NCBI RefSeq assembly: GCF_004283755.1
Contig: NZ_SHMH01000006.1
Coordinates: 186,001-250,000, forward strand
DNA from: Pseudoxanthomonas winnipegensis
GTDB taxonomy: Bacteria; Pseudomonadota; Gammaproteobacteria; Xanthomonadales; Xanthomonadaceae
Direction of reading: 5' to 3'
DNA: 64,000 nucleotides
The notes under the pieces were generated by a model, which ran no database searches, was not told where the DNA came from, and saw only the letters and a program-made list of their open reading frames with translations. The position numbers and the translations under genes were made by a program. This document shows, in pieces, positions 1 through 64,000 of the stretch; within the stretch, counting starts at the first letter, position 1; every line of letters starts with the position of its first letter.

Positions 1-1
1 G

Positions 2-991
2 CTGCCCGACCCGGAGCTGTTCCTTTACCAGTACGTCCGCAAGGAAGCCTTGCTGTCCTCGCAGATCGAAGGCACGCAGTCTTCGCTCTCGGACCTGCTG
101 CTGTTCGAAGTGGACGCACCGCCGGGTGTGCCCATCGACGATGTCGAGGAAGTCTCCAACTACGTGGCGGCGCTCAACCACGGCCTGCGCCGCATGCGCG
201 AGGACGACTTTCCGCTGTCGTTGCGCTTGATCCGCGAAATGCACGCGCTGCTGCTCAAGGGTGGGCGTGGCGCCGGCAAGCAGCCGGGCGAATTTCGTAA
301 AGGTCAGGTCTGGGTCGGAGGCAGCTCGCCTGCGTTGGCCCATTTCGTCCCGCCACCGCCGGAAGTGCTACCTGAGGTCCTGTCCGCGCTTGAGCGATTC
401 CTGCATGCGCCGCCCGGACAGATGCCGCCGTTGGTCAAGGCAGCGCTGGCGCACGTGCAGTTCGAGACCATTCACCCCTTCAGCGACGGCAACGGGCGGC
501 TCGGTCGCCTGTTGATTACGCTGATCCTGTGCAACGAGGGCGTGCTTCGAGACCCTAGCCTGTACCTGAGCCTATACTTCAAGCGCCGCCGCGCCGACTA
601 CTACGATCGACTCAACGCGGTGCGCGCGAGCGGTGACTGGGAAGGCTGGCTGGGATTCTTCCTCGACGGCGTGGCCGAAACCGCGCAGCAGGCCGTGGAC
701 ACCGCGCAGCGCCTGCTGGCGCTGCTGGCCCGCGACCGGGCCCGCATCGCCGCCCTGGGCCAGCGCGCCGGCAATGTCGGCCTGGTGTTCGAGCAGTTCG
801 CTCGGCGCGTGGTGCTTACCGTGCCCCAGGTCGCCCCGCGGCTGGCGCTGAGTCGCCCGACCATCCGCGCGGCGGTACGCGCGCTGGAAGACCTGGAGAT
901 CGTCAACGAGTTGACCGGACAGCAACGCCACCGCGTTTTCGCCTACCAGCGCTACCTGGACATCCTCAGCGAAGGCGCACAGCCCTTGTGA
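2..991 (+). CDS. Fic family protein with C-terminal winged helix, 5'-truncated by the window edge
   Basis: The reading frame is open from base 2 to the TGA at 989-991, so the start lies outside the window; the TTG at base 50 is probably internal. The Fic core motif HPFSDGNGRLGR is intact at about 481-516, including the catalytic His and the Gly/Asn/Arg that bind ATP. Proteins of this family transfer AMP, or another phosphate-containing moiety, to a target hydroxyl. Near the N-terminus the sequence SSQIEG fits the class II inhibitory-helix pattern (S/T)xxxE(G/N), so the enzyme is probably autoinhibited. The last roughly 60 residues read as a winged helix (ALSRPTIRAAVRALEDL), typical of stand-alone Fic proteins that may regulate themselves. 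The target is unknown. No antitoxin gene lies downstream. Confidence 0.9.
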   Translation: MPDPELFLYQYVRKEALLSSQIEGTQSSLSDLLLFEVDAPPGVPIDDVEEVSNYVAALNHGLRRMREDDFPLSLRLIREMHALLLKGGRGAGKQPGEFRKGQVWVGGSSPALAHFVPPPPEVLPEVLSALERFLHAPPGQMPPLVKAALAHVQFETIHPFSDGNGRLGRLLITLILCNEGVLRDPSLYLSLYFKRRRADYYDRLNAVRASGDWEGWLGFFLDGVAETAQQAVDTAQRLLALLARDRARIAALGQRAGNVGLVFEQFARRVVLTVPQVAPRLALSRPTIRAAVRALEDLEIVNELTGQQRHRVFAYQRYLDILSEGAQPL

Positions 992-1081
992 GCGCACCGA
1001 GCGCCTGTCGTTGAGCCACCACGACCTCCGCAATCGAATGCCTGGCAGCTCGCTGCCCGCACCTGCGCAACGCTGCCGCGC

Positions 1082-1822
1082 TTACTGCGCGCCGCAGCAC
1101 TTCTTGTACTTCTTCCCGCTGCCGCAGGTGCAGGGGTCGTTGCGGCCGGGGGCGGTGTCGCGGCGGATGGGGGTGCGCGGGGTCAGGGCGTCGACGCGGT
1201 GGTGGTTGAGGTCGGCCAGCATGCCCGGCAGGCTGGCCACGATCGCCAGCCGTTCCTGATAGCCGATCGGCGTGCCCGGCGCGCTCGGGTCGTCGGGGTT
1301 GATCGCCTCGCCGCTGGCCAGGCGATCGAGCTGGTCGAAGATCTCCTCGATCCATTCGTTCTCGTCCAGCCACTGGTCCCATTCGGCCTCGCGCAGCTCC
1401 ACGGCGGTGAAGAAGCCCAGCGCCCAGTCGTGGCCGACGTCCAGTTCGTCCTCGTGCAGGGCCTCCTCGCCGGTCAGCTCCGGGTCCTCGGGCAGCCACA
1501 GCAGCGGCGCGAGGTGGTCGGGCAGGCTGTCCTCGTCGTGGCGGGTGCGTGCGCTGGCCATGTTCCAGTGGCCCATCAGCAGGGTCTGGACCTGCGCCGC
1601 GGCCTCCGCGTCGTCCCAGCGCGGCACCTTGCCGCCCCAGACTACCGGTTGCCATTCCTCCACGGGCACCGTGGACGGCGAAACGGCCAGCGCCGACAGG
1701 AAGCCGTCCAGCGCCTCCAGATTGAAGCCCTTGAAGGGCACCGCGCGCTGGTCGAGCAGGTCGGACAGCTGCTCGATCTGGGCGTCGTCGAGGTAGGCGG
1801 GAGGAGCGGTGGGGGTGGACAT
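1082..1822 (-). CDS. YecA/UPF0149 family protein with C-terminal SEC-C zinc motif
   Basis: This is a 246-residue protein, rich in acidic residues and Trp through its N-terminal two thirds, as in the UPF0149/YgfB-YecA fold. It ends in a SEC-C metal-binding motif, with Cys-x-Cys followed by Lys-Lys-Cys-Cys in the last 20 residues. SEC-C tails bind zinc and, in SecA and YecA, contact the ribosome or SecB. YecA is cytoplasmic and associates with ribosomes and nascent chains. The ATG at 1822 gives the family's usual length. The gene runs opposite to its neighbours and stands alone. Confidence 0.85.
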
Positions 1823-1904
1823 GGCGGAGGCGGCACAGGGTCGGTGAGGAGGCGCATGGTAGAGCGCATCGGGGACGCGCGTGTCGTGGCGCGGGGCCGG
1901 CCGC

Positions 1905-1910
1905 TACAAT
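1905..1910 (+). promoter_or_regulatory. Putative -10 box (TACAAT) upstream of oleB
   Basis: TACAAT matches the sigma-70 -10 consensus at five of six positions and lies about 30 nt before the preferred GTG start of oleB. No convincing -35 is visible. The same TACAAT/GACAAT box recurs upstream of several other genes in this window. Confidence 0.35.
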
Positions 1911-1940
1911 GCGCACCCGCAAACGCCCCTCAAGACCCGC

Positions 1941-2897
1941 GTGCGCTTCCCCGATTACGACTTCAGCAGCCACCGCTTCGAGGTGCGCCCCGGCATCGGC
2001 CTGCACTACCTGGACGAGGGCCCGCGCGAGGGCGAAGTCGTGGTCATGCTGCACGGCAATCCGTCGTGGAGCTATTACTGGCGCCATCTGGTGGCGGGCC
2101 TGCGCGATCGCTATCGCTGCATCGTGCCCGACCATGTGGGCATGGGCCTGAGCGACAAGCCCGACGACGGCGGCGGGTTGCGCCATCCGCACGGCAGGCC
2201 CGATGCGCACGGCCGCCCGCCGGCCTACGACTACACCCTGCAATCGCGCGTGGACGACCTGCAGGCGCTGCTGCGGCATGCCGGCATCGACGATGCCACG
2301 CCGGTGACGCTGGCGGTGCACGACTGGGGCGGCATGATCGGCTTCGGCTGGGCGCTGGCGCATGCGGCGCAGGTCCGGCGGCTGGTGATCACCAACACGG
2401 CCGCGTTCCCGCTGCCGGCGGCCAAGGCGATGCCGTGGCAGATCGCGCTGGGGCGCGACGCGCTGTTCGGCGCATTTCTCATCCGCGCGTTCAACGCCTT
2501 CTCCAGCGGCGCCTCGCGCGTGGGCGTGGAGAGGAAGATGCCTCCCGACGTGCGTCGGGCGTATGTGGCGCCGTACGACAGCTGGGCGCACCGCATCTCG
2601 ACCGTGCGCTTCATGCAAGACATCCCGCTCTCGCCGGCCGATCGCGCCTGGCCCTTGCTGGAGGCCGCCGGACGTGCGCTGCCGTCTTTCGCCGATCGGC
2701 CTGCCTTCATCGGCTGGGGGCTGCGGGACTTCGTGTTCGACCGGCATTTCCTCGATGGCTTCCGCAAGGCGCTGCCGGAGGCGCAGCTGGTCGCCTTCGA
2801 GGATGCCGGCCACTACGTGCTGGAAGACAAGCACGCGGTGCTGGTGCCGCAGATCCGCGCCTTCCTCGATGCGCATCCGGTGACGGGACTCGCCTAG
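1941..2897 (+). CDS. oleB: OleB, haloalkane-dehalogenase-like alpha/beta hydrolase (beta-lactone decarboxylase)
   Basis: This alpha/beta hydrolase has the oxyanion-hole sequence HGNPSWSYYWR, a nucleophile elbow VHDWGG whose nucleophile is Asp (as in haloalkane dehalogenases and OleB, not Ser), and the catalytic His in DAGHYVLED near the C-terminus. In the ole pathway OleB decarboxylates the beta-lactone made by OleC to a cis-olefin. Its assignment rests on close similarity to the dehalogenase family plus the presence of oleC and oleD 1.5 kb downstream. The frame is open from a GTG at 1881, but the GTG at 1941 is preferred because a TACAAT box lies between the two. A Gly/His/Pro-rich stretch of about 20 residues after GLSDKP looks like a loop insertion. 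Expected to be a membrane-associated cytoplasmic partner of OleC. Confidence 0.82.
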   Translation: MRFPDYDFSSHRFEVRPGIGLHYLDEGPREGEVVVMLHGNPSWSYYWRHLVAGLRDRYRCIVPDHVGMGLSDKPDDGGGLRHPHGRPDAHGRPPAYDYTLQSRVDDLQALLRHAGIDDATPVTLAVHDWGGMIGFGWALAHAAQVRRLVITNTAAFPLPAAKAMPWQIALGRDALFGAFLIRAFNAFSSGASRVGVERKMPPDVRRAYVAPYDSWAHRISTVRFMQDIPLSPADRAWPLLEAAGRALPSFADRPAFIGWGLRDFVFDRHFLDGFRKALPEAQLVAFEDAGHYVLEDKHAVLVPQIRAFLDAHPVTGLA

Positions 2898-2908
2898 CGG
2901 TGCGCTCG

Positions 2909-2976
2909 GTGGGAGCCGCCACGGCGGCGATGGGGCTCCACCGGTAAGGCCCCATCGCCGCCGTGGCGGCTCCCAC
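2909..2976. repeat. Dispersed GTGGGAGCC inverted-repeat element (copy 1)
   Basis: A 68-nt element bounded by GTGGGAGCC and GGCTCCCAC folds into a near-perfect long stem around a central CGGTAAGG. It sits between oleB and the convergent YkgJ-type gene. Related elements are at 13570-13638 and 20314-20381, with a short version at 59570-59595. The intergenic position suggests a REP-like element or a bidirectional terminator. Confidence 0.75.
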
Positions 2977-2995
2977 CCACAAGGCTGAGGTTTCC

Positions 2996-3376
2996 TCAGT
3001 CCGCGGGCAGCGGATTGCGCTCGATGTCGCTGACGCCGATCCAGTCGGCTTCGGTCAGCGCATGCAGGCCGTGCGCCAGCCGCGACTTATCGCATTGCGC
3101 GCTGCGCTGGCCGAACTCCAGCGACGCCGGCACCGCCGCGCATACCGAGGGGCGCCGATCGTGGATAGTGCAGCGGCTGTAGCGGCCGATGTCCGCGTCC
3201 AGCGCGATGCAGCGCGGATGGCTTTGCGAGGTGCCGCGCATGACGCGCTCGTGGGTGCGCAGGGAGTCGGTCAGTTCGACGGGGACGTGTCCGCCCAGGG
3301 TCGGCTCGGCCTCGCTCCAGTGGAAGCTCACGCGGAAATAGGCGCAGCAGGCGCCGCAGCTGAGGCAGGGATGCAT
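2996..3376 (-). CDS. YkgJ family cysteine-cluster protein
   Basis: This 126-residue protein opens with a dense cysteine cluster (C-x2-C-x2-CC within residues 4-11) and has further Cys residues in HPRCIALD, SRCTIHD, PSVCAAV and SAQCDKS. That is the pattern of the YkgJ/Fe-Zn-chelating cysteine cluster family, predicted to bind zinc or an iron-sulfur cluster. Its biochemical role is not established. The frame stays open upstream, but the ATG at 3376 places the cluster at the N-terminus as in relatives. It lies between oleB and oleC but on the opposite strand, so it is probably not part of the ole pathway. Confidence 0.85.
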   Translation of the reverse strand: MHPCLSCGACCAYFRVSFHWSEAEPTLGGHVPVELTDSLRTHERVMRGTSQSHPRCIALDADIGRYSRCTIHDRRPSVCAAVPASLEFGQRSAQCDKSRLAHGLHALTEADWIGVSDIERNPLPAD

Positions 3377-3462
3377 GGGGGCTGCCGGGCGGCGCGCGGC
3401 GAGGTCGGACAAGGGCGCGGATTCTGCCCGAACCGCCGGCGCGCGCAAGCGCTGCGCTTGGC

Positions 3463-4275
3463 TCAGGCGGGCGGCACCCGGCCCTTCACCGCCCAGGCAA
3501 GCGCTGCGTAGGCACGCGGGCCGTCCGCCTCGCCGTCCAGATAGGCCGCGCGCATCGCCGCTTCCAGCCTTGCGCGCGCGGCCGCGTCGAGGCCACTCAC
3601 GTAGGCGGCGCCGGGGCCGTCCTTGCCCAGGTACGGGCTCCAGTAGTCCTCGAAGTCGGCGAAGGCCATGCGGATGCCGACCTGCGTCTGCTCGACCTCG
3701 ACCAGGCCGGCCTCCCGCCAGGCGGTGGCCAGCTCGCCCGGCCGCGTCATCGGCCGGGTGAAGTTGCGGGCGCGCTGCTGCGCCGCGCCCGGGTCCAGGG
3801 CGGCGGCGGTGTCGAAGAACATCCGGCCGGCGACGAAGCCGCCGCGGGCGTCCCACACGGCCGCCGCCACCGTCGCGCCGGGTCGGGCGACGCGCACCAT
3901 CTGCGCAACGGCTTGCGCGGGCCGCGGGACGAAGTGCAGCACCAGCAGCGACAGCACCCGGTCGAACACGCCGTCCCGATACGGCAGGGCGCAGGCGTCG
4001 CCGACGGCAAGGGCCGGGCGCGGCGGCGGTAGATGGCGGTGCGCGTGGGCGACATAGGCAGGGGTGAGGTCGACCGCATGGACCTCGCAGGACGCCTCGC
4101 GGGCGAGCAACTGCGCCGACAGCGCGCCGGTGCCGCAGCCGACGTCCAGCACCCGTTCGCGCGCGCCGGTCCCGGCGAAGTCGAGGAAGGGCAGCGCGAG
4201 CTGGCGGCTCCAGCGGCCCATGTTGCGCTCGTAGCCTGCGCCTTCCGCCGCGGTGTAGGTGGTCGATGCGTGCAT
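3463..4275 (-). CDS. Class I SAM-dependent methyltransferase
   Basis: This 270-residue protein carries the SAM-binding motif [10 protein letters not shown] near residue 45, an acidic motif II (HAVDLTP) and a motif IV/V region ending [10 protein letters not shown], so it is a Methyltransf_11/25-type class I fold. The substrate cannot be read from sequence. It has no signal peptide or membrane segment and should be cytoplasmic. The ATG at 4275 was chosen because it leaves a normal N-terminal cap before motif I. It is read away from oleC, with about 130 nt between the two starts, and toward the YkgJ gene on the same strand. Confidence 0.85.
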
Positions 4276-4392
4276 CGTCGGTCTACCGCGAAGGGGGCGC
4301 CCGCGGCCATTGTGGGCAGACGCCCGGCCGTGCGCCATGGGCTGCCGCGATCCGCGCGCAGCGGCGACGGCGTGCGCGGCAGCGCCATCGGC

Positions 4393-4398
4393 GACAAT
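4393..4398 (+). promoter_or_regulatory. Putative -10 box (GACAAT) six bases before the oleC ATG
   Basis: GACAAT is followed by exactly six bases (GGCGCG) and then ATG. The same 15-base arrangement precedes truC at 13711. If it is a -10 element, transcription would begin at or next to the start codon and the message would be leaderless. No ribosome-binding site is visible before either gene. Confidence 0.4.
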
Positions 4399-4404
4399 GG
4401 CGCG

Positions 4405-6051
4405 ATGACCACCGTCTGCAACATTGCCGCACGGCTGCCCGAACTGGCGCGCGAGCGCCCCGACCAGATCGCGCTGCGCTGCCCGGGCCGCGGCGGGCGC
4501 TACGACATCGCACTGACCTATGCGCAGCTGGACGCGCGCAGCGACGCCATCGCCGCGGGCCTGGCCCGGCACGGCATCGGCCGGGGCACGCGCACGGTGG
4601 TGATGGTGCGGCCCTCGCCGGCGTTCTTCCTGCTGATGTTCGCGCTGTTCAAGGCCGGCGCGGTGCCGGTGCTGGTCGACCCGGGCATCGACCGGCGCGC
4701 GCTGAAGCAGTGCCTGGACGAGGCGCAGCCGCAAGGCTTCATCGGCATCCCCCTGGCGCAGGCCGCGCGCCTGCTGCTGGGCTGGGCGCGCAGCGCGACC
4801 CGGATCGTCACCGTCGGCCCCAGGCTGGGCTGGGGCGGCGTCACCCTTGCCCAGGTCGAGCGCGACGGCGCCGGCGCCGGCCCACAGCTGGCCGCCACCG
4901 ACGGCGAGGACGTGGCCGGCATCCTGTTCACCAGCGGCTCGACCGGCGTGCCCAAGGGCGTGGTGTACCGGCACCGGCATTTCGTCGGCCAGATCGAGCT
5001 GCTGGGCAAGGCGTTCGGCATGGTGCCCGGCGGCGTGGACCTGCCGACCTTTCCGCCGTTCGCGCTGTTCGATCCGGCGCTGGGCCTGACCAGCGTCATC
5101 CCGGACATGGACCCCACGCGCCCGGCCAAGGCCGACCCGGCCAAGCTGCACGCGGCCATCCGCCGCTTCGGCGTGACCCAGCTGTTCGGTTCGCCGGCGC
5201 TGATGCGGGTGCTGGCCGAGTACGGCCATCCGCTGCCGACGGTGAAGCGCGTGACCTCCGCCGGCGCGCCGGTGCCGCCGGACATCGTGGAAAAGATCCG
5301 CGCGCTGCTGCCGGACGATGGCCAGTTCTGGACGCCCTACGGCGCCACCGAGTGCCTGCCGGTCGCGGTGATCGAAGGTCGCGAACTGGACGCCACCCGC
5401 CAGGCCACCGAGGCCGGCGCCGGCACCTGCGTCGGTCGCCCGGTCGAGCCCAACCTGGTGCGCATCATCGCCATCGACGATGCGGCCATTCCCGAGTGGC
5501 ACGGCGTGCGCGAACTCCCGCCTGGCCAGGTCGGCGAGATCACCGTCGCCGGCCCGACCGCCACCGACAGCTACTTCAACCGCGACGCCGCCACGCGCAG
5601 CGCCAAGATCCGCGAGACGCTGGCCGACGGCGGCACGCGCGTGGTGCATCGCATGGGCGATGTCGGCTACTTCGATGCCGAGGGCCGTCTGTGGTTCTGC
5701 GGCCGCAAGACCCAGCGCGTGGAAACCGCCGGCGGGCCGCTCTACACCGAGCAGGCCGAACCGGTGTTCAACGTGCACGGCGAGGTGCGCCGCACCGCGC
5801 TGGTCGGCGTCGGGACACCGGGCGCGCAGGTGCCGGTGCTGTGTTTCGAACTGCTGCCGGGCGTTTCGCCGCAGCGCGCCGATGCCATTGCCGCCGACCT
5901 GCGCGCCAGCGCCCAGCGCCACGCGCATCTGCGCGGCATCGCCACCTTCCTGCGCCATCCGGGATTTCCGGTGGACATCCGCCACAACGCCAAGATCGGC
6001 CGCGAGAAGCTGGCGATCTGGGCCGCCGAACAAGGAGCGATACCCGCATGA
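4405..6051 (+). CDS. oleC: OleC, AMP-forming beta-lactone synthetase
   Basis: This is a 548-residue ANL-superfamily enzyme. The ATP-binding P-loop [14 protein letters not shown] lies near residue 175, the adenylate motif YGATECLP near 310, and the hinge [18 protein letters not shown] near 415. OleC uses ATP to cyclise the 2-alkyl-3-hydroxyalkanoic acid made by OleA and OleD into a cis-beta-lactone. The frame is open upstream to 4033, but the ATG at 4405 matches the family N-terminus. Its TGA overlaps the oleD ATG as ATGA, so the two genes are translationally coupled. A C-terminal stretch [13 protein letters not shown] carries the conserved lysine near the end of the ANL small domain. Confidence 0.92.
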
Positions 6052-7046
6052 AGCTGCTGGTCACCGGAGGTGGTGGATTCCTCGGCCAAGCGCTGTGCCG
6101 CGGCCTGCTCGAACGCGGGCACGAGGTCATCAGCTTCCAGCGCGGGCATTACCCGGCGCTGGCGGCGATGGGCGTGGGCCAGATCCAGGGCGACCTGGCC
6201 GATGCGCATGCGGTCCGCCACGCGGTGGCTGGCGTCGATGCGGTCTTCCACAACGCGGCCAAGGCCGGCGCCTGGGGCAGTTACGACAGCTATCACCAGG
6301 CCAACGTGGTCGGCACCGACAACGTCATCGCCGCCTGCCGCACGCACGGCACCTCGCGGCTGGTGTACACCTCCACGCCCAGCGTCACCCATCGCGCGAC
6401 CCATCCGGTCGAAGGCCTGAGCGCCGACGAGGTGCCTTACGGCGAGGACTTCCAGGCGCCTTACGCGGCCACCAAGGCCATCGCCGAGCAGCGCGTGCTG
6501 GCGGCCAACGACGCCTCGCTGGCCACCATCGCGCTGCGTCCGCGCCTGATCTGGGGGCCGGGCGATCACCAGATCCTGCCGCGTCTGGTCGAACGCGCGC
6601 GCAGCGGCCGCCTGCGCCTGATCGGCGACGGCATGAACAAGGTCGACACCACCTACATCGACAATGCCGCGCAGGCGCATCTGGACGCGTTCGATCACCT
6701 GGCGCCGGGCGCGGTCTGCGCCGGCAAGGCGTACTTCATCTCCAACGGCGAGCCCTGGCCGATGCGCGAGGTCCTGAACGCGCTGCTGGCCGCCACTAGC
6801 ACGCCGCCGGTGCGCAAGTCGCTCTCGTTCAAGACCGCCTACCGCATCGGCGCGACCTGCGAGGTGCTGTGGAAGGCGCTGCCGCTGAAGGGCGAACCGC
6901 CGCTGACCCGCTTCCTGGCCGAACAGCTGTGCACGCCGCACTGGTACAGCATGGAGCCGGCGCGGCGCGACTTCGGCTACGTGCCGCGCGTGTCGATGAC
7001 CGAGGGCCTGGCCCGCCTGAAGAGCGCGTGGAGCGAATCCGGCTGA
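6048..7046 (+). CDS. oleD: OleD, NADPH-dependent 2-alkyl-3-oxoalkanoate reductase
   Basis: This is a 332-residue extended short-chain dehydrogenase. The Rossmann motif TGGGGFLG is at residues 6-13, the catalytic Ser/Thr sits in VYTSTPSV, and YAATK supplies the catalytic Tyr and Lys. OleD reduces the beta-keto acid made by OleA before OleC closes the lactone. The start overlaps the oleC stop by four bases. The C-terminal half has hydrophobic and aromatic stretches, consistent with the long-chain substrates of this family. OleA, the thiolase that starts the pathway, is not in the window. Confidence 0.92.
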
Positions 7047-7122
7047 ATCCTCACGCGGCCGCGATGCGCCAGGCCACAGGCTGGTCGCACGCCGATCCGG
7101 CGCGCCACAAGGAATCACCGCC

Positions 7123-7278
7123 GTGCTTCATTACGCCATCGTCTTTCTGGTCATTGCGCTGATCGCCGGCGTGCTGGGTTTCAGCGGCATCGCCGGAACC
7201 GCCTCCAGCATCGCCTGGGTCCTGTTCGTGGTGTTCCTGATCCTGGCCGTGATCTCGTTCTTCCGCAAAAAAGCGTAG
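7123..7278 (+). CDS. Small DUF1328-type membrane protein
   Basis: This 51-residue ORF starts with GTG, has an AAGGA ribosome-binding site nine bases upstream, and ends in a Lys-rich tail (FFRKKA). Two hydrophobic segments (residues 3-20 and 29-47) are separated by [10 protein letters not shown], the typical DUF1328/YtjA arrangement. These are small inner-membrane proteins, often stress-induced, with no settled biochemical function. It follows oleD on the same strand by 76 bases and may be cotranscribed, but there is no reason to link it to olefin synthesis. Confidence 0.85.
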
Positions 7279-7287
7279 GCGACCGCG

Positions 7288-7761
7288 TCAGAGCGGGCAG
7301 GCGAAATAGCCGACCCGCTTGCCGCTGGGCAGATCGGCCTGGCCGACCTGCTCGAAGCCCAGTCGCTGGTGGAAGGCGACCGAGCCGGGATTGGGCGGGT
7401 CCAGATTGATCTCGCACACCAGGCGCGTCTGCCCTTGCAGGCGCGCCTGGTGCTTCAACGCCTCATACAGTGCACCGGCCAGGCCGCGGCCCTGCGCGTG
7501 TTCGGCCACCACGACCCGGTCGATGTAGACGAAGCGCTCGAAGCGCGCCGACAACCAGGCGAAGTTCGGATTGTCGTAGGCCGCGTCCTGTTCCAGCGCG
7601 ATCAGCAAGGCATCGGCCTGGCCGCAGGTCCGGGCGAAGCAGGCCATCCCGATCAGTTGCGCGAACTGTCCCGGCGTCTGCCAGGACAGCGCCGCGGCAT
7701 GGGCGTTGTTGAGCGCCAGCAGGGCCGGCAGATCGGTCGGGGCAACGTCTCGCAGTGGCAT
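7288..7761 (-). CDS. GNAT family N-acetyltransferase
   Basis: This protein of about 157 residues has a GNAT fold: the acetyl-CoA-binding loop is VVVAEHAQGRGLAGALYE near residue 85, followed by VCEINLDPPNPGSVAFHQRLGF, the usual motif B. It is expected to acetylate an amine; the substrate is unknown. The frame stays open for a further 70 codons upstream, but that extension has no family character. The ATG at 7761 is preferred, and a GTG at 7773 is possible. It converges on the DUF1328 gene. Confidence 0.85.
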   Translation of the reverse strand: MPLRDVAPTDLPALLALNNAHAAALSWQTPGQFAQLIGMACFARTCGQADALLIALEQDAAYDNPNFAWLSARFERFVYIDRVVVAEHAQGRGLAGALYEALKHQARLQGQTRLVCEINLDPPNPGSVAFHQRLGFEQVGQADLPSGKRVGYFACPL

Positions 7762-7773
7762 GGCCTCGCTCAC

Positions 7774-8139
7774 TTGCACAGCCCCGTGCTGCGAAGCTCG
7801 CCGTTGGCGCATGCAAAGCGCTGAAATGCCAAGACGCGTGAGGCCCAAATGCCTCCGAAGCACTTTTTCACGTGCGCATTGCCCATCGATCGTTCCACTG
7901 CTGCTCGGGGGGCGCACAGCATGGCCCTGGCGGCTGGCCGCTGCACAGCCTTGGGCATGGGAAGCTGAAGTCACTCAGCTGGGAAGTCCTGCTGAGGGTC
8001 AGGTTTCGTGTGGCTTGCCTGTCTTGAGTTGCGCGTCAGGGCGGGTGCGTCGGCCCTGCCTCGGCCTCGCATCGCTTCCATTTCATCTCGAATGCTCCGG
8101 TAACCCTTGTTCCCGCACGGGCCGTGCGCATCCCCCGGT
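7774..8139. other. Intergenic region without a recognised gene
   Basis: About 370 bases separate the divergent GNAT gene and ubiJ. Both strands hold open frames that are only extensions of the flanking genes. I see no repeat, RNA gene or clear promoter except the TAGAAT box just before ubiJ. Confidence 0.5.
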
Positions 8140-8145
8140 TAGAAT
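8140..8145 (+). promoter_or_regulatory. Putative -10 box (TAGAAT) seven bases before the ubiJ ATG
   Basis: TAGAAT matches the -10 consensus at five of six positions and ends seven bases before the ATG at 8153. A second in-frame ATG at 8144 overlaps the box and would then be too early, which supports the downstream start. Confidence 0.35.
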
Positions 8146-8152
8146 GCCCGCC

Positions 8153-8782
8153 ATGTCGCCCACCCCCTTCGATGCCCTCAAACCGCTGGCCGGCCGCGCG
8201 CTGGAAGCCGCGCTCAACCGTGCCGTCGCGCTCGACCCGGACACGCGCGATGCGCTGGCGCCGCTGGCCGGCCGACGCATCGCCATCGCGCTGGATTCCC
8301 CGCCGCTGGCGCTGGAGATCGCCGTGGAGGCCCAGCGCCTGCACGTGGGGCCGGTCGATCCGGCCAGCGAGCCGGACCTGGCCGTGCGCAGCACGCTGGG
8401 CGGCCTGCTGGGCCAGCTGCCGTTCCTGCGCCGCGACGATGCCGCGCCGGTGGGCAAGCTGCGCGTGTCCGGCGATGCCGACCTGGCGCGGCGCCTGCAG
8501 ACGCTGGCCAAGCGCTTCGACCCGGACTGGGCGCAGCCGCTGGTGAGCGTATTCGGCCCGGTGCTGGGCGTGCAGATCGCCGGCGCGCTGCGCACCACCC
8601 TGCTGCGTCTGCGCGAGACCGGCAGCGAGCTGGCCGGCAGCGCCGTTGAGTTCGTCACCGAGGAATCGCGCGACGTGGTCGCCAAGGCCGAGCTGGAAGC
8701 CTTCCACGATGAGGTCGACGGCCTACGCGACGATGTCGAGCGCCTGGCCGCGCGCCTGTCGCGCCTGGCGGCGCGCGCATGA
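8153..8782 (+). CDS. ubiJ: UbiJ-like ubiquinone biosynthesis accessory protein (SCP2 domain)
   Basis: This 209-residue protein has an SCP2-like lipid-binding domain (residues 5-115, including [17 protein letters not shown]) and a C-terminal coiled coil (about 165-205, alternating Glu/Asp and Arg/Leu), the usual UbiJ architecture. UbiJ organises the soluble Ubi complex that carries out the late ring modifications of ubiquinone. Its last bases overlap the ubiB start as ATGA, which reproduces the enterobacterial ubiJ-ubiB order; ubiE is not adjacent here. Confidence 0.82.
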
Positions 8783-10467
8783 GCATGGCGTGGCCGGGGA
8801 TGAAGAGCGTGCGCGCCGCCGTGCGCGCCAACAAGATCGGCCGCGTGCTGATCCGCTACCGCCTGGACGCGCTGCTGGAGGACACGCCGGCCGGTCCGTG
8901 GCTGAGGCTGGCCCGGCCGTTCGTGCCGCGCGCGCGCGACGACGTGGCCGCGCTCAGCCGCGGCGCGCGCCTGCGCCTGGTGCTGCAGGAGCTGGGGCCG
9001 ATCTTCGTCAAGTTCGGCCAGATTCTCTCCACCCGCCGTGACCTGATCCCGCCGGACGTCGCGCAGGAACTCACCCTGCTGCAGGACCGGGTCAAGCCCT
9101 TCGACGGGCAGCGCGCCCAGGCCATCGTCGAGCAGGCGCTGGGCGTGCCGATCGAGGTGGCCTTCGCCCACTTCGACACCACGCCGCTGGCCTCGGCCTC
9201 GATCGCGCAGGTGCATGCGGCCACGCTGCACGACGGCCGCGAGGTCGTGGTCAAGGTGCTGCGCCCGGACATCGAGGCGCAGATCGCCGGCGACATCGCG
9301 CTGCTCAAGTCCGGCGCGGCGCTGGTGGACTACGCGCATCCGTCGGCCGACAAGATCCGGCCCAAGGAGATCGTCGCCGAGATCGAGGCCACGCTCGCCG
9401 CCGAGCTGGACCTGCAGCGCGAGGGCGCCAACGCCAGCGTGATGCGCCGCTTCTGGCAGGACTCGCCCGACCTTTACGTGCCGGAGATCATCTGGACCCA
9501 TACCGCCGAGCGCGCGCTGACCATGGAACGCGTGGTCGGCATTCCGTCCGACGACATCGTCGCGCTGGACGCGGCCGGCATCGATCGCAAGGCGCTGGCG
9601 GCCAAGGGCGTGCGCGTGTTCTACACGCAGGTGTTCCGCGACAACTTCTTCCACGCCGATGCGCACGCCGGCAACATCTGGGTCGATCCCGATCCGCTGC
9701 GCAAGGACGACCCGCGCTTCATCGCGCTGGACTTCGGCATCGTCGGCCAGCTCTCGCAGCAGGACCAGTACTACCTGGCCGAGAACTTCATGGCCATCTT
9801 CAACAAGGACTACCGGCGCATCGCCGAGCTGCACGTCGAGGCCGGCTGGATGCCGGCCACCGTGCGCATCGACGAGCTGGAGGCGGCCGCGCGCGCGGTG
9901 TGCGAGCCGTACTTCACCCGGCCGCTGTCGGAGATCTCGCTGGCGCAGGTGCTGATCAAGCTGTTCCGCACCGCGCAGAAGTACGAGCTGACCCTGCAGC
10001 CGCAGCTGATCCTGCTGCAGAAGACCCTGCTCAATATCGAAGGCGTCGGCCGCCAGCTCGATCCGCAGCTGGACATCTGGGCGGTGGCCAAGCCGGTGCT
10101 GCAGCGCATCCTGGTCAAGCGCTACAGCCCGCTGCACGCGATCAACGAGCTGCGCAAGCGCATCCCGGAGATCATGACCCACGCCCCGGATATGCCGCGG
10201 CTGGTGCATGCCTGGCTCAAGCAGCAGGTCGATGGCCAGCACGAGCTGTCGATGCGTTCGAAGGATCTGGCCGCGCTCAACCTGACCCTGCAGCGTCTGC
10301 AGCGGCGCGTGGTCACCGCCATCGGCGGCGCGGGCCTGCTGGTGGTGGCCGCGGTGCTGCACGCCTTCGGCGTCGGCGGCCCGAGCCTGTGGGGTGTGCC
10401 GCTGTGGACCTGGTTCACCGGCGCGCTGGGCACGCTGGCGCTGCTGTCGGCCTGGCTGCGGCGCTGA
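8779..10467 (+). CDS. ubiB: UbiB, ABC1/ADCK atypical kinase for ubiquinone biosynthesis
   Basis: This is a 562-residue protein of normal UbiB length. The KxGQ motif (K78-F79-G80-Q81) lies in [16 protein letters not shown], the Ala-rich nucleotide loop is ASIAQVHAA, and the metal-binding DFG motif is in LDFGIVGQL. The last 60 residues form two hydrophobic helices (about 518-536 and 541-558), the C-terminal membrane anchor of the family. UbiB is an atypical kinase/ATPase needed for ubiquinone synthesis. It is coupled to ubiJ by a four-base overlap. Confidence 0.95.
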
Positions 10468-10480
10468 AGGCGCCGCGACA

Positions 10481-11077
10481 ATGCGCGCCGACGCCTCGCT
10501 GCAAGCCCTGAAGGCCGAGCTGTTCGCCCACGGCGAGCGTAACGACGCCGTGCAGCAGGCGCGTGGCGCGCGGATGCTCAACATCACGCCGGACACCGGC
10601 GAGTTCCTCGCGGTGCTGGTGCGCGCCACCCAGGCGCGCCGGGTGCTGGAGATCGGCACCTCCAACGGCTATTCGACGCTGTGGCTGGCCGAAGCGGCCG
10701 CGGCCCTCGGCGGACGGGTCACCACGCTGGAATTCGCGCCCGACAAGTGGGAGCTGGCGCAGGCCACGTTCGCGCGCAGCGGCCTGGCCGGGACGATTAC
10801 TTCGGTGCAGGGCGACGCGGGTGGATGGCTGGCAGCGGCGCAGACGGCGTCGGCCGACCTGGTGTTCCTCGACGCCGACCGCAGCCGTTATCCGACCTGG
10901 TGGCCGGACCTGCGCCGGGTGTTGCGCCCCGGCGGCACGCTGGTGGTGGACAACGCCATCTCGCACGCCGCCGAGCTGGCGGCGTTCGAGACCATGCTGC
11001 GCGCGGACGATGCGTTCACCTGCGCCCTCCTGCCGGTGGGCAAGGGCGAACTGGTCGCCGTGCGCGCGCCCGACTGA
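10481..11077 (+). CDS. O-methyltransferase family protein
   Basis: This 198-residue class I methyltransferase has motif I VLEIGTSNGYSTLWLA near residue 50 and motif IV LVFLDADRSRYPTWW near 125, both typical of the Methyltransf_3/24 (COMT-like) group in which the Asp helps to bind a divalent metal. The substrate is unknown. It begins 13 bases after ubiB and is likely cotranscribed. It could act on a phenolic compound, but there is no direct evidence that it belongs to quinone synthesis. Confidence 0.85.
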   Translation: MRADASLQALKAELFAHGERNDAVQQARGARMLNITPDTGEFLAVLVRATQARRVLEIGTSNGYSTLWLAEAAAALGGRVTTLEFAPDKWELAQATFARSGLAGTITSVQGDAGGWLAAAQTASADLVFLDADRSRYPTWWPDLRRVLRPGGTLVVDNAISHAAELAAFETMLRADDAFTCALLPVGKGELVAVRAPD

Positions 11078-11083
11078 GCGTCC

Positions 11084-11539
11084 TCAGCCGCCCTTGGCGA
11101 CCTTGCTGAAGAAGTCGTAGATGCCTTCGTCGCTCATCTTGCGGGCGTTGGCCAGCTCGCCGGCCTTGGTCGTGTAGACGACCTTGCCCGTGGGCGAGAC
11201 CACGACCGCGGCGGGGATGCCCTTCTCGATCGGGTTGCCGTAGGTGTTGGCGATGTCCAGGTTGTGGTCCCAGTTGCCCACGTCGACCTTGACCACCTCG
11301 AAGTGCTGGTTGACCAGGGCGGCGTTCTTCTCGCTGTGCAGCGAGGTATCCAGCGCCCGGCAGTCGCCGCACCAGTTGGCGCCGAAGATCAGCAGGGTCG
11401 GCTTGTGCGCCTGCTTGCCGGCGGCCAGCGCCTGGGCGACCTCGGCCTTGGCGTTGGCCTGCGGGTTGTAGGGCAGGTCGGCGGCCAGGGCGGCGCCGGC
11501 GGCGGCGAGCAACAGCAGGGTTGGCATCAAGCGCTTCAT
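11084..11539 (-). CDS. Exported thioredoxin-like protein (WCGDC active site)
   Basis: This 151-residue protein begins with a signal peptide (MKRLMPTLLLLAAAGAALA, cleavage about residue 19) and continues as a thioredoxin fold. The redox motif is WCGDC, followed by a cis-Pro region (KGIPAAVV) and the ending of a thioredoxin beta sheet. It belongs to the Thioredoxin_7/DUF953-like exported group and probably acts as a periplasmic disulfide reductase or detoxification protein. It converges on the O-methyltransferase gene. Confidence 0.85.
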   Translation of the reverse strand: MKRLMPTLLLLAAAGAALAADLPYNPQANAKAEVAQALAAGKQAHKPTLLIFGANWCGDCRALDTSLHSEKNAALVNQHFEVVKVDVGNWDHNLDIANTYGNPIEKGIPAAVVVSPTGKVVYTTKAGELANARKMSDEGIYDFFSKVAKGG

Positions 11540-11863
11540 GGTGGACGGGCCAATGGGGAAGGGAACGGCGATGGTTGGCGGACCGGGTCCCCGGCGTCAA
11601 TGGCCCAGCGCACGCATGTGTGGAACGCGGCGTGGCGGGGGCGGGCATGCCGCGGCCTACGACTAAAGTCGAAGCCCAAAATGTAAATCTTTTGTTCTTG
11701 TAAGTAGCCTGCGCAGTCCCGCTGGGCCAGAATGGCCCCGTACCGTGGCGTACGGCGAGGGCTAGGCACGCCGCGGTCGAACAAGTTGCAGATGAAATGA
11801 ATCAAGGACGCGTGCCGATCGGCATGCAAGACAATGACAAACTCGTGGATCCGGAGGGGATAC
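11540..11863 (+). promoter_or_regulatory. Long upstream region of the first FadL gene
   Basis: This 324-base region holds an AT-rich island near 11680-11705, unusual in this GC-rich window, that could be a promoter or UP element. The perfect 12-base palindrome TGCCGATCGGCA lies at 11813-11824, 40 bases before the start. The ribosome-binding site GGAGGGG is at 11853-11859. No gene is recognised here. Confidence 0.4.
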
Positions 11864-13234
11864 ATGTTGAACAAGAAGAATGCGCTGGCCATCACCGTGG
11901 GCGCCATCTGCGCCGCCGCCAGCGGGGCGGGTTTCGCCTCGGCGCTTGACCGCTCCGGCCAGTCCATCGCGCCGTTCCTGAAGCCAGGCAACTACGCCGA
12001 GTACGGCGGCAGCTTCCTCAACCCCAAGGTGGACGGCAAGGACAAGAACGGCACCGACACCGGCAACGTGGCCAACAGCTACAACTTCGTCGGCGGCGCG
12101 ATCAAGTTCCAGCCCACCGAGAAGTTTTCCTTCGGCTTCATCTACGACGAGCCCTTCGGCGCGTCGGCCGAGTACCACGGCGCCAACGCCTTCACCGCCA
12201 ACCCGCGCGACGTGGTGCTGAGTGGCCTGCCGATCGTGACCGGCCCGAGCACCATCAGCAACGGGCAGCCAGCCTACGGCCTCAATGCCGGCATCACCGG
12301 CGATACCGACGTGGAAGTGCGCACCAAGAGCCTGTCTGCGCTGGTGGGCTTCCAGCCGACCGAGAACTGGAACCTCTACGCCGGCGGCGTGTACCAGGAG
12401 ATCAAGGGCCAGGTGTCGCTGCGCGGTTCGACCTACTCGGCCTTCAACGGCTACGACCTGTCGATCCCGTCCAAGCGCGACTGGGGCTGGCTGGCCGGCA
12501 TCGCCTACCAGAAGCCGGAGATCGCCCTGCAGGTCTCGCTGACCTACCGCTCGGAGATCGACTACGACATCAACGCCAACGAGTCCATGCCGTTGGTCAC
12601 CGCGCTGGGCGCCAACCGCGCGCAGCTGGCCGGCCTGATCCAGCAGCTGGTGCTGGCCGGCCGCCTCCCGGCGGCCACCGGTCAGGCGCTGGCCGGGACG
12701 CTGGGCTCGCTGGGCGGCCTGAGCGGCGGCACCACCTCGATCACCACGCCGCAGTCGGTCAACCTGGATTTCCAGACCGGCATCATGGCCGACACCGTGC
12801 TGTTCGGTAACGTGCGCTGGGTGCAGTGGTCCAAGTTCGCGGTGCGTCCGGCCCAGTTCGGCCAGCTCGCCGAGGCCGTCGGCCCGCTGATCGGCAAGCC
12901 GGACGGCTTCAATCTGGTCGACTACTCCAAGGACCAGTGGTCGGCCAACCTGGGCCTGGGCCGCAAGCTGACCGAAACGGTGTCCGGTTCGTTCTCGGTG
13001 GGTTGGGACGGCGGCGCCGGCAACCCGGTGACCACCCTGGGCCCGACGGACGGCTACTGGAACGTGGGCGTCGGTCTGCGCTACAGCCCCACGCCCAAGA
13101 TCGACCTGAGCGCCGGCGTGAAGTACTTCTGGCTGGGCGATGCCACCGCCGAAACCGGCGCGCACAGCTACGCCGGCGAGTTCAAGGACAACAGCGCCAT
13201 GGCCGTGGGCGTGAAGATGGGCCTGCACTTCTAA
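11864..13234 (+). CDS. FadL/OmpP1-type outer membrane porin (first copy)
   Basis: This 456-residue protein starts at an ATG with a strong GGAGGGG site and has a signal peptide ending about residue 24 (SGAGFA). The rest is rich in alternating beta strands and Gly/Asn turns and ends in KMGLHF, the aromatic C-terminus recognised by the BAM machinery. Motifs such as YNFVGGAIKFQPTEKFSFGF and LTYRSEIDYDI fit the toluene_X/FadL family, which imports long-chain fatty acids or other hydrophobic compounds. It differs from usual FadL by lacking the standard NPA motif near the N-terminus. A second FadL-type gene is at 22723-24075. A strong terminator follows. Confidence 0.85.
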   Translation: MLNKKNALAITVGAICAAASGAGFASALDRSGQSIAPFLKPGNYAEYGGSFLNPKVDGKDKNGTDTGNVANSYNFVGGAIKFQPTEKFSFGFIYDEPFGASAEYHGANAFTANPRDVVLSGLPIVTGPSTISNGQPAYGLNAGITGDTDVEVRTKSLSALVGFQPTENWNLYAGGVYQEIKGQVSLRGSTYSAFNGYDLSIPSKRDWGWLAGIAYQKPEIALQVSLTYRSEIDYDINANESMPLVTALGANRAQLAGLIQQLVLAGRLPAATGQALAGTLGSLGGLSGGTTSITTPQSVNLDFQTGIMADTVLFGNVRWVQWSKFAVRPAQFGQLAEAVGPLIGKPDGFNLVDYSKDQWSANLGLGRKLTETVSGSFSVGWDGGAGNPVTTLGPTDGYWNVGVGLRYSPTPKIDLSAGVKYFWLGDATAETGAHSYAGEFKDNSAMAVGVKMGLHF

Positions 13235-13279
13235 GCACAGGCCGCATGCGCCGGAGCGTTGGACGCCCTGGCGATCACG

Positions 13280-13310
13280 AGGGCGATGCCATCTGGCATC
13301 GCCCTTTTTG
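13280..13310 (+). terminator. Rho-independent terminator after the first FadL gene
   Basis: An 11-bp perfect stem (AGGGCGATGCC / GGCATCGCCCT) with a four-base loop is followed by a run of Ts. It lies 46 bases after the FadL stop codon. Confidence 0.9.
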
Positions 13311-13492
13311 TTGGATTGGGTCTTCGCTGGAGTGCGAGGCTGGCCCCACACTTCGGTAGCCAGCTTCGCCCAGACCGGGCGCGCGCCTCGGCTCAGTCGC
13401 CATTCCTGGCCGACTCTGTGATGGGAGAGGATTGGCCGCGCCTCATGCTTCGGTGGGAGCAACCGTCTCCTCACATTTCGCAGTGGTCTGTC

Positions 13493-13568
13493 TGTAGAGC
13501 GGAGCTTGCTCCGCTGGGGCCTTTCCCACGAACTGAACGGAGAGCAGCGGAGCAAGCTCCGCTCTACA
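13493..13568. repeat. GTAGAGCGGAGC stem-loop repeat (copy 1)
   Basis: A 76-nt element with long inverted arms (GTAGAGCGGAGCTTGCTCCG and its complement) encloses a loop rich in CCCACGAA and GAACG. Near-identical copies are at 36500-36575 (same orientation) and 59597-59672 (inverted). It directly abuts a GTGGGAGCC element. Confidence 0.85.
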
Positions 13569-13569
13569 G

Positions 13570-13638
13570 GTGGGAGCGGCCAATGGTGGCGATGCGGCTT
13601 TCCCGGTAGAGCCTCATCGCCGCCATGGCGGCTCCCAC
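13570..13638. repeat. GTGGGAGCC inverted-repeat element (copy 2)
   Basis: This element is bounded by GTGGGAGC and GGCTCCCAC with the shared internal TTTCCCGGTA. Its left arm is diverged compared with the right arm. It lies in the 488-base gap between the FadL terminator and truC; apart from these repeats I see nothing in that gap. Confidence 0.7.
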
Positions 13639-13710
13639 GGATCGGGCGGCATTCTGCAAGGACTTCTCGATGGCCGGACAACCCGACTCGCGCCACGCCA
13701 GTCGGCCGAG

Positions 13711-13716
13711 GACAAT
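13711..13716 (+). promoter_or_regulatory. Putative -10 box (GACAAT) six bases before the truC ATG
   Basis: GACAATGGCGCGATGA is identical to the sequence around the oleC start. If GACAAT is a -10 element the truC message would be leaderless or nearly so. Confidence 0.4.
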
Positions 13717-13722
13717 GGCGCG

Positions 13723-14448
13723 ATGAGCTTCGCTTCCGATTCGCCCCTGCCGCCCATCGCCCTCCTGTACCAGGACGCCCATCTGGCCGTGGTCGACAAG
13801 CCGGCCGGGCTGATGGTCCACGACAGCGGCCTGGCCCGCGGCGAGGAGGTGTTCCTGGCCGATCTGCTGCGCGCGCAGCTGGATCGGCCGATCTTCCTGA
13901 TCCATCGCCTGGACCGCGCCACCAGCGGCTGCCTGCTGGTGGCCTTCGACCGCGACACCGCCTCGGTGCTCGGCCAGGGCTTCATGTCGCGCGAGGTGGA
14001 GAAGGACTACCTGGCCGTCTGCCGCGGCTGGCCTGAGGCCGAGTTCACCATCGACCACGCCCTGGACGGCGGCCCGGGCAAGCCGGAGAAGAAGCCGGCC
14101 ATGACCGGCTTCGTGCGCCTGGCCAGCGGCGAACTGGACGTGCCGTCCGGCGGCTTCGAGACCTCGCGCTACGCGCTGCTGCGCGCGCGTCCGCATACCG
14201 GGCGCTTCCGCCAGATCCGTCGCCACCTCAAGCACGCCTTCCATCCCCTGATCGGCGACACCAGCCACGGCGAGGGCCGGCACAACCGCGCCTTCCGCAT
14301 GCGCGGCGTGCATCGCATGCTGCTGCATGCGCGCCGGCTGGCCTTCCTGCATCCGCACACCGGTGCACGCATCGAAGCGCTGGCGCCGCTGGATGCGCAG
14401 TTCATGCGCGCCCTGGACCTGTTCGGCTGGGACCACGACGCGCGCTGA
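13723..14448 (+). CDS. truC: TruC-type tRNA pseudouridine synthase
   Basis: This 241-residue RluA-family synthase carries the catalytic motif IHRLDRATSG, with the essential Asp, near residue 48. The C-terminal motif HTGRFRQIRRHLKH matches TruC, which makes pseudouridine 65 in tRNA, better than the RluD-type HQIR pattern. There is no S4 domain, also as in TruC. The frame is open 50 codons upstream, but that stretch runs into the repeat at 13570-13638. A terminator shared with the convergent M28 gene follows. Confidence 0.85.
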   Translation: MSFASDSPLPPIALLYQDAHLAVVDKPAGLMVHDSGLARGEEVFLADLLRAQLDRPIFLIHRLDRATSGCLLVAFDRDTASVLGQGFMSREVEKDYLAVCRGWPEAEFTIDHALDGGPGKPEKKPAMTGFVRLASGELDVPSGGFETSRYALLRARPHTGRFRQIRRHLKHAFHPLIGDTSHGEGRHNRAFRMRGVHRMLLHARRLAFLHPHTGARIEALAPLDAQFMRALDLFGWDHDAR

Positions 14449-14474
14449 GCACGAGGGCTTTCATCGGCGGAAAA

Positions 14475-14502
14475 GGAAAAGGCGCCACGCGGCGCCTTTT
14501 CC
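14475..14502. terminator. Bidirectional terminator between truC and the M28 peptidase gene
   Basis: A 12-bp perfect stem (GGAAAAGGCGCC / GGCGCCTTTTCC) surrounds the loop ACGC, giving a T-rich tail on either strand between two convergent genes. Confidence 0.8.
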
Positions 14503-14520
14503 TCGACTCGAACCGCGGGC

Positions 14521-16245
14521 CTATCGCTTGGCCGGCGCCTTCATCATCGCATCGCGCGCGGCCTTGAACGGATTGCCGTCGTACCAGTTGGGCCACTGGT
14601 CGCCACCGGCCAGCTCGCGGCCCACGCCGTAGACCAGCTCCAGGTCCTGCATGGTGCCGTCCAGCTTCCAGGTGTCCGGGTCGTACTCGTCGGCGGGCGA
14701 GTGGTAGCGCTGCTCGCCGTATTCCTTCGCGGCGGCCTTGCCGGCGGCCTCTCCGCCCTCGATCAGGTCTTCGCCGCCATCTACGTACAGCGCCGGCACG
14801 CCAGCCTTGGCGAAGTTGAAGTGATCAGAGCGGAAGTACGAGCCGTTCTGCGGCGAGGCCTCGGCATGCAGCGTGCGGCCCTGCGCGGCGGCCAGCGGCT
14901 TGAGGAGGTCCTCCAGCTGCGAGGCGCCCATGCCGGTCACGGTGACATCGTGCGCCTTGCCCGCCACCGACATCGCATCGATGTTGATCACCCCGGCGAT
15001 CTTGCTCAGCGGGAAGGTCGGATGGGCGACGTAGTACTTCGAACCCAGCAGGCCCGACTCCTCCAGCGTCACCGCCAGGAACACCACCGAACGCTCGGGC
15101 TTGGGCTCCTGATGCGCGAAGGCATCGGCGATCTCCAGGATGCCGGCCACGCCAGTGGCGTTGTCCACCGCACCGTTGTAGATGTTGTCGCCGTCCTCGT
15201 TGTCGTGCTTGCCCAGATGGTCCCAGTGGGCCATGTACAGCACCGCCTCGTCGGGACGCTTGCTGCCGGGCAGCACGCCGATCACGTTGCGCGACTTGGC
15301 CTGGCCGATCGTGCTCTTGAGGTCGAAGGACAGCTTGGCCTTCAGCGGCACCGGCTTGAAGCCGGGCTTGGACGCGTCCTTGTAGGCCTGGTCCAGATCC
15401 AGCCCGGCCTTGGCGAACAGCGTGCGCGCCACCTCGCCGGTGATCCAGCCCTGGGCCGGGATTCGCGGCGACGGATCATCGGCGGCCGGCAGGTCGTACT
15501 GCTTGCCCGCCCAGGAGTTCTTGACCACGTCCCAGCCGTAGCTGGCGCCTTCGCTGTCGTGGATGATGATCGCCGCGTCGGCGCCCTTGCGCGCGGCTTC
15601 CTCGAACTTGTACGTCCAGCGGCCGTAATAGGTCATCCGCTTGCCGTCGAACAGCGTCTCATCATGCGTGTGGAAGCCCGGGTCGTTGACGAACATCACC
15701 ACGGTCTTGCCCTTCCAGCTCTTGGTCCCGGCGTAGTCGTTCCACTTGCGCTCGGGGGCATCCACGCCGTAGCCGACGAAGACCAGCTCGCTGTCCTTGA
15801 CGTCGATCTCCGGCTTGCCGGTGCGCGTGCCGATCACCATCTGCTCGCCGAAGGCAAGCGTCTGCGTGCTGCCGTCGGCCTCGGTGATGGTCAGCGTGGT
15901 CGAAGGATCGGCCGTGGTCTCCACCATCGGCACGTCCTGTGTCCAGCTGTCGCCGTTGCCGGGCTTCAGGCCGATGCGCTGCATCTGCTCGGTGATGTAG
16001 GCCACGGTCTTGTCCTCGCCCGGCGTGCCGGGGCCGCGGCCCTCGAAGGCATCGGAGGACAGCGTCTTGACCAGTTCGCCGAAATCGCCGGCATCGATCT
16101 TCGGCGAGAAGGCATGCGGCGCAGGCGCGGATGCGGCCTGGGCGGGGGCGGGCGTGGAGGCGGCGGGCGCCGGCGGCGCGTCCGGCTTCTTGCAGGCGGC
16201 CAGCGCGGTCAGCGTGGCCAGGCCCAGCAGCAGCGTGCGGGACAT
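14521..16245 (-). CDS. M28 family metallopeptidase, lipoprotein with PA-type insert
   Basis: This 574-residue protein has a lipoprotein signal (LAAC, Cys18) followed by an Ala/Pro linker to about residue 45. The peptidase core shows the two-zinc ligands and catalytic residues of family M28: the zinc His in AHWDHLG, the bridging Asp in GAVDNATGVAG, the catalytic Glu pair in LEESGLLGS, an Asp in NIDAM and a late His in QRYHSPADEYD. A PA-like domain occupies about residues 130-270. These enzymes release N-terminal amino acids from peptides in the periplasm or at the cell surface. The exact specificity is not readable. Confidence 0.92.
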   Translation of the reverse strand: MSRTLLLGLATLTALAACKKPDAPPAPAASTPAPAQAASAPAPHAFSPKIDAGDFGELVKTLSSDAFEGRGPGTPGEDKTVAYITEQMQRIGLKPGNGDSWTQDVPMVETTADPSTTLTITEADGSTQTLAFGEQMVIGTRTGKPEIDVKDSELVFVGYGVDAPERKWNDYAGTKSWKGKTVVMFVNDPGFHTHDETLFDGKRMTYYGRWTYKFEEAARKGADAAIIIHDSEGASYGWDVVKNSWAGKQYDLPAADDPSPRIPAQGWITGEVARTLFAKAGLDLDQAYKDASKPGFKPVPLKAKLSFDLKSTIGQAKSRNVIGVLPGSKRPDEAVLYMAHWDHLGKHDNEDGDNIYNGAVDNATGVAGILEIADAFAHQEPKPERSVVFLAVTLEESGLLGSKYYVAHPTFPLSKIAGVINIDAMSVAGKAHDVTVTGMGASQLEDLLKPLAAAQGRTLHAEASPQNGSYFRSDHFNFAKAGVPALYVDGGEDLIEGGEAAGKAAAKEYGEQRYHSPADEYDPDTWKLDGTMQDLELVYGVGRELAGGDQWPNWYDGNPFKAARDAMMKAPAKR

Positions 16246-16385
16246 GCGGGTTCCTTGCGGTGAACGGGAACCCGGGATTCTAGCCAGACTGGGCCGATCC
16301 TCGGCGCGCGGCGCCTGTCGATCCGGACAGGGCCGCGCGGGACGTCCGCCTGGGGCGGAGGCGAACCGGTAGTCGCAATGGAAGC

Positions 16386-16432
16386 GGGAACCCCGTGATC
16401 TTGGAGAGAGAGGGCCAAGGCACGGGGTTCCC
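16386..16432. repeat. Perfect inverted repeat between the M28 and VNG-repeat genes
   Basis: GGGAACCCCGTG and its exact complement bracket 23 bases, inside which CTTGG and CCAAG form a second short stem. Neither side has a T-run, so it is not a standard Rho-independent terminator. It lies 30 bases past the stop codon of the minus-strand gene that ends at 16462 and may stabilise the message end. Confidence 0.6.
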
Positions 16433-16461
16433 GCCGGGAACGGGGACGCGGCAGGCGCGGC

Positions 16462-17142
16462 TTACTCGGTCGGCGCGGTGTTGCCGCTGTAGGCGATCGG
16501 CGTGGCGCCGGTCACCGGACCGATCTTGGCGCTGGTATGCACGTACAGCCTGACCGGGCGTTCGAACACCAGCGCGCCGTCGACCACCGCGTTGGGGCCG
16601 ATGATCACGCGCGGCGGGTTGCCCTCCTGCTTGCGGCTCGACCAGCCCTGGTTGCGCTCGATCTTGATGCCGCCGCGCACGTGCGAGCCGGCGCCGACGG
16701 TGAGATCGCCGTTGACCGTTTCGATGCTGCCGCCGACCTCGGTGGCGACGATGCCGATGGCGCCGTTGACGTTCTCGATGCCCTTGGCGACCTTGCCGCC
16801 CTGGTCGACGAAGACGCTGCCGTTGACGGTCTCCAGGCTGCCGTTGACGGTGACCTGGCGGCCCAGCCTCAGGCTGCCGTTGACGGTCTCCAGGTCGCCG
16901 GTGACGGCCTTGTCCTCGACCTTGATCGAGCCGTTGACGGTGCCGGCTTCCTTGACCGTGGCGCCGGCCTCGATGGTGATGCTGCCGTTGACCGTTTCCA
17001 GGTCGCCGTAGGCCTGGCCGGACTGCGCGGTGATGCTGCCCAGGACCTTGTCGATGGACTGCTGGGCCGATGCGCCGCTGGCGGCCAGGGCCAGGGCGAT
17101 GCCCAGCGCGACCAGGGCGGGGCGGGAGAACGAGACGGTCAT
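16462..17142 (-). CDS. Exported protein with seven VNG repeats (bactofilin/DUF4097-like solenoid)
   Basis: This 226-residue protein has a signal peptide (cleavage about residue 26, SGASA). The mature part has seven (E/V/G)(T/N)VNG(S/A/D) turns spaced 7-20 residues apart, each followed by alternating hydrophobic residues. This predicts a right-handed beta-solenoid resembling bactofilin or DUF4097 domains. The C-terminal part (GALVFERPVRLYVHTSAKIG) ends the solenoid with a capping strand. The ATG at 17142 has AGGAA upstream and creates the signal peptide; the frame is open 60 codons further. Function unknown; an envelope scaffold or adhesive role is a guess from the fold. Confidence 0.75.
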   Translation of the reverse strand: MTVSFSRPALVALGIALALAASGASAQQSIDKVLGSITAQSGQAYGDLETVNGSITIEAGATVKEAGTVNGSIKVEDKAVTGDLETVNGSLRLGRQVTVNGSLETVNGSVFVDQGGKVAKGIENVNGAIGIVATEVGGSIETVNGDLTVGAGSHVRGGIKIERNQGWSSRKQEGNPPRVIIGPNAVVDGALVFERPVRLYVHTSAKIGPVTGATPIAYSGNTAPTE

Positions 17143-17247
17143 GGATGCGGTTCCTGTGCGGGTGATGTACGGGCTTGGATGCGCCCATCGTGCCCAGGGT
17201 TTAAACGCGCGGAAGGCGCCTGGACAGGATGCGACGGCGGCCCTGGC

Positions 17248-17253
17248 TACAAT
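17248..17253 (+). promoter_or_regulatory. Putative -10 box (TACAAT) upstream of envC
   Basis: TACAAT lies 31 bases before the GTG start of envC. A run of G/C surrounds it and no clear -35 can be assigned. Confidence 0.35.
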
Positions 17254-17284
17254 CGAGGCCTGCTCCGTCGCCGAAGATCCATCC

Positions 17285-18598
17285 GTGCCCCAGTCGCTTC
17301 GCTCAACGCCTGCCCGCCGCGCCACGCTGGCGGCGCTGCTGGTCCTGGCCGCGGGCGCCTGCGCACCGGCCTGGGCGCAGAGTCAGAAGGAAGCCCAGAA
17401 GAAGCTCGAGACCGTCCGCAAGGAGCTCAAGTCCATCGCCGCCGAGCGCCGCGACCTGGAGGGCAAGCGCGGCGAGGCCTCGCGCAAGCTGCGCGCCGCC
17501 GATGAGCAGGTCGGCCAGTCCAGCCGCCAGCTCACCCAGACCCAGACCGCGCTGCGCAAGGAAGAAGCCGCCCTGGCGCAGCTGCAGGACAAGCGCGCGC
17601 AGATGCAGCAGCGCCTGTCCGGCCAGCGCGCCGAGCTGGAACAGCTGCTGCGCGCGGCCTACATGGCCGGCAGCAACGCACCGCTGAAGGTGCTGCTGTC
17701 GCAGGACAGCGTGGCCGACGCCAACCGCGCCATGGTCTACCACCGCTACGTGCAGGGCGACGTGGCCGGCAAGATCGCCGCGCTCACCGGCCAGCTGCAG
17801 GAGCTGCAGACGCTGGAGCGCGAGATCCAGGCGCGCCGCGCCGCGCTGCAGGACGCCCACAAGCGCCAGCAGACCCAAGTGGTTCAGCTGCAGCGCGACC
17901 GCAGCGCCCAGGCCCAGCTGGTCGCCCAGCTGGACGAACGCTACGAGGACCGCAGCGACCGGGCCCAGGAACTGGGTCGCGACGCCAAGGCCCTGGAGAC
18001 CCTGCTGGCCAACCTGCGCGCGGCCGCCGCGCGGGCCGAGGCCGAACGCCGCGCCGCCGCCGAGCGTGCGCGGCGCGAGCAGGCCGCGCGCGAGGCCGCC
18101 GCCCGCGAGCAGGCGGCCAAGGACCGCGCCGAAGCCAAGGCGGAAGGCCGTCCGCCGCCGCCGCCGCGCAAGGTCGCCCCGCCCCCGCCGGTGGTGGCGA
18201 GCGCGCCGGCGCTCAAGGTCGGCGGCCTGAGCTGGCCGACCTCGGGCAACCTGCTGGCGCGCTTCGGCGGGCAGCTGCCCGATGGCCGCACCAGCCAGGG
18301 CGTGCTGATCGGCGCGCCGGTGGGCTCGACCGTCTCGGCGGTGGCCGATGGCACGGTGGTGTTCTCCGAGTGGATGACCGGCTACGGCATGATCCTGATC
18401 ATCGACCACGGCAACGGCTACATGAGCCTGTATGCGCACAACGAGGCGCTGCTGCGCGACGCCGGCGCGGTGGTGAAGAAGGGCGATCCCATCGCCAAGG
18501 TCGGCAGCTCCGGCGGCTGGGGCACGCCGGCGCTGTACTTCGAACTGCGCAAGGGCGGCTCGCCGGTGGATCCGGGGGCGTGGCTGCAGCGGCGTTGA
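17285..18598 (+). CDS. envC: EnvC-like murein hydrolase activator (degenerate LytM domain)
   Basis: This 437-residue protein starts at GTG with a signal peptide (cleavage about residue 32, PAWA). Residues 35-245 form a long coiled coil rich in Gln, Glu, Lys and Arg, then an Ala/Arg/Pro linker, and the last 120 residues are a LytM (M23) domain. The metal ligands of active M23 enzymes are missing: the first His is in a SQGVLIG context without the His, and the final HxH is YFE rather than HFE. This identifies an activator of AmiA/B-type amidases at the division septum rather than an enzyme. Together with the S41 protease that follows it forms the envC-ctpA pair usual in this group. Confidence 0.9.
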   Translation: MPQSLRSTPARRATLAALLVLAAGACAPAWAQSQKEAQKKLETVRKELKSIAAERRDLEGKRGEASRKLRAADEQVGQSSRQLTQTQTALRKEEAALAQLQDKRAQMQQRLSGQRAELEQLLRAAYMAGSNAPLKVLLSQDSVADANRAMVYHRYVQGDVAGKIAALTGQLQELQTLEREIQARRAALQDAHKRQQTQVVQLQRDRSAQAQLVAQLDERYEDRSDRAQELGRDAKALETLLANLRAAAARAEAERRAAAERARREQAAREAAAREQAAKDRAEAKAEGRPPPPPRKVAPPPPVVASAPALKVGGLSWPTSGNLLARFGGQLPDGRTSQGVLIGAPVGSTVSAVADGTVVFSEWMTGYGMILIIDHGNGYMSLYAHNEALLRDAGAVVKKGDPIAKVGSSGGWGTPALYFELRKGGSPVDPGAWLQRR

Positions 18599-18770
18599 TG
18601 GGAGAGCAGCGAGTGAAGCGGAGCGCGCGGTGAGCCGGTGCCGCCGCAAGCACGCGCTGCTCCTGCGCTTGCGCGCGCCTGACGCCGCCTCGCCCGCTGC
18701 GCTTTCCTTTCTCCCGCTTCCCGCATAATCCGGGGCGTTAGGTCCCTCACGATCCACCCGGAGTCGCCGC

Positions 18771-20309
18771 ATGCGTGTGTCCCTGTTGCTGTCGTCCCTG
18801 CTGCTGGCGATCGCGCCGGCCCTGGCCCAACAGGCCGCGCCCGCCGCCCAGGACACGCCGCAATCCGCGCCCGCGCCGGCCGCTGCGCCAGCCAAGCCGG
18901 CGGCCCAGGACAGCGACGAGGACGCCCCGGCCGTCCCCTCCAGCGACGATCCGGACGGCACCGAGGCCAAGACCTCCGAGGTGCCGCTGGACGAGATCCG
19001 CCGCTTCGTCTCGGTGTTCAACGCGGTCAAGCAGGCCTATGTCGAGCCGGTGGACGATGAGAAGCTGATGCACTCGGCCATCCGCGGCCTGCTGCTGGAC
19101 CTGGACCCGCACAGCGCCTACCTGAACAAGGAAGACGCCAAGGACTTCGACGAGCAGGCCAACGGCGCCTACGACGGCGTCGGCGTGGAGCTGCTGGCCC
19201 AGCCCGACGGCACGCTCAAAGTGATCTCGCCGATCGACGGCACGCCGGCCGCGCGCGCCGGCCTGCAGTCCGGCGACACCATCGTGGCCATCGACGGCAA
19301 GCCGCTGGGCGGCATGAACGATCCGATGGAGCCGCTGCGCGGCAAGGTCGGCACCCAGGTCACCCTGACCATCGTGCGCGACAAGGTCGCCAAGCCGTTC
19401 GACAAGACCCTGACCCGCGAGACCATCCGCGTGGCCAGCGTGCGCTCGCGCCTGCTCGAGCCGGGCTATGGCTACATCCGCATCAGCGCCTTCCAGGCCG
19501 ACACCGGCGCGGACTTCCAGAAGGCGGTCGACGGGCTCAAGGCCAAGGGCCCGCTCAAGGGCGTGGTGCTGGACCTGCGCAGCAATCCCGGCGGCCTGCT
19601 GACCAGCGCGGTGCAGGTGGCCGACGACCTGCTGGACAAGGGCACCATCGTCACCACGCGCGGGCGCATCGCCATCAGCGACGCCAAGTTCGACGCCACC
19701 CCGGGCGATCGCCTCAAGGGCGTGCCGGTGGTGGTGCTGGTCGATGCCGGTTCGGCCAGCGCGGCCGAGGTGCTGGCCGGCGCGCTGCGCGACAACGACC
19801 GCGTGCGCATCATCGGCAGCCGCACCTTCGGCAAGGGCTCGGTGCAGACCGTGCTGCCGCTGGACAACGGCGATTCGGTCAAGCTGACCACCGCGCGCTA
19901 TTACACGCCCAGCGGCAAGTCGATCCAGGCCACCGGCATCGTGCCCGATGTGGTGCTCAAGCCGGACGAAGCGACCGACCGCGACATCCCGCCCTCGCTG
20001 GCCGACTACAGCGAGGCCAAGCTGCCCGGTCACCTGCGCGGCGATCAGGAAGGCGCCGAGGGCTATGCGGCCGGCGATGTGCTCAATGGCGACAAGCCGA
20101 TCGAAGAGGCGCTGGCCGAGTTGAAGCACCCGGGCTCGGTCGCAGCCGCGCAGCAGGCCGCCGCGGCCAAGGCGGCCGCCGCCAAGCCCAAGCCCGCGCC
20201 GAAGGCGCCAGCGCCGGTGCCGGAAGCCGCCAAGCCAACCGCCCCTGCGTCCGCCAAGCCTGTCGCCCCCACGCCGGCCAAGCCGGCCGAAGTCCCGGCG
20301 ACGCCGTAG
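18771..20309 (+). CDS. S41 family carboxy-terminal processing protease
   Basis: This 512-residue exported protease has a signal peptide (about residues 1-19) and an acidic/Ala-Pro linker to about residue 70. Next come a PDZ domain (about 135-215) and the S41 catalytic core. The nucleophile is Ser330 in GSASAAEV and the general base Lys355 in FGKGSVQT. A long Ala/Lys/Pro-rich tail after residue 455 is unusual compared with E. coli Prc and may interact with the cell wall. CtpA-type proteases cleave periplasmic proteins from the C-terminus, often peptidoglycan hydrolases, which fits the envC neighbour. A CATAAT box at about 18724 could provide a separate promoter. Confidence 0.92.
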   Translation: MRVSLLLSSLLLAIAPALAQQAAPAAQDTPQSAPAPAAAPAKPAAQDSDEDAPAVPSSDDPDGTEAKTSEVPLDEIRRFVSVFNAVKQAYVEPVDDEKLMHSAIRGLLLDLDPHSAYLNKEDAKDFDEQANGAYDGVGVELLAQPDGTLKVISPIDGTPAARAGLQSGDTIVAIDGKPLGGMNDPMEPLRGKVGTQVTLTIVRDKVAKPFDKTLTRETIRVASVRSRLLEPGYGYIRISAFQADTGADFQKAVDGLKAKGPLKGVVLDLRSNPGGLLTSAVQVADDLLDKGTIVTTRGRIAISDAKFDATPGDRLKGVPVVVLVDAGSASAAEVLAGALRDNDRVRIIGSRTFGKGSVQTVLPLDNGDSVKLTTARYYTPSGKSIQATGIVPDVVLKPDEATDRDIPPSLADYSEAKLPGHLRGDQEGAEGYAAGDVLNGDKPIEEALAELKHPGSVAAAQQAAAAKAAAAKPKPAPKAPAPVPEAAKPTAPASAKPVAPTPAKPAEVPATP

Positions 20310-20313
20310 CCTG

Positions 20314-20381
20314 GTGGGAGCCGGCATGCCGGCGATGAGGCTTTCCCGGTAAGGCCCCATCGCCGGCATGCCGGCTCCCAC
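20314..20381. repeat. GTGGGAGCC inverted-repeat element (copy 3)
   Basis: GTGGGAGCCGGCATGCCGGC and its complement flank a core with TTTCCCGGTAAGGCCCC. The element begins five bases after the S41 protease stop codon, between convergent genes, and may act as a transcript-end structure. Confidence 0.8.
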
Positions 20382-20395
20382 AGGGATTGCCGGGA

Positions 20396-21385
20396 TCAGC
20401 GCTTGCGCGTCAGCGCTTCGGGATTGACCAGATTGCGCGGCGTGCCGTCGGCGAACGCCCGCACGTTGTCCAGCGCCGTGCCCAGGTACAGCGCGTAGCT
20501 GTCCTGTTCGACGTAACCCAGGTGCGGCATCGCCAGCACGCGCGGATGGGTCAGCAGCGGCTCGCGCTGCGGCACCGCGGGCTCGTGTTCGAACACATCC
20601 AGCGCCGCCATGCCCGGGCGGCCGGCCTCGAGCGCGGCCAGCAGCGCGCCCGGGGCGATCAGTTCGGCGCGGCTGGTGTTGACCAGCAGCGCATCGGGCC
20701 GCATGCGCGCCAGCAGCGCCGCGTCGACCTGGTGCCGCGTGGCCGGCACGAGGCGACGATGCAGGCTGAGCACGTCGCTGCGTTCGAACAGCGCCTCCAC
20801 CGAGGCCGCCACCTCGACGCCATCGGCCTGCGCGGCGGCGCGCGCGGCCTCGCCGCCCCACACCAGCACCTGCATGCCGAATGCGCGGCCATAGCCGGCC
20901 ACGAGACGGCCGATCTTGCCGTAGCTCCACACGCCCAGCGTGCGCCCGTGCAGCGCGCGGCCCAGGACCGCATCGCCGGTGTCCTGCCAGCGGCCGGCCT
21001 GCAGCGCCGCGCCATAGGCGGGCAGGCGCCGCATCGCGGCCATGAGCAGCGCCCAGGTCAGCTCGGCCGGCGCGATCGGCGAGCCGACGCCTTCGGCCAC
21101 CGCCACGCCGCGCGCGGTGCAGGCGGCCACATCCACGTGCGCGCCGACCTTGCCGGTCTGGCTGATCAGGCGCAGCTGCGGCAGGCGCTCGAGCAGCGCC
21201 GCGTCGATGCGGGTGCGCTCGCGGATCAGCAGCAGCGCCTGCGCCGGCTGCAGCAGCGCCGCGCGCGCCTCCAGGGCCTCGGGCAGCGCGCCCAGCACCT
21301 GCACGTCCAGCCCCTGCGCATGCGCGGCCAGTGCCGGCAGCGCCGTGGTGGCGCGCTGGTAATCGTCGGCGATGAGGACGCGCAT
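20396..21385 (-). CDS. D-2-hydroxyacid dehydrogenase family protein
   Basis: This 329-residue protein has the NAD-binding Rossmann region LGVWSYGKIGRLVAGYGRAFG (an unusual SYGKIG where GxGxxG is normal), the substrate Arg in NTSRAELI, the catalytic Glu in LDVFEHEP and His in MPHLGYVE. These are the four signatures of D-2-hydroxyacid dehydrogenases such as phosphoglycerate dehydrogenase or glyoxylate reductase; the substrate is not readable. The ATG at 21385 precedes a typical first beta strand (MRVLIADDY). It ends close after the repeat at 20314-20381. Confidence 0.88.
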   Translation of the reverse strand: MRVLIADDYQRATTALPALAAHAQGLDVQVLGALPEALEARAALLQPAQALLLIRERTRIDAALLERLPQLRLISQTGKVGAHVDVAACTARGVAVAEGVGSPIAPAELTWALLMAAMRRLPAYGAALQAGRWQDTGDAVLGRALHGRTLGVWSYGKIGRLVAGYGRAFGMQVLVWGGEAARAAAQADGVEVAASVEALFERSDVLSLHRRLVPATRHQVDAALLARMRPDALLVNTSRAELIAPGALLAALEAGRPGMAALDVFEHEPAVPQREPLLTHPRVLAMPHLGYVEQDSYALYLGTALDNVRAFADGTPRNLVNPEALTRKR

Positions 21386-21390
21386 CGCGC

Positions 21391-21714
21391 TCAGCGCGGC
21401 TTGCCCGGCATCGGGAACGGCGTGACCACCCTCTCGCCGCTGGCGGCATCGCGGATCGCGCTGGCGCCCTTCTTCTCCACTTCCTCCACCCGCACGATGC
21501 TCTGCATCGGCAGGTGCAGCACGCGGGTGTCGCCGAACTCCTCGCGCAGGCGTTCCTCGGTCGGGTCCACCACCAGTCCGTCGTGCACGTCGAACACCAG
21601 CTCGCTCACCTCGGTGAAACCCCACAGCGCGTCGGAGCTGGCCACGCGGCGGGCATAGAGTTCGTAGACCTTGCCGTGGTTGAGGAAGGTCACCTTGTAG
21701 AGCGGCTTGGACAT
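21391..21714 (-). CDS. DUF1820 family protein
   Basis: This 107-residue protein matches the compact DUF1820 family, conserved in gammaproteobacteria, with YKVTFLNHGKVYELYARRV at its start and VVDPTEERLREEF in the middle. It has no signal peptide or membrane segment. Function unknown. It ends five bases before the start of the dehydrogenase gene downstream and the two are probably cotranscribed. Confidence 0.85.
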   Translation of the reverse strand: MSKPLYKVTFLNHGKVYELYARRVASSDALWGFTEVSELVFDVHDGLVVDPTEERLREEFGDTRVLHLPMQSIVRVEEVEKKGASAIRDAASGERVVTPFPMPGKPR

Positions 21715-21800
21715 TGCGGCATGCGAAAGGCGATGGAGGAAGGTCGGCAAGATCTGGGCACGGGCGGCGCTTTGCAACCTCGCGCCGGGCGCCTCGCCCG

Positions 21801-22547
21801 CTAGAAACCGTAGCGCCGGCGCAGGCGGCGGGCGATGGCCGCGCGCACGAACAGCGCGAACACCACCCCGAACAGGAAGCCGGCCAGATGCGCCGACCAG
21901 GCCACCGCGCCGAACGCCGGGCCGATGTAGGCGAACACCACCTGCAGCACCGCCCAGACCCCGATCAGCACCGCCGCCGGCGCGCGCACGAACTGCAGGA
22001 ACAGGCCCAGCGGCACCACCACGCCCAGCTTGGCGCCGGGGAACAGCGCCAGATAGGCGCCGATCACCGCCGACACCGCGCCGCTGGCGCCGATGATCAC
22101 CCGGTCCGGCGCGCCGATCGCCAGCACCGCGGCCAGATTGGACACCGCCCCGCCGAGCAGGAACAGCACCAGGAAGCGCCATGGCCCCATCGCCCGCTCC
22201 GCCGGCAGGCCGAAGATCAGCAGGAACACCAGGTTGCCGAGCAGATGCGCCCAGTCCGCATGCAGGAACAGCGCGGTGAACAGGCGCAGGATCGAGCCGT
22301 CGGTCAGGCCGGTGCGCCACTCCTGCAGGCTGTCCAGGCCGCCGGTCAGTGCGCCCCACTGCAGCAGCAGGCCGCGGTACATGCCCACCGGGCGAGTGAT
22401 GGCCCACAGGAAGGCCAGCCACAGCAGGGCGAACAGCACGGGCGTGGCCCAGCGCACGGAGGGCTTGCGGCGGGAAGGCGTGGCGACGAACACGGGCAAG
22501 GCAGGGCTTCGAAGAGTCGGGAATGGCAGCGTGCCATCGTCGCGCAC
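21801..22547 (-). CDS. Rhomboid family intramembrane serine protease
   Basis: This protein of up to 248 residues has six hydrophobic segments. The rhomboid active site is present: His and Asn in FLHADWAHLLGNLVFL, the catalytic Ser in GASGAVSA, and the catalytic His in SAHLAGFLFG. It is an inner-membrane protease that cuts within transmembrane segments; targets unknown. The start is uncertain: a GTG at 22547 is used, but a GTG at 22493 (VFVATPSRRK) would remove 18 residues without harming the fold. Confidence 0.88.
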   Translation of the reverse strand: MRDDGTLPFPTLRSPALPVFVATPSRRKPSVRWATPVLFALLWLAFLWAITRPVGMYRGLLLQWGALTGGLDSLQEWRTGLTDGSILRLFTALFLHADWAHLLGNLVFLLIFGLPAERAMGPWRFLVLFLLGGAVSNLAAVLAIGAPDRVIIGASGAVSAVIGAYLALFPGAKLGVVVPLGLFLQFVRAPAAVLIGVWAVLQVVFAYIGPAFGAVAWSAHLAGFLFGVVFALFVRAAIARRLRRRYGF

Positions 22548-22557
22548 ACGCGACTAA

Positions 22558-22623
22558 AATCTAACCGGCCAGCTGACGGCGCCGTTAGATTGCGGGGGAT
22601 ATACTTGCATACGGCGTCGTATG
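22558..22623 (+). promoter_or_regulatory. Promoter region with two inverted repeats before the second FadL gene
   Basis: AATCTAAC (22558-22565) is repeated in inverse as GTTAGATT (22584-22591). TATACT at 22600-22605 is a good -10 box. The perfect inverted repeat CATACG-GCGT-CGTATG (22608-22623) overlaps the predicted transcription start. Such spacing is what one expects of a repressor operator, but no regulator can be named. Confidence 0.45.
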
Positions 22624-22722
22624 TCGGGGAGGGAATTTCCGGCGCACGGAAGTCCGGCGGCCGTCTGGCCGCGCCGGCCCTTGTTGCGGCGCAGGCGTTT
22701 TTTCTTTCGTCTTCCGGAGTCC

Positions 22723-24075
22723 ATGCACATGCTGTCCTCGAACCTATTCAGAATTTCGCTTCTGGCCGCCGGCGTCGCCGGTGCCCTGGCCAGCGGCCAC
22801 GCCCACGCCGCCGCCTTCCAGCTGAAGGAAAACAGCGCCAAGGGCCAGGGCCGCGCGTTCGCCGGTTCGGCCAGCGCCCCGGGCGATGTCGCCGTGGTCG
22901 CCAACAACCCGGCCGCCATGCGCCTGCTCGACGGCCGCCAGCTGTCCATCGGCGCCAGCGCGATCAGCTTCAGCGCCGACTTCAAGGGCTCCGGCCGCTA
23001 CGTCGGCGCGACCGGCCCGGGCACCGGCGCGCCGGTGAGCGGCGGCGACGGTGGCGATGCCGGCACCATCGCCGCGCTGCCGGCTGTGTACTTCGCCATG
23101 CCGGTGGGCGACAACATGCACTTCGGCGCCTCGCTGACCGTGCCGTTCGGCTTCAAAACCGAATACGACCGCGACTGGGTCGGCCGCTACCAGGGCATCA
23201 AGACCGAGCTGCAGACCATCGACGCCGGCCTGGCGTTCTCCTACGACGTCAATCCGTGGGTGTCCTTCGGCGCCTCGGTGTTCGCCGAGCGTCTGGACGT
23301 GGACCTGACCAACGCCATCGACTTCGGCACCGCCCTCTACGCCCAGCGCGTGCCGGGCGCCACGCCGGGCAGCCAGGACGGCTTCGCCCGCGTCAAGGGC
23401 GACAGCACCGAGGTCGGCTTCACCCTGGGCGGCCTGTTCAGCGTCGATGAGAACACCCACATCGGCTTCACCTACCGCTCGCGCGTGGACCACAAGATCG
23501 ACGACGGCAAGGCCACCTTCGACGTGCCGCCGTTCGCCAAGGCCGTGCTGGCCGTGGCCGCGCCGGGCCAGTACGTCAACACCGGCGGCAGCGCCAAGAT
23601 CATCATGCCGGCCAGCGCCACGGCCAGCTTCACCCACATCATCAACGACCGCTGGACGGTGATGGCGGACGTGAGCCGCACGGCGTGGAGCAAGTTCGAC
23701 AAGATCACTGTCGACTTCGACTCGGCCCAGGCCGACAACACGCTGGTGTTCAACTACCGTGACACCACGTTCGGCTCGATCGGCGCGGACTACAAGTACA
23801 GCGACACGCTGACCTTCCGCGGCGGCCTGGCCTACGACCAGACCCCGACCCAGGCGCGGTACCGCGACGTGCGCGTGCCGGACAACACCCGCAAGTGGGT
23901 GTCGCTGGGCCTGACCTGGACGCCGTCGCCGAGCAGCGAGTGGAACGTGGGCTATACGCACCTGTTCGTCTCCGACCCGACCGTCAACGAGACCGCGGTC
24001 ACCGGCAGCTCGCTGGTGGGTGCGTTCGACGTGGGCGGCGACGTGCTGGCCGGGTCGTACACCTACAAGTTCTGA
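22723..24075 (+). CDS. fadL: FadL/OmpP1-type outer membrane porin (second copy)
   Basis: This 450-residue protein has GGAG eight bases before the ATG and a signal peptide (cleavage about residue 28, GHAHA-A). The mature N-terminus AFQLKENSAKGQGRAFAGSA and the NNPAAM motif are the FadL hallmark, the NPA loop that lines the hydrophobic substrate channel. The remainder alternates beta strands and loops and ends in YTYKF, the BAM-recognised C-terminus. It is a better FadL than the gene at 11864. It likely transports long-chain fatty acids across the outer membrane. The 5' leader of about 110 bases is G/C-rich and can fold. Confidence 0.92.
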   Translation: MHMLSSNLFRISLLAAGVAGALASGHAHAAAFQLKENSAKGQGRAFAGSASAPGDVAVVANNPAAMRLLDGRQLSIGASAISFSADFKGSGRYVGATGPGTGAPVSGGDGGDAGTIAALPAVYFAMPVGDNMHFGASLTVPFGFKTEYDRDWVGRYQGIKTELQTIDAGLAFSYDVNPWVSFGASVFAERLDVDLTNAIDFGTALYAQRVPGATPGSQDGFARVKGDSTEVGFTLGGLFSVDENTHIGFTYRSRVDHKIDDGKATFDVPPFAKAVLAVAAPGQYVNTGGSAKIIMPASATASFTHIINDRWTVMADVSRTAWSKFDKITVDFDSAQADNTLVFNYRDTTFGSIGADYKYSDTLTFRGGLAYDQTPTQARYRDVRVPDNTRKWVSLGLTWTPSPSSEWNVGYTHLFVSDPTVNETAVTGSSLVGAFDVGGDVLAGSYTYKF

Positions 24076-24097
24076 TCCACGCTGCAAGCCGACGTTC

Positions 24098-24128
24098 GCG
24101 AACCCCGCCTTGTGCGGGTTCGCTTTTT
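24098..24128 (+). terminator. Rho-independent terminator after the second FadL gene
   Basis: GCGAACCC-CGC and GCGGGTTCGC pair across a short loop and are followed by TTTTT. It lies 22 bases past the stop codon. Confidence 0.88.
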
Positions 24129-24158
24129 GTGCGCGGCGCAACCGGCGTCGATGAGGCC

Positions 24159-25325
24159 CTAGGGCGCCTCGTGCAGGTGCACCACGCAGTTGCGGCCGCC
24201 GCGCTTGGCCTCGTACAGCGCCTGGTCGGCCAGGTCCATCAGGTCCTCCACGGCGATGCGTCGCGTCGCGCAGGCCACGCCGACGCTGACGCTCACGCGC
24301 AGGCCCAGGTGCGGCAGCAGACGCAGCGCACCGGTGGACTGCCGGATGCGCTCGCCCAGGCGGATGGCCTCCTCGCAGCTCATGCCGGCGGTGATCACCA
24401 CGAATTCCTCGCCGCCCGTGCGCGCGAACAGGTCGTGCTGGCGGATGCAGGCGCGCACCGTGTCGGAGAACGCCTGCAGCACCTGGTCGCCGACCCGGTG
24501 GCCGTGGCTGTCGTTGATCTGCTTGAAGCGGTCCAGGTCCAGCGCCAGCACCGACAGCCCGTAGGGCGCGGCGGCGCCGCCGGGCGTGCGCCGCTCGTCC
24601 AGGCTGTCGCTCAGGCCGCGGCGATTGAGCGCGCCGGTCAGCGGGTCGACCAGCGCGCCGCGGCGAAGCGCCTCGGCGGCGTGGAAGCTGCTCAGCATCA
24701 GCATGCAAAAGTTGAGCATGAACCACAGCGCCAGATCCGCGCTGACCCACACATCATTGATGTCGTAGTGGCCCTGGCCTTCGAACCAGTCCGACATCCC
24801 GCTGCTGTAGATGCAGATCAGCAGCGCGCAGGTGACCATCATCATGCGCGCGGGCACCTTGTCCAGCGAGCCGCGCAGCCGACGCAGCTGCCAGATCATC
24901 GTCAGCAGGGCCACCACTTCGACCAGGCTCAGGGCCAGGCCCTGCGCATCGGTGGTGCCGGCCGCCAGCCAGGCGATCGCCGGCGGCACCAGGCTCAGCG
25001 GCATCCACGCCAGCTCCCAGCGGTGCAGGCGGCGCTGCTGGATGAACTGCACCAGCGCCCAGGCCAGCCCCGCCATGCCGGCGCAGGCCAGCATCGCGCC
25101 CAGGTTGATCGCCAGCATGGCCACGAGCGGATGGCCGGCCTGGTGCAGCGCGCTGGCCAGGACATCGATGCTGTCCGCGCCCAAGGTGTAGGCCAGGTGC
25201 GCCAGGCCCCAGGTCGCGATGCCGTACAGCGTGCGCGAGACGTGGGCCACGTAGGAAAACAGGGCGAACAGCACCAGCGCCAGCAGGCAGTCGCTGATCA
25301 GGCTGAAGAACACCGAGTTGTCCAT
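24159..25325 (-). CDS. Membrane-anchored diguanylate cyclase (GGDEF)
   Basis: This 388-residue protein has about seven hydrophobic segments in residues 5-215, forming an N-terminal membrane sensor that I cannot assign to a named MASE domain. A C-terminal GGDEF domain follows (about 225-385). The active-site motif is GGEEF, intact for c-di-GMP synthesis, and the RQHD five residues before it is a proper I-site for product feedback inhibition. The ATG at 25325 is followed at once by the first membrane helix. It stands alone and converges on the FadL gene. Confidence 0.9.
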   Translation of the reverse strand: MDNSVFFSLISDCLLALVLFALFSYVAHVSRTLYGIATWGLAHLAYTLGADSIDVLASALHQAGHPLVAMLAINLGAMLACAGMAGLAWALVQFIQQRRLHRWELAWMPLSLVPPAIAWLAAGTTDAQGLALSLVEVVALLTMIWQLRRLRGSLDKVPARMMMVTCALLICIYSSGMSDWFEGQGHYDINDVWVSADLALWFMLNFCMLMLSSFHAAEALRRGALVDPLTGALNRRGLSDSLDERRTPGGAAAPYGLSVLALDLDRFKQINDSHGHRVGDQVLQAFSDTVRACIRQHDLFARTGGEEFVVITAGMSCEEAIRLGERIRQSTGALRLLPHLGLRVSVSVGVACATRRIAVEDLMDLADQALYEAKRGGRNCVVHLHEAP

Positions 25326-25669
25326 GGCGACGACTCCCCTTTCGATCCCGGCGTACCCCCGCGCGCCGGTCCCTCATCATTGGTCTTACCCGCAGTGCAG
25401 CACAAAGCGTGCCAGTGGTTTTCCTCACGCGCATCCGGCCGTGCTGACGTCTGCCTGTCCGTTGTACACGGGCGACGGGTCGGCCGCCCGACTACGACCA
25501 TCGTCGCAGCGACCTGCCAGGACCCGGGCGCGCCGATCGAGGCCGGGTGCAAGTCATTGAGCCGGAAACGCTTTTATGTGCGTTTGCACAATTTCTTGTC
25601 GGTTGCCGCGCGCCGGATCGCGGGGCTACCATTCAGGCGTTTTCCGCAGCCAAGGGTGCGGCAGGCGCG
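25326..25669 (+). promoter_or_regulatory. Intergenic region with possible promoter for the oxidase locus
   Basis: No gene is recognised in these 344 bases between divergent genes. TTGCCG (25603-25608) and TACCAT (25627-25632) are 18 bases apart and could be a sigma-70 promoter 40 bases upstream of the DUF2244 gene. The stretch 25560-25600 is richer in A/T than its surroundings. Confidence 0.35.
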
Positions 25670-26140
25670 ATGATCGAAGTGGCGACACAGGGCCCGGAAG
25701 GGCGGGGAACGCGGCTGACGCTGCGACCCCCGCGGGCGCTGAATGGGCGGCAGTTCGTGACGTTGTTCGTGGCCTGCACCGGGCTGATGTGGGGCGCGGC
25801 GATCCTGGGCTGGCTGGCGGGCAACGCCTTCGCCCCGGTGTTCGCGGTGCTGCACGGCGGCCTGGTCGGGCTGGCGCTGCGGGCGGCGTGGCGGGCCGGC
25901 GAGCGCGATGAGGTCATCGCGATCGCGCCGGAGCTGGTGGAGGTGCGGCGGCGCGCGCAGCGCGATGCCGCGTTCCGGGCGCATCCGTACTGGGTGCGGC
26001 TGGGCGTCGGTGGCGATGCGTGCGTCACCCTGTCCTCCAGTGGCCGGCAGGTGGAAGTGGGAAGGCTGCTCGGCCCGGCCGAGCGGCAGGAACTGGCAAG
26101 GCAGTTACGCGTTTCACTTGCGGCCGCAGTGCGGCCGTGA
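25670..26140 (+). CDS. DUF2244 family membrane protein
   Basis: This 156-residue protein has two adjacent hydrophobic helices (about residues 29-65, QFVTLFVACTGLMWGAAILG and the following stretch) and a soluble C-terminal half with FRAHPYWVRLGV, the DUF2244 signature. The family is found at the head of cytochrome c oxidase loci in alpha- and gammaproteobacteria; its role is not known. It ends 29 bases before ctaC on the same strand and probably belongs to the same transcript. Confidence 0.85.
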   Translation: MIEVATQGPEGRGTRLTLRPPRALNGRQFVTLFVACTGLMWGAAILGWLAGNAFAPVFAVLHGGLVGLALRAAWRAGERDEVIAIAPELVEVRRRAQRDAAFRAHPYWVRLGVGGDACVTLSSSGRQVEVGRLLGPAERQELARQLRVSLAAAVRP

Positions 26141-26169
26141 CCGATGACACTGAAGGCGGGGTCTAGGCA

Positions 26170-27129
26170 ATGACGCAAGGCAAGACAAGGGGAGGCAGCC
26201 GCGTCGCGCTGCTGGCGACATTGGCAGGCCTGCCGGGCCTGGCCTTGGCGCAGGTCGCCGATCCCAAGCCCTGGCAGCTCAACATGGGCCGGGGCGTCAC
26301 CCACACCGCGCGCATGGCCTACGAGGCGCACATGGTAGCGCTGTGGGTCTGCGTGGCGATCGGCATCATCGTGTTCGGCGCGATGGGCTATGCGATGTTC
26401 AAGTTCCGCAAGTCCAAGGGCGCGGTCGCCGCGCAGTTCAGCCACAACACCACCGCCGAGCTGATCTGGACCATCGTGCCGGTGATCATCCTGATCGCCA
26501 TGGCCTGGCCGGCGACGGCCAAGCTGATCGCGATGTACGACACGCGCGATTCGGAGATGACCATCAAGGTTACCGGCTACCAGTGGATGTGGAAGTACGA
26601 GTACCTGGGCCAGGGCGTGGAGTTCACCAGCCGCCTGGCGCGCAGCTCCGACCAGATGCGCCAGTCCGGCAAGGTGCCCGACGCCGCCAGCAACCCGCAC
26701 TACCTGCTGGAGGTCGACCACCCGCTGGTGCTGCCGGTGGACACCAAGATCCGCTTCGTCATCACCGCCGACGACGTCATCCACTCCTGGTGGGTGCCGG
26801 CGCTGGGCTGGAAGCAGGACGCCATCCCCGGCCTGATCAACGAGGCCTGGACCAATATCGAGGTGCCGGGCACCTACCGCGGCCAGTGCGCCGAGCTGTG
26901 CGGCAAGGACCATGGCTTCATGCCGATCGTGGTGGAGGCCGTGTCCAAGGCCGACTTCCAGAAGTGGCTGGCCGCGCGCAAGCCGGCCGCGCCGGTGCCG
27001 CCGGCCCCGGCCGAAGGCTCGCCCGCGCCCGATGTGACGCCGGAGCAGGCCGCGCCGGCCGGCGGCGACGCCAGCGCCAGCGCCGCGCCCGCCGCCACCG
27101 AAGCAGCGCCCGCCCCCGCGCAGGCCTGA
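26170..27129 (+). CDS. ctaC: Cytochrome c oxidase subunit II
   Basis: This 319-residue protein has a signal peptide (about residues 1-28), two transmembrane helices (about 55-78 and 95-115) and a cupredoxin domain. All CuA ligands are present: His205, Cys240, Glu242 (main chain), Cys244, His248 and Met251, in IHSWW and [12 protein letters not shown]. An Ala/Pro-rich tail follows residue 270. There is no CxxCH haem motif, so electrons come directly from cytochrome c. It is the first of the ctaC-ctaD-ctaG-ctaE set. Confidence 0.95.
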
Positions 27130-27169
27130 TCTCTTCTCGCGACACCCGCTGCTTTCGAGGAACACGCCC

Positions 27170-28783
27170 ATGGCCCACGCCGCCGCAGAGCACCACGACG
27201 ATCACCACGGCCATCGCCAGGGCTTCGTCGAGCGCTGGTTCTTCTCCACCAACCACAAGGACATCGGCACGCTGTACCTGCTGTTCTCCTTCGTGATGTT
27301 CGTCATCGGCGCGGCGATGAGCGTGATCATCCGCGCCGAGCTGATGGAGCCGGGCCTGCAGTTCGTCAAGCCCGAGTTCTTCAACCAGATGACCACCGTG
27401 CACGCGCTGGTGATGATCTTCGGCGGCGTCATGCCGGCCTTCGTCGGCCTGGGCAACTGGATGATCCCGCTGCAGATCGGCGCGCCGGACATGGCGCTGC
27501 CGCGCATGAACAACTGGTCGTTCTGGCTCCTGCCGGTGGCCTTCACGCTGCTGCTGATGACCCTCTTCCTGCCCGGCGGCGCGCCGGCCGGCGGCTGGAC
27601 GCTGTACCCGCCGCTGTCGCTGCAGGGCGGCGCCAACGTGGCCTTCAGCGTGTTCGCCATCCACGTGGCCGGCATCAGCTCGATCATGGGCGCGATCAAC
27701 ATCATCGCCACCATCCTCAACATGCGCGCGCCGGGCATGGATCTGCTGAAGATGCCGATCTTCGTGTGGACCTGGCTGATCACCGCCTTCCTGCTGATCG
27801 CGGTGATGCCGGTGCTGGCCGGCGCGGTGACCATGCTGCTGACCGACCGCTTCTTCGGCACCAGCTTCTTCAACGCCGCCGGCGGCGGCGACCCGGTGAT
27901 GTACCAGCACATCTTCTGGTTCTTCGGCCATCCCGAGGTCTACATCATGATCCTGCCGGCCTTCGGCGTGGCCAGCGAGATCATCCCGACCTTCAGCCGC
28001 AAGCCGCTGTTCGGCTACCAGGCCATGGTCTACGCCACCGCCTCGATCGCCTTCCTGAGCTTCATCGTGTGGGCGCACCACATGTTCGCGGTGGGCATGC
28101 CGCTAGGCGGCGAGATCTACTTCATGTTCGCCACCATGCTGATCGCCATCCCCACCGGGGTGAAGGTGTTCAACTGGGTCTCGACTATGTGGAAGGGCTC
28201 GCTGAGCTTCGAGACGCCGATGCTGTGGGCGGTGGCCTTCGTCATCCTGTTCACCATCGGCGGCTTCTCCGGGCTGATGCTGGCCATCGTGCCGGCCGAC
28301 TTCCAGTACCACGACACCTATTTCGTGGTGGCGCACTTCCACTACGTGCTGGTGACCGGCGCGGTGTTCTCGATCATCGCGGCCACCTACTACTGGTGGC
28401 CCAAGTGGACCGGGCGCATGTACAGCCAGTTCTGGAGCAAGTTCCATTTCTGGTGGACGGTGGTGTTCGTCAACGTGCTGTTCTTCCCGCAGCACTTCCT
28501 GGGCCTGGCCGGCATGCCGCGCCGCATCCCGGACTACAACGTGGTCTTCGCCGACTGGAACTTCGTCAGTTCGATCGGCGCCTTCGGCATGTTCCTTACG
28601 CCCTTCATGATGGCCGCCATCCTGGGTTGGTCGCTGAAGAAGGGCGCGCCGGCCGACGCGCGCGCCTGGGAGAACGCCAGGGGCCTGGAGTGGACGGTGC
28701 CCTCGCCGGCGCCGGCGCATACCTTCACCACGCCGCCGGTGATCAAGCCGGGCGACCTGGCGCACGAGGACATCGGTCACTGA
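27170..28783 (+). CDS. ctaD: Cytochrome c oxidase subunit I
   Basis: This 537-residue haem-copper oxidase has twelve hydrophobic helices. Its metal ligands include the low-spin haem a His in TTVHALVM, the CuB His and cross-linked Tyr in [11 protein letters not shown], a His pair in WAHHMFAVG, and the high-spin haem and partner His in [11 protein letters not shown]. It catalyses reduction of oxygen to water with proton pumping. The C-terminus TGATG overlaps the next small gene. The D-channel sequence region ([27 protein letters not shown], split here as a description of residues about 95-120) is normal for A-type oxidases. Confidence 0.95.
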
Positions 28784-28926
28784 TGGACAGCCCGCGCGCC
28801 CCGCTGCAGACCATGGCCGAGGCCGCCCGGCGGCGGCGCGGCACGCGCATCACCGCGCTGGTGGTGGGCGGCATCGCGATCGCGATCTATGCCGCCTTCA
28901 TCCTGTCCGGGGTGCTGCGCGCATGA
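28783..28926 (+). CDS. Small single-helix membrane protein between ctaD and ctaG
   Basis: This 47-residue protein has a basic N-terminal half (EAARRRRGTR) followed by one hydrophobic helix (ITALVVGGIAIAIYAAFIL). Its ATG overlaps the ctaD stop (TGATG) and its TGA overlaps the ctaG ATG (ATGA), so all three genes are translationally coupled. Position and topology match the cytochrome oxidase small assembly protein seen in related gene clusters. Its function is inferred from position only. Confidence 0.75.
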   Translation: MDSPRAPLQTMAEAARRRRGTRITALVVGGIAIAIYAAFILSGVLRA

Positions 28927-29528
28927 ACGCCCGGGACGCCGCCACCGCTTCGGCGCCGGATCGGCGCACCGCCGGCCTGCCGCGGCTGATCGGCGTGGCG
29001 GTGGTGGTGTTCGTGCTGACCTTCTCGCTGGTGCCGCTGTACCGGCTGGCCTGCGAGAAGGTGTTCGGCATCCGCCTGGACAAGGGGCCGGCCGCGGCCG
29101 GCCAGGTGGCCGGTGTGGCGGCGAGCAAGCGCCTGGTGACGGTGGAGTTCGATGGCGGCGTCAATTCGAAGCTGCCCTGGGCCTTCCACCCGGAGGTCCA
29201 GCGCATGCAGGTGGTGCCGGGCCAGCTGTACGAGGCGCAGTTCTTCGCCCGCAACGACGGCAAGCGCTCGATCGTGGGCAATGCGGTGCCGTCGGTGGCG
29301 CCGGCGCGGGCCTCGCAGTACTTCGTCAAGACCGAGTGCTTCTGCTTCACCGCGCAGACGCTGGAGGCCGGCGAGAGCCGCGACATGCCGCTGCGCTTCA
29401 TGGTCGACCCGCATCTGCCCAGCGATGTCTCCACGATCACCCTGTCCTACACCTTCTTCAAGAACGATGCGCTGACCACCGCCCTGGCGGGCGCGGCGGC
29501 GAGTCCGACGGCGCATTCGGCGCCTTGA
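28923..29528 (+). CDS. ctaG: Cytochrome c oxidase assembly protein CtaG/Cox11
   Basis: This 201-residue protein has one N-terminal transmembrane helix (about residues 22-42) and a periplasmic Ig-like domain. The copper-binding motif CFCF is present in KTECFCFTAQTLEAGE, together with the membrane-proximal Cys in YRLACEKVFG. Cox11/CtaG delivers copper to the CuB site of subunit I. It is of standard length and sits in the usual position between ctaD and ctaE. Confidence 0.95.
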   Translation: MNARDAATASAPDRRTAGLPRLIGVAVVVFVLTFSLVPLYRLACEKVFGIRLDKGPAAAGQVAGVAASKRLVTVEFDGGVNSKLPWAFHPEVQRMQVVPGQLYEAQFFARNDGKRSIVGNAVPSVAPARASQYFVKTECFCFTAQTLEAGESRDMPLRFMVDPHLPSDVSTITLSYTFFKNDALTTALAGAAASPTAHSAP

Positions 29529-29556
29529 TTGCCCAAGACCCTCAAAGGAACGCGTG

Positions 29557-30435
29557 ATGGCGCAGACCCACTCCCAGGATGCCGATGTCTACTTCGTCCC
29601 GGCGCAGAGCAAGTGGCCCTTTGTCGGTTCGATCGCGATGTTCGTGCTGATGATCGGCGTGGCCAGCTGGCTCAACGACGCGGCCTGGGGCAAATGGACC
29701 TTCCTGGTCGGCGTGATGCTGCTGGCGGCGACGCTGTTCATGTGGTTCGGCGATGTGATCCGCGAGTCGGTCGCCGGTCGCTATAACGGCCAGGTCGACG
29801 TGTCCTTCCGCATGGGGATGGTGTGGTTCATCTTCTCCGAGGTGATGTTCTTCGCCGCCTTCTTCGGCGCGCTGTTCTACACCCGCACCTTCTCCCTGCC
29901 GTGGCTGGGCGGGCAGGGCGACGGGGTGATGACCAACGCGCTGCTGTGGGAGGGCTATTCGGCCGGCTGGCCGACCAATGGCCCGGCGATGGTTGGCGGC
30001 ACCTTCCAGACCATCCCGGCCTGGGGCCTGCCGCTGATCAACACGCTGATCCTGCTGACCTCCGGCGTGACCCTGACCATCGGCCACCACGCGCTCAAGG
30101 CGGCGCAGCGCGGCACCGTGCTGCTGTGGCTGGGCATCACCGTGCTGCTGGGCCTGACCTTCCTGTACTTCCAGGTGACCGAGTACGCGCATGCCTACCA
30201 CGCGCTCAACCTGACGCTGGGCTCGGGCATCTACGGCTCGACCTTCTTCATGCTCACCGGCTTCCACGGCGCGCACGTGTTCCTGGGCACGCTGATGCTG
30301 GCGATCATGTGGCTGCGCGTGCTCAAGGGGCACTTCACCAAGGACCACCACTTCGCCTTCGAGGCGGCCGCGTGGTACTGGCATTTCGTCGACGTGGTGT
30401 GGCTGGCGCTGTTCCTGTTCGTTTACGTGCTTTGA
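29557..30435 (+). CDS. ctaE: Cytochrome c oxidase subunit III
   Basis: This 292-residue integral membrane protein has seven helices. The family signature WYWHFVDVVWLALFLFVYV is at the C-terminus, and the lipid-binding Glu is in FTEYAHAYH-like context (VTEYAHAYHALN). Subunit III stabilises proton uptake by subunit I. The ATG at 29557 has AAAGGA seven bases upstream; a GTG three bases earlier is less likely. Confidence 0.95.
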   Translation: MAQTHSQDADVYFVPAQSKWPFVGSIAMFVLMIGVASWLNDAAWGKWTFLVGVMLLAATLFMWFGDVIRESVAGRYNGQVDVSFRMGMVWFIFSEVMFFAAFFGALFYTRTFSLPWLGGQGDGVMTNALLWEGYSAGWPTNGPAMVGGTFQTIPAWGLPLINTLILLTSGVTLTIGHHALKAAQRGTVLLWLGITVLLGLTFLYFQVTEYAHAYHALNLTLGSGIYGSTFFMLTGFHGAHVFLGTLMLAIMWLRVLKGHFTKDHHFAFEAAAWYWHFVDVVWLALFLFVYVL

Positions 30436-30516
30436 GGCAGGGGCGCGTGGCGACGCGTGAGCGGAAGCCCAGCGCTTTTGCTCACTCCTCAGTGTCTGCG
30501 CGCGCGTTCCTTGCTT

Positions 30517-30735
30517 TCAGCCGCCGATGCCGTGCGGTTTGATCCAGCCGCTCCAGATGCCCAGTACGACCAGCGCGAACAGGGTCACCGACAGCCCGAT
30601 GCGCCAGGTCAGTGAGCGCACCGTGCGCGTGGTCTGGCCGCGGTCGATCAGCAGGTAGTACAGGCCGGCGCCGAGGTTCCACACGATCATGATCAGGAAG
30701 GCGACGATCAGCAGGGTCTTGAGCGAGTCGTTCAT
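30517..30735 (-). CDS. DUF2909 family twin-helix membrane protein
   Basis: This 72-residue protein has two hydrophobic helices (about residues 7-28 and 45-64) separated by LIDRGQTTRTVRSL, the DUF2909 pattern. In many gammaproteobacteria it is found on the opposite strand between ctaE and the SURF1 gene, as here. No function is established; a link to oxidase assembly is inferred from that constant position. Confidence 0.82.
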   Translation of the reverse strand: MNDSLKTLLIVAFLIMIVWNLGAGLYYLLIDRGQTTRTVRSLTWRIGLSVTLFALVVLGIWSGWIKPHGIGG

Positions 30736-30792
30736 GCGCACCTCTCGGGCGGCCGTGTGCCGCACGCACCGATTATCGTCGCCGCCGGGCGG

Positions 30793-31539
30793 ATGGGCGT
30801 GAGCCGGCGTCTGCCTACCGCCGCCGGCTGGGCGCTGGCGCTGCTGGTGGCCGCGGCCTTCTGCGGTCTGGGAACCTGGCAGCTCGGGCGTGCCAAGGAA
30901 AAACGCGCGATGCTCGCGCAGGTCGCCCAGGTGCTGCACGACCGCCAGCCGCGGCCGCTGGCTGACGCGGCGCAGCACGCCCGCGCGCAGGAGTTCGACT
31001 GGGCGGCCGGCAGCGGTCGCTTCGCGCCGGGCCCGGCGGTGCTGCTGGACAACCAGACCCACCAAGGCCAGGCCGGCGTGCGCGTCTACCGGGTGTTCGT
31101 GCCCGATGCCGGCGGCGCGCCGCTGCTGGTGGACCTGGGCTGGCAGCCGCTGGACGCGCAGCGCCAGCTGCCGCCGGTGCCGGCGCTGGCCGACACGCAT
31201 CGCGTCGCCGGCCTGTTGGCGCCGCCGCCCTCGGCCGGGTTGCTGCGGGCGCCCGCGCAGGCCCAGGCCAACGGCGACCTGCTCGCCGTGGTGCTGGACC
31301 CGGCCGCGCTGGCCGCGCCGCTGCGCCAGCCGGCGCTGGCGCAGCGGGTGCTCAAGCTCGATCCGGCCTTGCCGGTCGGCTTTCCGCGCGATCTGGACGT
31401 GCTGCCCAACACGCTGCCGCCGGAGCGCCACCTGGGCTATGCGGTGCAGTGGTTCGGCCTGGCGCTGGCGGTGCTGATCACCGCCGGCGTGCTCACGTGG
31501 CGGCGCAGACGCGCCGCGCGTGAGAAAATGGGGGCATGA
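30793..31539 (+). CDS. SURF1 family cytochrome oxidase biogenesis protein
   Basis: This 248-residue protein has an N-terminal transmembrane helix (about residues 9-28), a periplasmic beta-rich domain and a C-terminal helix (HLGYAVQWFGLALAVLITAG). FCGLGTWQLGRAKEK at the end of helix 1 and the C-terminal YAVQWF are SURF1 hallmarks. SURF1 binds haem a for delivery to subunit I. An in-frame GTG at 30757 would add 12 residues; the ATG is preferred because the following basic MGVSRR suits a membrane N-terminus. The stop overlaps the next ATG. Confidence 0.9.
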   Translation: MGVSRRLPTAAGWALALLVAAAFCGLGTWQLGRAKEKRAMLAQVAQVLHDRQPRPLADAAQHARAQEFDWAAGSGRFAPGPAVLLDNQTHQGQAGVRVYRVFVPDAGGAPLLVDLGWQPLDAQRQLPPVPALADTHRVAGLLAPPPSAGLLRAPAQAQANGDLLAVVLDPAALAAPLRQPALAQRVLKLDPALPVGFPRDLDVLPNTLPPERHLGYAVQWFGLALAVLITAGVLTWRRRRAAREKMGA

Positions 31540-32105
31540 CCCCTTCCGACGTCGCTCCTGGCCGAAACCGTGGCCGGTGGATCCTGCTCGGCCTGTTCGT
31601 GTTGTTCTTCGGCAGCGTGGGCGCGGCCGGCGTGCTGCGCTTCGCCGGCTGGCAGCCGGCCGGGCTGAAGAACCACGGGGCGCTGCTGCATCCGCCCGTG
31701 GACGTGCGCGCGCTGCAGCCGGCGCTGGCCGGTGGCGGCACCTACAGCTGGCGGCAGCCGCAGCGCACCTGGCGCATCGTGCTGGCGCCGCCGGCCGACT
31801 GCGTGGCCGACTGCGTGGCCCTGTCGCACCAGCTGGACACGGTCTGGCAGCTGTTCGGCCACAACGCCGACCAGGTCCACATCCTGTGGATCGGTCCGCC
31901 GCCGGCGGGCGCGGCGCGCCCCGTGTCGCTGCGCGTGATCGCCGCCGGCGATCCGCTGCGCGCCGCGCTGCCCGACGTGGACGACGGCGCGGGCGTGCCG
32001 GTGTACGTGATCGATCCCAACGGCTTCGTGATCCAGCGCTTCGCCCCGGGCTTCGACCCGGCCGACCTGCGCAGCGACGTCGCCAAGCTGCTGAAACTCC
32101 TTTAG
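31536..32105 (+). CDS. Membrane-anchored thioredoxin-fold protein with Sco-like CxxxC
   Basis: This 189-residue protein has a single N-terminal membrane helix (about 14-36). The periplasmic domain includes CVADC (Cys89, Cys93), the same CxxxC spacing as the copper site of Sco1/SenC, and ends with VYVIDPNGFVIQRFAPG, a thioredoxin-fold strand pair also seen in Sco proteins. The third Sco copper ligand, a His in a DHS-type motif, is not visible. It overlaps the SURF1 stop by four bases and precedes ctaA. It may be a reductase or copper chaperone for CuA; this is inference. Confidence 0.75.
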   Translation: MTPSDVAPGRNRGRWILLGLFVLFFGSVGAAGVLRFAGWQPAGLKNHGALLHPPVDVRALQPALAGGGTYSWRQPQRTWRIVLAPPADCVADCVALSHQLDTVWQLFGHNADQVHILWIGPPPAGAARPVSLRVIAAGDPLRAALPDVDDGAGVPVYVIDPNGFVIQRFAPGFDPADLRSDVAKLLKLL

Positions 32106-32121
32106 AGCGAACCCCACCGTA

Positions 32122-33303
32122 ATGCCTGTCCTCCCACGCCTGCCGTTCCGGCACTTCCACCGCATCGCCTGGCTGGCGGCGATCATGACCGCCAGCACGA
32201 TCGTCTTCGGCGGCTTCGTGCGCCTGTCCGATGCCGGCCTGAGCTGCCCGGACTGGCCGACCTGCTATGGCCGCGCGGCCTGGCCACAGGCGCCTTCGGA
32301 GATCATCGACCACGCCCAGCTGAAGATCCGCCCGCTGGAGACGCACAAGGCCTGGCGCGAGCAGGTGCACCGCTTCCTGGCCGGCATGCTCAGCATCGAG
32401 ATCTTCGCCCTGGCGCTGATGGCCGCGCGCCGGCGCCGGCTGGGCGTCGCGCAGGTGATCGTGGCCGCGGTCCTGGTGGCGCTGGCCATCCCGCTGTACA
32501 TGCGCGGCCAGCACGTGGCGGCCAGCGTGCTGGCCCTGATCGGCGAGGGCATCCTGCTGGTCGCGGCGTGGCGCTGGTCTTCGGCGTCCGCGCCTGGCGG
32601 CGCGGGCGATCTTGCGCGCGTGGCGATGCTGACCCTGGCGATGATCATCTTCCAGGCCCTGCTGGGCATGTGGACGGTGACCTGGCTGCTCAAGCCCATC
32701 GTGGTGATGGGGCATCTGCTGGGCGGCCTGGCGACCTTCGGCCTGCTGGTGTGGATGGCCTGGCGGGCGACCCAGCTGCCGATCACCCTGGTCGATGCGC
32801 GCGCGCTCAAGCGCGTGCTGGGCGTGGGCCTGGCGCTGTTGGTGGTGCAGATCGCGCTGGGCGGCTGGGTCAGCGCCAACTACGCGGCGCTGGCCTGCGG
32901 CGGCGGCAGCTGGCGCATGGCCAACTTCCCGCAGTGCGTGGGCCAGTGGTGGCCGCCGCACGACTTCCACGAGGGGTTCACCCTGTGGCGCGGCATCGGC
33001 GTGGACTACGAAGGCGGCGTGCTCGACGGCGCCTCGCGCATCGCCATCCAGATGGCGCACCGGCTGATGGCCATCGTGCTGGCCTGCTGGCTGGCGTTCT
33101 GCGCGCTGCGGCTGTGGCGCCAGCCGGGCATGCGCGGCTGGGGCGCCGGGCTGCTGGTCGCGCTGCTGGCCCAGGTGACCCTGGGCATCCTCAACGTCAA
33201 GCTGGCCCTGCCGCTGGGCGTGGCCGTGCTGCACAACGCCGGCGCGGTGGTGCTGCTGTTCGTGCTGGTCTCGCTGCTGGCGCGGCTGAGGACGCCGGAA
33301 TGA
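32122..33303 (+). CDS. ctaA: Haem A synthase (COX15/CtaA)
   Basis: This 393-residue protein has eight hydrophobic helices in two similar halves. Four haem-ligand His residues are visible in the usual pairs ([37 protein letters not shown]). A Cys pair, one in DWPTCYG and others in ACGGG and FPQCVG, fits the periplasmic disulfide of type 1 enzymes. It oxidises the haem O methyl group to the formyl of haem A. The stop overlaps the ctaB start. Confidence 0.95.
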
Positions 33304-34226
33304 GCGCCGTGCGCGCCACGGCGAAGGACTACTGGGACCTGACCAAGCCGCGCGTGGTCGCCCTGATCGTGTTCACCGCCTTCGTCGGCATGATCCTGGC
33401 GATCCCCGGCCTGCCCAGCGCGACCCAGGTGCGGCACGGGCTGCTGGGCTTCGTGGGCATCTGGATCGCGGCCTCGGCGGCGGCGGCCATCAACCAGCTG
33501 CTCGATGCGCGCATCGATGCGCAGATGGCGCGCACCTCGTGGCGCCCGCTGGTGGTGGGCAAGGTGCAGCCCTGGCAGGTGCTGGTGTTCGCACTGGTGC
33601 TGACCGTGATCTCGATGGCCATCCTGGTGCTGTGGGTCAACGTGATCACCGCGGTGCTGACGTTCTTCTCGCTGATCGGCTACGCGGTGATCTACACCGT
33701 CTACCTCAAGCGCGCCACGCCGCAGAACATCGTCATCGGCGGGCTGGCCGGGGCCACGCCGCCGATGCTGGGCTGGGCCGCGGTCACCGGCATGGAGGGG
33801 CCGTGGGACTGGGGCCACAGCCTGCTGCTGGTACTGATCATCTTCGTCTGGACGCCGCCGCACTTCTGGGCGCTGGCGATCTTCCGCCGCGAGGACTACG
33901 CCAAGGCGCTGATCCCGATGCTGCCGGTCACCCACGGCGTGGTCTATACGCGCTGGCAGATCCTGTTCTACACCGTGCTGCTGGTGGAGGCCACGCTGCT
34001 GCCGGTGCTGTTCGGGCTCAGCGGCCTGTTCTACCTGGGCGGGGCGCTGGTGCTGGGCGCGGGCTTCCTGTGGTACGCGTGGAAGCTGCTGGATCCGCCG
34101 GACGAATTCTTCGCCATGCGCACCTTCCGCTATTCGATCGTGTACCTGATGGCGCTGTTCGCCTTCCTGCTGGTGGACCACTGGCTGGCGCCGCTGCTGC
34201 CGGGCATCGCCGGGCGCAGCCTGTGA
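33300..34226 (+). CDS. ctaB: Protoheme IX farnesyltransferase (haem O synthase)
   Basis: This 308-residue UbiA-superfamily protein has about nine membrane helices. The first Asp-rich motif is [20 protein letters not shown], with the family's D-x3-D spacing and RT-RP ending, and the second region holds [14 protein letters not shown] and WTPPHFW. It adds a farnesyl group to haem B to give haem O, the substrate of CtaA. It overlaps ctaA by four bases (ATGA) and closes the oxidase operon. The equivalent E. coli gene is cyoE. Confidence 0.95.
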
Positions 34227-34320
34227 GCCCGTTGCGCCGGCGCCATGCGCGCGGGAGGATGGCCGCGCGGCGGTGCCGTCCCGCCGCCGCCACGTCCCTT
34301 CGAGTGATCGTCTGAATTCC

Positions 34321-35355
34321 ATGAGTGTCGAGCGTCGCCGCACCAAGCGCAGCCCCCGTTTCACCGAGATCGCCCTCGAGGCGGGGGTCAGCCCCAGCAC
34401 CGTCGACCGCGTGCTCAACGAGCGCGGCAGCGTGTCCGACGCGCTGCGCCGCAAGGTGGTCGAGGCGGCCAAGCGCCTGGGCACCAACCGCCTGCTGCCG
34501 GACGTACGCCATGGCGTGCTGCATTTCGACGTGGTGCTGGTGCACAGCGAGATCGCGCTGTTCCAGCGTTTCAACAACGCGCTGGACCGCTACGCCAACC
34601 TGATCGGCCCGCGCGTGACCGTGCATCGCAGCGCCTGGGGCGAACGCGACGACGAACGCCTGGCCGAGTTCCTGGAAAATCCGCCGTATCCGCGCCACGG
34701 CCTGTTGATCGTGGCCCGCGACAACGCACGCATCGGCCAGGCCCTGCGCGCGGTGAATGCCGCCGGCACGCCGGTGGTGACCATGACCTCGGACGTGTCC
34801 GGGATCCAGCGCCTGGCCTACGTGGGCATCGACAACGTGCTGGCCGGGCGCACCGCCGGCTACCTGGCCGGGCGCTTCACCCGCCAGGCGGGCAAGGTGT
34901 GGATGCCGGTGGCCTCGCTGGACTTCCGCTCGCAGCTGGATCGCGTGGAAGGCTTCACCCAGATCCTGGCCGAGCAGTTCCCGCACCTGGATCCGCTGCC
35001 GCCGGTGGAAGTGGCCGACGACAACGAGCGCGCTCACGCCCTGCTGCACGACACCCTGCGCCAGCGCCACGACATCGTGGCGATCTACAGCACCGGCGCG
35101 TGCTCGGGCGGCATCCGCCGCGCGCTGCGCCGCCATCCGCTGGCGGTGGCGCCGGTGTGGATCGGCCACGAGGCCACGCGCGAACACGCCGAGCTGCTGC
35201 GCGCCGGCGATCTGGCCGCGGTGATCGACCAGGACCCGGAAGGGCAGATCCTCTCCGGCCTGCAGCATCTGCTGCACGCCAACGAGGAACTCGAGCGCGC
35301 CCCGGAGCAGCGCACGCGCTTCCGCCTGATCACGCCCGAGAATCTGAGCCAGTAG
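34321..35355 (+). CDS. LacI/GalR family transcriptional regulator
   Basis: This 344-residue protein begins with a LacI helix-turn-helix (residues 12-35, FTEIALEAGVSPSTVDRVLN), with the hinge region following, and a periplasmic-binding-protein-like sensor domain to the end. The sensor has the type I fold pattern (GLLIVARDN, VGIDNVLAGRTAGYL, VAIYSTGACSGG). Such proteins repress or activate sugar-related genes, but no sugar gene is next to it. The ligand is unknown. It is separated from ctaB by 94 bases and from the convergent BASS transporter by 54. Confidence 0.9.
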   Translation: MSVERRRTKRSPRFTEIALEAGVSPSTVDRVLNERGSVSDALRRKVVEAAKRLGTNRLLPDVRHGVLHFDVVLVHSEIALFQRFNNALDRYANLIGPRVTVHRSAWGERDDERLAEFLENPPYPRHGLLIVARDNARIGQALRAVNAAGTPVVTMTSDVSGIQRLAYVGIDNVLAGRTAGYLAGRFTRQAGKVWMPVASLDFRSQLDRVEGFTQILAEQFPHLDPLPPVEVADDNERAHALLHDTLRQRHDIVAIYSTGACSGGIRRALRRHPLAVAPVWIGHEATREHAELLRAGDLAAVIDQDPEGQILSGLQHLLHANEELERAPEQRTRFRLITPENLSQ

Positions 35356-35409
35356 GAGCAGGGGCCAGGGGTCGGAGGCCAGGGATCAGGGGAAAGGCGG
35401 CGCGCCTGC

Positions 35410-36402
35410 TCAGTCGGCGATCGGCGCGTCGGTGCGCGCCTTGCCGCGCGCATAGCGCTGGGCCACCACCGCGCAGGTGATCAGCTGCACCTGGTGGTAG
35501 ATCATCACCGGCAGCACGATCGCGCCCAGCGCGCCGCCGGCGAACATCACCTTGGCCATCGGCACGCCGGTGGCCAGGCTCTTCTTGGAGCCGCAGAACA
35601 CGATGGCGATCTCGTCGCTGCGGGCGAAGCCCAGCCGGCGCGCCAGCAGCGTGATCAGGGCCATGGCCACGCCCAGCAGCGCCGCGGCGAAGCCGACCAC
35701 GCCCAGCAGCGCCAGCAGCGGCGTGTGCTGCCACAGGCCCTCGACCACCGCCGCGCTGAAGGCGGTGTAGACCACCAGCAGGATCGTGCCCTGGTCGGTG
35801 TACTTGAGCACCGCGCGCCGGCGTTCGACCCAGCCGCCGATCAGCGGGCGCAGCAGGTGACCGGCCACGAACGGCACCAGCAGCTGCAGCAGGATCTTGA
35901 ACATCGCCTGCAGCGGATCGGCCATCTGCCCCTGCGTGCCGGCGAGCAGGGTCATGATCGCCGGCGTCAGGAACACGCCCAGCAGGCTGGAGGCGGAGGC
36001 GGCGCACACCGCGGCCGGCACGTTGCCGCCGGCCATCGAGGTGAAGGCGATCGAGGACTGCACCGTGGACGGCAGCGCGCACAGGAACAGCAGGCCCAGC
36101 GCCAGCCCCGGCGTCAGCAGGTGCACGGCCAGCGGATGCACCAGCAGGCCCAGCAGCGGGAACAGCACGAAGGTGCAGGCCAGGATGGTCAGATGCAGCC
36201 GCCAGTGGGTCATGCCGGCGACGATGGCCTCGCGCGACAGCCGCGCACCGTGCAGGAAGAACAGCGCGGCGATGGCCACATCGGTGATGTCGTCCATCCA
36301 CCCCGCCGCGGTGCCGCGCACCGGCAGCAGCGAGGCCAGCAGGACCGTGCCCAGCAGGCAAAGCGTGAAGGTGTCGATGCGCAGACGCTTGAGCAGGTTC
36401 AC
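35410..36402 (-). CDS. Bile acid:sodium symporter family transporter (SBF-like, YfeH type)
   Basis: This 330-residue protein has nine or ten hydrophobic helices. The conserved segment CALPSTVQSSIAFTSMAGGNVPAAV and the CGSKKSLATGVPMA stretch fit the SBF_like group, whose members are sodium-coupled organic anion carriers. The substrate is unknown. The ATG at 36402 is followed by a short basic stretch and helix 1. The gene points away from dnaG, with a stem-loop repeat between. Confidence 0.88.
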   Translation of the reverse strand: MNLLKRLRIDTFTLCLLGTVLLASLLPVRGTAAGWMDDITDVAIAALFFLHGARLSREAIVAGMTHWRLHLTILACTFVLFPLLGLLVHPLAVHLLTPGLALGLLFLCALPSTVQSSIAFTSMAGGNVPAAVCAASASSLLGVFLTPAIMTLLAGTQGQMADPLQAMFKILLQLLVPFVAGHLLRPLIGGWVERRRAVLKYTDQGTILLVVYTAFSAAVVEGLWQHTPLLALLGVVGFAAALLGVAMALITLLARRLGFARSDEIAIVFCGSKKSLATGVPMAKVMFAGGALGAIVLPVMIYHQVQLITCAVVAQRYARGKARTDAPIAD

Positions 36403-36499
36403 GGGCGGGGCGGTGGAGCGGTGGGGACGTCGATTCTACCGGCCCTGTCGATGAGTCCGAGCGCTTTGGAGCATGAGCTGTAGGTGGGAGCGGCCCGCC

Positions 36500-36575
36500 T
36501 GTAGAGCGGAGCTTGCTCCGCTGGGGCCTTCCCCACGAACCGAACGAAGAGCAGCGGAGCAAGCTCCGCTCTACA
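36500..36575. repeat. GTAGAGCGGAGC stem-loop repeat (copy 2)
   Basis: This is the same 76-nt element as at 13493-13568, same orientation, with only a few differences in the loop. It lies between the BASS transporter and dnaG genes and is preceded by a partial GTGGGAGC arm at 36484. Confidence 0.85.
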
Positions 36576-36627
36576 AGGAGGCTGCGACTCGACCTGAGAG
36601 ACAGTTGCTCCACACCAAGTCTCGTCA

Positions 36628-36645
36628 TTCCCGCCTTCGCGGGAA
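36628..36645. repeat. Short TTCCCGC hairpin upstream of the dnaG stop
   Basis: TTCCCGC and GCGGGAA pair around a four-base loop. It lies 27 bases past the dnaG stop on the minus strand and resembles a widespread intergenic hairpin of beta- and gammaproteobacteria. Confidence 0.55.
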
Positions 36646-36671
36646 GGACGACGGAGGGTGGCAGCGGGCGC

Positions 36672-38402
36672 TCAATGCCCCGATGCGCGCGCCTTGAGCA
36701 GTTCGCGCAGTTCGTACTTGTCGGTGTCGTCCAGGCCCTGCGCGCGCTGCTTGGCCAGCAGTTCGTCCAGGCGCTGCTGCAGGGTCTGCTTCTCCAGCTG
36801 CACCACCGCATCGTGCAGCTCCTGGCGCCAGGTGGCTTCCTCGCCGGGCAGGGCCTGCATCATCAGCTTCTGCAGCGCGGGCAGCTCCTCGCGTTCGGCG
36901 AAGTGCTCCAGCAGCGCGCCGGGGGTGATTTCCGGGCGCGCCTGGATGATGTCCAGCAGTTCGGTCAGCAGCGCGATGCCGGGCAGGCGCAGGCCGGCGA
37001 AGGTGTAGGGCATCGGCACTTCCAGCGCCAGCGACGGCGCGTGCAGCAGCAGCAGGATCGCGCTGCGCACCAGGCTGGGCCGTTGCTGCGGGCCGGACGG
37101 GGCGCGCCGCGCGACCGGGCGCGCCGCCGCGGGCGCCGGCGGCGGGTTGGCGCCCACGCCGGTGATCCGCGCCAGCTGCGCCCGCATCAGGTCGCCGAAG
37201 GCACCGTCAGGGATCTGCGCCAGCAGCGGCTTGGCGCGTTCGGCCAGGCGCGCCTTGCCGTCCAGCGTGCCCAGGTTGATCTCGCGCGAGAGCTCGTCGA
37301 AGAAAAATTCCGACAGCGGCGTGGCCTGGGCCAGGCGCGCGGCGAAGCCCTCGGCGCCCTCCTTGCGCACGATGGTGTCCGGGTCCTCACCGTCGGGCAG
37401 GAACAGGAAGAACGCCTGCCGCCCGTCCTTCATCCGCGGCAGCACCGACTCCAGCGCGCGCCAGCCGGCGCGCTGCCCGGCCGCGTCGCCGTCGAAGCAG
37501 AAGTACACATCGGCCGCATTGCGGAACAGCAGCTCGGCATGGTCCGGCGTGGTCGCCGTGCCCAGCGTGGCCACCGCGTACTTCACGCCGAACTGGAACA
37601 GGCTGACCACGTCCATGTAGCCCTCCACCACCACCAGCTTCTCGATCTTCTGGTTGGCCTGGCGCACCTGCCACAGGCCGTACAGCTCGCGGCCCTTGTG
37701 GAACAGCGCGGTCTCGGGGCTGTTGAGGTACTTGGGCCCGTCGTCCTTGTCCAGCACGCGCCCGCCGAAGGCGATGGTGCGCCCGCGCCGGTCGGCGATG
37801 GGGAACATCACCCGGTCGCGGAACTTGTCGTAGACATGGCCGCGGTCGTTCTTGGAGAACATGCCGCCGCGTTCGAGCAGCTGCATCCTGCGCGCGTCGG
37901 TGCCCAGCGCGTCCTTCAGCGCCGAATAGCCGTCGGGCGCATAGCCGATGCCGAACGCCGCGCGCGTGGCCGCGTCCACGCCGCGCCCGTCCAGGTACGC
38001 CCTGGCCTTGTCGCTGGCCTCCAGCTGCCGCTGGAAGAAGCGCGCGCTGGCCTCCAGCATCGTGTACAGCTCGCGGCTGTCGTCGCTCTGGTTGCGTTGG
38101 GCGGTTTCGCGCGGGACCTCCATGCCGGCGCGCTTGGCCAGCTCGTCGACCGCATCGAGGAACTCGAGGCGGTCGTAGTTCATCAGGAAGCTGATCGCCG
38201 TGCCGTGCGCGCCGCAGCCGAAGCAGTGATAGAACTGCTTGACCGGCGAGACGGTGAAGCTGGCCGAGCGCTCGTCGTGGAACGGGCAGCGCGCCGCGTA
38301 CTCCTTGCCCTGCCGCTTGAGCGGCACGCGCGTGCCGATCACCTCGACGATGTCCGTCCGGGCGAGCAGGTCATCGATGAAAGCGTCAGGGATACGGGCC
38401 AT
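36672..38402 (-). CDS. dnaG: DNA primase DnaG
   Basis: This 576-residue protein has an N-terminal CHC2 zinc-binding domain with Cys39, His42, Cys60 and Cys63. The TOPRIM core follows, with the metal Glu in VVEGYMDVV and the Asp pair in FDGDAAGQRAG, and a DnaB-binding C-terminal helical domain that ends in a basic tail. It makes RNA primers for the replisome. It is part of the rpsU-yqeY-dnaG block on the minus strand, but is separated from yqeY by about 6 kb of other genes. Confidence 0.97.
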   Translation of the reverse strand: MARIPDAFIDDLLARTDIVEVIGTRVPLKRQGKEYAARCPFHDERSASFTVSPVKQFYHCFGCGAHGTAISFLMNYDRLEFLDAVDELAKRAGMEVPRETAQRNQSDDSRELYTMLEASARFFQRQLEASDKARAYLDGRGVDAATRAAFGIGYAPDGYSALKDALGTDARRMQLLERGGMFSKNDRGHVYDKFRDRVMFPIADRRGRTIAFGGRVLDKDDGPKYLNSPETALFHKGRELYGLWQVRQANQKIEKLVVVEGYMDVVSLFQFGVKYAVATLGTATTPDHAELLFRNAADVYFCFDGDAAGQRAGWRALESVLPRMKDGRQAFFLFLPDGEDPDTIVRKEGAEGFAARLAQATPLSEFFFDELSREINLGTLDGKARLAERAKPLLAQIPDGAFGDLMRAQLARITGVGANPPPAPAAARPVARRAPSGPQQRPSLVRSAILLLLHAPSLALEVPMPYTFAGLRLPGIALLTELLDIIQARPEITPGALLEHFAEREELPALQKLMMQALPGEEATWRQELHDAVVQLEKQTLQQRLDELLAKQRAQGLDDTDKYELRELLKARASGH

Positions 38403-38497
38403 GGCAGACGACTAGGATGCCACGCCCGTCAAGCCAAGCCGCCCCGGCCCTCCCTTGTACCCGGTCGCGCGTGCCCTCTCCCTCGCGCCAGCCCGTT

Positions 38498-38575
38498 TTC
38501 GGCCCCCTCCCTTTCGCCGAAGGCGAAGGGGAGCTCGAAGTCGCGAGCCAGCGACTGAGGGGGAGGGGTCGCTCT
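38498..38575. repeat. CCCTCCCTTT hairpin repeat (copy A)
   Basis: CTCCCTTTCGCC (38507-38518) pairs with GGCGAAGGGGAG (38522-38533) around a three-base loop. The following sequence includes GGGGAGGGGTCGCTCTTCGCG. A second copy with the same order of parts is at 47658-47720. Confidence 0.65.
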
Positions 38576-38681
38576 TCGCGACAAACCGTCCCAACCAGCC
38601 TCCTTCTCCCGCGTTCCGCAAAGAGGCAAAGACCCAGCGATTCCTAAAGCAGCCAGCGCGCCGAGGCGCGCCCCACAACCC

Positions 38682-39671
38682 TCAGACCCGCGGCGCCCCA
38701 TCCTGATGCGAAGGCAGCTCCTGCGCCGGCAGCGCCTGGGCGTCGGGATCGACCGCCTCGGGGCGCTCGGTGGAACTCTGGCGCAAGACGGCCTCGCGCT
38801 CGGCGGCCCGGTGCGCGGCCCGGGCGTCCATCCGCTCGTCGATCACCGCGGTCAACAGCGCGCCGACGAAGAACACCACGGTGGCGTAGTACAGCCACAC
38901 CAGCATGATCACCATCGCGCCCATCGTGCCGTAGGCGCTGCCCGGGTCGGTGCTCGCCAGGTACAGCCCGATGCCATAGCGCCCGGCGATGAACAGCCCG
39001 GCGGTGATCACCCCGCCCAGCAGCGCCTGGCGCCATTCCACCGGCCGGTCCGGCAGATAGTGGTAGAGGAAGCCGAACGCGGCCGCGTACAGCACGAAGG
39101 TCAGCGCATTGCCCAGCACCGGCAGCAGCGAGGGCACGCTGGCCAGCACCACCTGCAGCGCGGTGGCGGCCATCATCGAGACGATCAGCAGGAAGCCCAG
39201 CCCCAGCACCACGCCGAAGGAAAACACGCGCTTCTTCAGGAAATCCCATACACCGCCCGTCAGCGCGGTGCGGTCGGTGTAGAAGATCAGGTTCAACGCG
39301 GCCTGCAGGCGCGCGAACACCGCCGTGGCGCCGACGAACAGCAGCAGCGTGCTCCACAGCCCGGCCAGCGATCCCACGCTGGGCTGGGCCTTGGCGTTGG
39401 TCAGCACGGTGCGCGCCACGGCCCCGGCCTGCGGGCCGGCCAACCCGGCGATCTGCCGCAGCAGCTCGTCCTGCGCCGGCGGATAGAGCGAGGCCACGAT
39501 CCACAGCAGCAGCACCAGCAGCGGCGCCAGCGACAGCAGCGCATAGAAGGTCAGGGCCGCGGCCTGGGTCATCAGGTCGCTCTCGGAGAAGCGCTTGGCC
39601 AGCGCCACCGGAAAACTGTCCTGCAGCTTCTGCAGGCGACGGCTCAGTTTGTCGGACGAGGGCAGATGCAT
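38682..39671 (-). CDS. YihY/BrkB family inner membrane protein
   Basis: This 329-residue protein has six hydrophobic segments. The stretches QAAALTFYALLSLAPLL and YLASTDPGSAYGTMGAMVIMLVWLYY are the conserved BrkB/YihY sequences. Once called ribonuclease BN, the family has no demonstrated nuclease activity and its role is open. The last 60 residues are hydrophilic and cytoplasmic, rich in Glu, Ala and Arg. In related genomes it is often near dnaG, as here. Confidence 0.9.
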   Translation of the reverse strand: MHLPSSDKLSRRLQKLQDSFPVALAKRFSESDLMTQAAALTFYALLSLAPLLVLLLWIVASLYPPAQDELLRQIAGLAGPQAGAVARTVLTNAKAQPSVGSLAGLWSTLLLFVGATAVFARLQAALNLIFYTDRTALTGGVWDFLKKRVFSFGVVLGLGFLLIVSMMAATALQVVLASVPSLLPVLGNALTFVLYAAAFGFLYHYLPDRPVEWRQALLGGVITAGLFIAGRYGIGLYLASTDPGSAYGTMGAMVIMLVWLYYATVVFFVGALLTAVIDERMDARAAHRAAEREAVLRQSSTERPEAVDPDAQALPAQELPSHQDGAPRV

Positions 39672-39745
39672 GGCATTGATCGGCGTTGCGACGGTTGCCG
39701 ATCAGCATGCCCCGCAGGGGTGTCACCAGTCGGTGATCGAATGGA

Positions 39746-41311
39746 TCAGCCCGCGCTGGCGGGTGTCTGGGCCGACCACACGCTGTTGGCCTCGCCGGCA
39801 CGAGCGCGACGGCGCGCGGCCAGGCCCATGCGCCAGTACGCGAGCGCCAGCAGCAGCGCGATCGCGCCCACGCCGAAGCGCGTCCAGTGCCCGTGCAACA
39901 GCGCGGCGAACAGATGCTCGCCGGTGCCGATCCACCCGGCCACCGGCACCAGCGCGGTCAGCGTCGCGCAGGCGAACAGCAGCTCCGCACCGGCCCTGGC
40001 CGGCGCACGCAGCAGCGCCCACAGCAGCAACGCGAAGAACACCGCGTAGTAGGCGAACTTCGCCTGCGCCTCGGGCAGCAGGGCACCGGCGATGAACAGC
40101 GCCGAGACCCCGCCCACGCAGCCCAGGCACACGCCCAGCGTCAGCCGCGCCATCACCTGTGTGCGCGTCGGCTGCTGCGGCGTGCGCCGCTTGCGCCGCG
40201 CCTCGATCCACAGCAGGTTGCCGCTGTAGAACAGGAACGCGCCGCCCAGGCCCAGCACGAAGTACAGCCAGTGCACCGCGCCGTGGCCGTAGTTGCCGAA
40301 ATGCAGCGCCTGCAGCCCGCGCAGCATCGCCGTGCCCGGCGACATCGCGCGCGGATCGACCACCCGCAGCACCTGGCCGCTGGCGCCGTTGAGCGCGACC
40401 ACTGCCAGCGTGTTGAGATGGCGCTGGTCGATCTCGCCGTACAGCTCGATCTGGGCATTGGCATCGCCGGCGTCGTGGTAGGTGATGGAGTCCACCTCCA
40501 TGCCCGGTAGCGCCAGCTGCGCGCGGCGGATCAGCTCGGCCACCGGCAGCGTCGGCGCGGCGACCTTGGCCGGCGCGACGTGTGGGACGACTTCGAAGTC
40601 CGACGCCAGCACCTGCATCAGCTTGCCGCCGAACACCAGGTACTGGAACGGCGCCAGCAGCACCAGGCCCAGCGTCAGCACCGCGCCCGACCAGGCGAAG
40701 ATCACATGGAAGGGCAGCGAAAGCATGCCGATCACGTTGTGCGCGTCCTGCCACAGGCGCTTGAGGTTGCTGCCCACGCGCAGCGCGAACAGGTCCTTCA
40801 ACAGCACCGGCGCATAGGCCACCACGCCGGACACCAGCGCCAGCCCGTACAGCACGCACACCACGCCGAACAGGTAGGTGCCGAAGGTGCGCGGCAGGCC
40901 GGCGGTGAAGTGCAGGTCGTAGAGGAAATCGACGAAGCCCACCCGCTGCGGCAGCTGCTGCAGGGCGCCGTGTTCGTCGAGCCGGTACTGGAAGGTCTCC
41001 CGCCCGCCAGGCGGCTGATGGAACACGCGCGGCACCGGGCCGTGGTCGCCGGCCAACACCAGGAACATCGCATCGCGCGCATCCAGATGCTGGCGCTGCA
41101 TGGTGTCCACCAGCGCCTGCGCGCGGGCCAGCGTCTGCGCCGGGTCCGCGTCTTTGGCGTCGGCCACGGCCGGGCGCGGCGCCCAGTCGTTCAAGTCGTG
41201 GGTGAAGATGCTGAAGGCGCCGGCATAGAAGGCGATGAACAGCGCCATCCCGGCCAGCAGCCCGGCCCAGGTATGCAGCGACAGGAAGCTGCGCAGGGTC
41301 GCGGCCTTCAT
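39746..41311 (-). CDS. PepSY-associated transmembrane protein
   Basis: This 521-residue protein begins with a membrane helix (LHTWAGLLAGMALFIAFYAGAF), the PepSY_TM signature with its conserved His. It has further helices around residues 185-260, 370-395 and a cluster of helices after 410. The periplasmic stretches of about 50-160 and 265-360 contain PepSY-like sequence. Related proteins in siderophore loci act as inner-membrane ferric reductases. Its ATG overlaps the stop of the DUF3649 gene. It is longer than classic PepSY_TM proteins because of the extra C-terminal helices. Confidence 0.85.
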   Translation of the reverse strand: MKAATLRSFLSLHTWAGLLAGMALFIAFYAGAFSIFTHDLNDWAPRPAVADAKDADPAQTLARAQALVDTMQRQHLDARDAMFLVLAGDHGPVPRVFHQPPGGRETFQYRLDEHGALQQLPQRVGFVDFLYDLHFTAGLPRTFGTYLFGVVCVLYGLALVSGVVAYAPVLLKDLFALRVGSNLKRLWQDAHNVIGMLSLPFHVIFAWSGAVLTLGLVLLAPFQYLVFGGKLMQVLASDFEVVPHVAPAKVAAPTLPVAELIRRAQLALPGMEVDSITYHDAGDANAQIELYGEIDQRHLNTLAVVALNGASGQVLRVVDPRAMSPGTAMLRGLQALHFGNYGHGAVHWLYFVLGLGGAFLFYSGNLLWIEARRKRRTPQQPTRTQVMARLTLGVCLGCVGGVSALFIAGALLPEAQAKFAYYAVFFALLLWALLRAPARAGAELLFACATLTALVPVAGWIGTGEHLFAALLHGHWTRFGVGAIALLLALAYWRMGLAARRRARAGEANSVWSAQTPASAG

Positions 41312-41583
41312 GCCGGCAGCTCCGCGGCCCAGCCCAGCGCCTTGGCCGCATACAGCGCGGCGTAGGCCAGCACCGTGGCCCCTCCTAGCCACAGCCAGGC
41401 GCGCGCGCCGCTGCGGCAGGCGAAGGCCGCCGACATCGTCCCGATCCACACCGGGAAGGACAGCAGCAACAGCGGCAAGGTGTGCACCTCCAGCCGGCCG
41501 GGCCACAGCAGCGCCGCCAGCCCGACCACGCCGGTGGACAGCGGCAGGCCCAGCAGGATCGCCGCCAGCCACTTGCCGGTCAT
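41308..41583 (-). CDS. DUF3649 family membrane protein
   Basis: This 91-residue protein has three hydrophobic segments (about residues 5-27, 34-54 and 61-85). It matches the DUF3649 type found between DUF3325 and PepSY genes in iron-uptake clusters. It overlaps both neighbours by four bases. Function unknown; the conserved position suggests part of an inner-membrane complex with the PepSY protein. Confidence 0.8.
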   Translation of the reverse strand: MTGKWLAAILLGLPLSTGVVGLAALLWPGRLEVHTLPLLLLSFPVWIGTMSAAFACRSGARAWLWLGGATVLAYAALYAAKALGWAAELPA

Positions 41584-41849
41584 GGCGCCACCTTGCGCGC
41601 CTGGCGCCAGGCATCCAGGTAAGGCAGCGCGACCAGGCCCAGCATCACCGCGCTCAATGCGGCGAACGCACCGGCCCACGGCCCCAGCACCGCGATCGCC
41701 AGTCCCAGGCAGGCCGCGCACAGCAGCCAGCCGGCCACGCGCAGGGCGCGCGCATGCGCGCGCAACGATGGCCGCAGGCGCTGATGCGCGCAGGCCAGGT
41801 AGAACGCCAGCGCGGCCAGCAGGCCGCCGAGCAGGTACAGCACGGTCAT
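41580..41849 (-). CDS. DUF3325 family membrane protein
   Basis: This 89-residue protein has three hydrophobic segments. The cytoplasmic CAHQRLRPSLRAHARALR between segments one and two, with its repeated His and Arg, is the DUF3325 signature. It is the first of three overlapping small genes downstream of the TonB receptor gene and begins 30 bases past that gene's stop. Function unknown. Confidence 0.8.
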   Translation of the reverse strand: MTVLYLLGGLLAALAFYLACAHQRLRPSLRAHARALRVAGWLLCAACLGLAIAVLGPWAGAFAALSAVMLGLVALPYLDAWRQARKVAP

Positions 41850-41879
41850 CGGGTTGCCTCGCGCATGCGCTTCATCGCC

Positions 41880-44129
41880 TCACCAGTACGCCTCGAACCC
41901 GATCCCGACCACCCGCGGCGCGCCGATCACCATGTTGGGCTGATCGGCCCAGGCGTACTGGACATAGCCCTTGTCCAGCAGGTTGCTGCCGAACACGTAG
42001 GCGCTCCAGTCCAGGTTGCCGTAGCCCAGCTTGCCGTTGACCAGCGTGCGCGAGGGCGCGCCCTCGGCGCCGCTGCCCACGCTGAACTTCACGCTGTCGC
42101 GGAAGTTGGCGTTGAGGTTGCCGAACCAGCCCTGCGCCCAGCGCCAGTTGCCGCCGGCCGCCAGCGTCCAGTGCGGCGCATAGGCGAACTCCTGGCCGCT
42201 GTAGTCGGTGATGGTCGCGCCCTGGATGGTCTGGAACTCGTCGTAGCGCGTGCGCGTGCCGCCCAGCGAGGCGTACAGGTCGAAGCCCTCGCTCACGCGG
42301 TAGCGCGTCTCGGCTTCCAGCCCGTACAGGTGCGCGCGGCCGGCGTTGACGGTGTTGTAGTCGTAGGTGTTGAGGCCGAAGTAGGCGGTGACCTGCTTGT
42401 CCTTCCAGTCGATGTAGTAGGCGTTGGCGTTGAAGGTCAGGCGCCCGTCCAGCCACTGCGTGCGCAGGGCCGCCTCGTAGTTCCAGGTGTATTCCGGGTC
42501 GTAGGCGACCACCTGGCTGCGGGCGATGTTGAAGCTCGAACCGCCCGAGCGATAGCCGCGCTGCACCGTCAGCGCCAGCGACTTGTCCGCGGCGAAGTCC
42601 CAGCGCAGCCCGGCCTTGGGCAGGAAGGCGGTGAAGCTGCGCGTGGTCGGCGCCACGTAGCCGCCGCTGGCCGAACGCACCAGGCCCAGCACCGCCTGAT
42701 TGATGCCCACCACCGCCCGGTACAGCAGCGATCCGGCCGCGCCGAAGCCGCCCGGATCGGGCAGGGTGCCGGCGAACACCGCATTGGTGTCGTTGGAGAA
42801 GGTGTAGTCCTGGCGGTCGTAGCGGAACCCGCCCAGCAGCGTCCACGCCGGCGCCAGCCGCAGCTGGCCATCGCCGAACAGCGCCTTGTTCTCCGACTCG
42901 GTCGGCGCATCGCTGTCGTAGTCCACCGGGATCACCGGCAGCGCCTGCGCATAGCGCGTGGCGATGGCCGTGGCGTTGGCCGCCGGGAAGCCCGAGGCGC
43001 GCAGCACCCCGGCGATGGTCGTCACCGGCGTGGTCACATTGGTGCGGCTGGACTGGATGTTGCCATCCTCCGCGCGCGACCAGTACGCGCCCAGCAGCCC
43101 GTCCAGGCGCTCGCCGGCGTAGTGCACGCGCAGCTCCTGCGAGCGGCCGCGGTAGTCGCCGTCGGTGAGGGTGTGGGCGGAATCGACCGGTCCCAGGTCG
43201 TTGTCGGCGCTGCGTGCGGTCGTCACCTTGCTCCAGGCCGTCACCGAGGACAGGGTCCAGGCGTAGCCGAAGTCGTAGTCCACCTGCGCCGTGCCGATCT
43301 GCGCGTGAGACCGGGTGGTGTTGGGAAAGTCGGAGGTGTTGATCGGATGGTCGAACGGGTCGCGCGCATCGCTGCGCGCGTAGGTGTACATGTACGGCCC
43401 GTCGCGGTTGTCGTTGATCCAGGTCAGGCGCGCGGTCAGGCCCGGCAGCCCCTTGGGCGTCCACAGCAGCTTGAAGCGCGCATTGGTGCTCTCCAGCGCG
43501 TCCTCGCCGGTTTGGCGGGTCGGGTTCCACACGTAGCCGTCGAAATCGCGCTTCTCGGCGGCCACGCGGAAGGCCAGTTCGTCGCTCACCAGCGGGCCGC
43601 CACCGGCGACGGCGTAGCGCTTGTCCGACGGGTCGGACAGCAGTACGCGGGCGCGGCCGCTCCAGTCCATGGTCGGGTCCTCGCTGCGCATCACGATCGC
43701 GCCGGCCAGGGCGTTCTGGCCCTGGATGGTGGACTGCGGGCCGCGGAAGATCTCGACCTGGGACAGGTCCCACAGGTCGGTGGGCAGGCTGTCGCTGGCC
43801 TGGCTGGGCAGCGCCGCGCCGTCCAGATAGATGGTGGCCAGCGGGTTGGGCGCGCCGGATTCGTCGGCGATGCCGCGGATGGTGAAGCCGCGCTGGCCGT
43901 ACATCAGCGTCACGTTGGGCGTGCGGTTGATCAGGTCCGACAGCGAGAGCAGGTTCTCCTGCTCGATCCTGGCGCTGGTGGTCACCGCCACGCTGGAGGC
44001 GGTGTCCTGCAGCGAGCGGTCGGTCTTCTCGCCCTTGACGGTGACCTTGTCCAGGTCCGTGGCGGTGGCCGCCGTGGGCGCCTGCTGGGCCGCGGCGGGC
44101 AGGGTCGCCAACACGGCCAGGGTCAACAA
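41880..44129 (-). CDS. TonB-dependent receptor of an iron-uptake-like cassette
   Basis: This outer membrane receptor of at least 749 residues has a TonB-box-like start (DKVTVKGEK), a plug domain with TIRGIADES and EIFRGPQSTIQGQNALAGAI, and a 22-strand barrel ending in GIGFEAYW. There is no STN domain. The only standard start in frame is TTG at 44129, which leaves MLTLAVLATLPAAAQQ without the basic n-region of a signal peptide. The frame is open further: an ATT at 44168 would give MSAPTHRAGLR before the hydrophobic core, a complete signal peptide. The neighbours (DUF3325, DUF3649, PepSY) and a Fur-box match upstream indicate ferric-siderophore or haem uptake. The ligand is unknown. Confidence 0.88.
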   Translation of the reverse strand: MLTLAVLATLPAAAQQAPTAATATDLDKVTVKGEKTDRSLQDTASSVAVTTSARIEQENLLSLSDLINRTPNVTLMYGQRGFTIRGIADESGAPNPLATIYLDGAALPSQASDSLPTDLWDLSQVEIFRGPQSTIQGQNALAGAIVMRSEDPTMDWSGRARVLLSDPSDKRYAVAGGGPLVSDELAFRVAAEKRDFDGYVWNPTRQTGEDALESTNARFKLLWTPKGLPGLTARLTWINDNRDGPYMYTYARSDARDPFDHPINTSDFPNTTRSHAQIGTAQVDYDFGYAWTLSSVTAWSKVTTARSADNDLGPVDSAHTLTDGDYRGRSQELRVHYAGERLDGLLGAYWSRAEDGNIQSSRTNVTTPVTTIAGVLRASGFPAANATAIATRYAQALPVIPVDYDSDAPTESENKALFGDGQLRLAPAWTLLGGFRYDRQDYTFSNDTNAVFAGTLPDPGGFGAAGSLLYRAVVGINQAVLGLVRSASGGYVAPTTRSFTAFLPKAGLRWDFAADKSLALTVQRGYRSGGSSFNIARSQVVAYDPEYTWNYEAALRTQWLDGRLTFNANAYYIDWKDKQVTAYFGLNTYDYNTVNAGRAHLYGLEAETRYRVSEGFDLYASLGGTRTRYDEFQTIQGATITDYSGQEFAYAPHWTLAAGGNWRWAQGWFGNLNANFRDSVKFSVGSGAEGAPSRTLVNGKLGYGNLDWSAYVFGSNLLDKGYVQYAWADQPNMVIGAPRVVGIGFEAYW

Positions 44130-44250
44130 CGTCGGGCGCAGGCCGGCGCGGTGGGTGGGAGCGGAAATGTGGAACTTCCCCGGGAGGTCCTTGCAAGGCG
44201 GACCTGCTGGCGGGCGCGGCGAGAGGCTTGCACCCAGCCTGGGAAGTGTA

Positions 44251-44269
44251 GATGAGAATGGCTTTCGAT
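44251..44269 (-). promoter_or_regulatory. Probable Fur box upstream of the TonB receptor operon
   Basis: GATGAGAATGGCTTTCGAT matches the 19-base Fur consensus of the AATGAGAATGATTATCATT type at 13 positions, with the left half nearly perfect. It lies about 85-120 bases upstream of the receptor start, where a repressor would block transcription. Confidence 0.5.
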
Positions 44270-44331
44270 TGCAGCCCGCGCGGGGCGGGCGGACGGCGCG
44301 CGGCCCGCAGGCGGCGCGCCGGGGCGCGGGC

Positions 44332-44778
44332 TCAGCCGGCCAGCTTCTGCTTGACCAGCTTGGACACCAGGCCCATGTCGGCCTGCCCGGCCAGCTGCGG
44401 CTTGAGCACGCCCATCAGCTTGCCCATGTCGGCCGGACCGGCGGCGCCGGTCTGGGCGATGGCCGCATCGATCGCCGCGGCGATGGCGGCCTCGTCCAGC
44501 TTGGCGGGCAGGTAGGTGTCGATGATGGCCAGCTCTGCGCGCTCGATCGCGGCCAGGTCCTCGCGGCCGGCACCTTCGTACTGGCTGACCGAGTCCTTGC
44601 GCTGCTTGACCATCTTCTCCAGCACGGCCAGCACCGCGGCGTCGTCCAGCTCGATGCGCTCGTCGACTTCGCGCTGCTTGATCGCCGCGTTGATCAGGCG
44701 GATCACGCCCAGGCGATCCTTCTCACCGGCCTTCATGGCGGTCTTCATGTCTTCGGTCAGCTGCTGCTTGAGGCTCAT
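44332..44778 (-). CDS. YqeY/GatB-related protein
   Basis: This 148-residue protein is all helical, with the YqeY pattern: MKAGEKDRLGVIRLINAAIKQ near the start, DSVSQYEGAGREDLAAIE in the middle, and a C-terminal helix bundle resembling the GatB tail domain. The ATG at 44778 has GGAGG seven bases upstream; an ATG six bases earlier abuts that site and is not used. It follows rpsU on the minus strand, the classic order of this block. Probably acts in tRNA amidotransferase-like binding; function not settled. Confidence 0.9.
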   Translation of the reverse strand: MSLKQQLTEDMKTAMKAGEKDRLGVIRLINAAIKQREVDERIELDDAAVLAVLEKMVKQRKDSVSQYEGAGREDLAAIERAELAIIDTYLPAKLDEAAIAAAIDAAIAQTGAAGPADMGKLMGVLKPQLAGQADMGLVSKLVKQKLAG

Positions 44779-44841
44779 GGCCATCCTCCGGGGCAGGGCG
44801 CGCGGGTTGGACCCGCGCGGGAACAGGAATCTAAGGGACGA

Positions 44842-44873
44842 CAAAAAGCCGGCGACGCTCGCGCGTGCCGGCT
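44842..44873 (-). terminator. Rho-independent terminator or attenuator after rpsU
   Basis: On the minus strand AGCCGGC and GCCGGCT pair across a 13-base loop, followed by TTTTTG. It lies 65 bases past the rpsU stop and before yqeY, so it probably limits readthrough from rpsU into yqeY and beyond. Confidence 0.8.
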
Positions 44874-44937
44874 CTTGGTCTGGCTTGCCGCCGAGCCACC
44901 GCGCGAAGCGGTGGCCGACGCAACGACCCGCCTTCGC

Positions 44938-45153
44938 TCAGTACAGGCGCTGGCGCTTGGTGACGTCGCGCGAGGAGCGACGCAGCTGGCGCTTCACCGC
45001 GGCAGCGGCCTTGCGCTTGCGCTCCTGGGTCGGCTTTTCGTAGAACTCGCGCTTGCGGGTTTCGGCCAGCACGCCGGCCTTTTCGCAGGTGCGCTTGAAA
45101 CGACGGAGCGCAAACTCGAACGGCTCGTTTTCGCGGACTTTGACGCTGGGCAT
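44938..45153 (-). CDS. rpsU: 30S ribosomal protein S21
   Basis: This 71-residue, highly basic protein matches bS21 from end to end ([20 protein letters not shown] at the start, [17 protein letters not shown] at the end). It binds the 30S platform and helps start translation. The ribosome-binding site GGAG is five to nine bases before the ATG. It is divergent from tsaD, with 123 bases between the starts. Confidence 0.97.
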
Positions 45154-45276
45154 GGAATCTCCGGGACACAAAATGACCGGGCTCTGACCCGGTGAGCCGC
45201 GCACTATAGCGGCTCGTCCGGTGCCGTGCAAGCGCGCGGGCTGGAAAAGGACCTGCGCCGGGCGCATCCTGTGGCC

Positions 45277-46305
45277 ATGAAAGTCCTCGGCATCGAAACC
45301 TCCTGCGACGAGACCGGCGTGGCGGTCTACGACACCGCCCTGGGCGGCGCGGCCGGCCTGCGCGCCCACGCGGTCTACAGCCAGATCGCCCTGCACGCCC
45401 AGTACGGCGGCGTGGTGCCGGAGCTGGCCAGCCGCGACCACGTGCGCAAGCTGCTGCCGTTGATCCGCCAGACCCTTGGCGAGGCCGGCCTGTCCACCCG
45501 CGATCTGGACGGCGTGGCCTATACCGCCGGGCCCGGCCTGGTCGGCGCGCTGCTGGTCGGCGCCGGCGTGGCCCGCGCGCTGGCCTGGGCGCTGGACCTG
45601 CCGGCCATCGGCGTGCACCACATGGAAGGCCACCTGCTGGCGCCGCTGATGGAGGACGACCCGCCCGCGGCGCCGTTCGTCGCACTGCTGGTCTCCGGTG
45701 GGCATACCCAGCTTGTGGCGGTGGACCGGATCGGTGAGTACCGCCTGCTCGGCGAGACCCTGGACGATGCAGCCGGCGAGGCCTTCGACAAGACCGCCAA
45801 GCTGATGGGCCTGCCGTATCCGGGCGGCCCGCAGCTGGCGCGGCTGGCCGAGACCGGCACGCCGGGGGCCTACACCTTCGCCCGGCCGATGACCGACCGC
45901 CCGGGCCTGGATTTCAGCTTCTCCGGCCTGAAGACGCAGGTGCTGCTGGCCTGGCGCGACAGCGACCAGTCCGAGACCACGCGCGCGGATATCGCGCGCG
46001 GCTTCGAGGACGCGGTGGTCGACACCCTGGCGATCAAGTGCCAGCGCGCGCTGGAGGCGGCCGGCAGCGACACGCTGGTGATCGCCGGCGGCGTGGGCGC
46101 CAACAAGCGTCTGCGCGCCAGGCTGCAGGCCATGTGCGAACAGCGCGGCGGCCGCGCCTGCTTCCCGCGCCCGGCGCTGTGCACCGACAACGGCGCGATG
46201 ATCGCCTTCGCCGGCGCCCTGCGCCTGGAAGCCGGCCAGTGCAGCGACGCGCAGGTTCACGTCACCCCGCGCTGGGACATGGCCACGCTGCCGGCGGTGG
46301 CGTGA
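45277..46305 (+). CDS. tsaD: tRNA threonylcarbamoyladenosine synthase subunit TsaD
   Basis: This 342-residue ASKHA-fold protein has the N-terminal [15 protein letters not shown], the metal-binding HHMEGHL with its His pair, the nucleotide loop SGGHTQL, and the late [13 protein letters not shown] and DNGAMIAF. With TsaB, TsaC and TsaE it makes t6A37 in ANN-decoding tRNAs. It is divergent from rpsU, the arrangement found in many bacteria. Confidence 0.97.
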
Positions 46306-46829
46306 CACCGACCAGACGAAAGTCGGGTCTTTCAGGCGCACGATTGGCCATGTGCATTGCCGCCAGCAGCTTGCCGATGCTCGTCGGCGCGACAGCGGTG
46401 GCTGCGACGCCCGACCGGCAGCCGCGCGCCGTCGTGGAAAGGCTGTATCAGGACTTCGCCTGGGAGGCTGTCCTGGAATCGGATACGCCGGGCCTGGCCG
46501 AGCAATCAAAAGACGTGCTGCGGCGCTACTTCACCGCTCGTCTGGCAGGACTCATCGCGGAGGATGCGGCATGCGCGGCGCGGCGCCGAGAGATCTGCCG
46601 CCTGGATTTCGCGCCGCTTTGGGGCTCCCAGGATCCATCCGCAGAAGCGCTCACGCTCACGTCCGCCGATGGCGACACCGTGCGGGTTCAGTACATGGTT
46701 CCGTCAACGCGCGAACACATCGCCCTGTCTTTCCGCGTAGCGAAGACTGCGGACGGTTGGCGCATTGACGACATCCTCTATCCCGACGGTTCTTCACTTG
46801 CCAAACTGCTCTCGGCACCACTGGACTGA
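46302..46829 (+). CDS. Exported DUF3828-like protein
   Basis: This protein of about 175 residues starts at a GTG that overlaps the tsaD stop (GTGA). The first 35 residues form a signal peptide ([13 protein letters not shown] then [15 protein letters not shown], ending AVAA); an ATG at 46350 would lose the basic n-region. The rest ([24 protein letters not shown]-like strands, [11 protein letters not shown] at the end) resembles DUF3828/NTF2-like periplasmic proteins. It has four Cys residues, two of which, CAARRREIC, may form a disulfide. Function unknown. Some of its DNA is less G/C-rich than its neighbours. Confidence 0.65.
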
Positions 46830-46850
46830 ATCTGGCGATCCTGTTCGCAC

Positions 46851-47570
46851 ATGACCGACGACAACGCTTCCAATCCCCGCATCCAGCTCGAGCCTTCGTG
46901 GAAGGCGCGGGTGGGCGATTGGCTGCTGCGGCCGGAGATGCAGGCGCTGTCGGCGTTCCTGCGTCAGCGCAAGCAGGCCGGGGCGCATGTGTTTCCGCCG
47001 GGGCCGCGGATCTTCGCGGCGTTCGATGCCACGCCGTTCGAGGCGGTCAAGGTGGTGATCCTGGGCCAGGATCCGTATCACGGCGCCGGGCAGGCGCACG
47101 GGCTGTGCTTCTCGGTGCTGCCGGGCGTGCCGGTGCCGCCGTCGCTGCAGAACATCTACAAGGAGCTGGCCAGCGACATCGGCTTCACTCCGCCGGATCA
47201 CGGTTGCCTGATGCCGTGGGCGCGCCATGGCGTGCTGCTGCTCAACTCGGTGCTGACGGTCGAGGAGGGCCGCGCCGGCGCGCATCAGGGCAAGGGCTGG
47301 GAGGGTTTCACCGACCATGTGATCCAGACGCTGGCGCAGGAGCGCGAGCATCTGGTGTTCCTGCTCTGGGGCAGCTATGCGCAGGCCAAGGGCAAGGTGA
47401 TCGATCCGCGCCGGCATCGGGTGCTGAAGGCGCCGCATCCTTCGCCGCTGTCGGCGCACCGCGGCTTTTTGGGCTGCCGGCATTTCTCGCAGGCCAACGA
47501 GTATCTCGATCGGCATGGGTTGGGGGCGGTGGACTGGCGTCTGCCGCCGCGGGCGCAGTTGGCGCTTTAG
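46851..47570 (+). CDS. ung: Uracil-DNA glycosylase
   Basis: This 239-residue protein has all family 1 UDG motifs: [18 protein letters not shown] with the catalytic Asp, the NSVLTVEEG-containing uracil pocket (LLLNSVLTV), FLLWGSYAQ, and [18 protein letters not shown] with the catalytic His. It removes uracil from DNA in base excision repair. The usual Tyr after SPLSA is His here, a minor change. Confidence 0.96.
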
Positions 47571-47657
47571 GGCTTCCGGTAGAAGCGCCTCTGTTGTTTC
47601 CCGCTTGGCGGGGAACGACTTCTTGCTCAGCCTTTTCCTGAGGCGCTCGCATTCTGC

Positions 47658-47720
47658 TTCTGCCCCCTCCCTTTGGCCGCAGGCCAAGGGGAGGGATGGG
47701 GAGGGGTGCTCTTCGCGGGG
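47658..47720. repeat. CCCTCCCTTT hairpin repeat (copy B)
   Basis: CCCTCCCTTTGGCC (47665-47678) pairs with GGCCAAGGGGAGGG (47682-47695) around GCA. The downstream GGGGAGGGGTGCTCTTCGCG matches the same position in copy A at 38498-38575. Confidence 0.7.
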
Positions 47721-47859
47721 AAGTCAAAAGCAAGAGCACCCCCTCCCAACCTCCCCCTTCGCTTCGCGAAAGGTGAGGGGCTGTTCTGGACTTCGGGGGG
47801 ACGAGGGGGGCTGTGGGTGGCTCCGCTTCGTCTGCGTGCCGAGAAAGGTGTGAGGCTTT

Positions 47860-47889
47860 GCGGCTGCGGCTGCGGCTGCGGCTGCGGCT
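47860..47889. repeat. Hexanucleotide microsatellite (GCGGCT)5
   Basis: Five uninterrupted copies of GCGGCT lie about 57 bases beyond the stop codon of the convergent DUF2059 gene. Confidence 0.8.
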
Positions 47890-47945
47890 GGCGGCAAGCT
47901 CGCGGACGCCGTCTTCAGGGCTGCCGCCCTGCGCCGGGTGCGGCG

Positions 47946-48686
47946 CTACGAGGCCTTCTTGGTCGTGGTGGTCTTCTTGGCCGGGGTCTTGCTGGTGGTG
48001 GCCTTCTTGGTGGTGCTGGCCTTGGTCGAGCCGGACTTGCTGCTGCTCGACTTGCTGGAGCTGGACTTCTTCGTGCTCGACTTGGTGCTCGACTTCTTGC
48101 TGGTCGAGGTGGCCTTCTTGCGGGTGCTGCTGGTCGTGGCCGACTTGCGGCGCTCCTCCGGCGGGGACACCGGCGGGGCGGGCAGGGGCTCGGCCGAGAC
48201 GGTCTTGACCTCGGCCTGCAGCGCCTCGAGCTGCGGGATCATCTTCTGCTGGATGCCGACCATCAGGCTCTGCATCACCGCCGGCGTGCGGTCCAGCAGG
48301 CGCTGGCCGGCCTTGCTCTCGTAGAACTTGGTCATCGCCTTGACGTCGTCGTCGTCGAAGGTCTTGCGGTACACGTCCAGATAGACCGGGCGCATCTGCT
48401 CCCAGGCCAGCGACTGGCGCACGATCTCGGAGGTCTTGGCCTGGATCTGCTGGATCTCGGCCTGCTGCTGCGGGGTCAGCGTCTTGCCCTGGGTCAGCTG
48501 GGCGAACTGCTCGCGCTGCATGGCCTCGACCTGGGGCTGGATCGCCGCCAGCATGCTCTGCGCGCGCGAGGCGGCCAGCAGTCGGTCGATCTCCTCGTCG
48601 GTCGGCACGCGGGCCAGCGCGGGCGCGCAGACCGCCGCCAGCAGGGACAGCAACAACAGGACGGACGTGAATCGACGGCGTGGCAT
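47946..48686 (-). CDS. Exported DUF2059 protein with a Lys/Ser/Thr-rich histone-like tail
   Basis: This 246-residue protein has a signal peptide (about residues 1-25, LAAVCAPALA) and a helical DUF2059 domain (about 28-165) with MRPVYLDVYRKTFDDDDVKAM, the family's core. The last 70 residues consist almost only of Lys, Ser, Thr, Ala and Arg, in blocks such as STKKSSSSKSSSSKSGSTK. Such tails are otherwise seen on histone H1-like DNA-binding proteins. Why one follows an export signal is unclear: it could bind DNA, LPS, teichoic or peptidoglycan anions outside the cell. The ATG at 48686 gives a full signal peptide. Confidence 0.82.
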   Translation of the reverse strand: MPRRRFTSVLLLLSLLAAVCAPALARVPTDEEIDRLLAASRAQSMLAAIQPQVEAMQREQFAQLTQGKTLTPQQQAEIQQIQAKTSEIVRQSLAWEQMRPVYLDVYRKTFDDDDVKAMTKFYESKAGQRLLDRTPAVMQSLMVGIQQKMIPQLEALQAEVKTVSAEPLPAPPVSPPEERRKSATTSSTRKKATSTSKKSSTKSSTKKSSSSKSSSSKSGSTKASTTKKATTSKTPAKKTTTTKKAS

Positions 48687-48909
48687 GTGGATCTCGAAAA
48701 GGCGCGCAACGTGACCGGCGATGGTGCCGAGCCGGCGCGGGGTGCGTGTAAAAATTTCACTAAGCAAGGGCGGCGATTCTGCGTCGGTTCGCCTCGCTCG
48801 CAAAGCGCGATGACAGACTCGTCAGGTGCGCGCGCGGGCCGGGGTTCAGGACCGCGATGGGCGCCGGCCCGCATGTCGCGGCATCGCACGGCGTGTCATC
48901 GCCTTGTCC

Positions 48910-48915
48910 TACAAT
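48910..48915 (+). promoter_or_regulatory. Putative -10 box (TACAAT) seven bases before the arfB ATG
   Basis: TACAAT ends seven bases before the ATG at 48923, as at the ubiJ, oleC and truC starts. TTGTCC directly before it is not at -35 spacing. Confidence 0.4.
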
Positions 48916-48922
48916 CGCGGCC

Positions 48923-49354
48923 ATGCCGGCCGGTTCCCTCCAGATCACCCCTGCGCTGTCGATCCCCGAGGAGGAGCTGGTCGAGCGTTTCGTGCGCGCC
49001 AGCGGCGCCGGCGGGCAGAACGTCAACAAGGTGTCCAGCGCGGTGGAGCTGCGTTTCGACGTGGCCGGCTCGCCGTCGCTGCCCGAGGCCCTGCGCAGCC
49101 GCCTGCTGGCGCGTCGCGACCGGCGCCTGACCGACGAGGGGGTGCTGGTGATCGACGCGCAGCGCTTCCGCACCCAGGACCGCAACCGCCAGGACGCACG
49201 CGAGCGCCTGGCCGACATCATCGCCGCCAGCCTGTCGGTGCCCAAGGCGCGCGTGGCGACCCGACCGAGCCGCGCCTCCAAGCTGCGCCGGCTGGATGAG
49301 AAGAAGACCCGTGGCCAGATCAAGCGCAACCGGACCGCACGTGACTGGGACTGA
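48923..49354 (+). CDS. arfB: Alternative ribosome-rescue factor ArfB
   Basis: This 143-residue protein has the release-factor GGQ motif (Gly30-Gly31-Gln32, SGAGGQNVNK) but no codon-recognition domain, and ends in a basic tail (about 110-140, KLRRLDEKKTRGQIKRNR) that enters the empty mRNA channel. It hydrolyses peptidyl-tRNA on stalled ribosomes. Length and tail fit ArfB/YaeJ. The next gene starts within or just after its end. Confidence 0.93.
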   Translation: MPAGSLQITPALSIPEEELVERFVRASGAGGQNVNKVSSAVELRFDVAGSPSLPEALRSRLLARRDRRLTDEGVLVIDAQRFRTQDRNRQDARERLADIIAASLSVPKARVATRPSRASKLRRLDEKKTRGQIKRNRTARDWD

Positions 49355-49379
49355 CCCGACCCCGAGGCCGCCGGGCCAG

Positions 49380-49961
49380 ATGCCGGCCCCCCCCCGCAAC
49401 ATGCCGCGTGTGAAGCCCAACCGCTTCAACCGCTGGTGCGCGCGCACGCTGTTGCGCCTGAGCGGCTGGCGCATCGCCGGCGAGCTGCCGGACATCCCCA
49501 AGCTAGTGATGATCGTGGCCCCGCATTCGTCCAACTGGGACGGGCTGTGGGGCATGGCGGCCAAGATCGCGATGGGCTTCGAGGTCAAGGTGCTGGCCAA
49601 GGCCAGCCTGTTCTGGTGGCCGCTGTCGATCCTGCTGCACAAGCTGGGCGTGGTGCCGGTGGATCGTGCCAACGCCGGCGGTGTGGTCAGCACCGCGGTG
49701 GACACCATCCGCCGCAGCGAGCGCATCTGGTTCGTGGTCACCCCCGAGGGCACGCGCAACCGCGTGGACAAGTGGAAGGCGGGCTTCTGGAAGATCGCCC
49801 GCGCCGCCGATGTGCCGGTGCTGATGGCCTACTTCCACTACCCCGAGAAGATCATCGGCCTGGGGCCGGTGTTCCACACCAGCGCCGACATGGAGGCCGA
49901 CATGGCCGCCATCCGCGCCTGGTACCGGCCGTGGATGGGCAAGACGCGCGGCACTGTCTGA
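49380..49961 (+). CDS. Lysophospholipid acyltransferase family protein
   Basis: This protein of about 193 residues has the HX4D motif in APHSSNWDGLWG and the block III motif TPEGTRNRVDKWKAGF, typical of 1-acylglycerol-3-phosphate acyltransferases (PlsC-like). Hydrophobic patches around residues 55-90 suggest membrane association. The start is uncertain: ATGs at 49380 and 49401 are in frame on either side of a run of nine C at 49387-49395, and the frame is open back into arfB. Substrate not readable; a lyso-lipid is expected. Confidence 0.85.
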   Translation: MPAPPRNMPRVKPNRFNRWCARTLLRLSGWRIAGELPDIPKLVMIVAPHSSNWDGLWGMAAKIAMGFEVKVLAKASLFWWPLSILLHKLGVVPVDRANAGGVVSTAVDTIRRSERIWFVVTPEGTRNRVDKWKAGFWKIARAADVPVLMAYFHYPEKIIGLGPVFHTSADMEADMAAIRAWYRPWMGKTRGTV

Positions 49962-49973
49962 GGAACCGGCGGA

Positions 49974-50044
49974 GAGGAACGAGGCGCGAGTGAGCGCGGA
50001 GCTTCGACCCGCGCTCTGGCGCGCGCGCGCGTTCCTCGTTCCTC
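49974..50044. repeat. Inverted repeat between convergent acyltransferase and TonB receptor genes
   Basis: GAGGAACGAGG (49974-49984) is repeated in inverse at 50034-50044, enclosing a very G/C-rich sequence that can fold further. It may end transcription from both sides. Confidence 0.6.
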
Positions 50045-50056
50045 AGCACGCGGTTC

Positions 50057-53000
50057 TCACAAGGCCTTGCCGCCGAACTTGTAGGTGAAGTCCAGATACA
50101 GGCTGCGCCCCAGCGAATCGAACCAGGACACGTCGTAGTACGGATAGGCGGTGTAGCTGGCGTCCTTGGGCGGCATCTTGTCCAGCACGTTGTTGACCGT
50201 CAGCGACAGGCGCGCGCGGTCGCCGAACTGCCGCGACAGCGACAGGTTGTAGCGCCAGGTCGCCTCGACCCACGGGCTCTGGCCCGAGTCCTCGTCGAAG
50301 TCCTGGTCGTAGGAGGCGTAGTTGGGCAGCTTGCCCAGGCGCTGGCCGTACACGGTGGCCGACCAGGCGGCCTTGCTCCAGCCCAGGCTGGCGCTGGTCT
50401 TGGTGCGCGGGATGTCGTAGCCGCTGTTGATGGCGAACTCGTCCACCATCGGATCGCCGGCATAGACCTGGATGTCGTGGCGGTGCACCCAGGTGTAGTC
50501 CAGGCCCAGCGTGAACAGGCCCAGGCCGGTGTCCAGCTTCCAGTGCGCGGCCAGGTCGGCGCCGGAGGTGCGTTCGCGGGCGATGTTGATCGGTTCGACG
50601 GACACGCCGTAGAGCTTGCCGTCCGCCAGCCGGGTGACGCGCGAGAGCGCGTCCACGCAGGTACCCGAGCTGAGCGGGACCGCGCCGGTGAGGCAGTCGC
50701 GCTCGTTGCGCAGGACCACGTCCACGCGCAGGTCCTGCACCTGGTCGCGCATGTCGATGTCGAACCAGTCCAGCGAGATGTCGAAGCTTGGCGTGGGCGA
50801 GAACACCAGGCCGGCGGTCCACGCGGTGCTGGTCTCCGGCTTGAGGTCGCGGTTGCCCACGCGCGTGCGCACGATGCCCTCGTCGCCGTAGCTGCAGTCC
50901 TCGTACGGCGTGCCGGCCTCCTCGGTGTCGCAGCGGTAGTAGTCCACGCCGGAGGTCTCGTCCTCGCCTTCCTGGGCGAACAGGTAGTGCAGGTCCGGCG
51001 CGCGGAAGGCGGTGCCGTAGGAGCCGCGCAGCAGCAGCGCGTCGATCGGGCGCCATTCCACGCCCGCGCTCCAGGTCGGCTTGTCGATGCTGCGGCCGGC
51101 GAAGCGGTACTGGTCGAAGCGCCCGGCCAGGCTCAGGTTGAGGCGCTCCAGCAGCGGCAGGCGCAGTTCGCTGGCCACCGCCCAGCGGTTGCGGCTGCCG
51201 TGGCCGTCGGAGTCCTTCCAGCTGTAGTAGTAGTCCTGCGTGGCCAGCGGATCGGGCTTGAGGTCGTAGCCCTGGCTGCCGAGCTCGGCGGTGGCCGACA
51301 GCCCGGCCGGTCCGCCGGGCAGGCCGAACAGCGCGGTGTTGGTCAGGGTGAAGGCCAGCGTGTCGTTGCGCGACTCGGGGTGGTAGGTGGAGCGCGCGAA
51401 GATGCCGTCGTACTCGGCGCGGGTCAGCGGGGTGTACAGGCGCGCCGGATCGGCGTTGTAGATGGGATAGCCCGAGTCCTCGTCGATGCCCAGCATCGTC
51501 CCCAGGAACAGGTCGTTGGCCTTGGACGCCACGATCTGCGGCCAGCTCACCGCCAGCGAGTACTGCGAATGCGACAGCGAGGCCTCCCAGTCCCAGGCCT
51601 GGCCGAACCGGCCGGCCAGGCCGGTGGTGAGGCTGAAGGTCTTCTGCCGGTTGCGGACCGTGCCGGTGTTCAGCCCGCCCATTTCCTCGGGCGTGAACTG
51701 GCGCTGCCAGTACTCCACCTGCTCGGTGGCCTGGTTGTAGAAGTAGCCGTCCTTCTGCCCGTTGGGCTGCTGGTAGGACCAACTGCGCACGTCCCGGAAC
51801 AGGTCGATGGTGTGGTAGCCGGCCTGCACGTCGGCGAACCAGCGCAGCCCGTCGCCGAAGTCGTAGTTGAAGCTGCCGTAGGCGTTGAGCCCCTCGCGTT
51901 TGCTGATGATGGTGCCGTAGCCGATCGCCTTGTCGCTGCCGCAGTAGTAGCCGGGGCCGTAGTCGTCCAGCGCGGGATCGTAGTCGCCGTAACGCGGGCG
52001 CGAGGCGTAGTAGGTGGAGTGGCCGTTGAAGCGGGCCAGCGCCTCGCAGGTGTCCCGGCCCGGGTCGAGGTAGGTGTCGTAGTAGTCGGTGCGCAGGAAG
52101 CCGCGGCGCGCGATCCGGCCGCTGGCCACGGGGGAATCCTGCGAGGAGTCCTGGATGCCGCGCTGATAGGCCCACAGCGGGTTTTGTCCGGTGTACTCCA
52201 GTCCGTACACCGCGCTGAAGGCGCCGCGCTCGAAGCCGCTGGAGATGCTCAGGTCGAACGAGTCGGCATCGCCGCGGCTGGTGGTGCCGAAGCGGTAGTC
52301 CACGGTGGTGCCGTCGGCGTGCTTCTTCAGGATGAAGTTGACCACGCCGGAGATCGCGTCCGAGCCGTACACCGCCGAGGCGCTGCCGCTGAGGATCTCG
52401 ATGCGCTCGATCATCCCCAGCGGGATGTTGGAGATGTCGGTGAAGTTGCTGCGGCCCTTGAACGGCAGCGGGAAGTCGGCGATGCGGCGGCCGTTGACCA
52501 GCACCAGGGTGTGGTTGGGCCCCAGCCCGCGCAGGTCCACCTGCTGGGCGCCGGGCGAGAAGTCCGCGCCGTTGGCCGACTGCTGGCTCTGGGTCTCGCC
52601 GCCGTTCTGGGTGATCGCGCGCAGCACGTCGGGCACGGTGGTGAAGCCCTTGGCCTTGATGTCCTCGGCGGTGATGGTGGTGATCGGCGCAGGACCCTCG
52701 ACCTGGGCGCGCGGGATGCGCGAGCCGGTGACCTGCAGGCGCTCCAGGTCGGTCGGGGCGTCGCTGTCGGCCTGCGGCGCGGGCGCGGGCTTCGGGCGCG
52801 CGCCGGGCGCAGGCCGCGGGGTCGCGTCCTGGCGGGCGATCAGCAGGGCGCCGGAGGCGTCGCGCCGGGCGACCAGGCCGCTGCCTTCGAGCAGGCGCTC
52901 GGCGGCCTGCGCCGGGCTCAGCTCGCCGCGCACGCCGCGGGTCTGCAGGCCGGCCAGCTGCTCGGGGCGGTAGAGCAGCTGCGCGCCGGTCTGGCGCGAG

Positions 53001-53125
53001 AGCGCCTGCAAGGCGCCGTCCAGGCTGCCGGCCGGGATGTCCAGTTGGCTGGCGGCCTGGGCCTGGGCGGACAGGGCCGCCGCACAGGCAGCGCTCAACA
53101 GCAGCGTTCGCAGCTTGGAATGCAT
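50057..53125 (-). CDS. STN-domain TonB-dependent receptor (signal-transducing) beside the cyanophycinase fusion
   Basis: This 1022-residue receptor has a signal peptide (about residues 1-24). An STN secretin-like domain follows (about 28-100, LDIPAGSLDGALQALSRQTG), which in FecA-type receptors contacts the periplasmic domain of a FecR anti-sigma factor. A Pro/Ala linker leads to the plug with QVTGSRIPR and VLVNGRRIADFP, and a 22-strand barrel ends in LDFTYKFGGKAL. The N-terminal signal domain and the sigma/anti-sigma genes just upstream on the same strand show that it both senses and imports its substrate. Extracellular loops contain several Cys and many Asp/Tyr residues. The neighbouring degradative enzyme suggests that the substrate is a beta-aspartyl peptide. 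GGGGAGAG lies before the ATG. Confidence 0.92.
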   Translation of the reverse strand: MHSKLRTLLLSAACAAALSAQAQAASQLDIPAGSLDGALQALSRQTGAQLLYRPEQLAGLQTRGVRGELSPAQAAERLLEGSGLVARRDASGALLIARQDATPRPAPGARPKPAPAPQADSDAPTDLERLQVTGSRIPRAQVEGPAPITTITAEDIKAKGFTTVPDVLRAITQNGGETQSQQSANGADFSPGAQQVDLRGLGPNHTLVLVNGRRIADFPLPFKGRSNFTDISNIPLGMIERIEILSGSASAVYGSDAISGVVNFILKKHADGTTVDYRFGTTSRGDADSFDLSISSGFERGAFSAVYGLEYTGQNPLWAYQRGIQDSSQDSPVASGRIARRGFLRTDYYDTYLDPGRDTCEALARFNGHSTYYASRPRYGDYDPALDDYGPGYYCGSDKAIGYGTIISKREGLNAYGSFNYDFGDGLRWFADVQAGYHTIDLFRDVRSWSYQQPNGQKDGYFYNQATEQVEYWQRQFTPEEMGGLNTGTVRNRQKTFSLTTGLAGRFGQAWDWEASLSHSQYSLAVSWPQIVASKANDLFLGTMLGIDEDSGYPIYNADPARLYTPLTRAEYDGIFARSTYHPESRNDTLAFTLTNTALFGLPGGPAGLSATAELGSQGYDLKPDPLATQDYYYSWKDSDGHGSRNRWAVASELRLPLLERLNLSLAGRFDQYRFAGRSIDKPTWSAGVEWRPIDALLLRGSYGTAFRAPDLHYLFAQEGEDETSGVDYYRCDTEEAGTPYEDCSYGDEGIVRTRVGNRDLKPETSTAWTAGLVFSPTPSFDISLDWFDIDMRDQVQDLRVDVVLRNERDCLTGAVPLSSGTCVDALSRVTRLADGKLYGVSVEPINIARERTSGADLAAHWKLDTGLGLFTLGLDYTWVHRHDIQVYAGDPMVDEFAINSGYDIPRTKTSASLGWSKAAWSATVYGQRLGKLPNYASYDQDFDEDSGQSPWVEATWRYNLSLSRQFGDRARLSLTVNNVLDKMPPKDASYTAYPYYDVSWFDSLGRSLYLDFTYKFGGKAL

Positions 53126-53226
53126 TCGACTCTCCCCAGAGTGGCGGGCGTGCGGGGGGCGCGCCCATGCAAGGCTCAGGACGAACAAGTCCGCCACTCC
53201 CCCCACGCGATCGACGCGCGGCGTGC

Positions 53227-54297
53227 TCAGCGGCTGTGCAGCAGCACCGTCCCGGGGCGGCGTTCGGCGTGCACGGGGAAGCCGCGTTCGAGCAGGCGCA
53301 CGAAGCCGTCGGCGTTGTCCCACTGGAAGGTGCCCGACACCCGCAACGCGGCGGCGCGGGCGTCGGCCACCACCAGCTTGTGCGCGTTGTAGCGATTGAA
53401 TTCGGCCACCGCCTCGCCCAGGGCTGTGTCGCGGAAGCTCAGCAGGCCGCCGCGCCAGTCCAGCGCGGCCTCGGCCTCGGCCACCGGCACGCTGCGCACC
53501 AGCACCCCGTCCGGACCAGCGATGGCGATGCTGCCGGCCGGCAGCAGCGTGGTCGGGGCGGGGCGGTCGCCGTGGTCGTCCGATTCCAGCCGCACCGTGC
53601 CTTCGGTGACGACCACGCGGGTGGTGGCGCCGTCGCGGCGTACCGAGAAGCGCGTGCCCACCGCCACCGCGCGGCGTTCGCCGGCCTCGACCACGAACGG
53701 CCGGTCGGCGTCCTTGGCCACCTCGAAGTAGGCCTCGCCGCGTTTCAGCGCGATGCGCCGGCGCGCGGCCGACAGCGCGACCTCGATCAGGCTGTCGCTG
53801 CTGAGAGTGGCGCGCGAGCCGTCGGACAGCGCCACCGGCTGCAGCTGGCCCAGCGCGCTGGCATAACTCGCGCTTTCGGTGACCGCGTAGTGCCTCCAGC
53901 CGGCGCCGGCCACGCCCAGGGCGAGCAGCAGCACGGCCGCGCCGGCCAGCAGGGCAGGCCAGCGGCGGTGGGAGCGCGCGGGGCGCGGGGCGAAGACCAC
54001 CTGCGACAGGTCGGCGCCCGGGCCGGGGGCCGCGGCGGGTGCGGTGGGCGGTGCCGCCGTGGACGACCAGGCGCCGCGCGGCGGCACCGTGCCCGGCGCC
54101 ACCCCGGCGCCGAGCGCGGCCAGGCGCCCGCTTTGCTCCCAGGCCGCCTCCAGCCGCAGGAAGGCGATGCGGTGCGCGGTGGCCTGCGCCAGCCAGGCTT
54201 CCAGCGCGTCCTGTGCCTGGGTGTCCCAGTCCCCGCAGTCGCGCCGCGCCAGCCACGCGGCCGCGCGCGACTCAATCCTGGCGCTGTCCGTCGACAT
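53227..54297 (-). CDS. FecR-like anti-sigma factor
   Basis: This 356-residue protein has an N-terminal cytoplasmic sigma-binding domain (DUF4880-like, RIESRAAAWLARRDCGDWD). One transmembrane helix (about 118-138, WPALLAGAAVLLLALGVAGAG) leads to the periplasmic FecR domain with RGEAYFEVAKDADRPFVVEAG and GTRFSVR, and an STN-like end. It holds the sigma factor inactive until the receptor signals. Its start overlaps the sigma gene by 26 bases, and the receptor gene follows 101 bases downstream. Confidence 0.93.
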   Translation of the reverse strand: MSTDSARIESRAAAWLARRDCGDWDTQAQDALEAWLAQATAHRIAFLRLEAAWEQSGRLAALGAGVAPGTVPPRGAWSSTAAPPTAPAAAPGPGADLSQVVFAPRPARSHRRWPALLAGAAVLLLALGVAGAGWRHYAVTESASYASALGQLQPVALSDGSRATLSSDSLIEVALSAARRRIALKRGEAYFEVAKDADRPFVVEAGERRAVAVGTRFSVRRDGATTRVVVTEGTVRLESDDHGDRPAPTTLLPAGSIAIAGPDGVLVRSVPVAEAEAALDWRGGLLSFRDTALGEAVAEFNRYNAHKLVVADARAAALRVSGTFQWDNADGFVRLLERGFPVHAERRPGTVLLHSR

Positions 54298-54865
54298 GCC
54301 GGTGTCCGGTCGGTTGCGATGCGGTGGTGGCGGGGCGCGCCGGGCCGCCGCCGTGATAGGCCCCGGCCAGCAGGCGCATGCCCTTGGCCAGGTGCTTCTC
54401 CACGGTCTTCTCGCTGATGCCCATGCGCATGGCCGCCTCCTTCTGCGACAGTTCCTCCACCCGCCGCAGCCACACAACTTCCCGGCAGCGGTCCGGCAGC
54501 CGGTCGAACGCCTCGGCCAGCCGCCTGAGCACCTGCCGTCCGCCGCACACGCGTTCGGGACAGGCCTCATCCACCAAGACGTGCAAGGCGTCCAGATCAC
54601 CCACTGCCTCGATCGACACCACCCGCCCGCGGCGCAGCCGGTCGGTCATCAGGTGGCGGGCGGTGGCGAACAGGAAGGACTTGGGCGCGGTCGGCAGCGC
54701 CTTGCCGGCGGCCTCGTAGACGCGCACGTAGATCTCCTGGCGCAGGTCGTGGACCTCGTCGGGCCGCGACCAGCTGCGGCGCAGATACGCGCTCAGCGAC
54801 GCCTCGTGGATCAGGATCTCGCGGATGAACCAGTCGTCCAGGGCGGTGCGCATGGCCTGCACCAT
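54272..54865 (-). CDS. ECF sigma factor (FecI-like)
   Basis: This 197-residue sigma-70 family protein has region 2 (IREILIHEASLSAYLRRSW, then EVHDLRQEIYVRVYEAA) and region 4 (DRLPDRCREVVWLRRVEELSQKEAAMRMGISEKTVEKHLAKG) with its helix-turn-helix, but no region 3. The frame is open to 54973; the ATG at 54865 is used and one at 54853 is possible. It is the first gene of the sigma-FecR-receptor operon and is divergent from the cyanophycinase fusion gene, with 88 bases between the starts. It probably directs transcription of the receptor operon and perhaps of the divergent gene. Confidence 0.93.
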   Translation of the reverse strand: MVQAMRTALDDWFIREILIHEASLSAYLRRSWSRPDEVHDLRQEIYVRVYEAAGKALPTAPKSFLFATARHLMTDRLRRGRVVSIEAVGDLDALHVLVDEACPERVCGGRQVLRRLAEAFDRLPDRCREVVWLRRVEELSQKEAAMRMGISEKTVEKHLAKGMRLLAGAYHGGGPARPATTASQPTGHRHVDGQRQD

Positions 54866-54953
54866 AGCCGAGCGGGCGCGCTGTTGCCCACGGGGGGATT
54901 GGCGCTGTTCGTTCGTCCTGCATGGCTGTCGCCCTCCAAAGGAACCCCTGCCC

Positions 54954-56900
54954 ATGCCGTCCGTTTCGCGCAAGTCCTGGCCGCTGCTGGCCGCGCTGCT
55001 GTGGTCGGGTGTGGCGATGGCCGCGCCGGCCTCGCTGGACCACTACCTGCTGGGCGACGCCAGGGCCGCCACGCCGGGCAAGGTCCAGCCGGGCCTGCTG
55101 CTGATGGGCGGCGGCGACCGCAACCACGACGCCCTGCGCTGGTTCTTCGCCAAGGCCGGCAACGGCCACCTGGTGGTGCTGCGCGCCTCGCAGGCCGGCG
55201 AGGTGGGCGACGAGTTCTATCGCGAGGTCGGCGGCCCGGTGTCGGTGGAGACCTTCGTCTTCCACGACCGCCAGGCGGCCTACGACCCGAAGATGCTGCA
55301 GGCCCTGAAGCGGGCCGACGGCATCTTCATCGCCGGCGGCGACCAGTCGCGCTACGTGCGCTTCTGGAAGGACACGCCGGTGGCCGCCGCGCTGGATGCG
55401 CACGTGGCCGCGGGCAAGCCGCTGGGCGGCACCAGCGCCGGCCTGGCCATGCAGGGCGAGTATCTGTACGGCGCCATGGACGGCGGCAGCCAGACCAGCC
55501 CGCGCGCGCTGGCCGATCCGCTGGGGCCGGAGAACACCATAGAGACCGGCTTCCTGCACTTGGCCGCGCTCAAGGGCGTGGTCACCGACACGCACTTCAG
55601 CGAACGCAACCGGCTGGGCCGGCTGATCGGCTTCGTGGCCAAGGCCGAGACCCTGGCCGGGCATCCGCTGATCGGCCTGGGCGTGGACGAGAGCGCGGCG
55701 GTGGCGGTGGAAGGCGACGGCAGCGCCCGCGTGTACGCCACCGCGCCCGGCGCCGGCGCGACGGTGGTGCAGGGCGGCTTCACCGAGCGCCAGGCCGAGG
55801 ACAGCCCGATGCAACTGGCGCAGGTGCGCACGCTGGGCGTGGGCGCCGGCTCGGTGCTGCACCTGCCGGCCGGCACGGTGGACGCGCCGGTCTTCCAGCG
55901 CCGCTACGCGGTGCGCGACGGCGTGCTGGTCCTGCTGGATGCGCCGATGCTGGTGATCCACGGCGGGGCGGGCGTGGAGCGCAAGGGGATGACGCCGGCC
56001 GACGAGGCCGAGGCGCGCGCGGCGATGACCGCCGCGCTGCAGGCCGGCCATGCGCTGCTGACCCAGGGCAAGCCGGCGCCGGAAGCGGTGGCCGCGGCGA
56101 TCACCGTGCTGGAAGACTCGCCGCAGTTCAACGCCGGCAAGGGCGCGGTGTTCACCCACGACGGCAGGAACGAGTTGGACGCGGCGATCATGGATGGGGC
56201 CAGCGGCAAGGCCGGCGCGATCGCCGGTGTGCACCGGGTCAAGAATCCGATCCTGCTCGCCAAGGCGGTCATGGACCACTCCCAGCACGTGATGATGGTC
56301 GGCGATGGCGCCGAGGTCTTCGCCCGCGAGCAGGGCATCACGCTGGTCGATCCGTCGTACTTCCGCACCGAAAAGCGCTGGCAGCAGCTGCAGCAGGCGC
56401 TGAAGGAAGATCGCCTGGGCCTGGCCCACGAGGACCTGGCCACGGCCAGGCACTTCGGCACCGTCGGCGCGCTGGCGCTGGACGGCGCCGGGCGGCTGGC
56501 GGCCGGCACCTCTACCGGCGGCATGACCGACAAGCGCTACGGCCGGGTCGGCGATTCGCCGATCATCGGCGCCGGCACCTATGCCAACGCGCAGTGCGCC
56601 GTGTCCGGCACCGGCTGGGGCGAGTTCTACATCCGCGCGGTGGCCGCCTATGACATCTGCGCGCGGATGAAGTACGCCGGCCAGTCGCTGGTGCGCGCGG
56701 CGCAGACGGTGATCAACCGCGAGATCCCGGCCGCCGGCGGCGACGGCGGTGCGATCGGGCTGGCCGCCGATGGCGTGGTCGCCTTCCCGTTCAATACCGA
56801 GGGCATGTACCGCGGCTGGATCGGCGCCGACGGCGTGCCGCACGTGGCCATCTACAAGGACGACGCACTGCCGCTGCCGGCCGGCCAGGCGGCGCCTTAG
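54954..56900 (+). CDS. Exported fusion of cyanophycinase (S51) and isoaspartyl peptidase/type III asparaginase
   Basis: This 648-residue protein has a signal peptide (about 1-23). Residues 40-325 are a cyanophycinase-like S51 peptidase: the nucleophile elbow GGTSAG (Ser161), FIAGGDQSR (Gln131) and TDTHFSERNRLGRL. Residues 330-648 are a complete Ntn-hydrolase of the isoaspartyl peptidase/type III asparaginase family: start LVIHGGAGV, self-cleavage site at Thr503 in ARHFGTVGALALD, and GRVGDSPIIGAGTYA. Cyanophycinases cut cyanophycin (a polyaspartate with arginine on each beta-carboxyl) to beta-Asp-Arg; isoaspartyl peptidases split beta-Asp-Arg to Asp and Arg. Both steps are thus encoded in one exported polypeptide. 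AAAGGAA is nine bases before the ATG. Activity and substrate are inferred. Confidence 0.85.
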   Translation: MPSVSRKSWPLLAALLWSGVAMAAPASLDHYLLGDARAATPGKVQPGLLLMGGGDRNHDALRWFFAKAGNGHLVVLRASQAGEVGDEFYREVGGPVSVETFVFHDRQAAYDPKMLQALKRADGIFIAGGDQSRYVRFWKDTPVAAALDAHVAAGKPLGGTSAGLAMQGEYLYGAMDGGSQTSPRALADPLGPENTIETGFLHLAALKGVVTDTHFSERNRLGRLIGFVAKAETLAGHPLIGLGVDESAAVAVEGDGSARVYATAPGAGATVVQGGFTERQAEDSPMQLAQVRTLGVGAGSVLHLPAGTVDAPVFQRRYAVRDGVLVLLDAPMLVIHGGAGVERKGMTPADEAEARAAMTAALQAGHALLTQGKPAPEAVAAAITVLEDSPQFNAGKGAVFTHDGRNELDAAIMDGASGKAGAIAGVHRVKNPILLAKAVMDHSQHVMMVGDGAEVFAREQGITLVDPSYFRTEKRWQQLQQALKEDRLGLAHEDLATARHFGTVGALALDGAGRLAAGTSTGGMTDKRYGRVGDSPIIGAGTYANAQCAVSGTGWGEFYIRAVAAYDICARMKYAGQSLVRAAQTVINREIPAAGGDGGAIGLAADGVVAFPFNTEGMYRGWIGADGVPHVAIYKDDALPLPAGQAAP

Positions 56901-56912
56901 GCGTGGCTGGCC

Positions 56913-56948
56913 CGGCGCCCGGACCGGGCAGGCCGGGCCCGGGCGCCG
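56913..56948. repeat. GC-rich stem-loop after the fusion gene
   Basis: CGGCGCCCGG and CCGGGCGCCG are exact complements separated by 16 bases. It lies 12 bases past the stop codon, without a T-run, and may mark the end of the message. Confidence 0.6.
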
Positions 56949-57055
56949 ATGCGTCCTGACGCTGACCTTTGGCCCAATCGGCCAGCGTCCGGCACGTGCC
57001 ACCGAACGGCAGATCGGGTAGCGTGCGCGGCTCTTCCGCAATGGCTGGATCCCGC

Positions 57056-59215
57056 ATGACCCGCACCCTCGCTCTTGCCACCGCCATCAGCCTGGCGCTG
57101 GCCGCCTGCCACGCACAAACGGAGGCCGATGCCGTGAAACCCGCCGCGTCCACCCCGGCCGCCGAAGCCGCGCCGCAGCGCGCCAACCCGCTGCTGAGCG
57201 CCAGCACGCTGCCCTTCCAGGCCCCGCCCTTCGACAAGATCCAGGACAGCGACTACCTGCCGGCCTTCGAGGAAGGCATGCAGCAGCACCTGGCCGAGAT
57301 CCGCAAGATCGCTGACAACCCGGAGCCCGCCACTTTCGCCAACACGCTGGAGGCGATGGAGCGCAGCGGCGAGACCCTGACCCGTGTCTCGCGCATCTTC
57401 TTCGGCCTGGTCCAGGCCGATACCAACGATGCGCGCCAGAAGATCCAGGAAGAGATCGCGCCCAAGCTCGCCGCGCACCAGGACGAGATCAACCTGGATC
57501 CGAAGCTGTTCGCGCGCATCAAGAGCCTCTACGACCAGCGCGACACCTTGAACCTGGACCCGGAGCAGAAGCGCCTGGTCGAGTACCAGTACCAGGAGTT
57601 CGTGCGCGCCGGTGCGCAGCTGTCCGACGCCGACAAGGCCACCCTGCGCAAGCTCAACATCGAAGAGACCACCCTGGCCACGCAGTTCCACACCAAGCTG
57701 GTCGCGGCCGCCGCCGCCGGCGCGGTGGTGGTCGACGACAAGGCCAAGCTGGACGGCCTGTCCGACGGCGACATCGCCTCGGCCGCGCAGGACGCGGCCG
57801 CGCGCAAGCTCGACGGCAAGTACCTGCTGGCCCTGCAGAACACCACCCAGCAGCCGGTGCTGGCCTCGCTGAAGGATCGCGACCTGCGCCTGCAGGTGAT
57901 GAGCGCCTCGCAGACGCGCGCCGAGAAGGGCGACGCCAACGACACCCGCCAGACCGTGCAGCGCCTGGCCCAGCTGCGCGCGCAGAAGGCCAAGCTGCTC
58001 GGCTTCGACAGCTATGCGGCCTACAGCCTCAGCGACCAGATGGCCAAGACGCCGGATGCCGCGCTGAAGCTGCTCACCGACACCGTGCCCGCCGCCACCG
58101 CCAAGGCGCGCAGCGAGGCGGTCGAGATGCAGAAGGTGATCGACGCGCAGCAGGGCGGCTTCAAGCTCACCGCCGCCGACTGGGACTTCTACGCCGAGCA
58201 GGTGCGCAAGGCCAAGTACGACCTGGACGAGGCGCAGATCAAGCCGTACTTCGAGCTGGACAACGTGCTCAAGAACGGCGTGTTTTACGCCGCCACCCAG
58301 CTCTACGGCATCACCTTCAAGGAGCGCACCGACATCCCGACCTACCACGACGGGATGAAGGTCTACGAGGTGTTCGACCAGGACGGCAAGTCGCTGGCGC
58401 TGTTCTACACCGACTACTTCAAGCGCGACAGCAAGTCCGGCGGCGCCTGGATGGACGAGTTCGTCGGCCAGAACGGGCTGAGCGGCACCAAGCCGGTGGT
58501 CTACAACGTCTGCAACTTCACCAAGCCCGCACCAGGCCAGCCGGCGCTGCTGAGCTTCGACGACGTCACCACGATGTTCCATGAGTTCGGCCATGCGCTG
58601 CACGGCATGTTCTCCAACGTGAAGTATCCGACCCTGGCCGGCACCGCCACCTCGCGCGACTTCGTCGAGTTCCCCTCGCAGTTCAACGAGCACTGGGCCT
58701 CCGATCCGAAGGTGTTCGCGCATTACGCCAAGCACTACCAGACCGGCGAGGCGATGCCGGCCGATCTGGTGGAGAAAATCAAGAAGTCGCGCACCTTCAA
58801 CCAGGGCTATGCCACCACCGAGTACCTGTCGGCGGCGCTGCTGGACCTGTCCTGGCACACCCTGCCGGCCGACGCGCCGCTGCAGGACGTGGACAAGTTC
58901 GAGGCCGATTCGCTGAAGAAGTACAAGGTCGATCTGGCCGAAGTGCCGCCGCGCTACCGCACCACCTACTTCGACCACATCTGGGGCGGCGGCTATTCGG
59001 CCGGCTACTACGCTTACTTCTGGGCCGAGGTGCTGGACGACGATGCGTTCGAGTGGTTCAAGGAGCATGGCGGGCTGAGCCTCAAGAACGGCGACATCTT
59101 CCGCGACAAGATCCTCTCGCGCGGCAACACGGTCGACCTGGCCACGCTGTACCGCGACTTCCGCGGCAAGGATCCCAGCGTCGCGCCGCTGCTGGAGAAT
59201 CGCGGGCTGAAGTGA
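57056..59215 (+). CDS. M3 family metallopeptidase lipoprotein (Dcp-like)
   Basis: This 719-residue protein has a lipoprotein signal (LALAAC, Cys18 from the ATG at 57056; an ATG at 57041 is also in frame). The catalytic motif HEFGHALHG lies at residues 509-517 with the third zinc ligand Glu in FVEFPSQFNEHW, and the M3-specific YRTTYFDHIWGGGYSAGYYAY is near the end. It resembles peptidyl-dipeptidase Dcp, which takes dipeptides off the C-terminus of oligopeptides, but here it is anchored outside the cytoplasm. It could complete peptide breakdown beside the fusion enzyme, or be independent; a stem-loop separates the two genes. Confidence 0.92.
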   Translation: MTRTLALATAISLALAACHAQTEADAVKPAASTPAAEAAPQRANPLLSASTLPFQAPPFDKIQDSDYLPAFEEGMQQHLAEIRKIADNPEPATFANTLEAMERSGETLTRVSRIFFGLVQADTNDARQKIQEEIAPKLAAHQDEINLDPKLFARIKSLYDQRDTLNLDPEQKRLVEYQYQEFVRAGAQLSDADKATLRKLNIEETTLATQFHTKLVAAAAAGAVVVDDKAKLDGLSDGDIASAAQDAAARKLDGKYLLALQNTTQQPVLASLKDRDLRLQVMSASQTRAEKGDANDTRQTVQRLAQLRAQKAKLLGFDSYAAYSLSDQMAKTPDAALKLLTDTVPAATAKARSEAVEMQKVIDAQQGGFKLTAADWDFYAEQVRKAKYDLDEAQIKPYFELDNVLKNGVFYAATQLYGITFKERTDIPTYHDGMKVYEVFDQDGKSLALFYTDYFKRDSKSGGAWMDEFVGQNGLSGTKPVVYNVCNFTKPAPGQPALLSFDDVTTMFHEFGHALHGMFSNVKYPTLAGTATSRDFVEFPSQFNEHWASDPKVFAHYAKHYQTGEAMPADLVEKIKKSRTFNQGYATTEYLSAALLDLSWHTLPADAPLQDVDKFEADSLKKYKVDLAEVPPRYRTTYFDHIWGGGYSAGYYAYFWAEVLDDDAFEWFKEHGGLSLKNGDIFRDKILSRGNTVDLATLYRDFRGKDPSVAPLLENRGLK

Positions 59216-59251
59216 GGCGGGTTTTTCTGCCGAGTTCTGGCGGGAGATATG

Positions 59252-59281
59252 AAAAAGGACGGCTTCTGGCCGTCCTTTTTT
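59252..59281 (+). terminator. Rho-independent terminator after the M3 peptidase gene
   Basis: AAAAAGGACGG and its complement pair around GCTTCTGG, followed by seven Ts. It lies 37 bases past the stop codon. Confidence 0.92.
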
Positions 59282-59569
59282 GTTCTTGTCGCGCTAGGGA
59301 TTGCAGCGCGTGGGCATTGCGACTTGGAAAGGGGTAGCGGTCCGGCGGGCGGCGTCCGCTTTCCCCTCAATCGGGGCATCCTGCCCTGATTCGGGCGCTC
59401 GGCCTCCTGCCTCGCTCGTCGCGGCCACTGCCCGCCGGCCCGCTGCGGCGCGCTTCATGTCTCATGACTTCGGCTCGAAAGAAATCCTGACCTGTCAGCC
59501 GCAGAGCCTCGACCCGACAGGGCATGGCACAACATGGGCCATGCCGTGCGCACAGTCCTCGCAAACCCT
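59282..59569. other. Intergenic stretch without a recognised gene
   Basis: Between the M3 peptidase terminator and the repeats at 59570 I see only short, unrelated open frames on both strands and no further signal. Confidence 0.5.
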
Positions 59570-59595
59570 GTGGGAGCCGCCATGGCGGCTCCCAC
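59570..59595. repeat. Perfect 26-bp GTGGGAGCC palindrome
   Basis: This is the minimal form of the GTGGGAGCC element, without the long central core, and it directly abuts the stem-loop repeat at 59597. Confidence 0.85.
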
Positions 59596-59596
59596 C

Positions 59597-59672
59597 TGTA
59601 GAGCGGAGCTTGCTCCGCTGCTCTTCGTTCGGTTCGTGGGGAAGGCCTCAGCGGAGCAAGCTCCGCTCTACA
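59597..59672. repeat. GTAGAGCGGAGC stem-loop repeat (copy 3, inverted)
   Basis: The arms are the same as in the copies at 13493 and 36500, but the loop sequence is in reverse orientation (CTCTTCGTTCGGTTCGTGGG). In opposite orientation the core differs from copy 2 by about one base. Confidence 0.88.
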
Positions 59673-59728
59673 GGAGGACCGCTGCGGGACTTGAGAAGAC
59701 AGTTGCTCCCACCGAGCAGGAGTCGCGC

Positions 59729-60469
59729 TCAGTCCATATGCAGGCCGCCGTTGACGGCGTAGTCGGCGCCGGTGACGTAGGCGGCTTCGTCGGAGACCAG
59801 CCAGGCGCACAGGCCGGCGACTTCGGCCGGCTGGCCAAGGCGGCGGACCGGCACGCTGGAGGCCAGGCGCTCCAGCATGTCGGGCGGGAAGCCGCTGATC
59901 GCCGCGCTGGCGATGTAACCGGGCGAGAGCGTGTTGACCGTCACCCCGCGTGTGGCCACTTCCTGCGCCAGCGCACGGGTGAAGCCGCCCATCGCCGCCT
60001 TGGCCGTGGCGTAGTTGACCTGGCCGATTTGCCCGCGGTGCGCGCTGACCGAGCCGATGTTGACGATGCGTCCCCAGCCGCGCGTGGTCATGCCGTCGAT
60101 CACCTGCTTGGTGACGTTGAACAGCGCGTTGAGGTTGCCGTTGATCACCGCCTGCCAGTCCGCGCGCTGCATCTGCCGGAACAGCTGGTCGCGGTGGCCG
60201 CCGGCGTTGTTGACCAGCACGTCGATCTCGCCGACCTCCGAGCGCACCTGGTCGAAGGCGGCCACGGTCGAGTCCCAGTCGGCCGCATTGCCCTCCGAGA
60301 CGATGAAGTCGAAGCCCAGCGCGCGCTGCTCGCGCAGCCAGCCGGCCTTGCGCGGCGAGTCTGGCCCGCAGCCGACCACCACGGTGTGTCCACTATGGGC
60401 CAGCTTCTGGCAGATGGCCGTGCCGAGGCTGCCCATGCCGCTGGTGACGTAAGCGATGCGAAGTGTCAT
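59729..60469 (-). CDS. PhaB-like acetoacetyl-CoA reductase (SDR)
   Basis: This 246-residue short-chain dehydrogenase resembles PhaB of Cupriavidus over its full length: MTLRIAYVTS, GCGPDSPRK, ALGFDF, NVTKQVIDGM, GRIVNIGSVS (Ser) and NYATAKAAMGGFT (Tyr, Lys), ending GGLHMD. PhaB reduces acetoacetyl-CoA to (R)-3-hydroxybutyryl-CoA. Two of the three Gly of the TGxxxGxG cofactor motif are Ser (T9-S10-G-M-G-S14-L-G16), which is unusual. No phaA or phaC is in the window. The frame stays open upstream through the heptamer array, but the ATG at 60469 is at the family start. Confidence 0.88.
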   Translation of the reverse strand: MTLRIAYVTSGMGSLGTAICQKLAHSGHTVVVGCGPDSPRKAGWLREQRALGFDFIVSEGNAADWDSTVAAFDQVRSEVGEIDVLVNNAGGHRDQLFRQMQRADWQAVINGNLNALFNVTKQVIDGMTTRGWGRIVNIGSVSAHRGQIGQVNYATAKAAMGGFTRALAQEVATRGVTVNTLSPGYIASAAISGFPPDMLERLASSVPVRRLGQPAEVAGLCAWLVSDEAAYVTGADYAVNGGLHMD

Positions 60470-60568
60470 TGGATGGACCTTGGAAGTATTCGAAGAGGTG
60501 TCGGAACCCGGAAACCGGGCCCCGTAAAAAGCGAGCGTGGCCTGTGAAGCGTCAGTGGCGTTTGCTTT

Positions 60569-60666
60569 CCCGATTCCCGATTCCCGATTCCCGAATCCCG
60601 ATTCCCGAATCCCGAATCCCGAATCCCGAATCCCGAATCCCGAATCCCGAATCCCGAATCCCGAAT
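60569..60666. repeat. Heptanucleotide tandem array (CCCGAWT)14
   Basis: Fourteen consecutive copies of CCCGA(A/T)T fill 98 bases exactly. It lies between phaB and citM. The A/T position alternates in the first six units and is always A later, which suggests local duplication of the CCCGAAT form. Similar arrays are common in intergenic DNA of Xanthomonas and relatives. Confidence 0.95.
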
Positions 60667-60674
60667 CCCACCCC

Positions 60675-62006
60675 TTAAGCCACCAACGGAAACAACCCAA
60701 ACACCAACCCCGCCGCCATCAGCACCAGCGAGACCAGCACCGCCCACTTGAGGGTGAACTTCTGGTGGTCGGCGAACTCCACCTTGGCCAGGCCCACCAG
60801 CAGATAGGTCGAAGGCACCAGCGGGCTGAGCAGATGCACCGGCTGGCCGGCCAGCGAGGCGCGCGCCATCTCCACCGGCGTGATGCCGTATTCGCCCGCG
60901 GCCTGCGACAGGATCGGCAGCACGCCGAAGTAGAAGGCGTCGTTGGACATGAAGAAGGTGAAGGGCATGCTGGCCAGTGCGGTGATCACCGCCAGGTACG
61001 GGCCGCAGGCATCGGGGATCACCGCCAGGAAGCTGCGCGACATCGCCTCGACCATGCCGGTGTTGGATAGGATGCCGGTGAAGATGCCGGCGGCGAAGAT
61101 CAGCGACACCACCGACAGCACGTTGCCGGCGTGGTTGACCAGGCGGCGTCGCTGCTCGGCCAGGTCCGGGTAGTTGATCACCAGCGCGATGGCGAAGCCG
61201 ATCATGAACAGCACCGGCATCGGCAGCACGCCCACCACCAGCGCCGCCATCAGCGCGCAGGTCAGGGCGAAGTTGACCCACAGCAGCTTGGGCCGCTTGA
61301 TGTGCTCGACATCCTCGACCGTGGGCAGGGCGTCGCTGCCGTCCTCGGCCACCGAGGCGTCCATCCAGTCCTGGCCCGGCGGCAGCTGGATCACGCCCAG
61401 GCGGCGGCGCTCCTGCAGGCCCAGCCACCACGCCAGCGCCAGGATGCTGAGCAGCGCGATGACCATCGCCGGCACCAGCGGCACGAACACATCGGCCGGG
61501 TCCACGTGCAGCGCGGTGGCCGCGCGCGCGGTCGGCCCGCCCCACGGGGTGAGGTTCATCACGCCGCTGGCGAGCATGGTCACGCAGGTCATGCGCAGCG
61601 CGTTCATGCCCAGCCGGTGGTACAGCGGCAGCATGGCCGAGGCGGTGATCATGTAGGTGGTCGAGCCGTCGCCGTCCAGCGAGATCAGCATCGCCAGGAT
61701 CGCCGTGCCCATCACGATCTTCAGCGGATCGCCCTTTACCAGGCGCAGGATGCGTCCGACCAACGGGTCGAACAGCCCCGCATCGATCATCACGCCGAAA
61801 TAGAGGATGGCGAACATCAGCATCACGCCGGTCGGCGCGATCTTCTTGATGCCCTCCAGCATCATCTCGTTGATGCCGCCGCCGAAGCCGCCCAGCAGCG
61901 CGAACACGATCGGCACCGTGATCAGCGCCACCAACGGCGAGAGCCGCTTGGACATGATCAGGTACATGAAGGCGATGACCATCCCGAAGCCGAGCAGCGT
62001 CAGCAT
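60675..62006 (-). CDS. CitMHS family citrate:cation transporter
   Basis: This 443-residue protein has about twelve hydrophobic helices. The conserved DGDGSTTYMITASAMLPLYH and NLTPWGGPTARAATALH fit the CitMHS family of the ion-transporter superfamily, which imports citrate complexed with Mg or Ca. GAGGAAA lies before the ATG. The porin gene upstream ends 10 bases before its start, so the two are likely one operon, and an OmpR-type regulator is divergent from them. Confidence 0.9.
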   Translation of the reverse strand: MLTLLGFGMVIAFMYLIMSKRLSPLVALITVPIVFALLGGFGGGINEMMLEGIKKIAPTGVMLMFAILYFGVMIDAGLFDPLVGRILRLVKGDPLKIVMGTAILAMLISLDGDGSTTYMITASAMLPLYHRLGMNALRMTCVTMLASGVMNLTPWGGPTARAATALHVDPADVFVPLVPAMVIALLSILALAWWLGLQERRRLGVIQLPPGQDWMDASVAEDGSDALPTVEDVEHIKRPKLLWVNFALTCALMAALVVGVLPMPVLFMIGFAIALVINYPDLAEQRRRLVNHAGNVLSVVSLIFAAGIFTGILSNTGMVEAMSRSFLAVIPDACGPYLAVITALASMPFTFFMSNDAFYFGVLPILSQAAGEYGITPVEMARASLAGQPVHLLSPLVPSTYLLVGLAKVEFADHQKFTLKWAVLVSLVLMAAGLVFGLFPLVA

Positions 62007-62016
62007 TCGCGTTTCC

Positions 62017-63237
62017 TCAAGGGTTGAAGGCCGCACCGGCGGTACGGCGGTACTGGAAGCGTCCGGTGTAGGCCAGGGTGTGGTCCAGCCTGGTGCCGGT
62101 GCGGTGGTCGCGGTTGCGGCTGTCGATCACGTCGAACATCACCCGCAGGTTGGGCTGGAAGTACCAGTTGGCGCCCAGCGCCACCGCCCGCATCGAGGCA
62201 TCGATCGTGTCGGCCATGCCGTCGGGATGCTGCCGACCCCACATGCGGTCGTAGCGCAGCGCCAGTTCCAGCGCGCCGGTGCGGTGGCGCATGGCCTTGA
62301 CGCGCGAGAAGCGCCCGGTCTTGCGGTCGTAGCCGCGCGACTCGCCGGTGACGAACCAGCTGACGAAGCCGTAGGCGGCCTGCACCTTCGCCTGTTGCGC
62401 GCCGTCGTCCAGCACCGCGCCGCTGTATTCGCCCTGCCAGGACAGCGGGCCGTGGACCTCGGCGTATTCCAGCGACCACTTGTCCACGTCGGTGTCGCGG
62501 CCGGCGTCGAAGCGCGCCAGGGTCAGGCGGCTGTTGTCGGCCAGGTCGTTGGCCGGGCGCGGCCGCAGCACCAACGCGGCGGCCCGGCGCGTGCCCGGAT
62601 GGTCGTAGGCCTCGTGCGCCAGCGACAGGCCCAGGTGCCGCAGCGTGCTGCCCGCATCCAGCGGCAGCTAGGTGGCGCGCCCGCCGACCGCCGCGCCCTT
62701 GGTCGCGCTGTTGTCGATGCTCTCCAGGCTGTAGGCGCTCGCCGCCCAGGTGCCATGCGGCAGGGTGGCCTGCCAGGACACCGCCTTGCGGTAGATCGGC
62801 GCCAGCGTGCTGGGGCCCATGCCGCGCTCCAGGAACGCGCCGTAGTTGGAGCCGGTGCGATCGTCCAGGCTGAAGTACTGCTTGAACTGGCCCACCGTCA
62901 GCGTGCCGGCGTCGAACGCTCTGGCGATGTACACATCGCGCGCGACGATGCCGGCGCTGCCCGGGGCATCCTGCAGGCCGGCCAGATCGACCTCGGCCTT
63001 GTAGATGAAGCCGTAGAAGCGCCCGGAGACATCCAGCCAGACCCGGCGGAACTGGGTGTCGTTGCGGTTGGGCACGCCGCGCTCGTCGTTGTCGAACACG
63101 GCGAAGTCCCAGTGCAGGCGGCCGCCCAGTTCGGCGGTGATCGGGCGCGTGTCCTCGTCCGCGGCCAAGGCCGGTGCGGCGACGCAGGCGCCCAGGACCG
63201 CGGCCAGCGCGGCGATGGTGTTGGTGGTGGTGGACAC
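62017..63237 (-). pseudogene. OprO/P-like porin gene interrupted by a single in-frame TAG
   Basis: One reading frame runs from the ATG at 63237 to the TGA at 62017-62019, but a TAG at 62668-62670 cuts it after 189 codons. Both halves carry the same protein: the first has a signal peptide (cleavage about residue 25, PALA-A) and LGGRLHWDFAVFDND, RFYGFIYKAEVD and YFSLDDRTGSNYGAFLERG; the second has WSLEYAEVHG, LALRYDRMWG and the C-terminal strands YTGRFQYRRTAGAAFNP. Together they make a phosphate-selective-porin-type barrel of about 405 residues. A CAG (Gln) or similar codon changed to TAG is the simplest reading. Loss of the second half would prevent folding. Suppression or a sequence error are alternatives. 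Confidence 0.8.
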
Positions 63238-63413
63238 GGACCCTCCCAGGTTCGGATCGGACGCCGCGGATCGAGCCCGGGCGCCGAGGTTGCGAGGCAG
63301 GCTAGGGGCCGCAAGCTGTCATGGTCCTGTCGCTGCGGCGCAGCAAAGGTGGGATGGACGCGGCCGCGCGCAGATGGAGTCCTGCGGCGCCCCATGCCGT
63401 GCTGGCCGTGCCG

Positions 63414-64000
63414 ATGCGCCTGCTGCTGGTCGAAGACAACGAGGACCTGGCCGATGCCATCGTGCGACGCATGCGGCGCAGCGGCCACGCGGTGGACTGG
63501 CAGCGCGACGGCTTGGGCGCGGCCAGCGTGCTGCGCTACCAGGCCTTCGACCTGGTGGTGCTGGACATCGGCCTGCCGCGCATGGACGGCCTGACCGTGC
63601 TGGGCGAGCTGCGCGAGCGCGGCGACGCCACGCCGGTGCTGATGCTCACCGCGCGCGACGGCATCGAGGATCGCGTGCACGCGCTGGACGTGGGCGCCGA
63701 CGACTACCTGGCCAAGCCGTTCGACTTCCGCGAGTTCGAGGCGCGCTGCCGGGTGCTGCTGCGGCGCAGCCGCGGCCAGGCCACCGCCGCGGTGCAGGTG
63801 GGCACGCTGGTGTTCGACGCCGCCGCGCACACGGTGCACGTGGATGGCGTGGCGCTGGAGCTGCCCAACCGCGAGTTCCGCCTGCTGGAGATCCTGCTGG
63901 GCCGGCTGGAGCAGGTGGTGAGCAAGGACGAGATCGCCAAGGGCCTGTTCGGTTTCGACGACGAGGCCGGGCCCAACGCCATCGAGCTGTACATCGGCCG
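63414..64000 (+). CDS. OmpR-family response regulator, truncated at the window edge
   Basis: The frame runs from the ATG at 63414 to the end of the window, 195 codons. The receiver domain has the acidic pair in LLVEDNEDLAD, the phosphorylation Asp in LVVLDIGLPRMDG, the Thr in MLTARDG and the Lys in YLAKPFD. A winged-helix DNA-binding domain starts near residue 130 (ALELPNREFRLLEILL) and is cut off. It is divergent from the porin-citrate transporter genes, with 176 bases between the starts, so it probably controls them in the manner of TctD; the sensor kinase would be beyond the edge. Confidence 0.9.
   Translation, partial: MRLLLVEDNEDLADAIVRRMRRSGHAVDWQRDGLGAASVLRYQAFDLVVLDIGLPRMDGLTVLGELRERGDATPVLMLTARDGIEDRVHALDVGADDYLAKPFDFREFEARCRVLLRRSRGQATAAVQVGTLVFDAAAHTVHVDGVALELPNREFRLLEILLGRLEQVVSKDEIAKGLFGFDDEAGPNAIELYIG

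Follow-up and report, generated by a model that had tools for sequence, protein, structure and literature searches.

The window, a stretch of 64,000 nucleotides of Pseudoxanthomonas winnipegensis DNA, carries at 50057..59215 genes for an ECF sigma factor, a FecR-type anti-sigma regulator and a TonB-dependent receptor with an STN domain, encoded together and divergent from the gene for an exported CphE-IaaA fusion enzyme (Table 1). A preliminary description had named these four genes and an M3 peptidase gene, and all five are present where it placed them. The divergent gap between the sigma factor and fusion genes, given there as 88 bases, is exactly 88 nucleotides (54866-54953), and the fecI and fecR reading frames overlap by 26 nucleotides. 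Gene starts in the window were set from ORF translations.

Table 1. Genes and candidate promoter motifs of the locus, in window coordinates
Feature	Position	Strand	Details
TonB-dependent receptor with N-terminal STN signalling domain	50057..53125	-	1022 aa
Candidate ECF-type promoter motif upstream of receptor gene	53180..53203	-	GGGGGAGT-N10-TTCGTC; exact pattern match
FecR-type anti-sigma regulator	53227..54297	-	356 aa; Pfam FecR 1.8e-19, DUF4880 4.8e-6
FecI-type ECF sigma factor	54272..54865	-	197 aa; Pfam Sigma70_r4_2 7e-15, Sigma70_r2 5e-8
Candidate ECF-type promoter motif upstream of depolymerase gene	54893..54919	+	GGGGGATT-N11-TTCGTCCT; exact pattern match at 54893-54917
Exported CphE-IaaA fusion	54954..56900	+	648 aa; Pfam Peptidase_S51 1e-9, Asparaginase_2 3e-108
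Peptidyl-dipeptidase Dcp (M3), lipobox-like N-terminus	57041..59215	+	neighbour, judged outside the module

The receptor matches the Pfam models for the barrel (8e-42), Plug (7e-23) and STN domain (1.7e-6), the last at 28.1 bits, slightly below the cut-off of 28.4. It matched 26 NCBIfam models, and all 25 among the matches listed have cut-offs above its score. The sigma factor scores 69.8 bits against TIGR02937 (cut-off 42.9), and the M3 peptidase, which exceeds the NF007624 cut-off of 944 with a score of 984.6, is peptidyl-dipeptidase Dcp.

The fusion joins an extracellular-type cyanophycinase (residues ~25-325) to an isoaspartyl peptidase (~331-640), behind an N-terminus that we judged by eye, in the window and in homologues, to be a Sec-type signal peptide. 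By the same judgement, CphE and unfused IaaA ORFs among the matches listed also have a signal-peptide-like start. The CphE half has the triad S161/H214/E246 with a GTSAG (GXSXG) motif, and its pocket residues, by comparison with those reported in PMC3235067, are Q131, D212, R218, R220 and R223; T213 is the Thr that replaces Gln173 of CphB, as reported for CphE. Triad and pocket residues are invariant among 30 aligned fusions, save T213, which is nearly so. In all these features, Sec signal included, the half resembles CphEal (PMC3235067), and the Ser-His spacing of 53 is the same in both. However, CphEal is a stand-alone enzyme, and the spacing from His to Glu is 32 in the window fusion and 27 in CphEal, that from Gln to Ser 30 and 35. 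The IaaA half matches the Asparaginase_2 family and keeps the nucleophile T503, the residue at which beta-subunit chains in PDB entries begin; its 321 bits lie below the NF007589 beta-aspartyl-peptidase cut-off of 567.

These residues make the CphE half a putative hydrolase of cyanophycin to beta-Asp-Arg. The IaaA half says little about the substrate, because the tested IaaA from a cyanophycin cluster is promiscuous (PMC10206079). The enzyme could instead recycle other isoaspartyl or beta-linked peptides, derived from aged protein, cell wall or secondary metabolites, its S51 half having drifted from cyanophycin. That half is indeed divergent, at 97.4 bits against the TIGR02069 cyanophycinase cut-off of 126.6. 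Substrates of other S51 enzymes include Asp-X dipeptides and isoaspartyl nucleotides (PMC9239234), and an IaaA and an IadA of cyanophycin clusters, both tested, accept several beta-aspartyl dipeptides (PMC10206079). We nevertheless judge such recycling quite unlikely. The residues described as critical for cyanophycin cleavage (Gln101, Asp172, Arg178, Arg180 and Arg183) and the triad Glu are kept in the fusion, whereas the S51 clade that cleaves McC has Asp as its third triad residue (PMC9239234). A further argument against it is that the receptor tracks CphE, not IaaA, among related loci.

The preliminary description proposed a search for the five-gene neighbourhood, and four of the genes do travel together: FecI, FecR and receptor adjoin the fusion in 58 of 60 loci fetched from relatives with the fusion. 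In this count the receptor is cut by the contig end at one locus (L039), and there are partial matches at another (L085); in L071, one exception, FecIR is gone and so is the greater part of the receptor. Across 99 loci, a divergent receptor of the window type lies beside CphE in 88 of 89 cases and beside IaaA alone in none of 10. Among 80 named loci, 21 of the 29 with CphE have a divergent receptor; five of the eight without one are from Bacteroidota, and two end too near the gene. IaaA-only named loci gave a receptor match in 1 of 51, and a distant one (L184, 23%). At L161 the fusion is present with neither receptor nor FecIR in the 4.2 kb upstream. Gene starts in other genomes were placed by homology to the window proteins rather than by gene calling, and FecI or FecR counted as absent when tblastn with the window proteins gave no match at 1e-6 in a fetched stretch of at most 20 kb. 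The fetched loci were hand-picked from match lists, and many are close relatives. A CphE-type domain (E <= 1e-40) occurs in 161 of 395 sampled genomes of the Xanthomonas family.

The M3 peptidase does not share this linkage. Dcp lies near the fusion in 8 of the 60 fetched loci and was not found near it in 52, and of 10 loci where the isoaspartyl peptidase occurs without the other module genes, four have Dcp next to it. We therefore exclude it from the system of which it had been proposed to be a part.

Both sides of the module carry a similar ECF-type promoter motif. For the receptor-side pattern the chance expectation in the window is 0.00, and the exact pattern occurs three times in the 4.49-Mb genome, twice at this locus and once inside an ORF. 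A wider sigma regulon was considered and rejected, given that the sole extra site falls within that ORF. A position weight matrix trained on receptor-side sites only (49 of the 68 detected), with CphE-side regions left out of training, finds the motif at 6 bits or more upstream of the receptor in 68 of 70 loci with FecIR, and on the CphE side in 54 of the same 70; 2 and 16 regions, respectively, fall below 6 bits. The window's depolymerase-side site scores 32.1 bits with this matrix. Controls gave 0 of 70 in each antisense set and 1 of 700 shuffles, and in the 18 loci without FecIR the matrix finds the motif on neither the receptor side nor the CphE side. The form and spacing of the motif were not chosen blind, because the matrix was built after a regular-expression look at the same regions. 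An unsupervised comparison of 12-mers shared between the two upstream regions was hardly distinguishable from its controls, unlike the split-motif matrix, which did separate from its own.

A stricter receptor-side pattern, which neither window site fits, has 26 matches in 25 of 38 genomes of the genus. Of these matches, 21 are next to CphE on the contig that carries the module, and share a length of 25 nucleotides. Those in G016 and G1135 also take this form, on contigs that may or may not carry the module, and those in G000 (contig C4), G191 and G264 (contig C27) differ in length and are probably chance matches. There is no match to this pattern in the remaining 13 genomes, seven of which bear CphE (G174, G218, G324, G347, G359, G376 and G388). 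Taken as predicted promoters, the shared motifs would tie depolymerase expression to the sigma factor.

The STN domain and FecI/FecR are tightly coupled: 70 loci have both, 18 have neither and none is mixed. On the receptor tree the two switch together in all seven independent pairs (p = 0.016), and in the 18 loci without FecIR the receptor stays beside CphE. A sensing cassette of STN domain, FecI/FecR and sigma promoters may thus be acquired or lost in one piece while the receptor is retained.

Surface signalling by FecI, FecR and an STN receptor is most familiar from iron carriers (PMC9249621), and the NCBIfam model that the receptor matches best is one for heme receptors (115 bits, cut-off 317). 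The receptor, FecR and FecI genes might thus form an ordinary iron-carrier uptake operon that lies beside the peptidase gene by chance. We regard this as highly improbable, since the receptor accompanies CphE even where FecIR is missing, and CphE has the same sigma-type promoter motif. A search for Fur boxes gave the iron-uptake reading no support. The best match over 7.2 kb of the window is 10/19, no divergent region among 70 exceeds 10/19, and of 70 receptor upstream regions one reaches 12/19 and four reach 11/19, within the range of shuffles (up to 12/19). The Fur sites of Xanthomonas shown in PMC1790865 match at 13-17/19. The locus shares with the usual systems the three-protein architecture and an ECF-type motif upstream of the receptor gene, but its effector is a polymer hydrolase and no Fur box was found in the 7.2 kb searched.

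Cyanophycin is a nitrogen-storage polymer of bacteria, and it is the best supported reading of the substrate. We consider it likely that the locus is a cyanophycin utilisation locus under cell-surface-signalling control. The preliminary description had likewise proposed a cyanophycin-degrading locus with receptor-driven regulation, and the conserved neighbourhood, the CphE and IaaA catalytic residues and the shared motif all lend weight to that proposal. In the mechanism we envisage, soluble cyanophycin or an oligomer would bind the outer-membrane receptor, whose STN domain would signal through FecR and set the ECF sigma factor free. With the sigma factor free, transcription would start at the matching promoters, in front of the receptor gene on one side and of cphE-iaaA on the other. 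The CphE half of the exported enzyme would cut the poly-Asp backbone and the IaaA half the resulting beta-Asp-Arg, leaving free Asp and Arg available for uptake. Cyanophycin is poorly soluble at neutral pH, which may hinder its passage through a TonB receptor. To a fuller version we give about even chances: that this nitrogen reserve is itself sensed at the outer membrane, entering whole or as oligomers through the STN receptor, which via FecI induces both itself and a two-step depolymerase acting in the periplasm, that the cassette moves as a unit, and that comparable loci exist in Bacteroidota.

The host probably makes cyanophycin too, because its genome has a gene for CphA1 (997 bits, cut-off 850) next to one for CphB, a second S51 protein, which scores 262.4 bits against the TIGR02069 cut-off of 126.6. 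The earlier term "scavenging" must be qualified, given this synthetase and second cyanophycinase. The same mechanism might serve to recover the polymer of the organism itself or of its kin from lysed cells, rather than that of cyanobacteria. CphA1 is found in 41 of 100 genomes with the fusion and in 61 of 295 others, which fits such recovery. On the other hand, a search at E <= 1e-150 gave no match to CphA1 in 59 of the 100 fusion genomes, nor in 46 of the 57 where an unfused CphE is clearly present. We rate this source as possible, if unlikely.

Clusters of cyanophycinase and isoaspartyl dipeptidase, or cyanophycin utilisation loci, have been described (Sharon and Schmeing 2023, PMC10206079, citing Ben Hania et al.), with both enzymes clustered in 45 of 52 genomes lacking cphA1. 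They likewise place cyanophycinase beside isoaspartyl dipeptidase and were taken as scavenging, but the part of that paper drawn on here mentions transporters and neither ECF sigma, FecR or STN control nor fusion into one polypeptide. In Citromicrobium, a TonB receptor lies beside a cyanophycinase and cyanophycin was proposed as its substrate (Tang et al. 2012, PMC3400609). This is the pairing seen in the window, although the portion of the report used here describes no sigma/anti-sigma control. Sphingomonadales loci L166-L169, with the fusion and an STN-less receptor, resemble that of Citromicrobium. Sphingomonas flavalba is an example of a relative that naturally lacks the STN domain. The window locus itself has CphE and IaaA clustered with a divergent TonB receptor, as in a cyanophycin utilisation locus, and uptake is putative. 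The statement that no description of the arrangement was known must thus be narrowed, because these clusters and this pairing are in print; for the surface-signalling version we found no paper among the open-access literature searched.

Bacteroidota polysaccharide utilisation loci and Xanthomonas CUT loci (PMC1790865) similarly combine receptor and degradative enzyme in one locus; here, however, the predicted substrate is not a carbohydrate but a polypeptide, and the window locus has no SusD. Analogous SusCD versions occur in Bacteroidota (three loci looked at), with the arrangement sigma-FecR-SusC(STN)-SusD-CphE-IaaA in Pedobacter (L187) and in a MAG of the Chitinophagaceae (L189).

That STN domain and FecI/FecR are gained and lost in step suggests that receptor signalling behaves as an exchangeable cassette. 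If the proposed reading is true, cyanophycin would join carbohydrates and iron carriers as a substrate sensed, and probably imported, by dedicated outer-membrane receptors of Gram-negative bacteria, and the predicted regulon would offer a direct test. The locus also bears on how heterotrophs may gain access to nitrogen stored by cyanobacteria and other producers.

All five genes of the preliminary description were confirmed at their positions by ORF, Pfam and NCBIfam analysis, and the fusion gene is indeed 88 nt from the divergent sigma factor gene. The fusion joins a predicted extracellular-type cyanophycinase (CphE) to a predicted isoaspartyl peptidase (IaaA).

Genes of the window locus and the cyanophycin gene set elsewhere in the host genome
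Feature	Position	Strand	Remarks
ECF sigma factor (FecI-type)	54865-54272	-	
FecR-type regulator	54297-53227	-	26 nt overlap with sigma gene
TonB receptor, 1022 aa	53125-50057	-	STN domain
CphE-IaaA fusion, 648 aa	54954-56900	+	Signal-peptide-like start, Peptidase_S51 half, Asparaginase_2 half
M3 peptidase	57041-59215	+	Named Dcp by NCBIfam
CphB-CphA1-CphA-like gene set	L111 (G000:C14:326000-345900), 5455-10990	-	

Elsewhere in the window, a GGGATTC-type short tandem-like repeat (~60560-60675, seen in ORF translations) lies between acetoacetyl-CoA reductase-like and CitMHS transporter genes, and 47946-48803 (minus strand) encodes a protein that looks exported and has a long tail rich in Lys, Ser and Thr.

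Full-length fusions were read from the search table in 100 of 395 genomes of the family, a count that leaves out fragments (for example, in G358), and a CphE-type domain occurs in 161. FecI, FecR and receptor genes are divergent from the fusion in 58 of 60 fetched fusion loci, including one whose receptor is cut by a contig end (L039) and one with partial matches (L085). The other two have a receptor without FecI and FecR (FecIR; L086) or only a receptor remnant (L071). In L072 the receptor's STN stretch is in a different frame from the remainder, through a natural break or an assembly error. The preliminary description had counted the M3 peptidase as a fifth member of this neighbourhood; the other four genes are kept together, but Dcp is near the fusion in only 8 of 60 loci and in 4 of 10 IaaA loci lacking CphE, and is ruled out as a member. 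These 10 loci, chosen from hit lists and including two short contigs (L125 and L130), contain neither receptor nor FecIR. ArfB and an acyltransferase are near IaaA in seven, and the module-less chromosomal site therefore keeps these neighbours. L113-L115, L125 and L128-L130 carry ArfB-acyltransferase-IaaA, some with Dcp, and resemble a site that either has yet to receive the module or has lost it.

CphE and IaaA are adjacent separate genes at the same position in 27 of 61 family genomes with unfused CphE (fetched loci), and likewise in a sister-family locus (L121). Some unfused CphE proteins (L131-L136, L145) have a lipobox-like start, judged by eye, and may be membrane-anchored.

The receptor's STN signalling domain and FecIR occur together. 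CphE is present in 89 of 99 loci, of which 70 have an STN receptor, FecI and FecR (one receptor cut), 18 have an STN-less receptor without FecIR, and one has a remnant; no mixed state was found among the 89, and the receptor core is always on the strand opposite CphE. STN state changes nine times, at least seven of them on well-supported branches, in a receptor-core phylogeny (86 sequences) that was built by a quick search under a simple model, has some long branches and omits 13 loci taken for near-copies, plus L071 and L085 (length filter). FecIR switches in the same direction as STN in all seven independent pairs (p = 0.016). Two clades of receptor cores (L033-L150) have good support and hold 37 and 42 of the 86 rows; each is represented both in the window's genus and in a second one, g29, and receptors may have been exchanged.

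A model of a split ECF-type promoter motif was trained on 49 sites from the receptor side (GGGGGATTT, spacer, CGTTCGTCCT). Upstream of the receptor gene it scores at least 6 bits in 68 of 70 loci, and upstream of CphE in 54 of 70; as the loci are related, these are not independent events. The same threshold is reached in 0 of 70 sequences of each antisense control, in 1 of 700 shuffles, and on either side of 0 of 18 loci without FecIR. Both window sites fit GGGGGAKT-N9-12-TTCGTC, for which the chance expectation is none; one further occurrence, inside an ORF, was found in the 4.49-Mb genome. A stricter pattern, searched in 38 genomes of the genus, has 26 matches, 21 of them adjoining the module; it is absent from seven genomes that bear CphE. 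Among the best 80 loci of a named-genome scan, those with FecIR reach 6 bits upstream of CphE in 12 of 13 cases and upstream of the receptor in 9 of 12, and nine without FecIR do so on neither side; six of the named loci are from genomes already in the preceding counts. The motif is evidence at the sequence level, and the first sign in this analysis, that the divergent depolymerase gene may be part of the sigma factor's regulon. No Fur box was found at the window locus.

In the extracellular cyanophycinase CphEal, a Ser/His/Glu triad is accompanied by pocket Gln, Asp and three Arg residues, and Thr replaces Gln173 of intracellular CphB (PMC3235067). The window fusion keeps every listed residue (Q131, S161, D212, T213, H214, R218, R220, R223 and E246), placed by motif with the cyanophycinase structures 3EN0, 7UQW and 7UQV aligned as a guide. 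Its Ser-to-His spacing is 53 residues, as in CphEal, although the other two spacings differ by five residues each. Across 30 aligned fusions these residues are invariant except T213, which is nearly so. The CphE assignment rests on these residues because the S51 half falls under the TIGR02069 cut-off (97.4 versus 126.6), whereas the host genome's other S51 gene exceeds it (262.4). IaaA-type enzymes align with the second half, and beta-subunit chains in the PDB start at the position of its Thr503; this half scores under the NF007589 cut-off (321 versus 567).

CphE was found in 29 of the best 80 named loci: 12 have an STN receptor with FecIR (Rhodanobacter MAGs have loci of this type), nine an STN-less receptor without FecIR, and five are from Bacteroidota; two (L157, L170) end too close to the gene for a neighbour call, and a Lysobacteraceae MAG (L161) has a fusion without receptor or FecIR in the 4.2 kb upstream. 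Besides those of Xanthomonadaceae, the 80 include fusions that accompany an STN-less receptor in Sphingomonas flavalba, Sphingomonas sp. SCN 67-18, a Sphingopyxis MAG and Sphingosinicella microcystinivorans (L169), and Stenotrophomonas maltophilia D457 has such a receptor beside unfused CphE and IaaA. The name of S. microcystinivorans, which bears fusion and receptor, refers to microcystin breakdown; other cyanobacterial peptides might also be substrates.

The Bacteroidota layouts rest on Pfam scans of three loci, a fourth (L201) being known from ORFs only. Pedobacter sp. Leaf41 (L187) has sigma-FecR-SusC(STN)-SusD-CphE-IaaA, and a Chitinophagaceae MAG (L189) has the same layout but with CphE and IaaA fused. 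Sphingobacterium litopenaei (L230) has SusC-SusD-CphE-IaaA, in which SusC lacks an STN match and is preceded by a threonine synthase-like gene in place of sigma and FecR. The Pedobacter locus also has a second S51 peptidase downstream of IaaA (L187:11010-11852).

On a contig other than the module's, the host genome carries cyanophycin synthetase CphA1 (997 bits), a CphA-like gene and CphB side by side, so the host is a predicted cyanophycin producer. CphA1 occurs in 41 of 100 genomes with the fusion versus 61 of 295 without it (Fisher p = 1e-4, uncorrected for relatedness). It accompanies a CphE domain of any kind in 54 of 161 genomes, versus 48 of 234 that have none, but clear unfused CphE in just 11 of 57, a count that omits four weak-scoring genomes. 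The locus is thus common in predicted producers and in genomes lacking CphA1 alike.

Clusters of cyanophycinase and isoaspartyl dipeptidase genes are known in genomes without cphA1 (PMC10206079), and a TonB receptor adjoins cyanophycinase in Citromicrobium (PMC3400609). A Dyadobacter paper (PMC11573002) contains most of the relevant terms, but mentions them separately. The preliminary description knew of no account of this arrangement; the clusters and the receptor pairing are in print, but our searches of open-licence PMC literature brought up no description of the signalling arrangement at a cyanophycinase locus. We infer cyanophycin as the substrate, the identity of the inducer, and import through the receptor. 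The anatomy is consistent with a cell-surface-signalling version of a cyanophycin utilisation locus, whose novelty, as far as our searches reach, would be its regulation.
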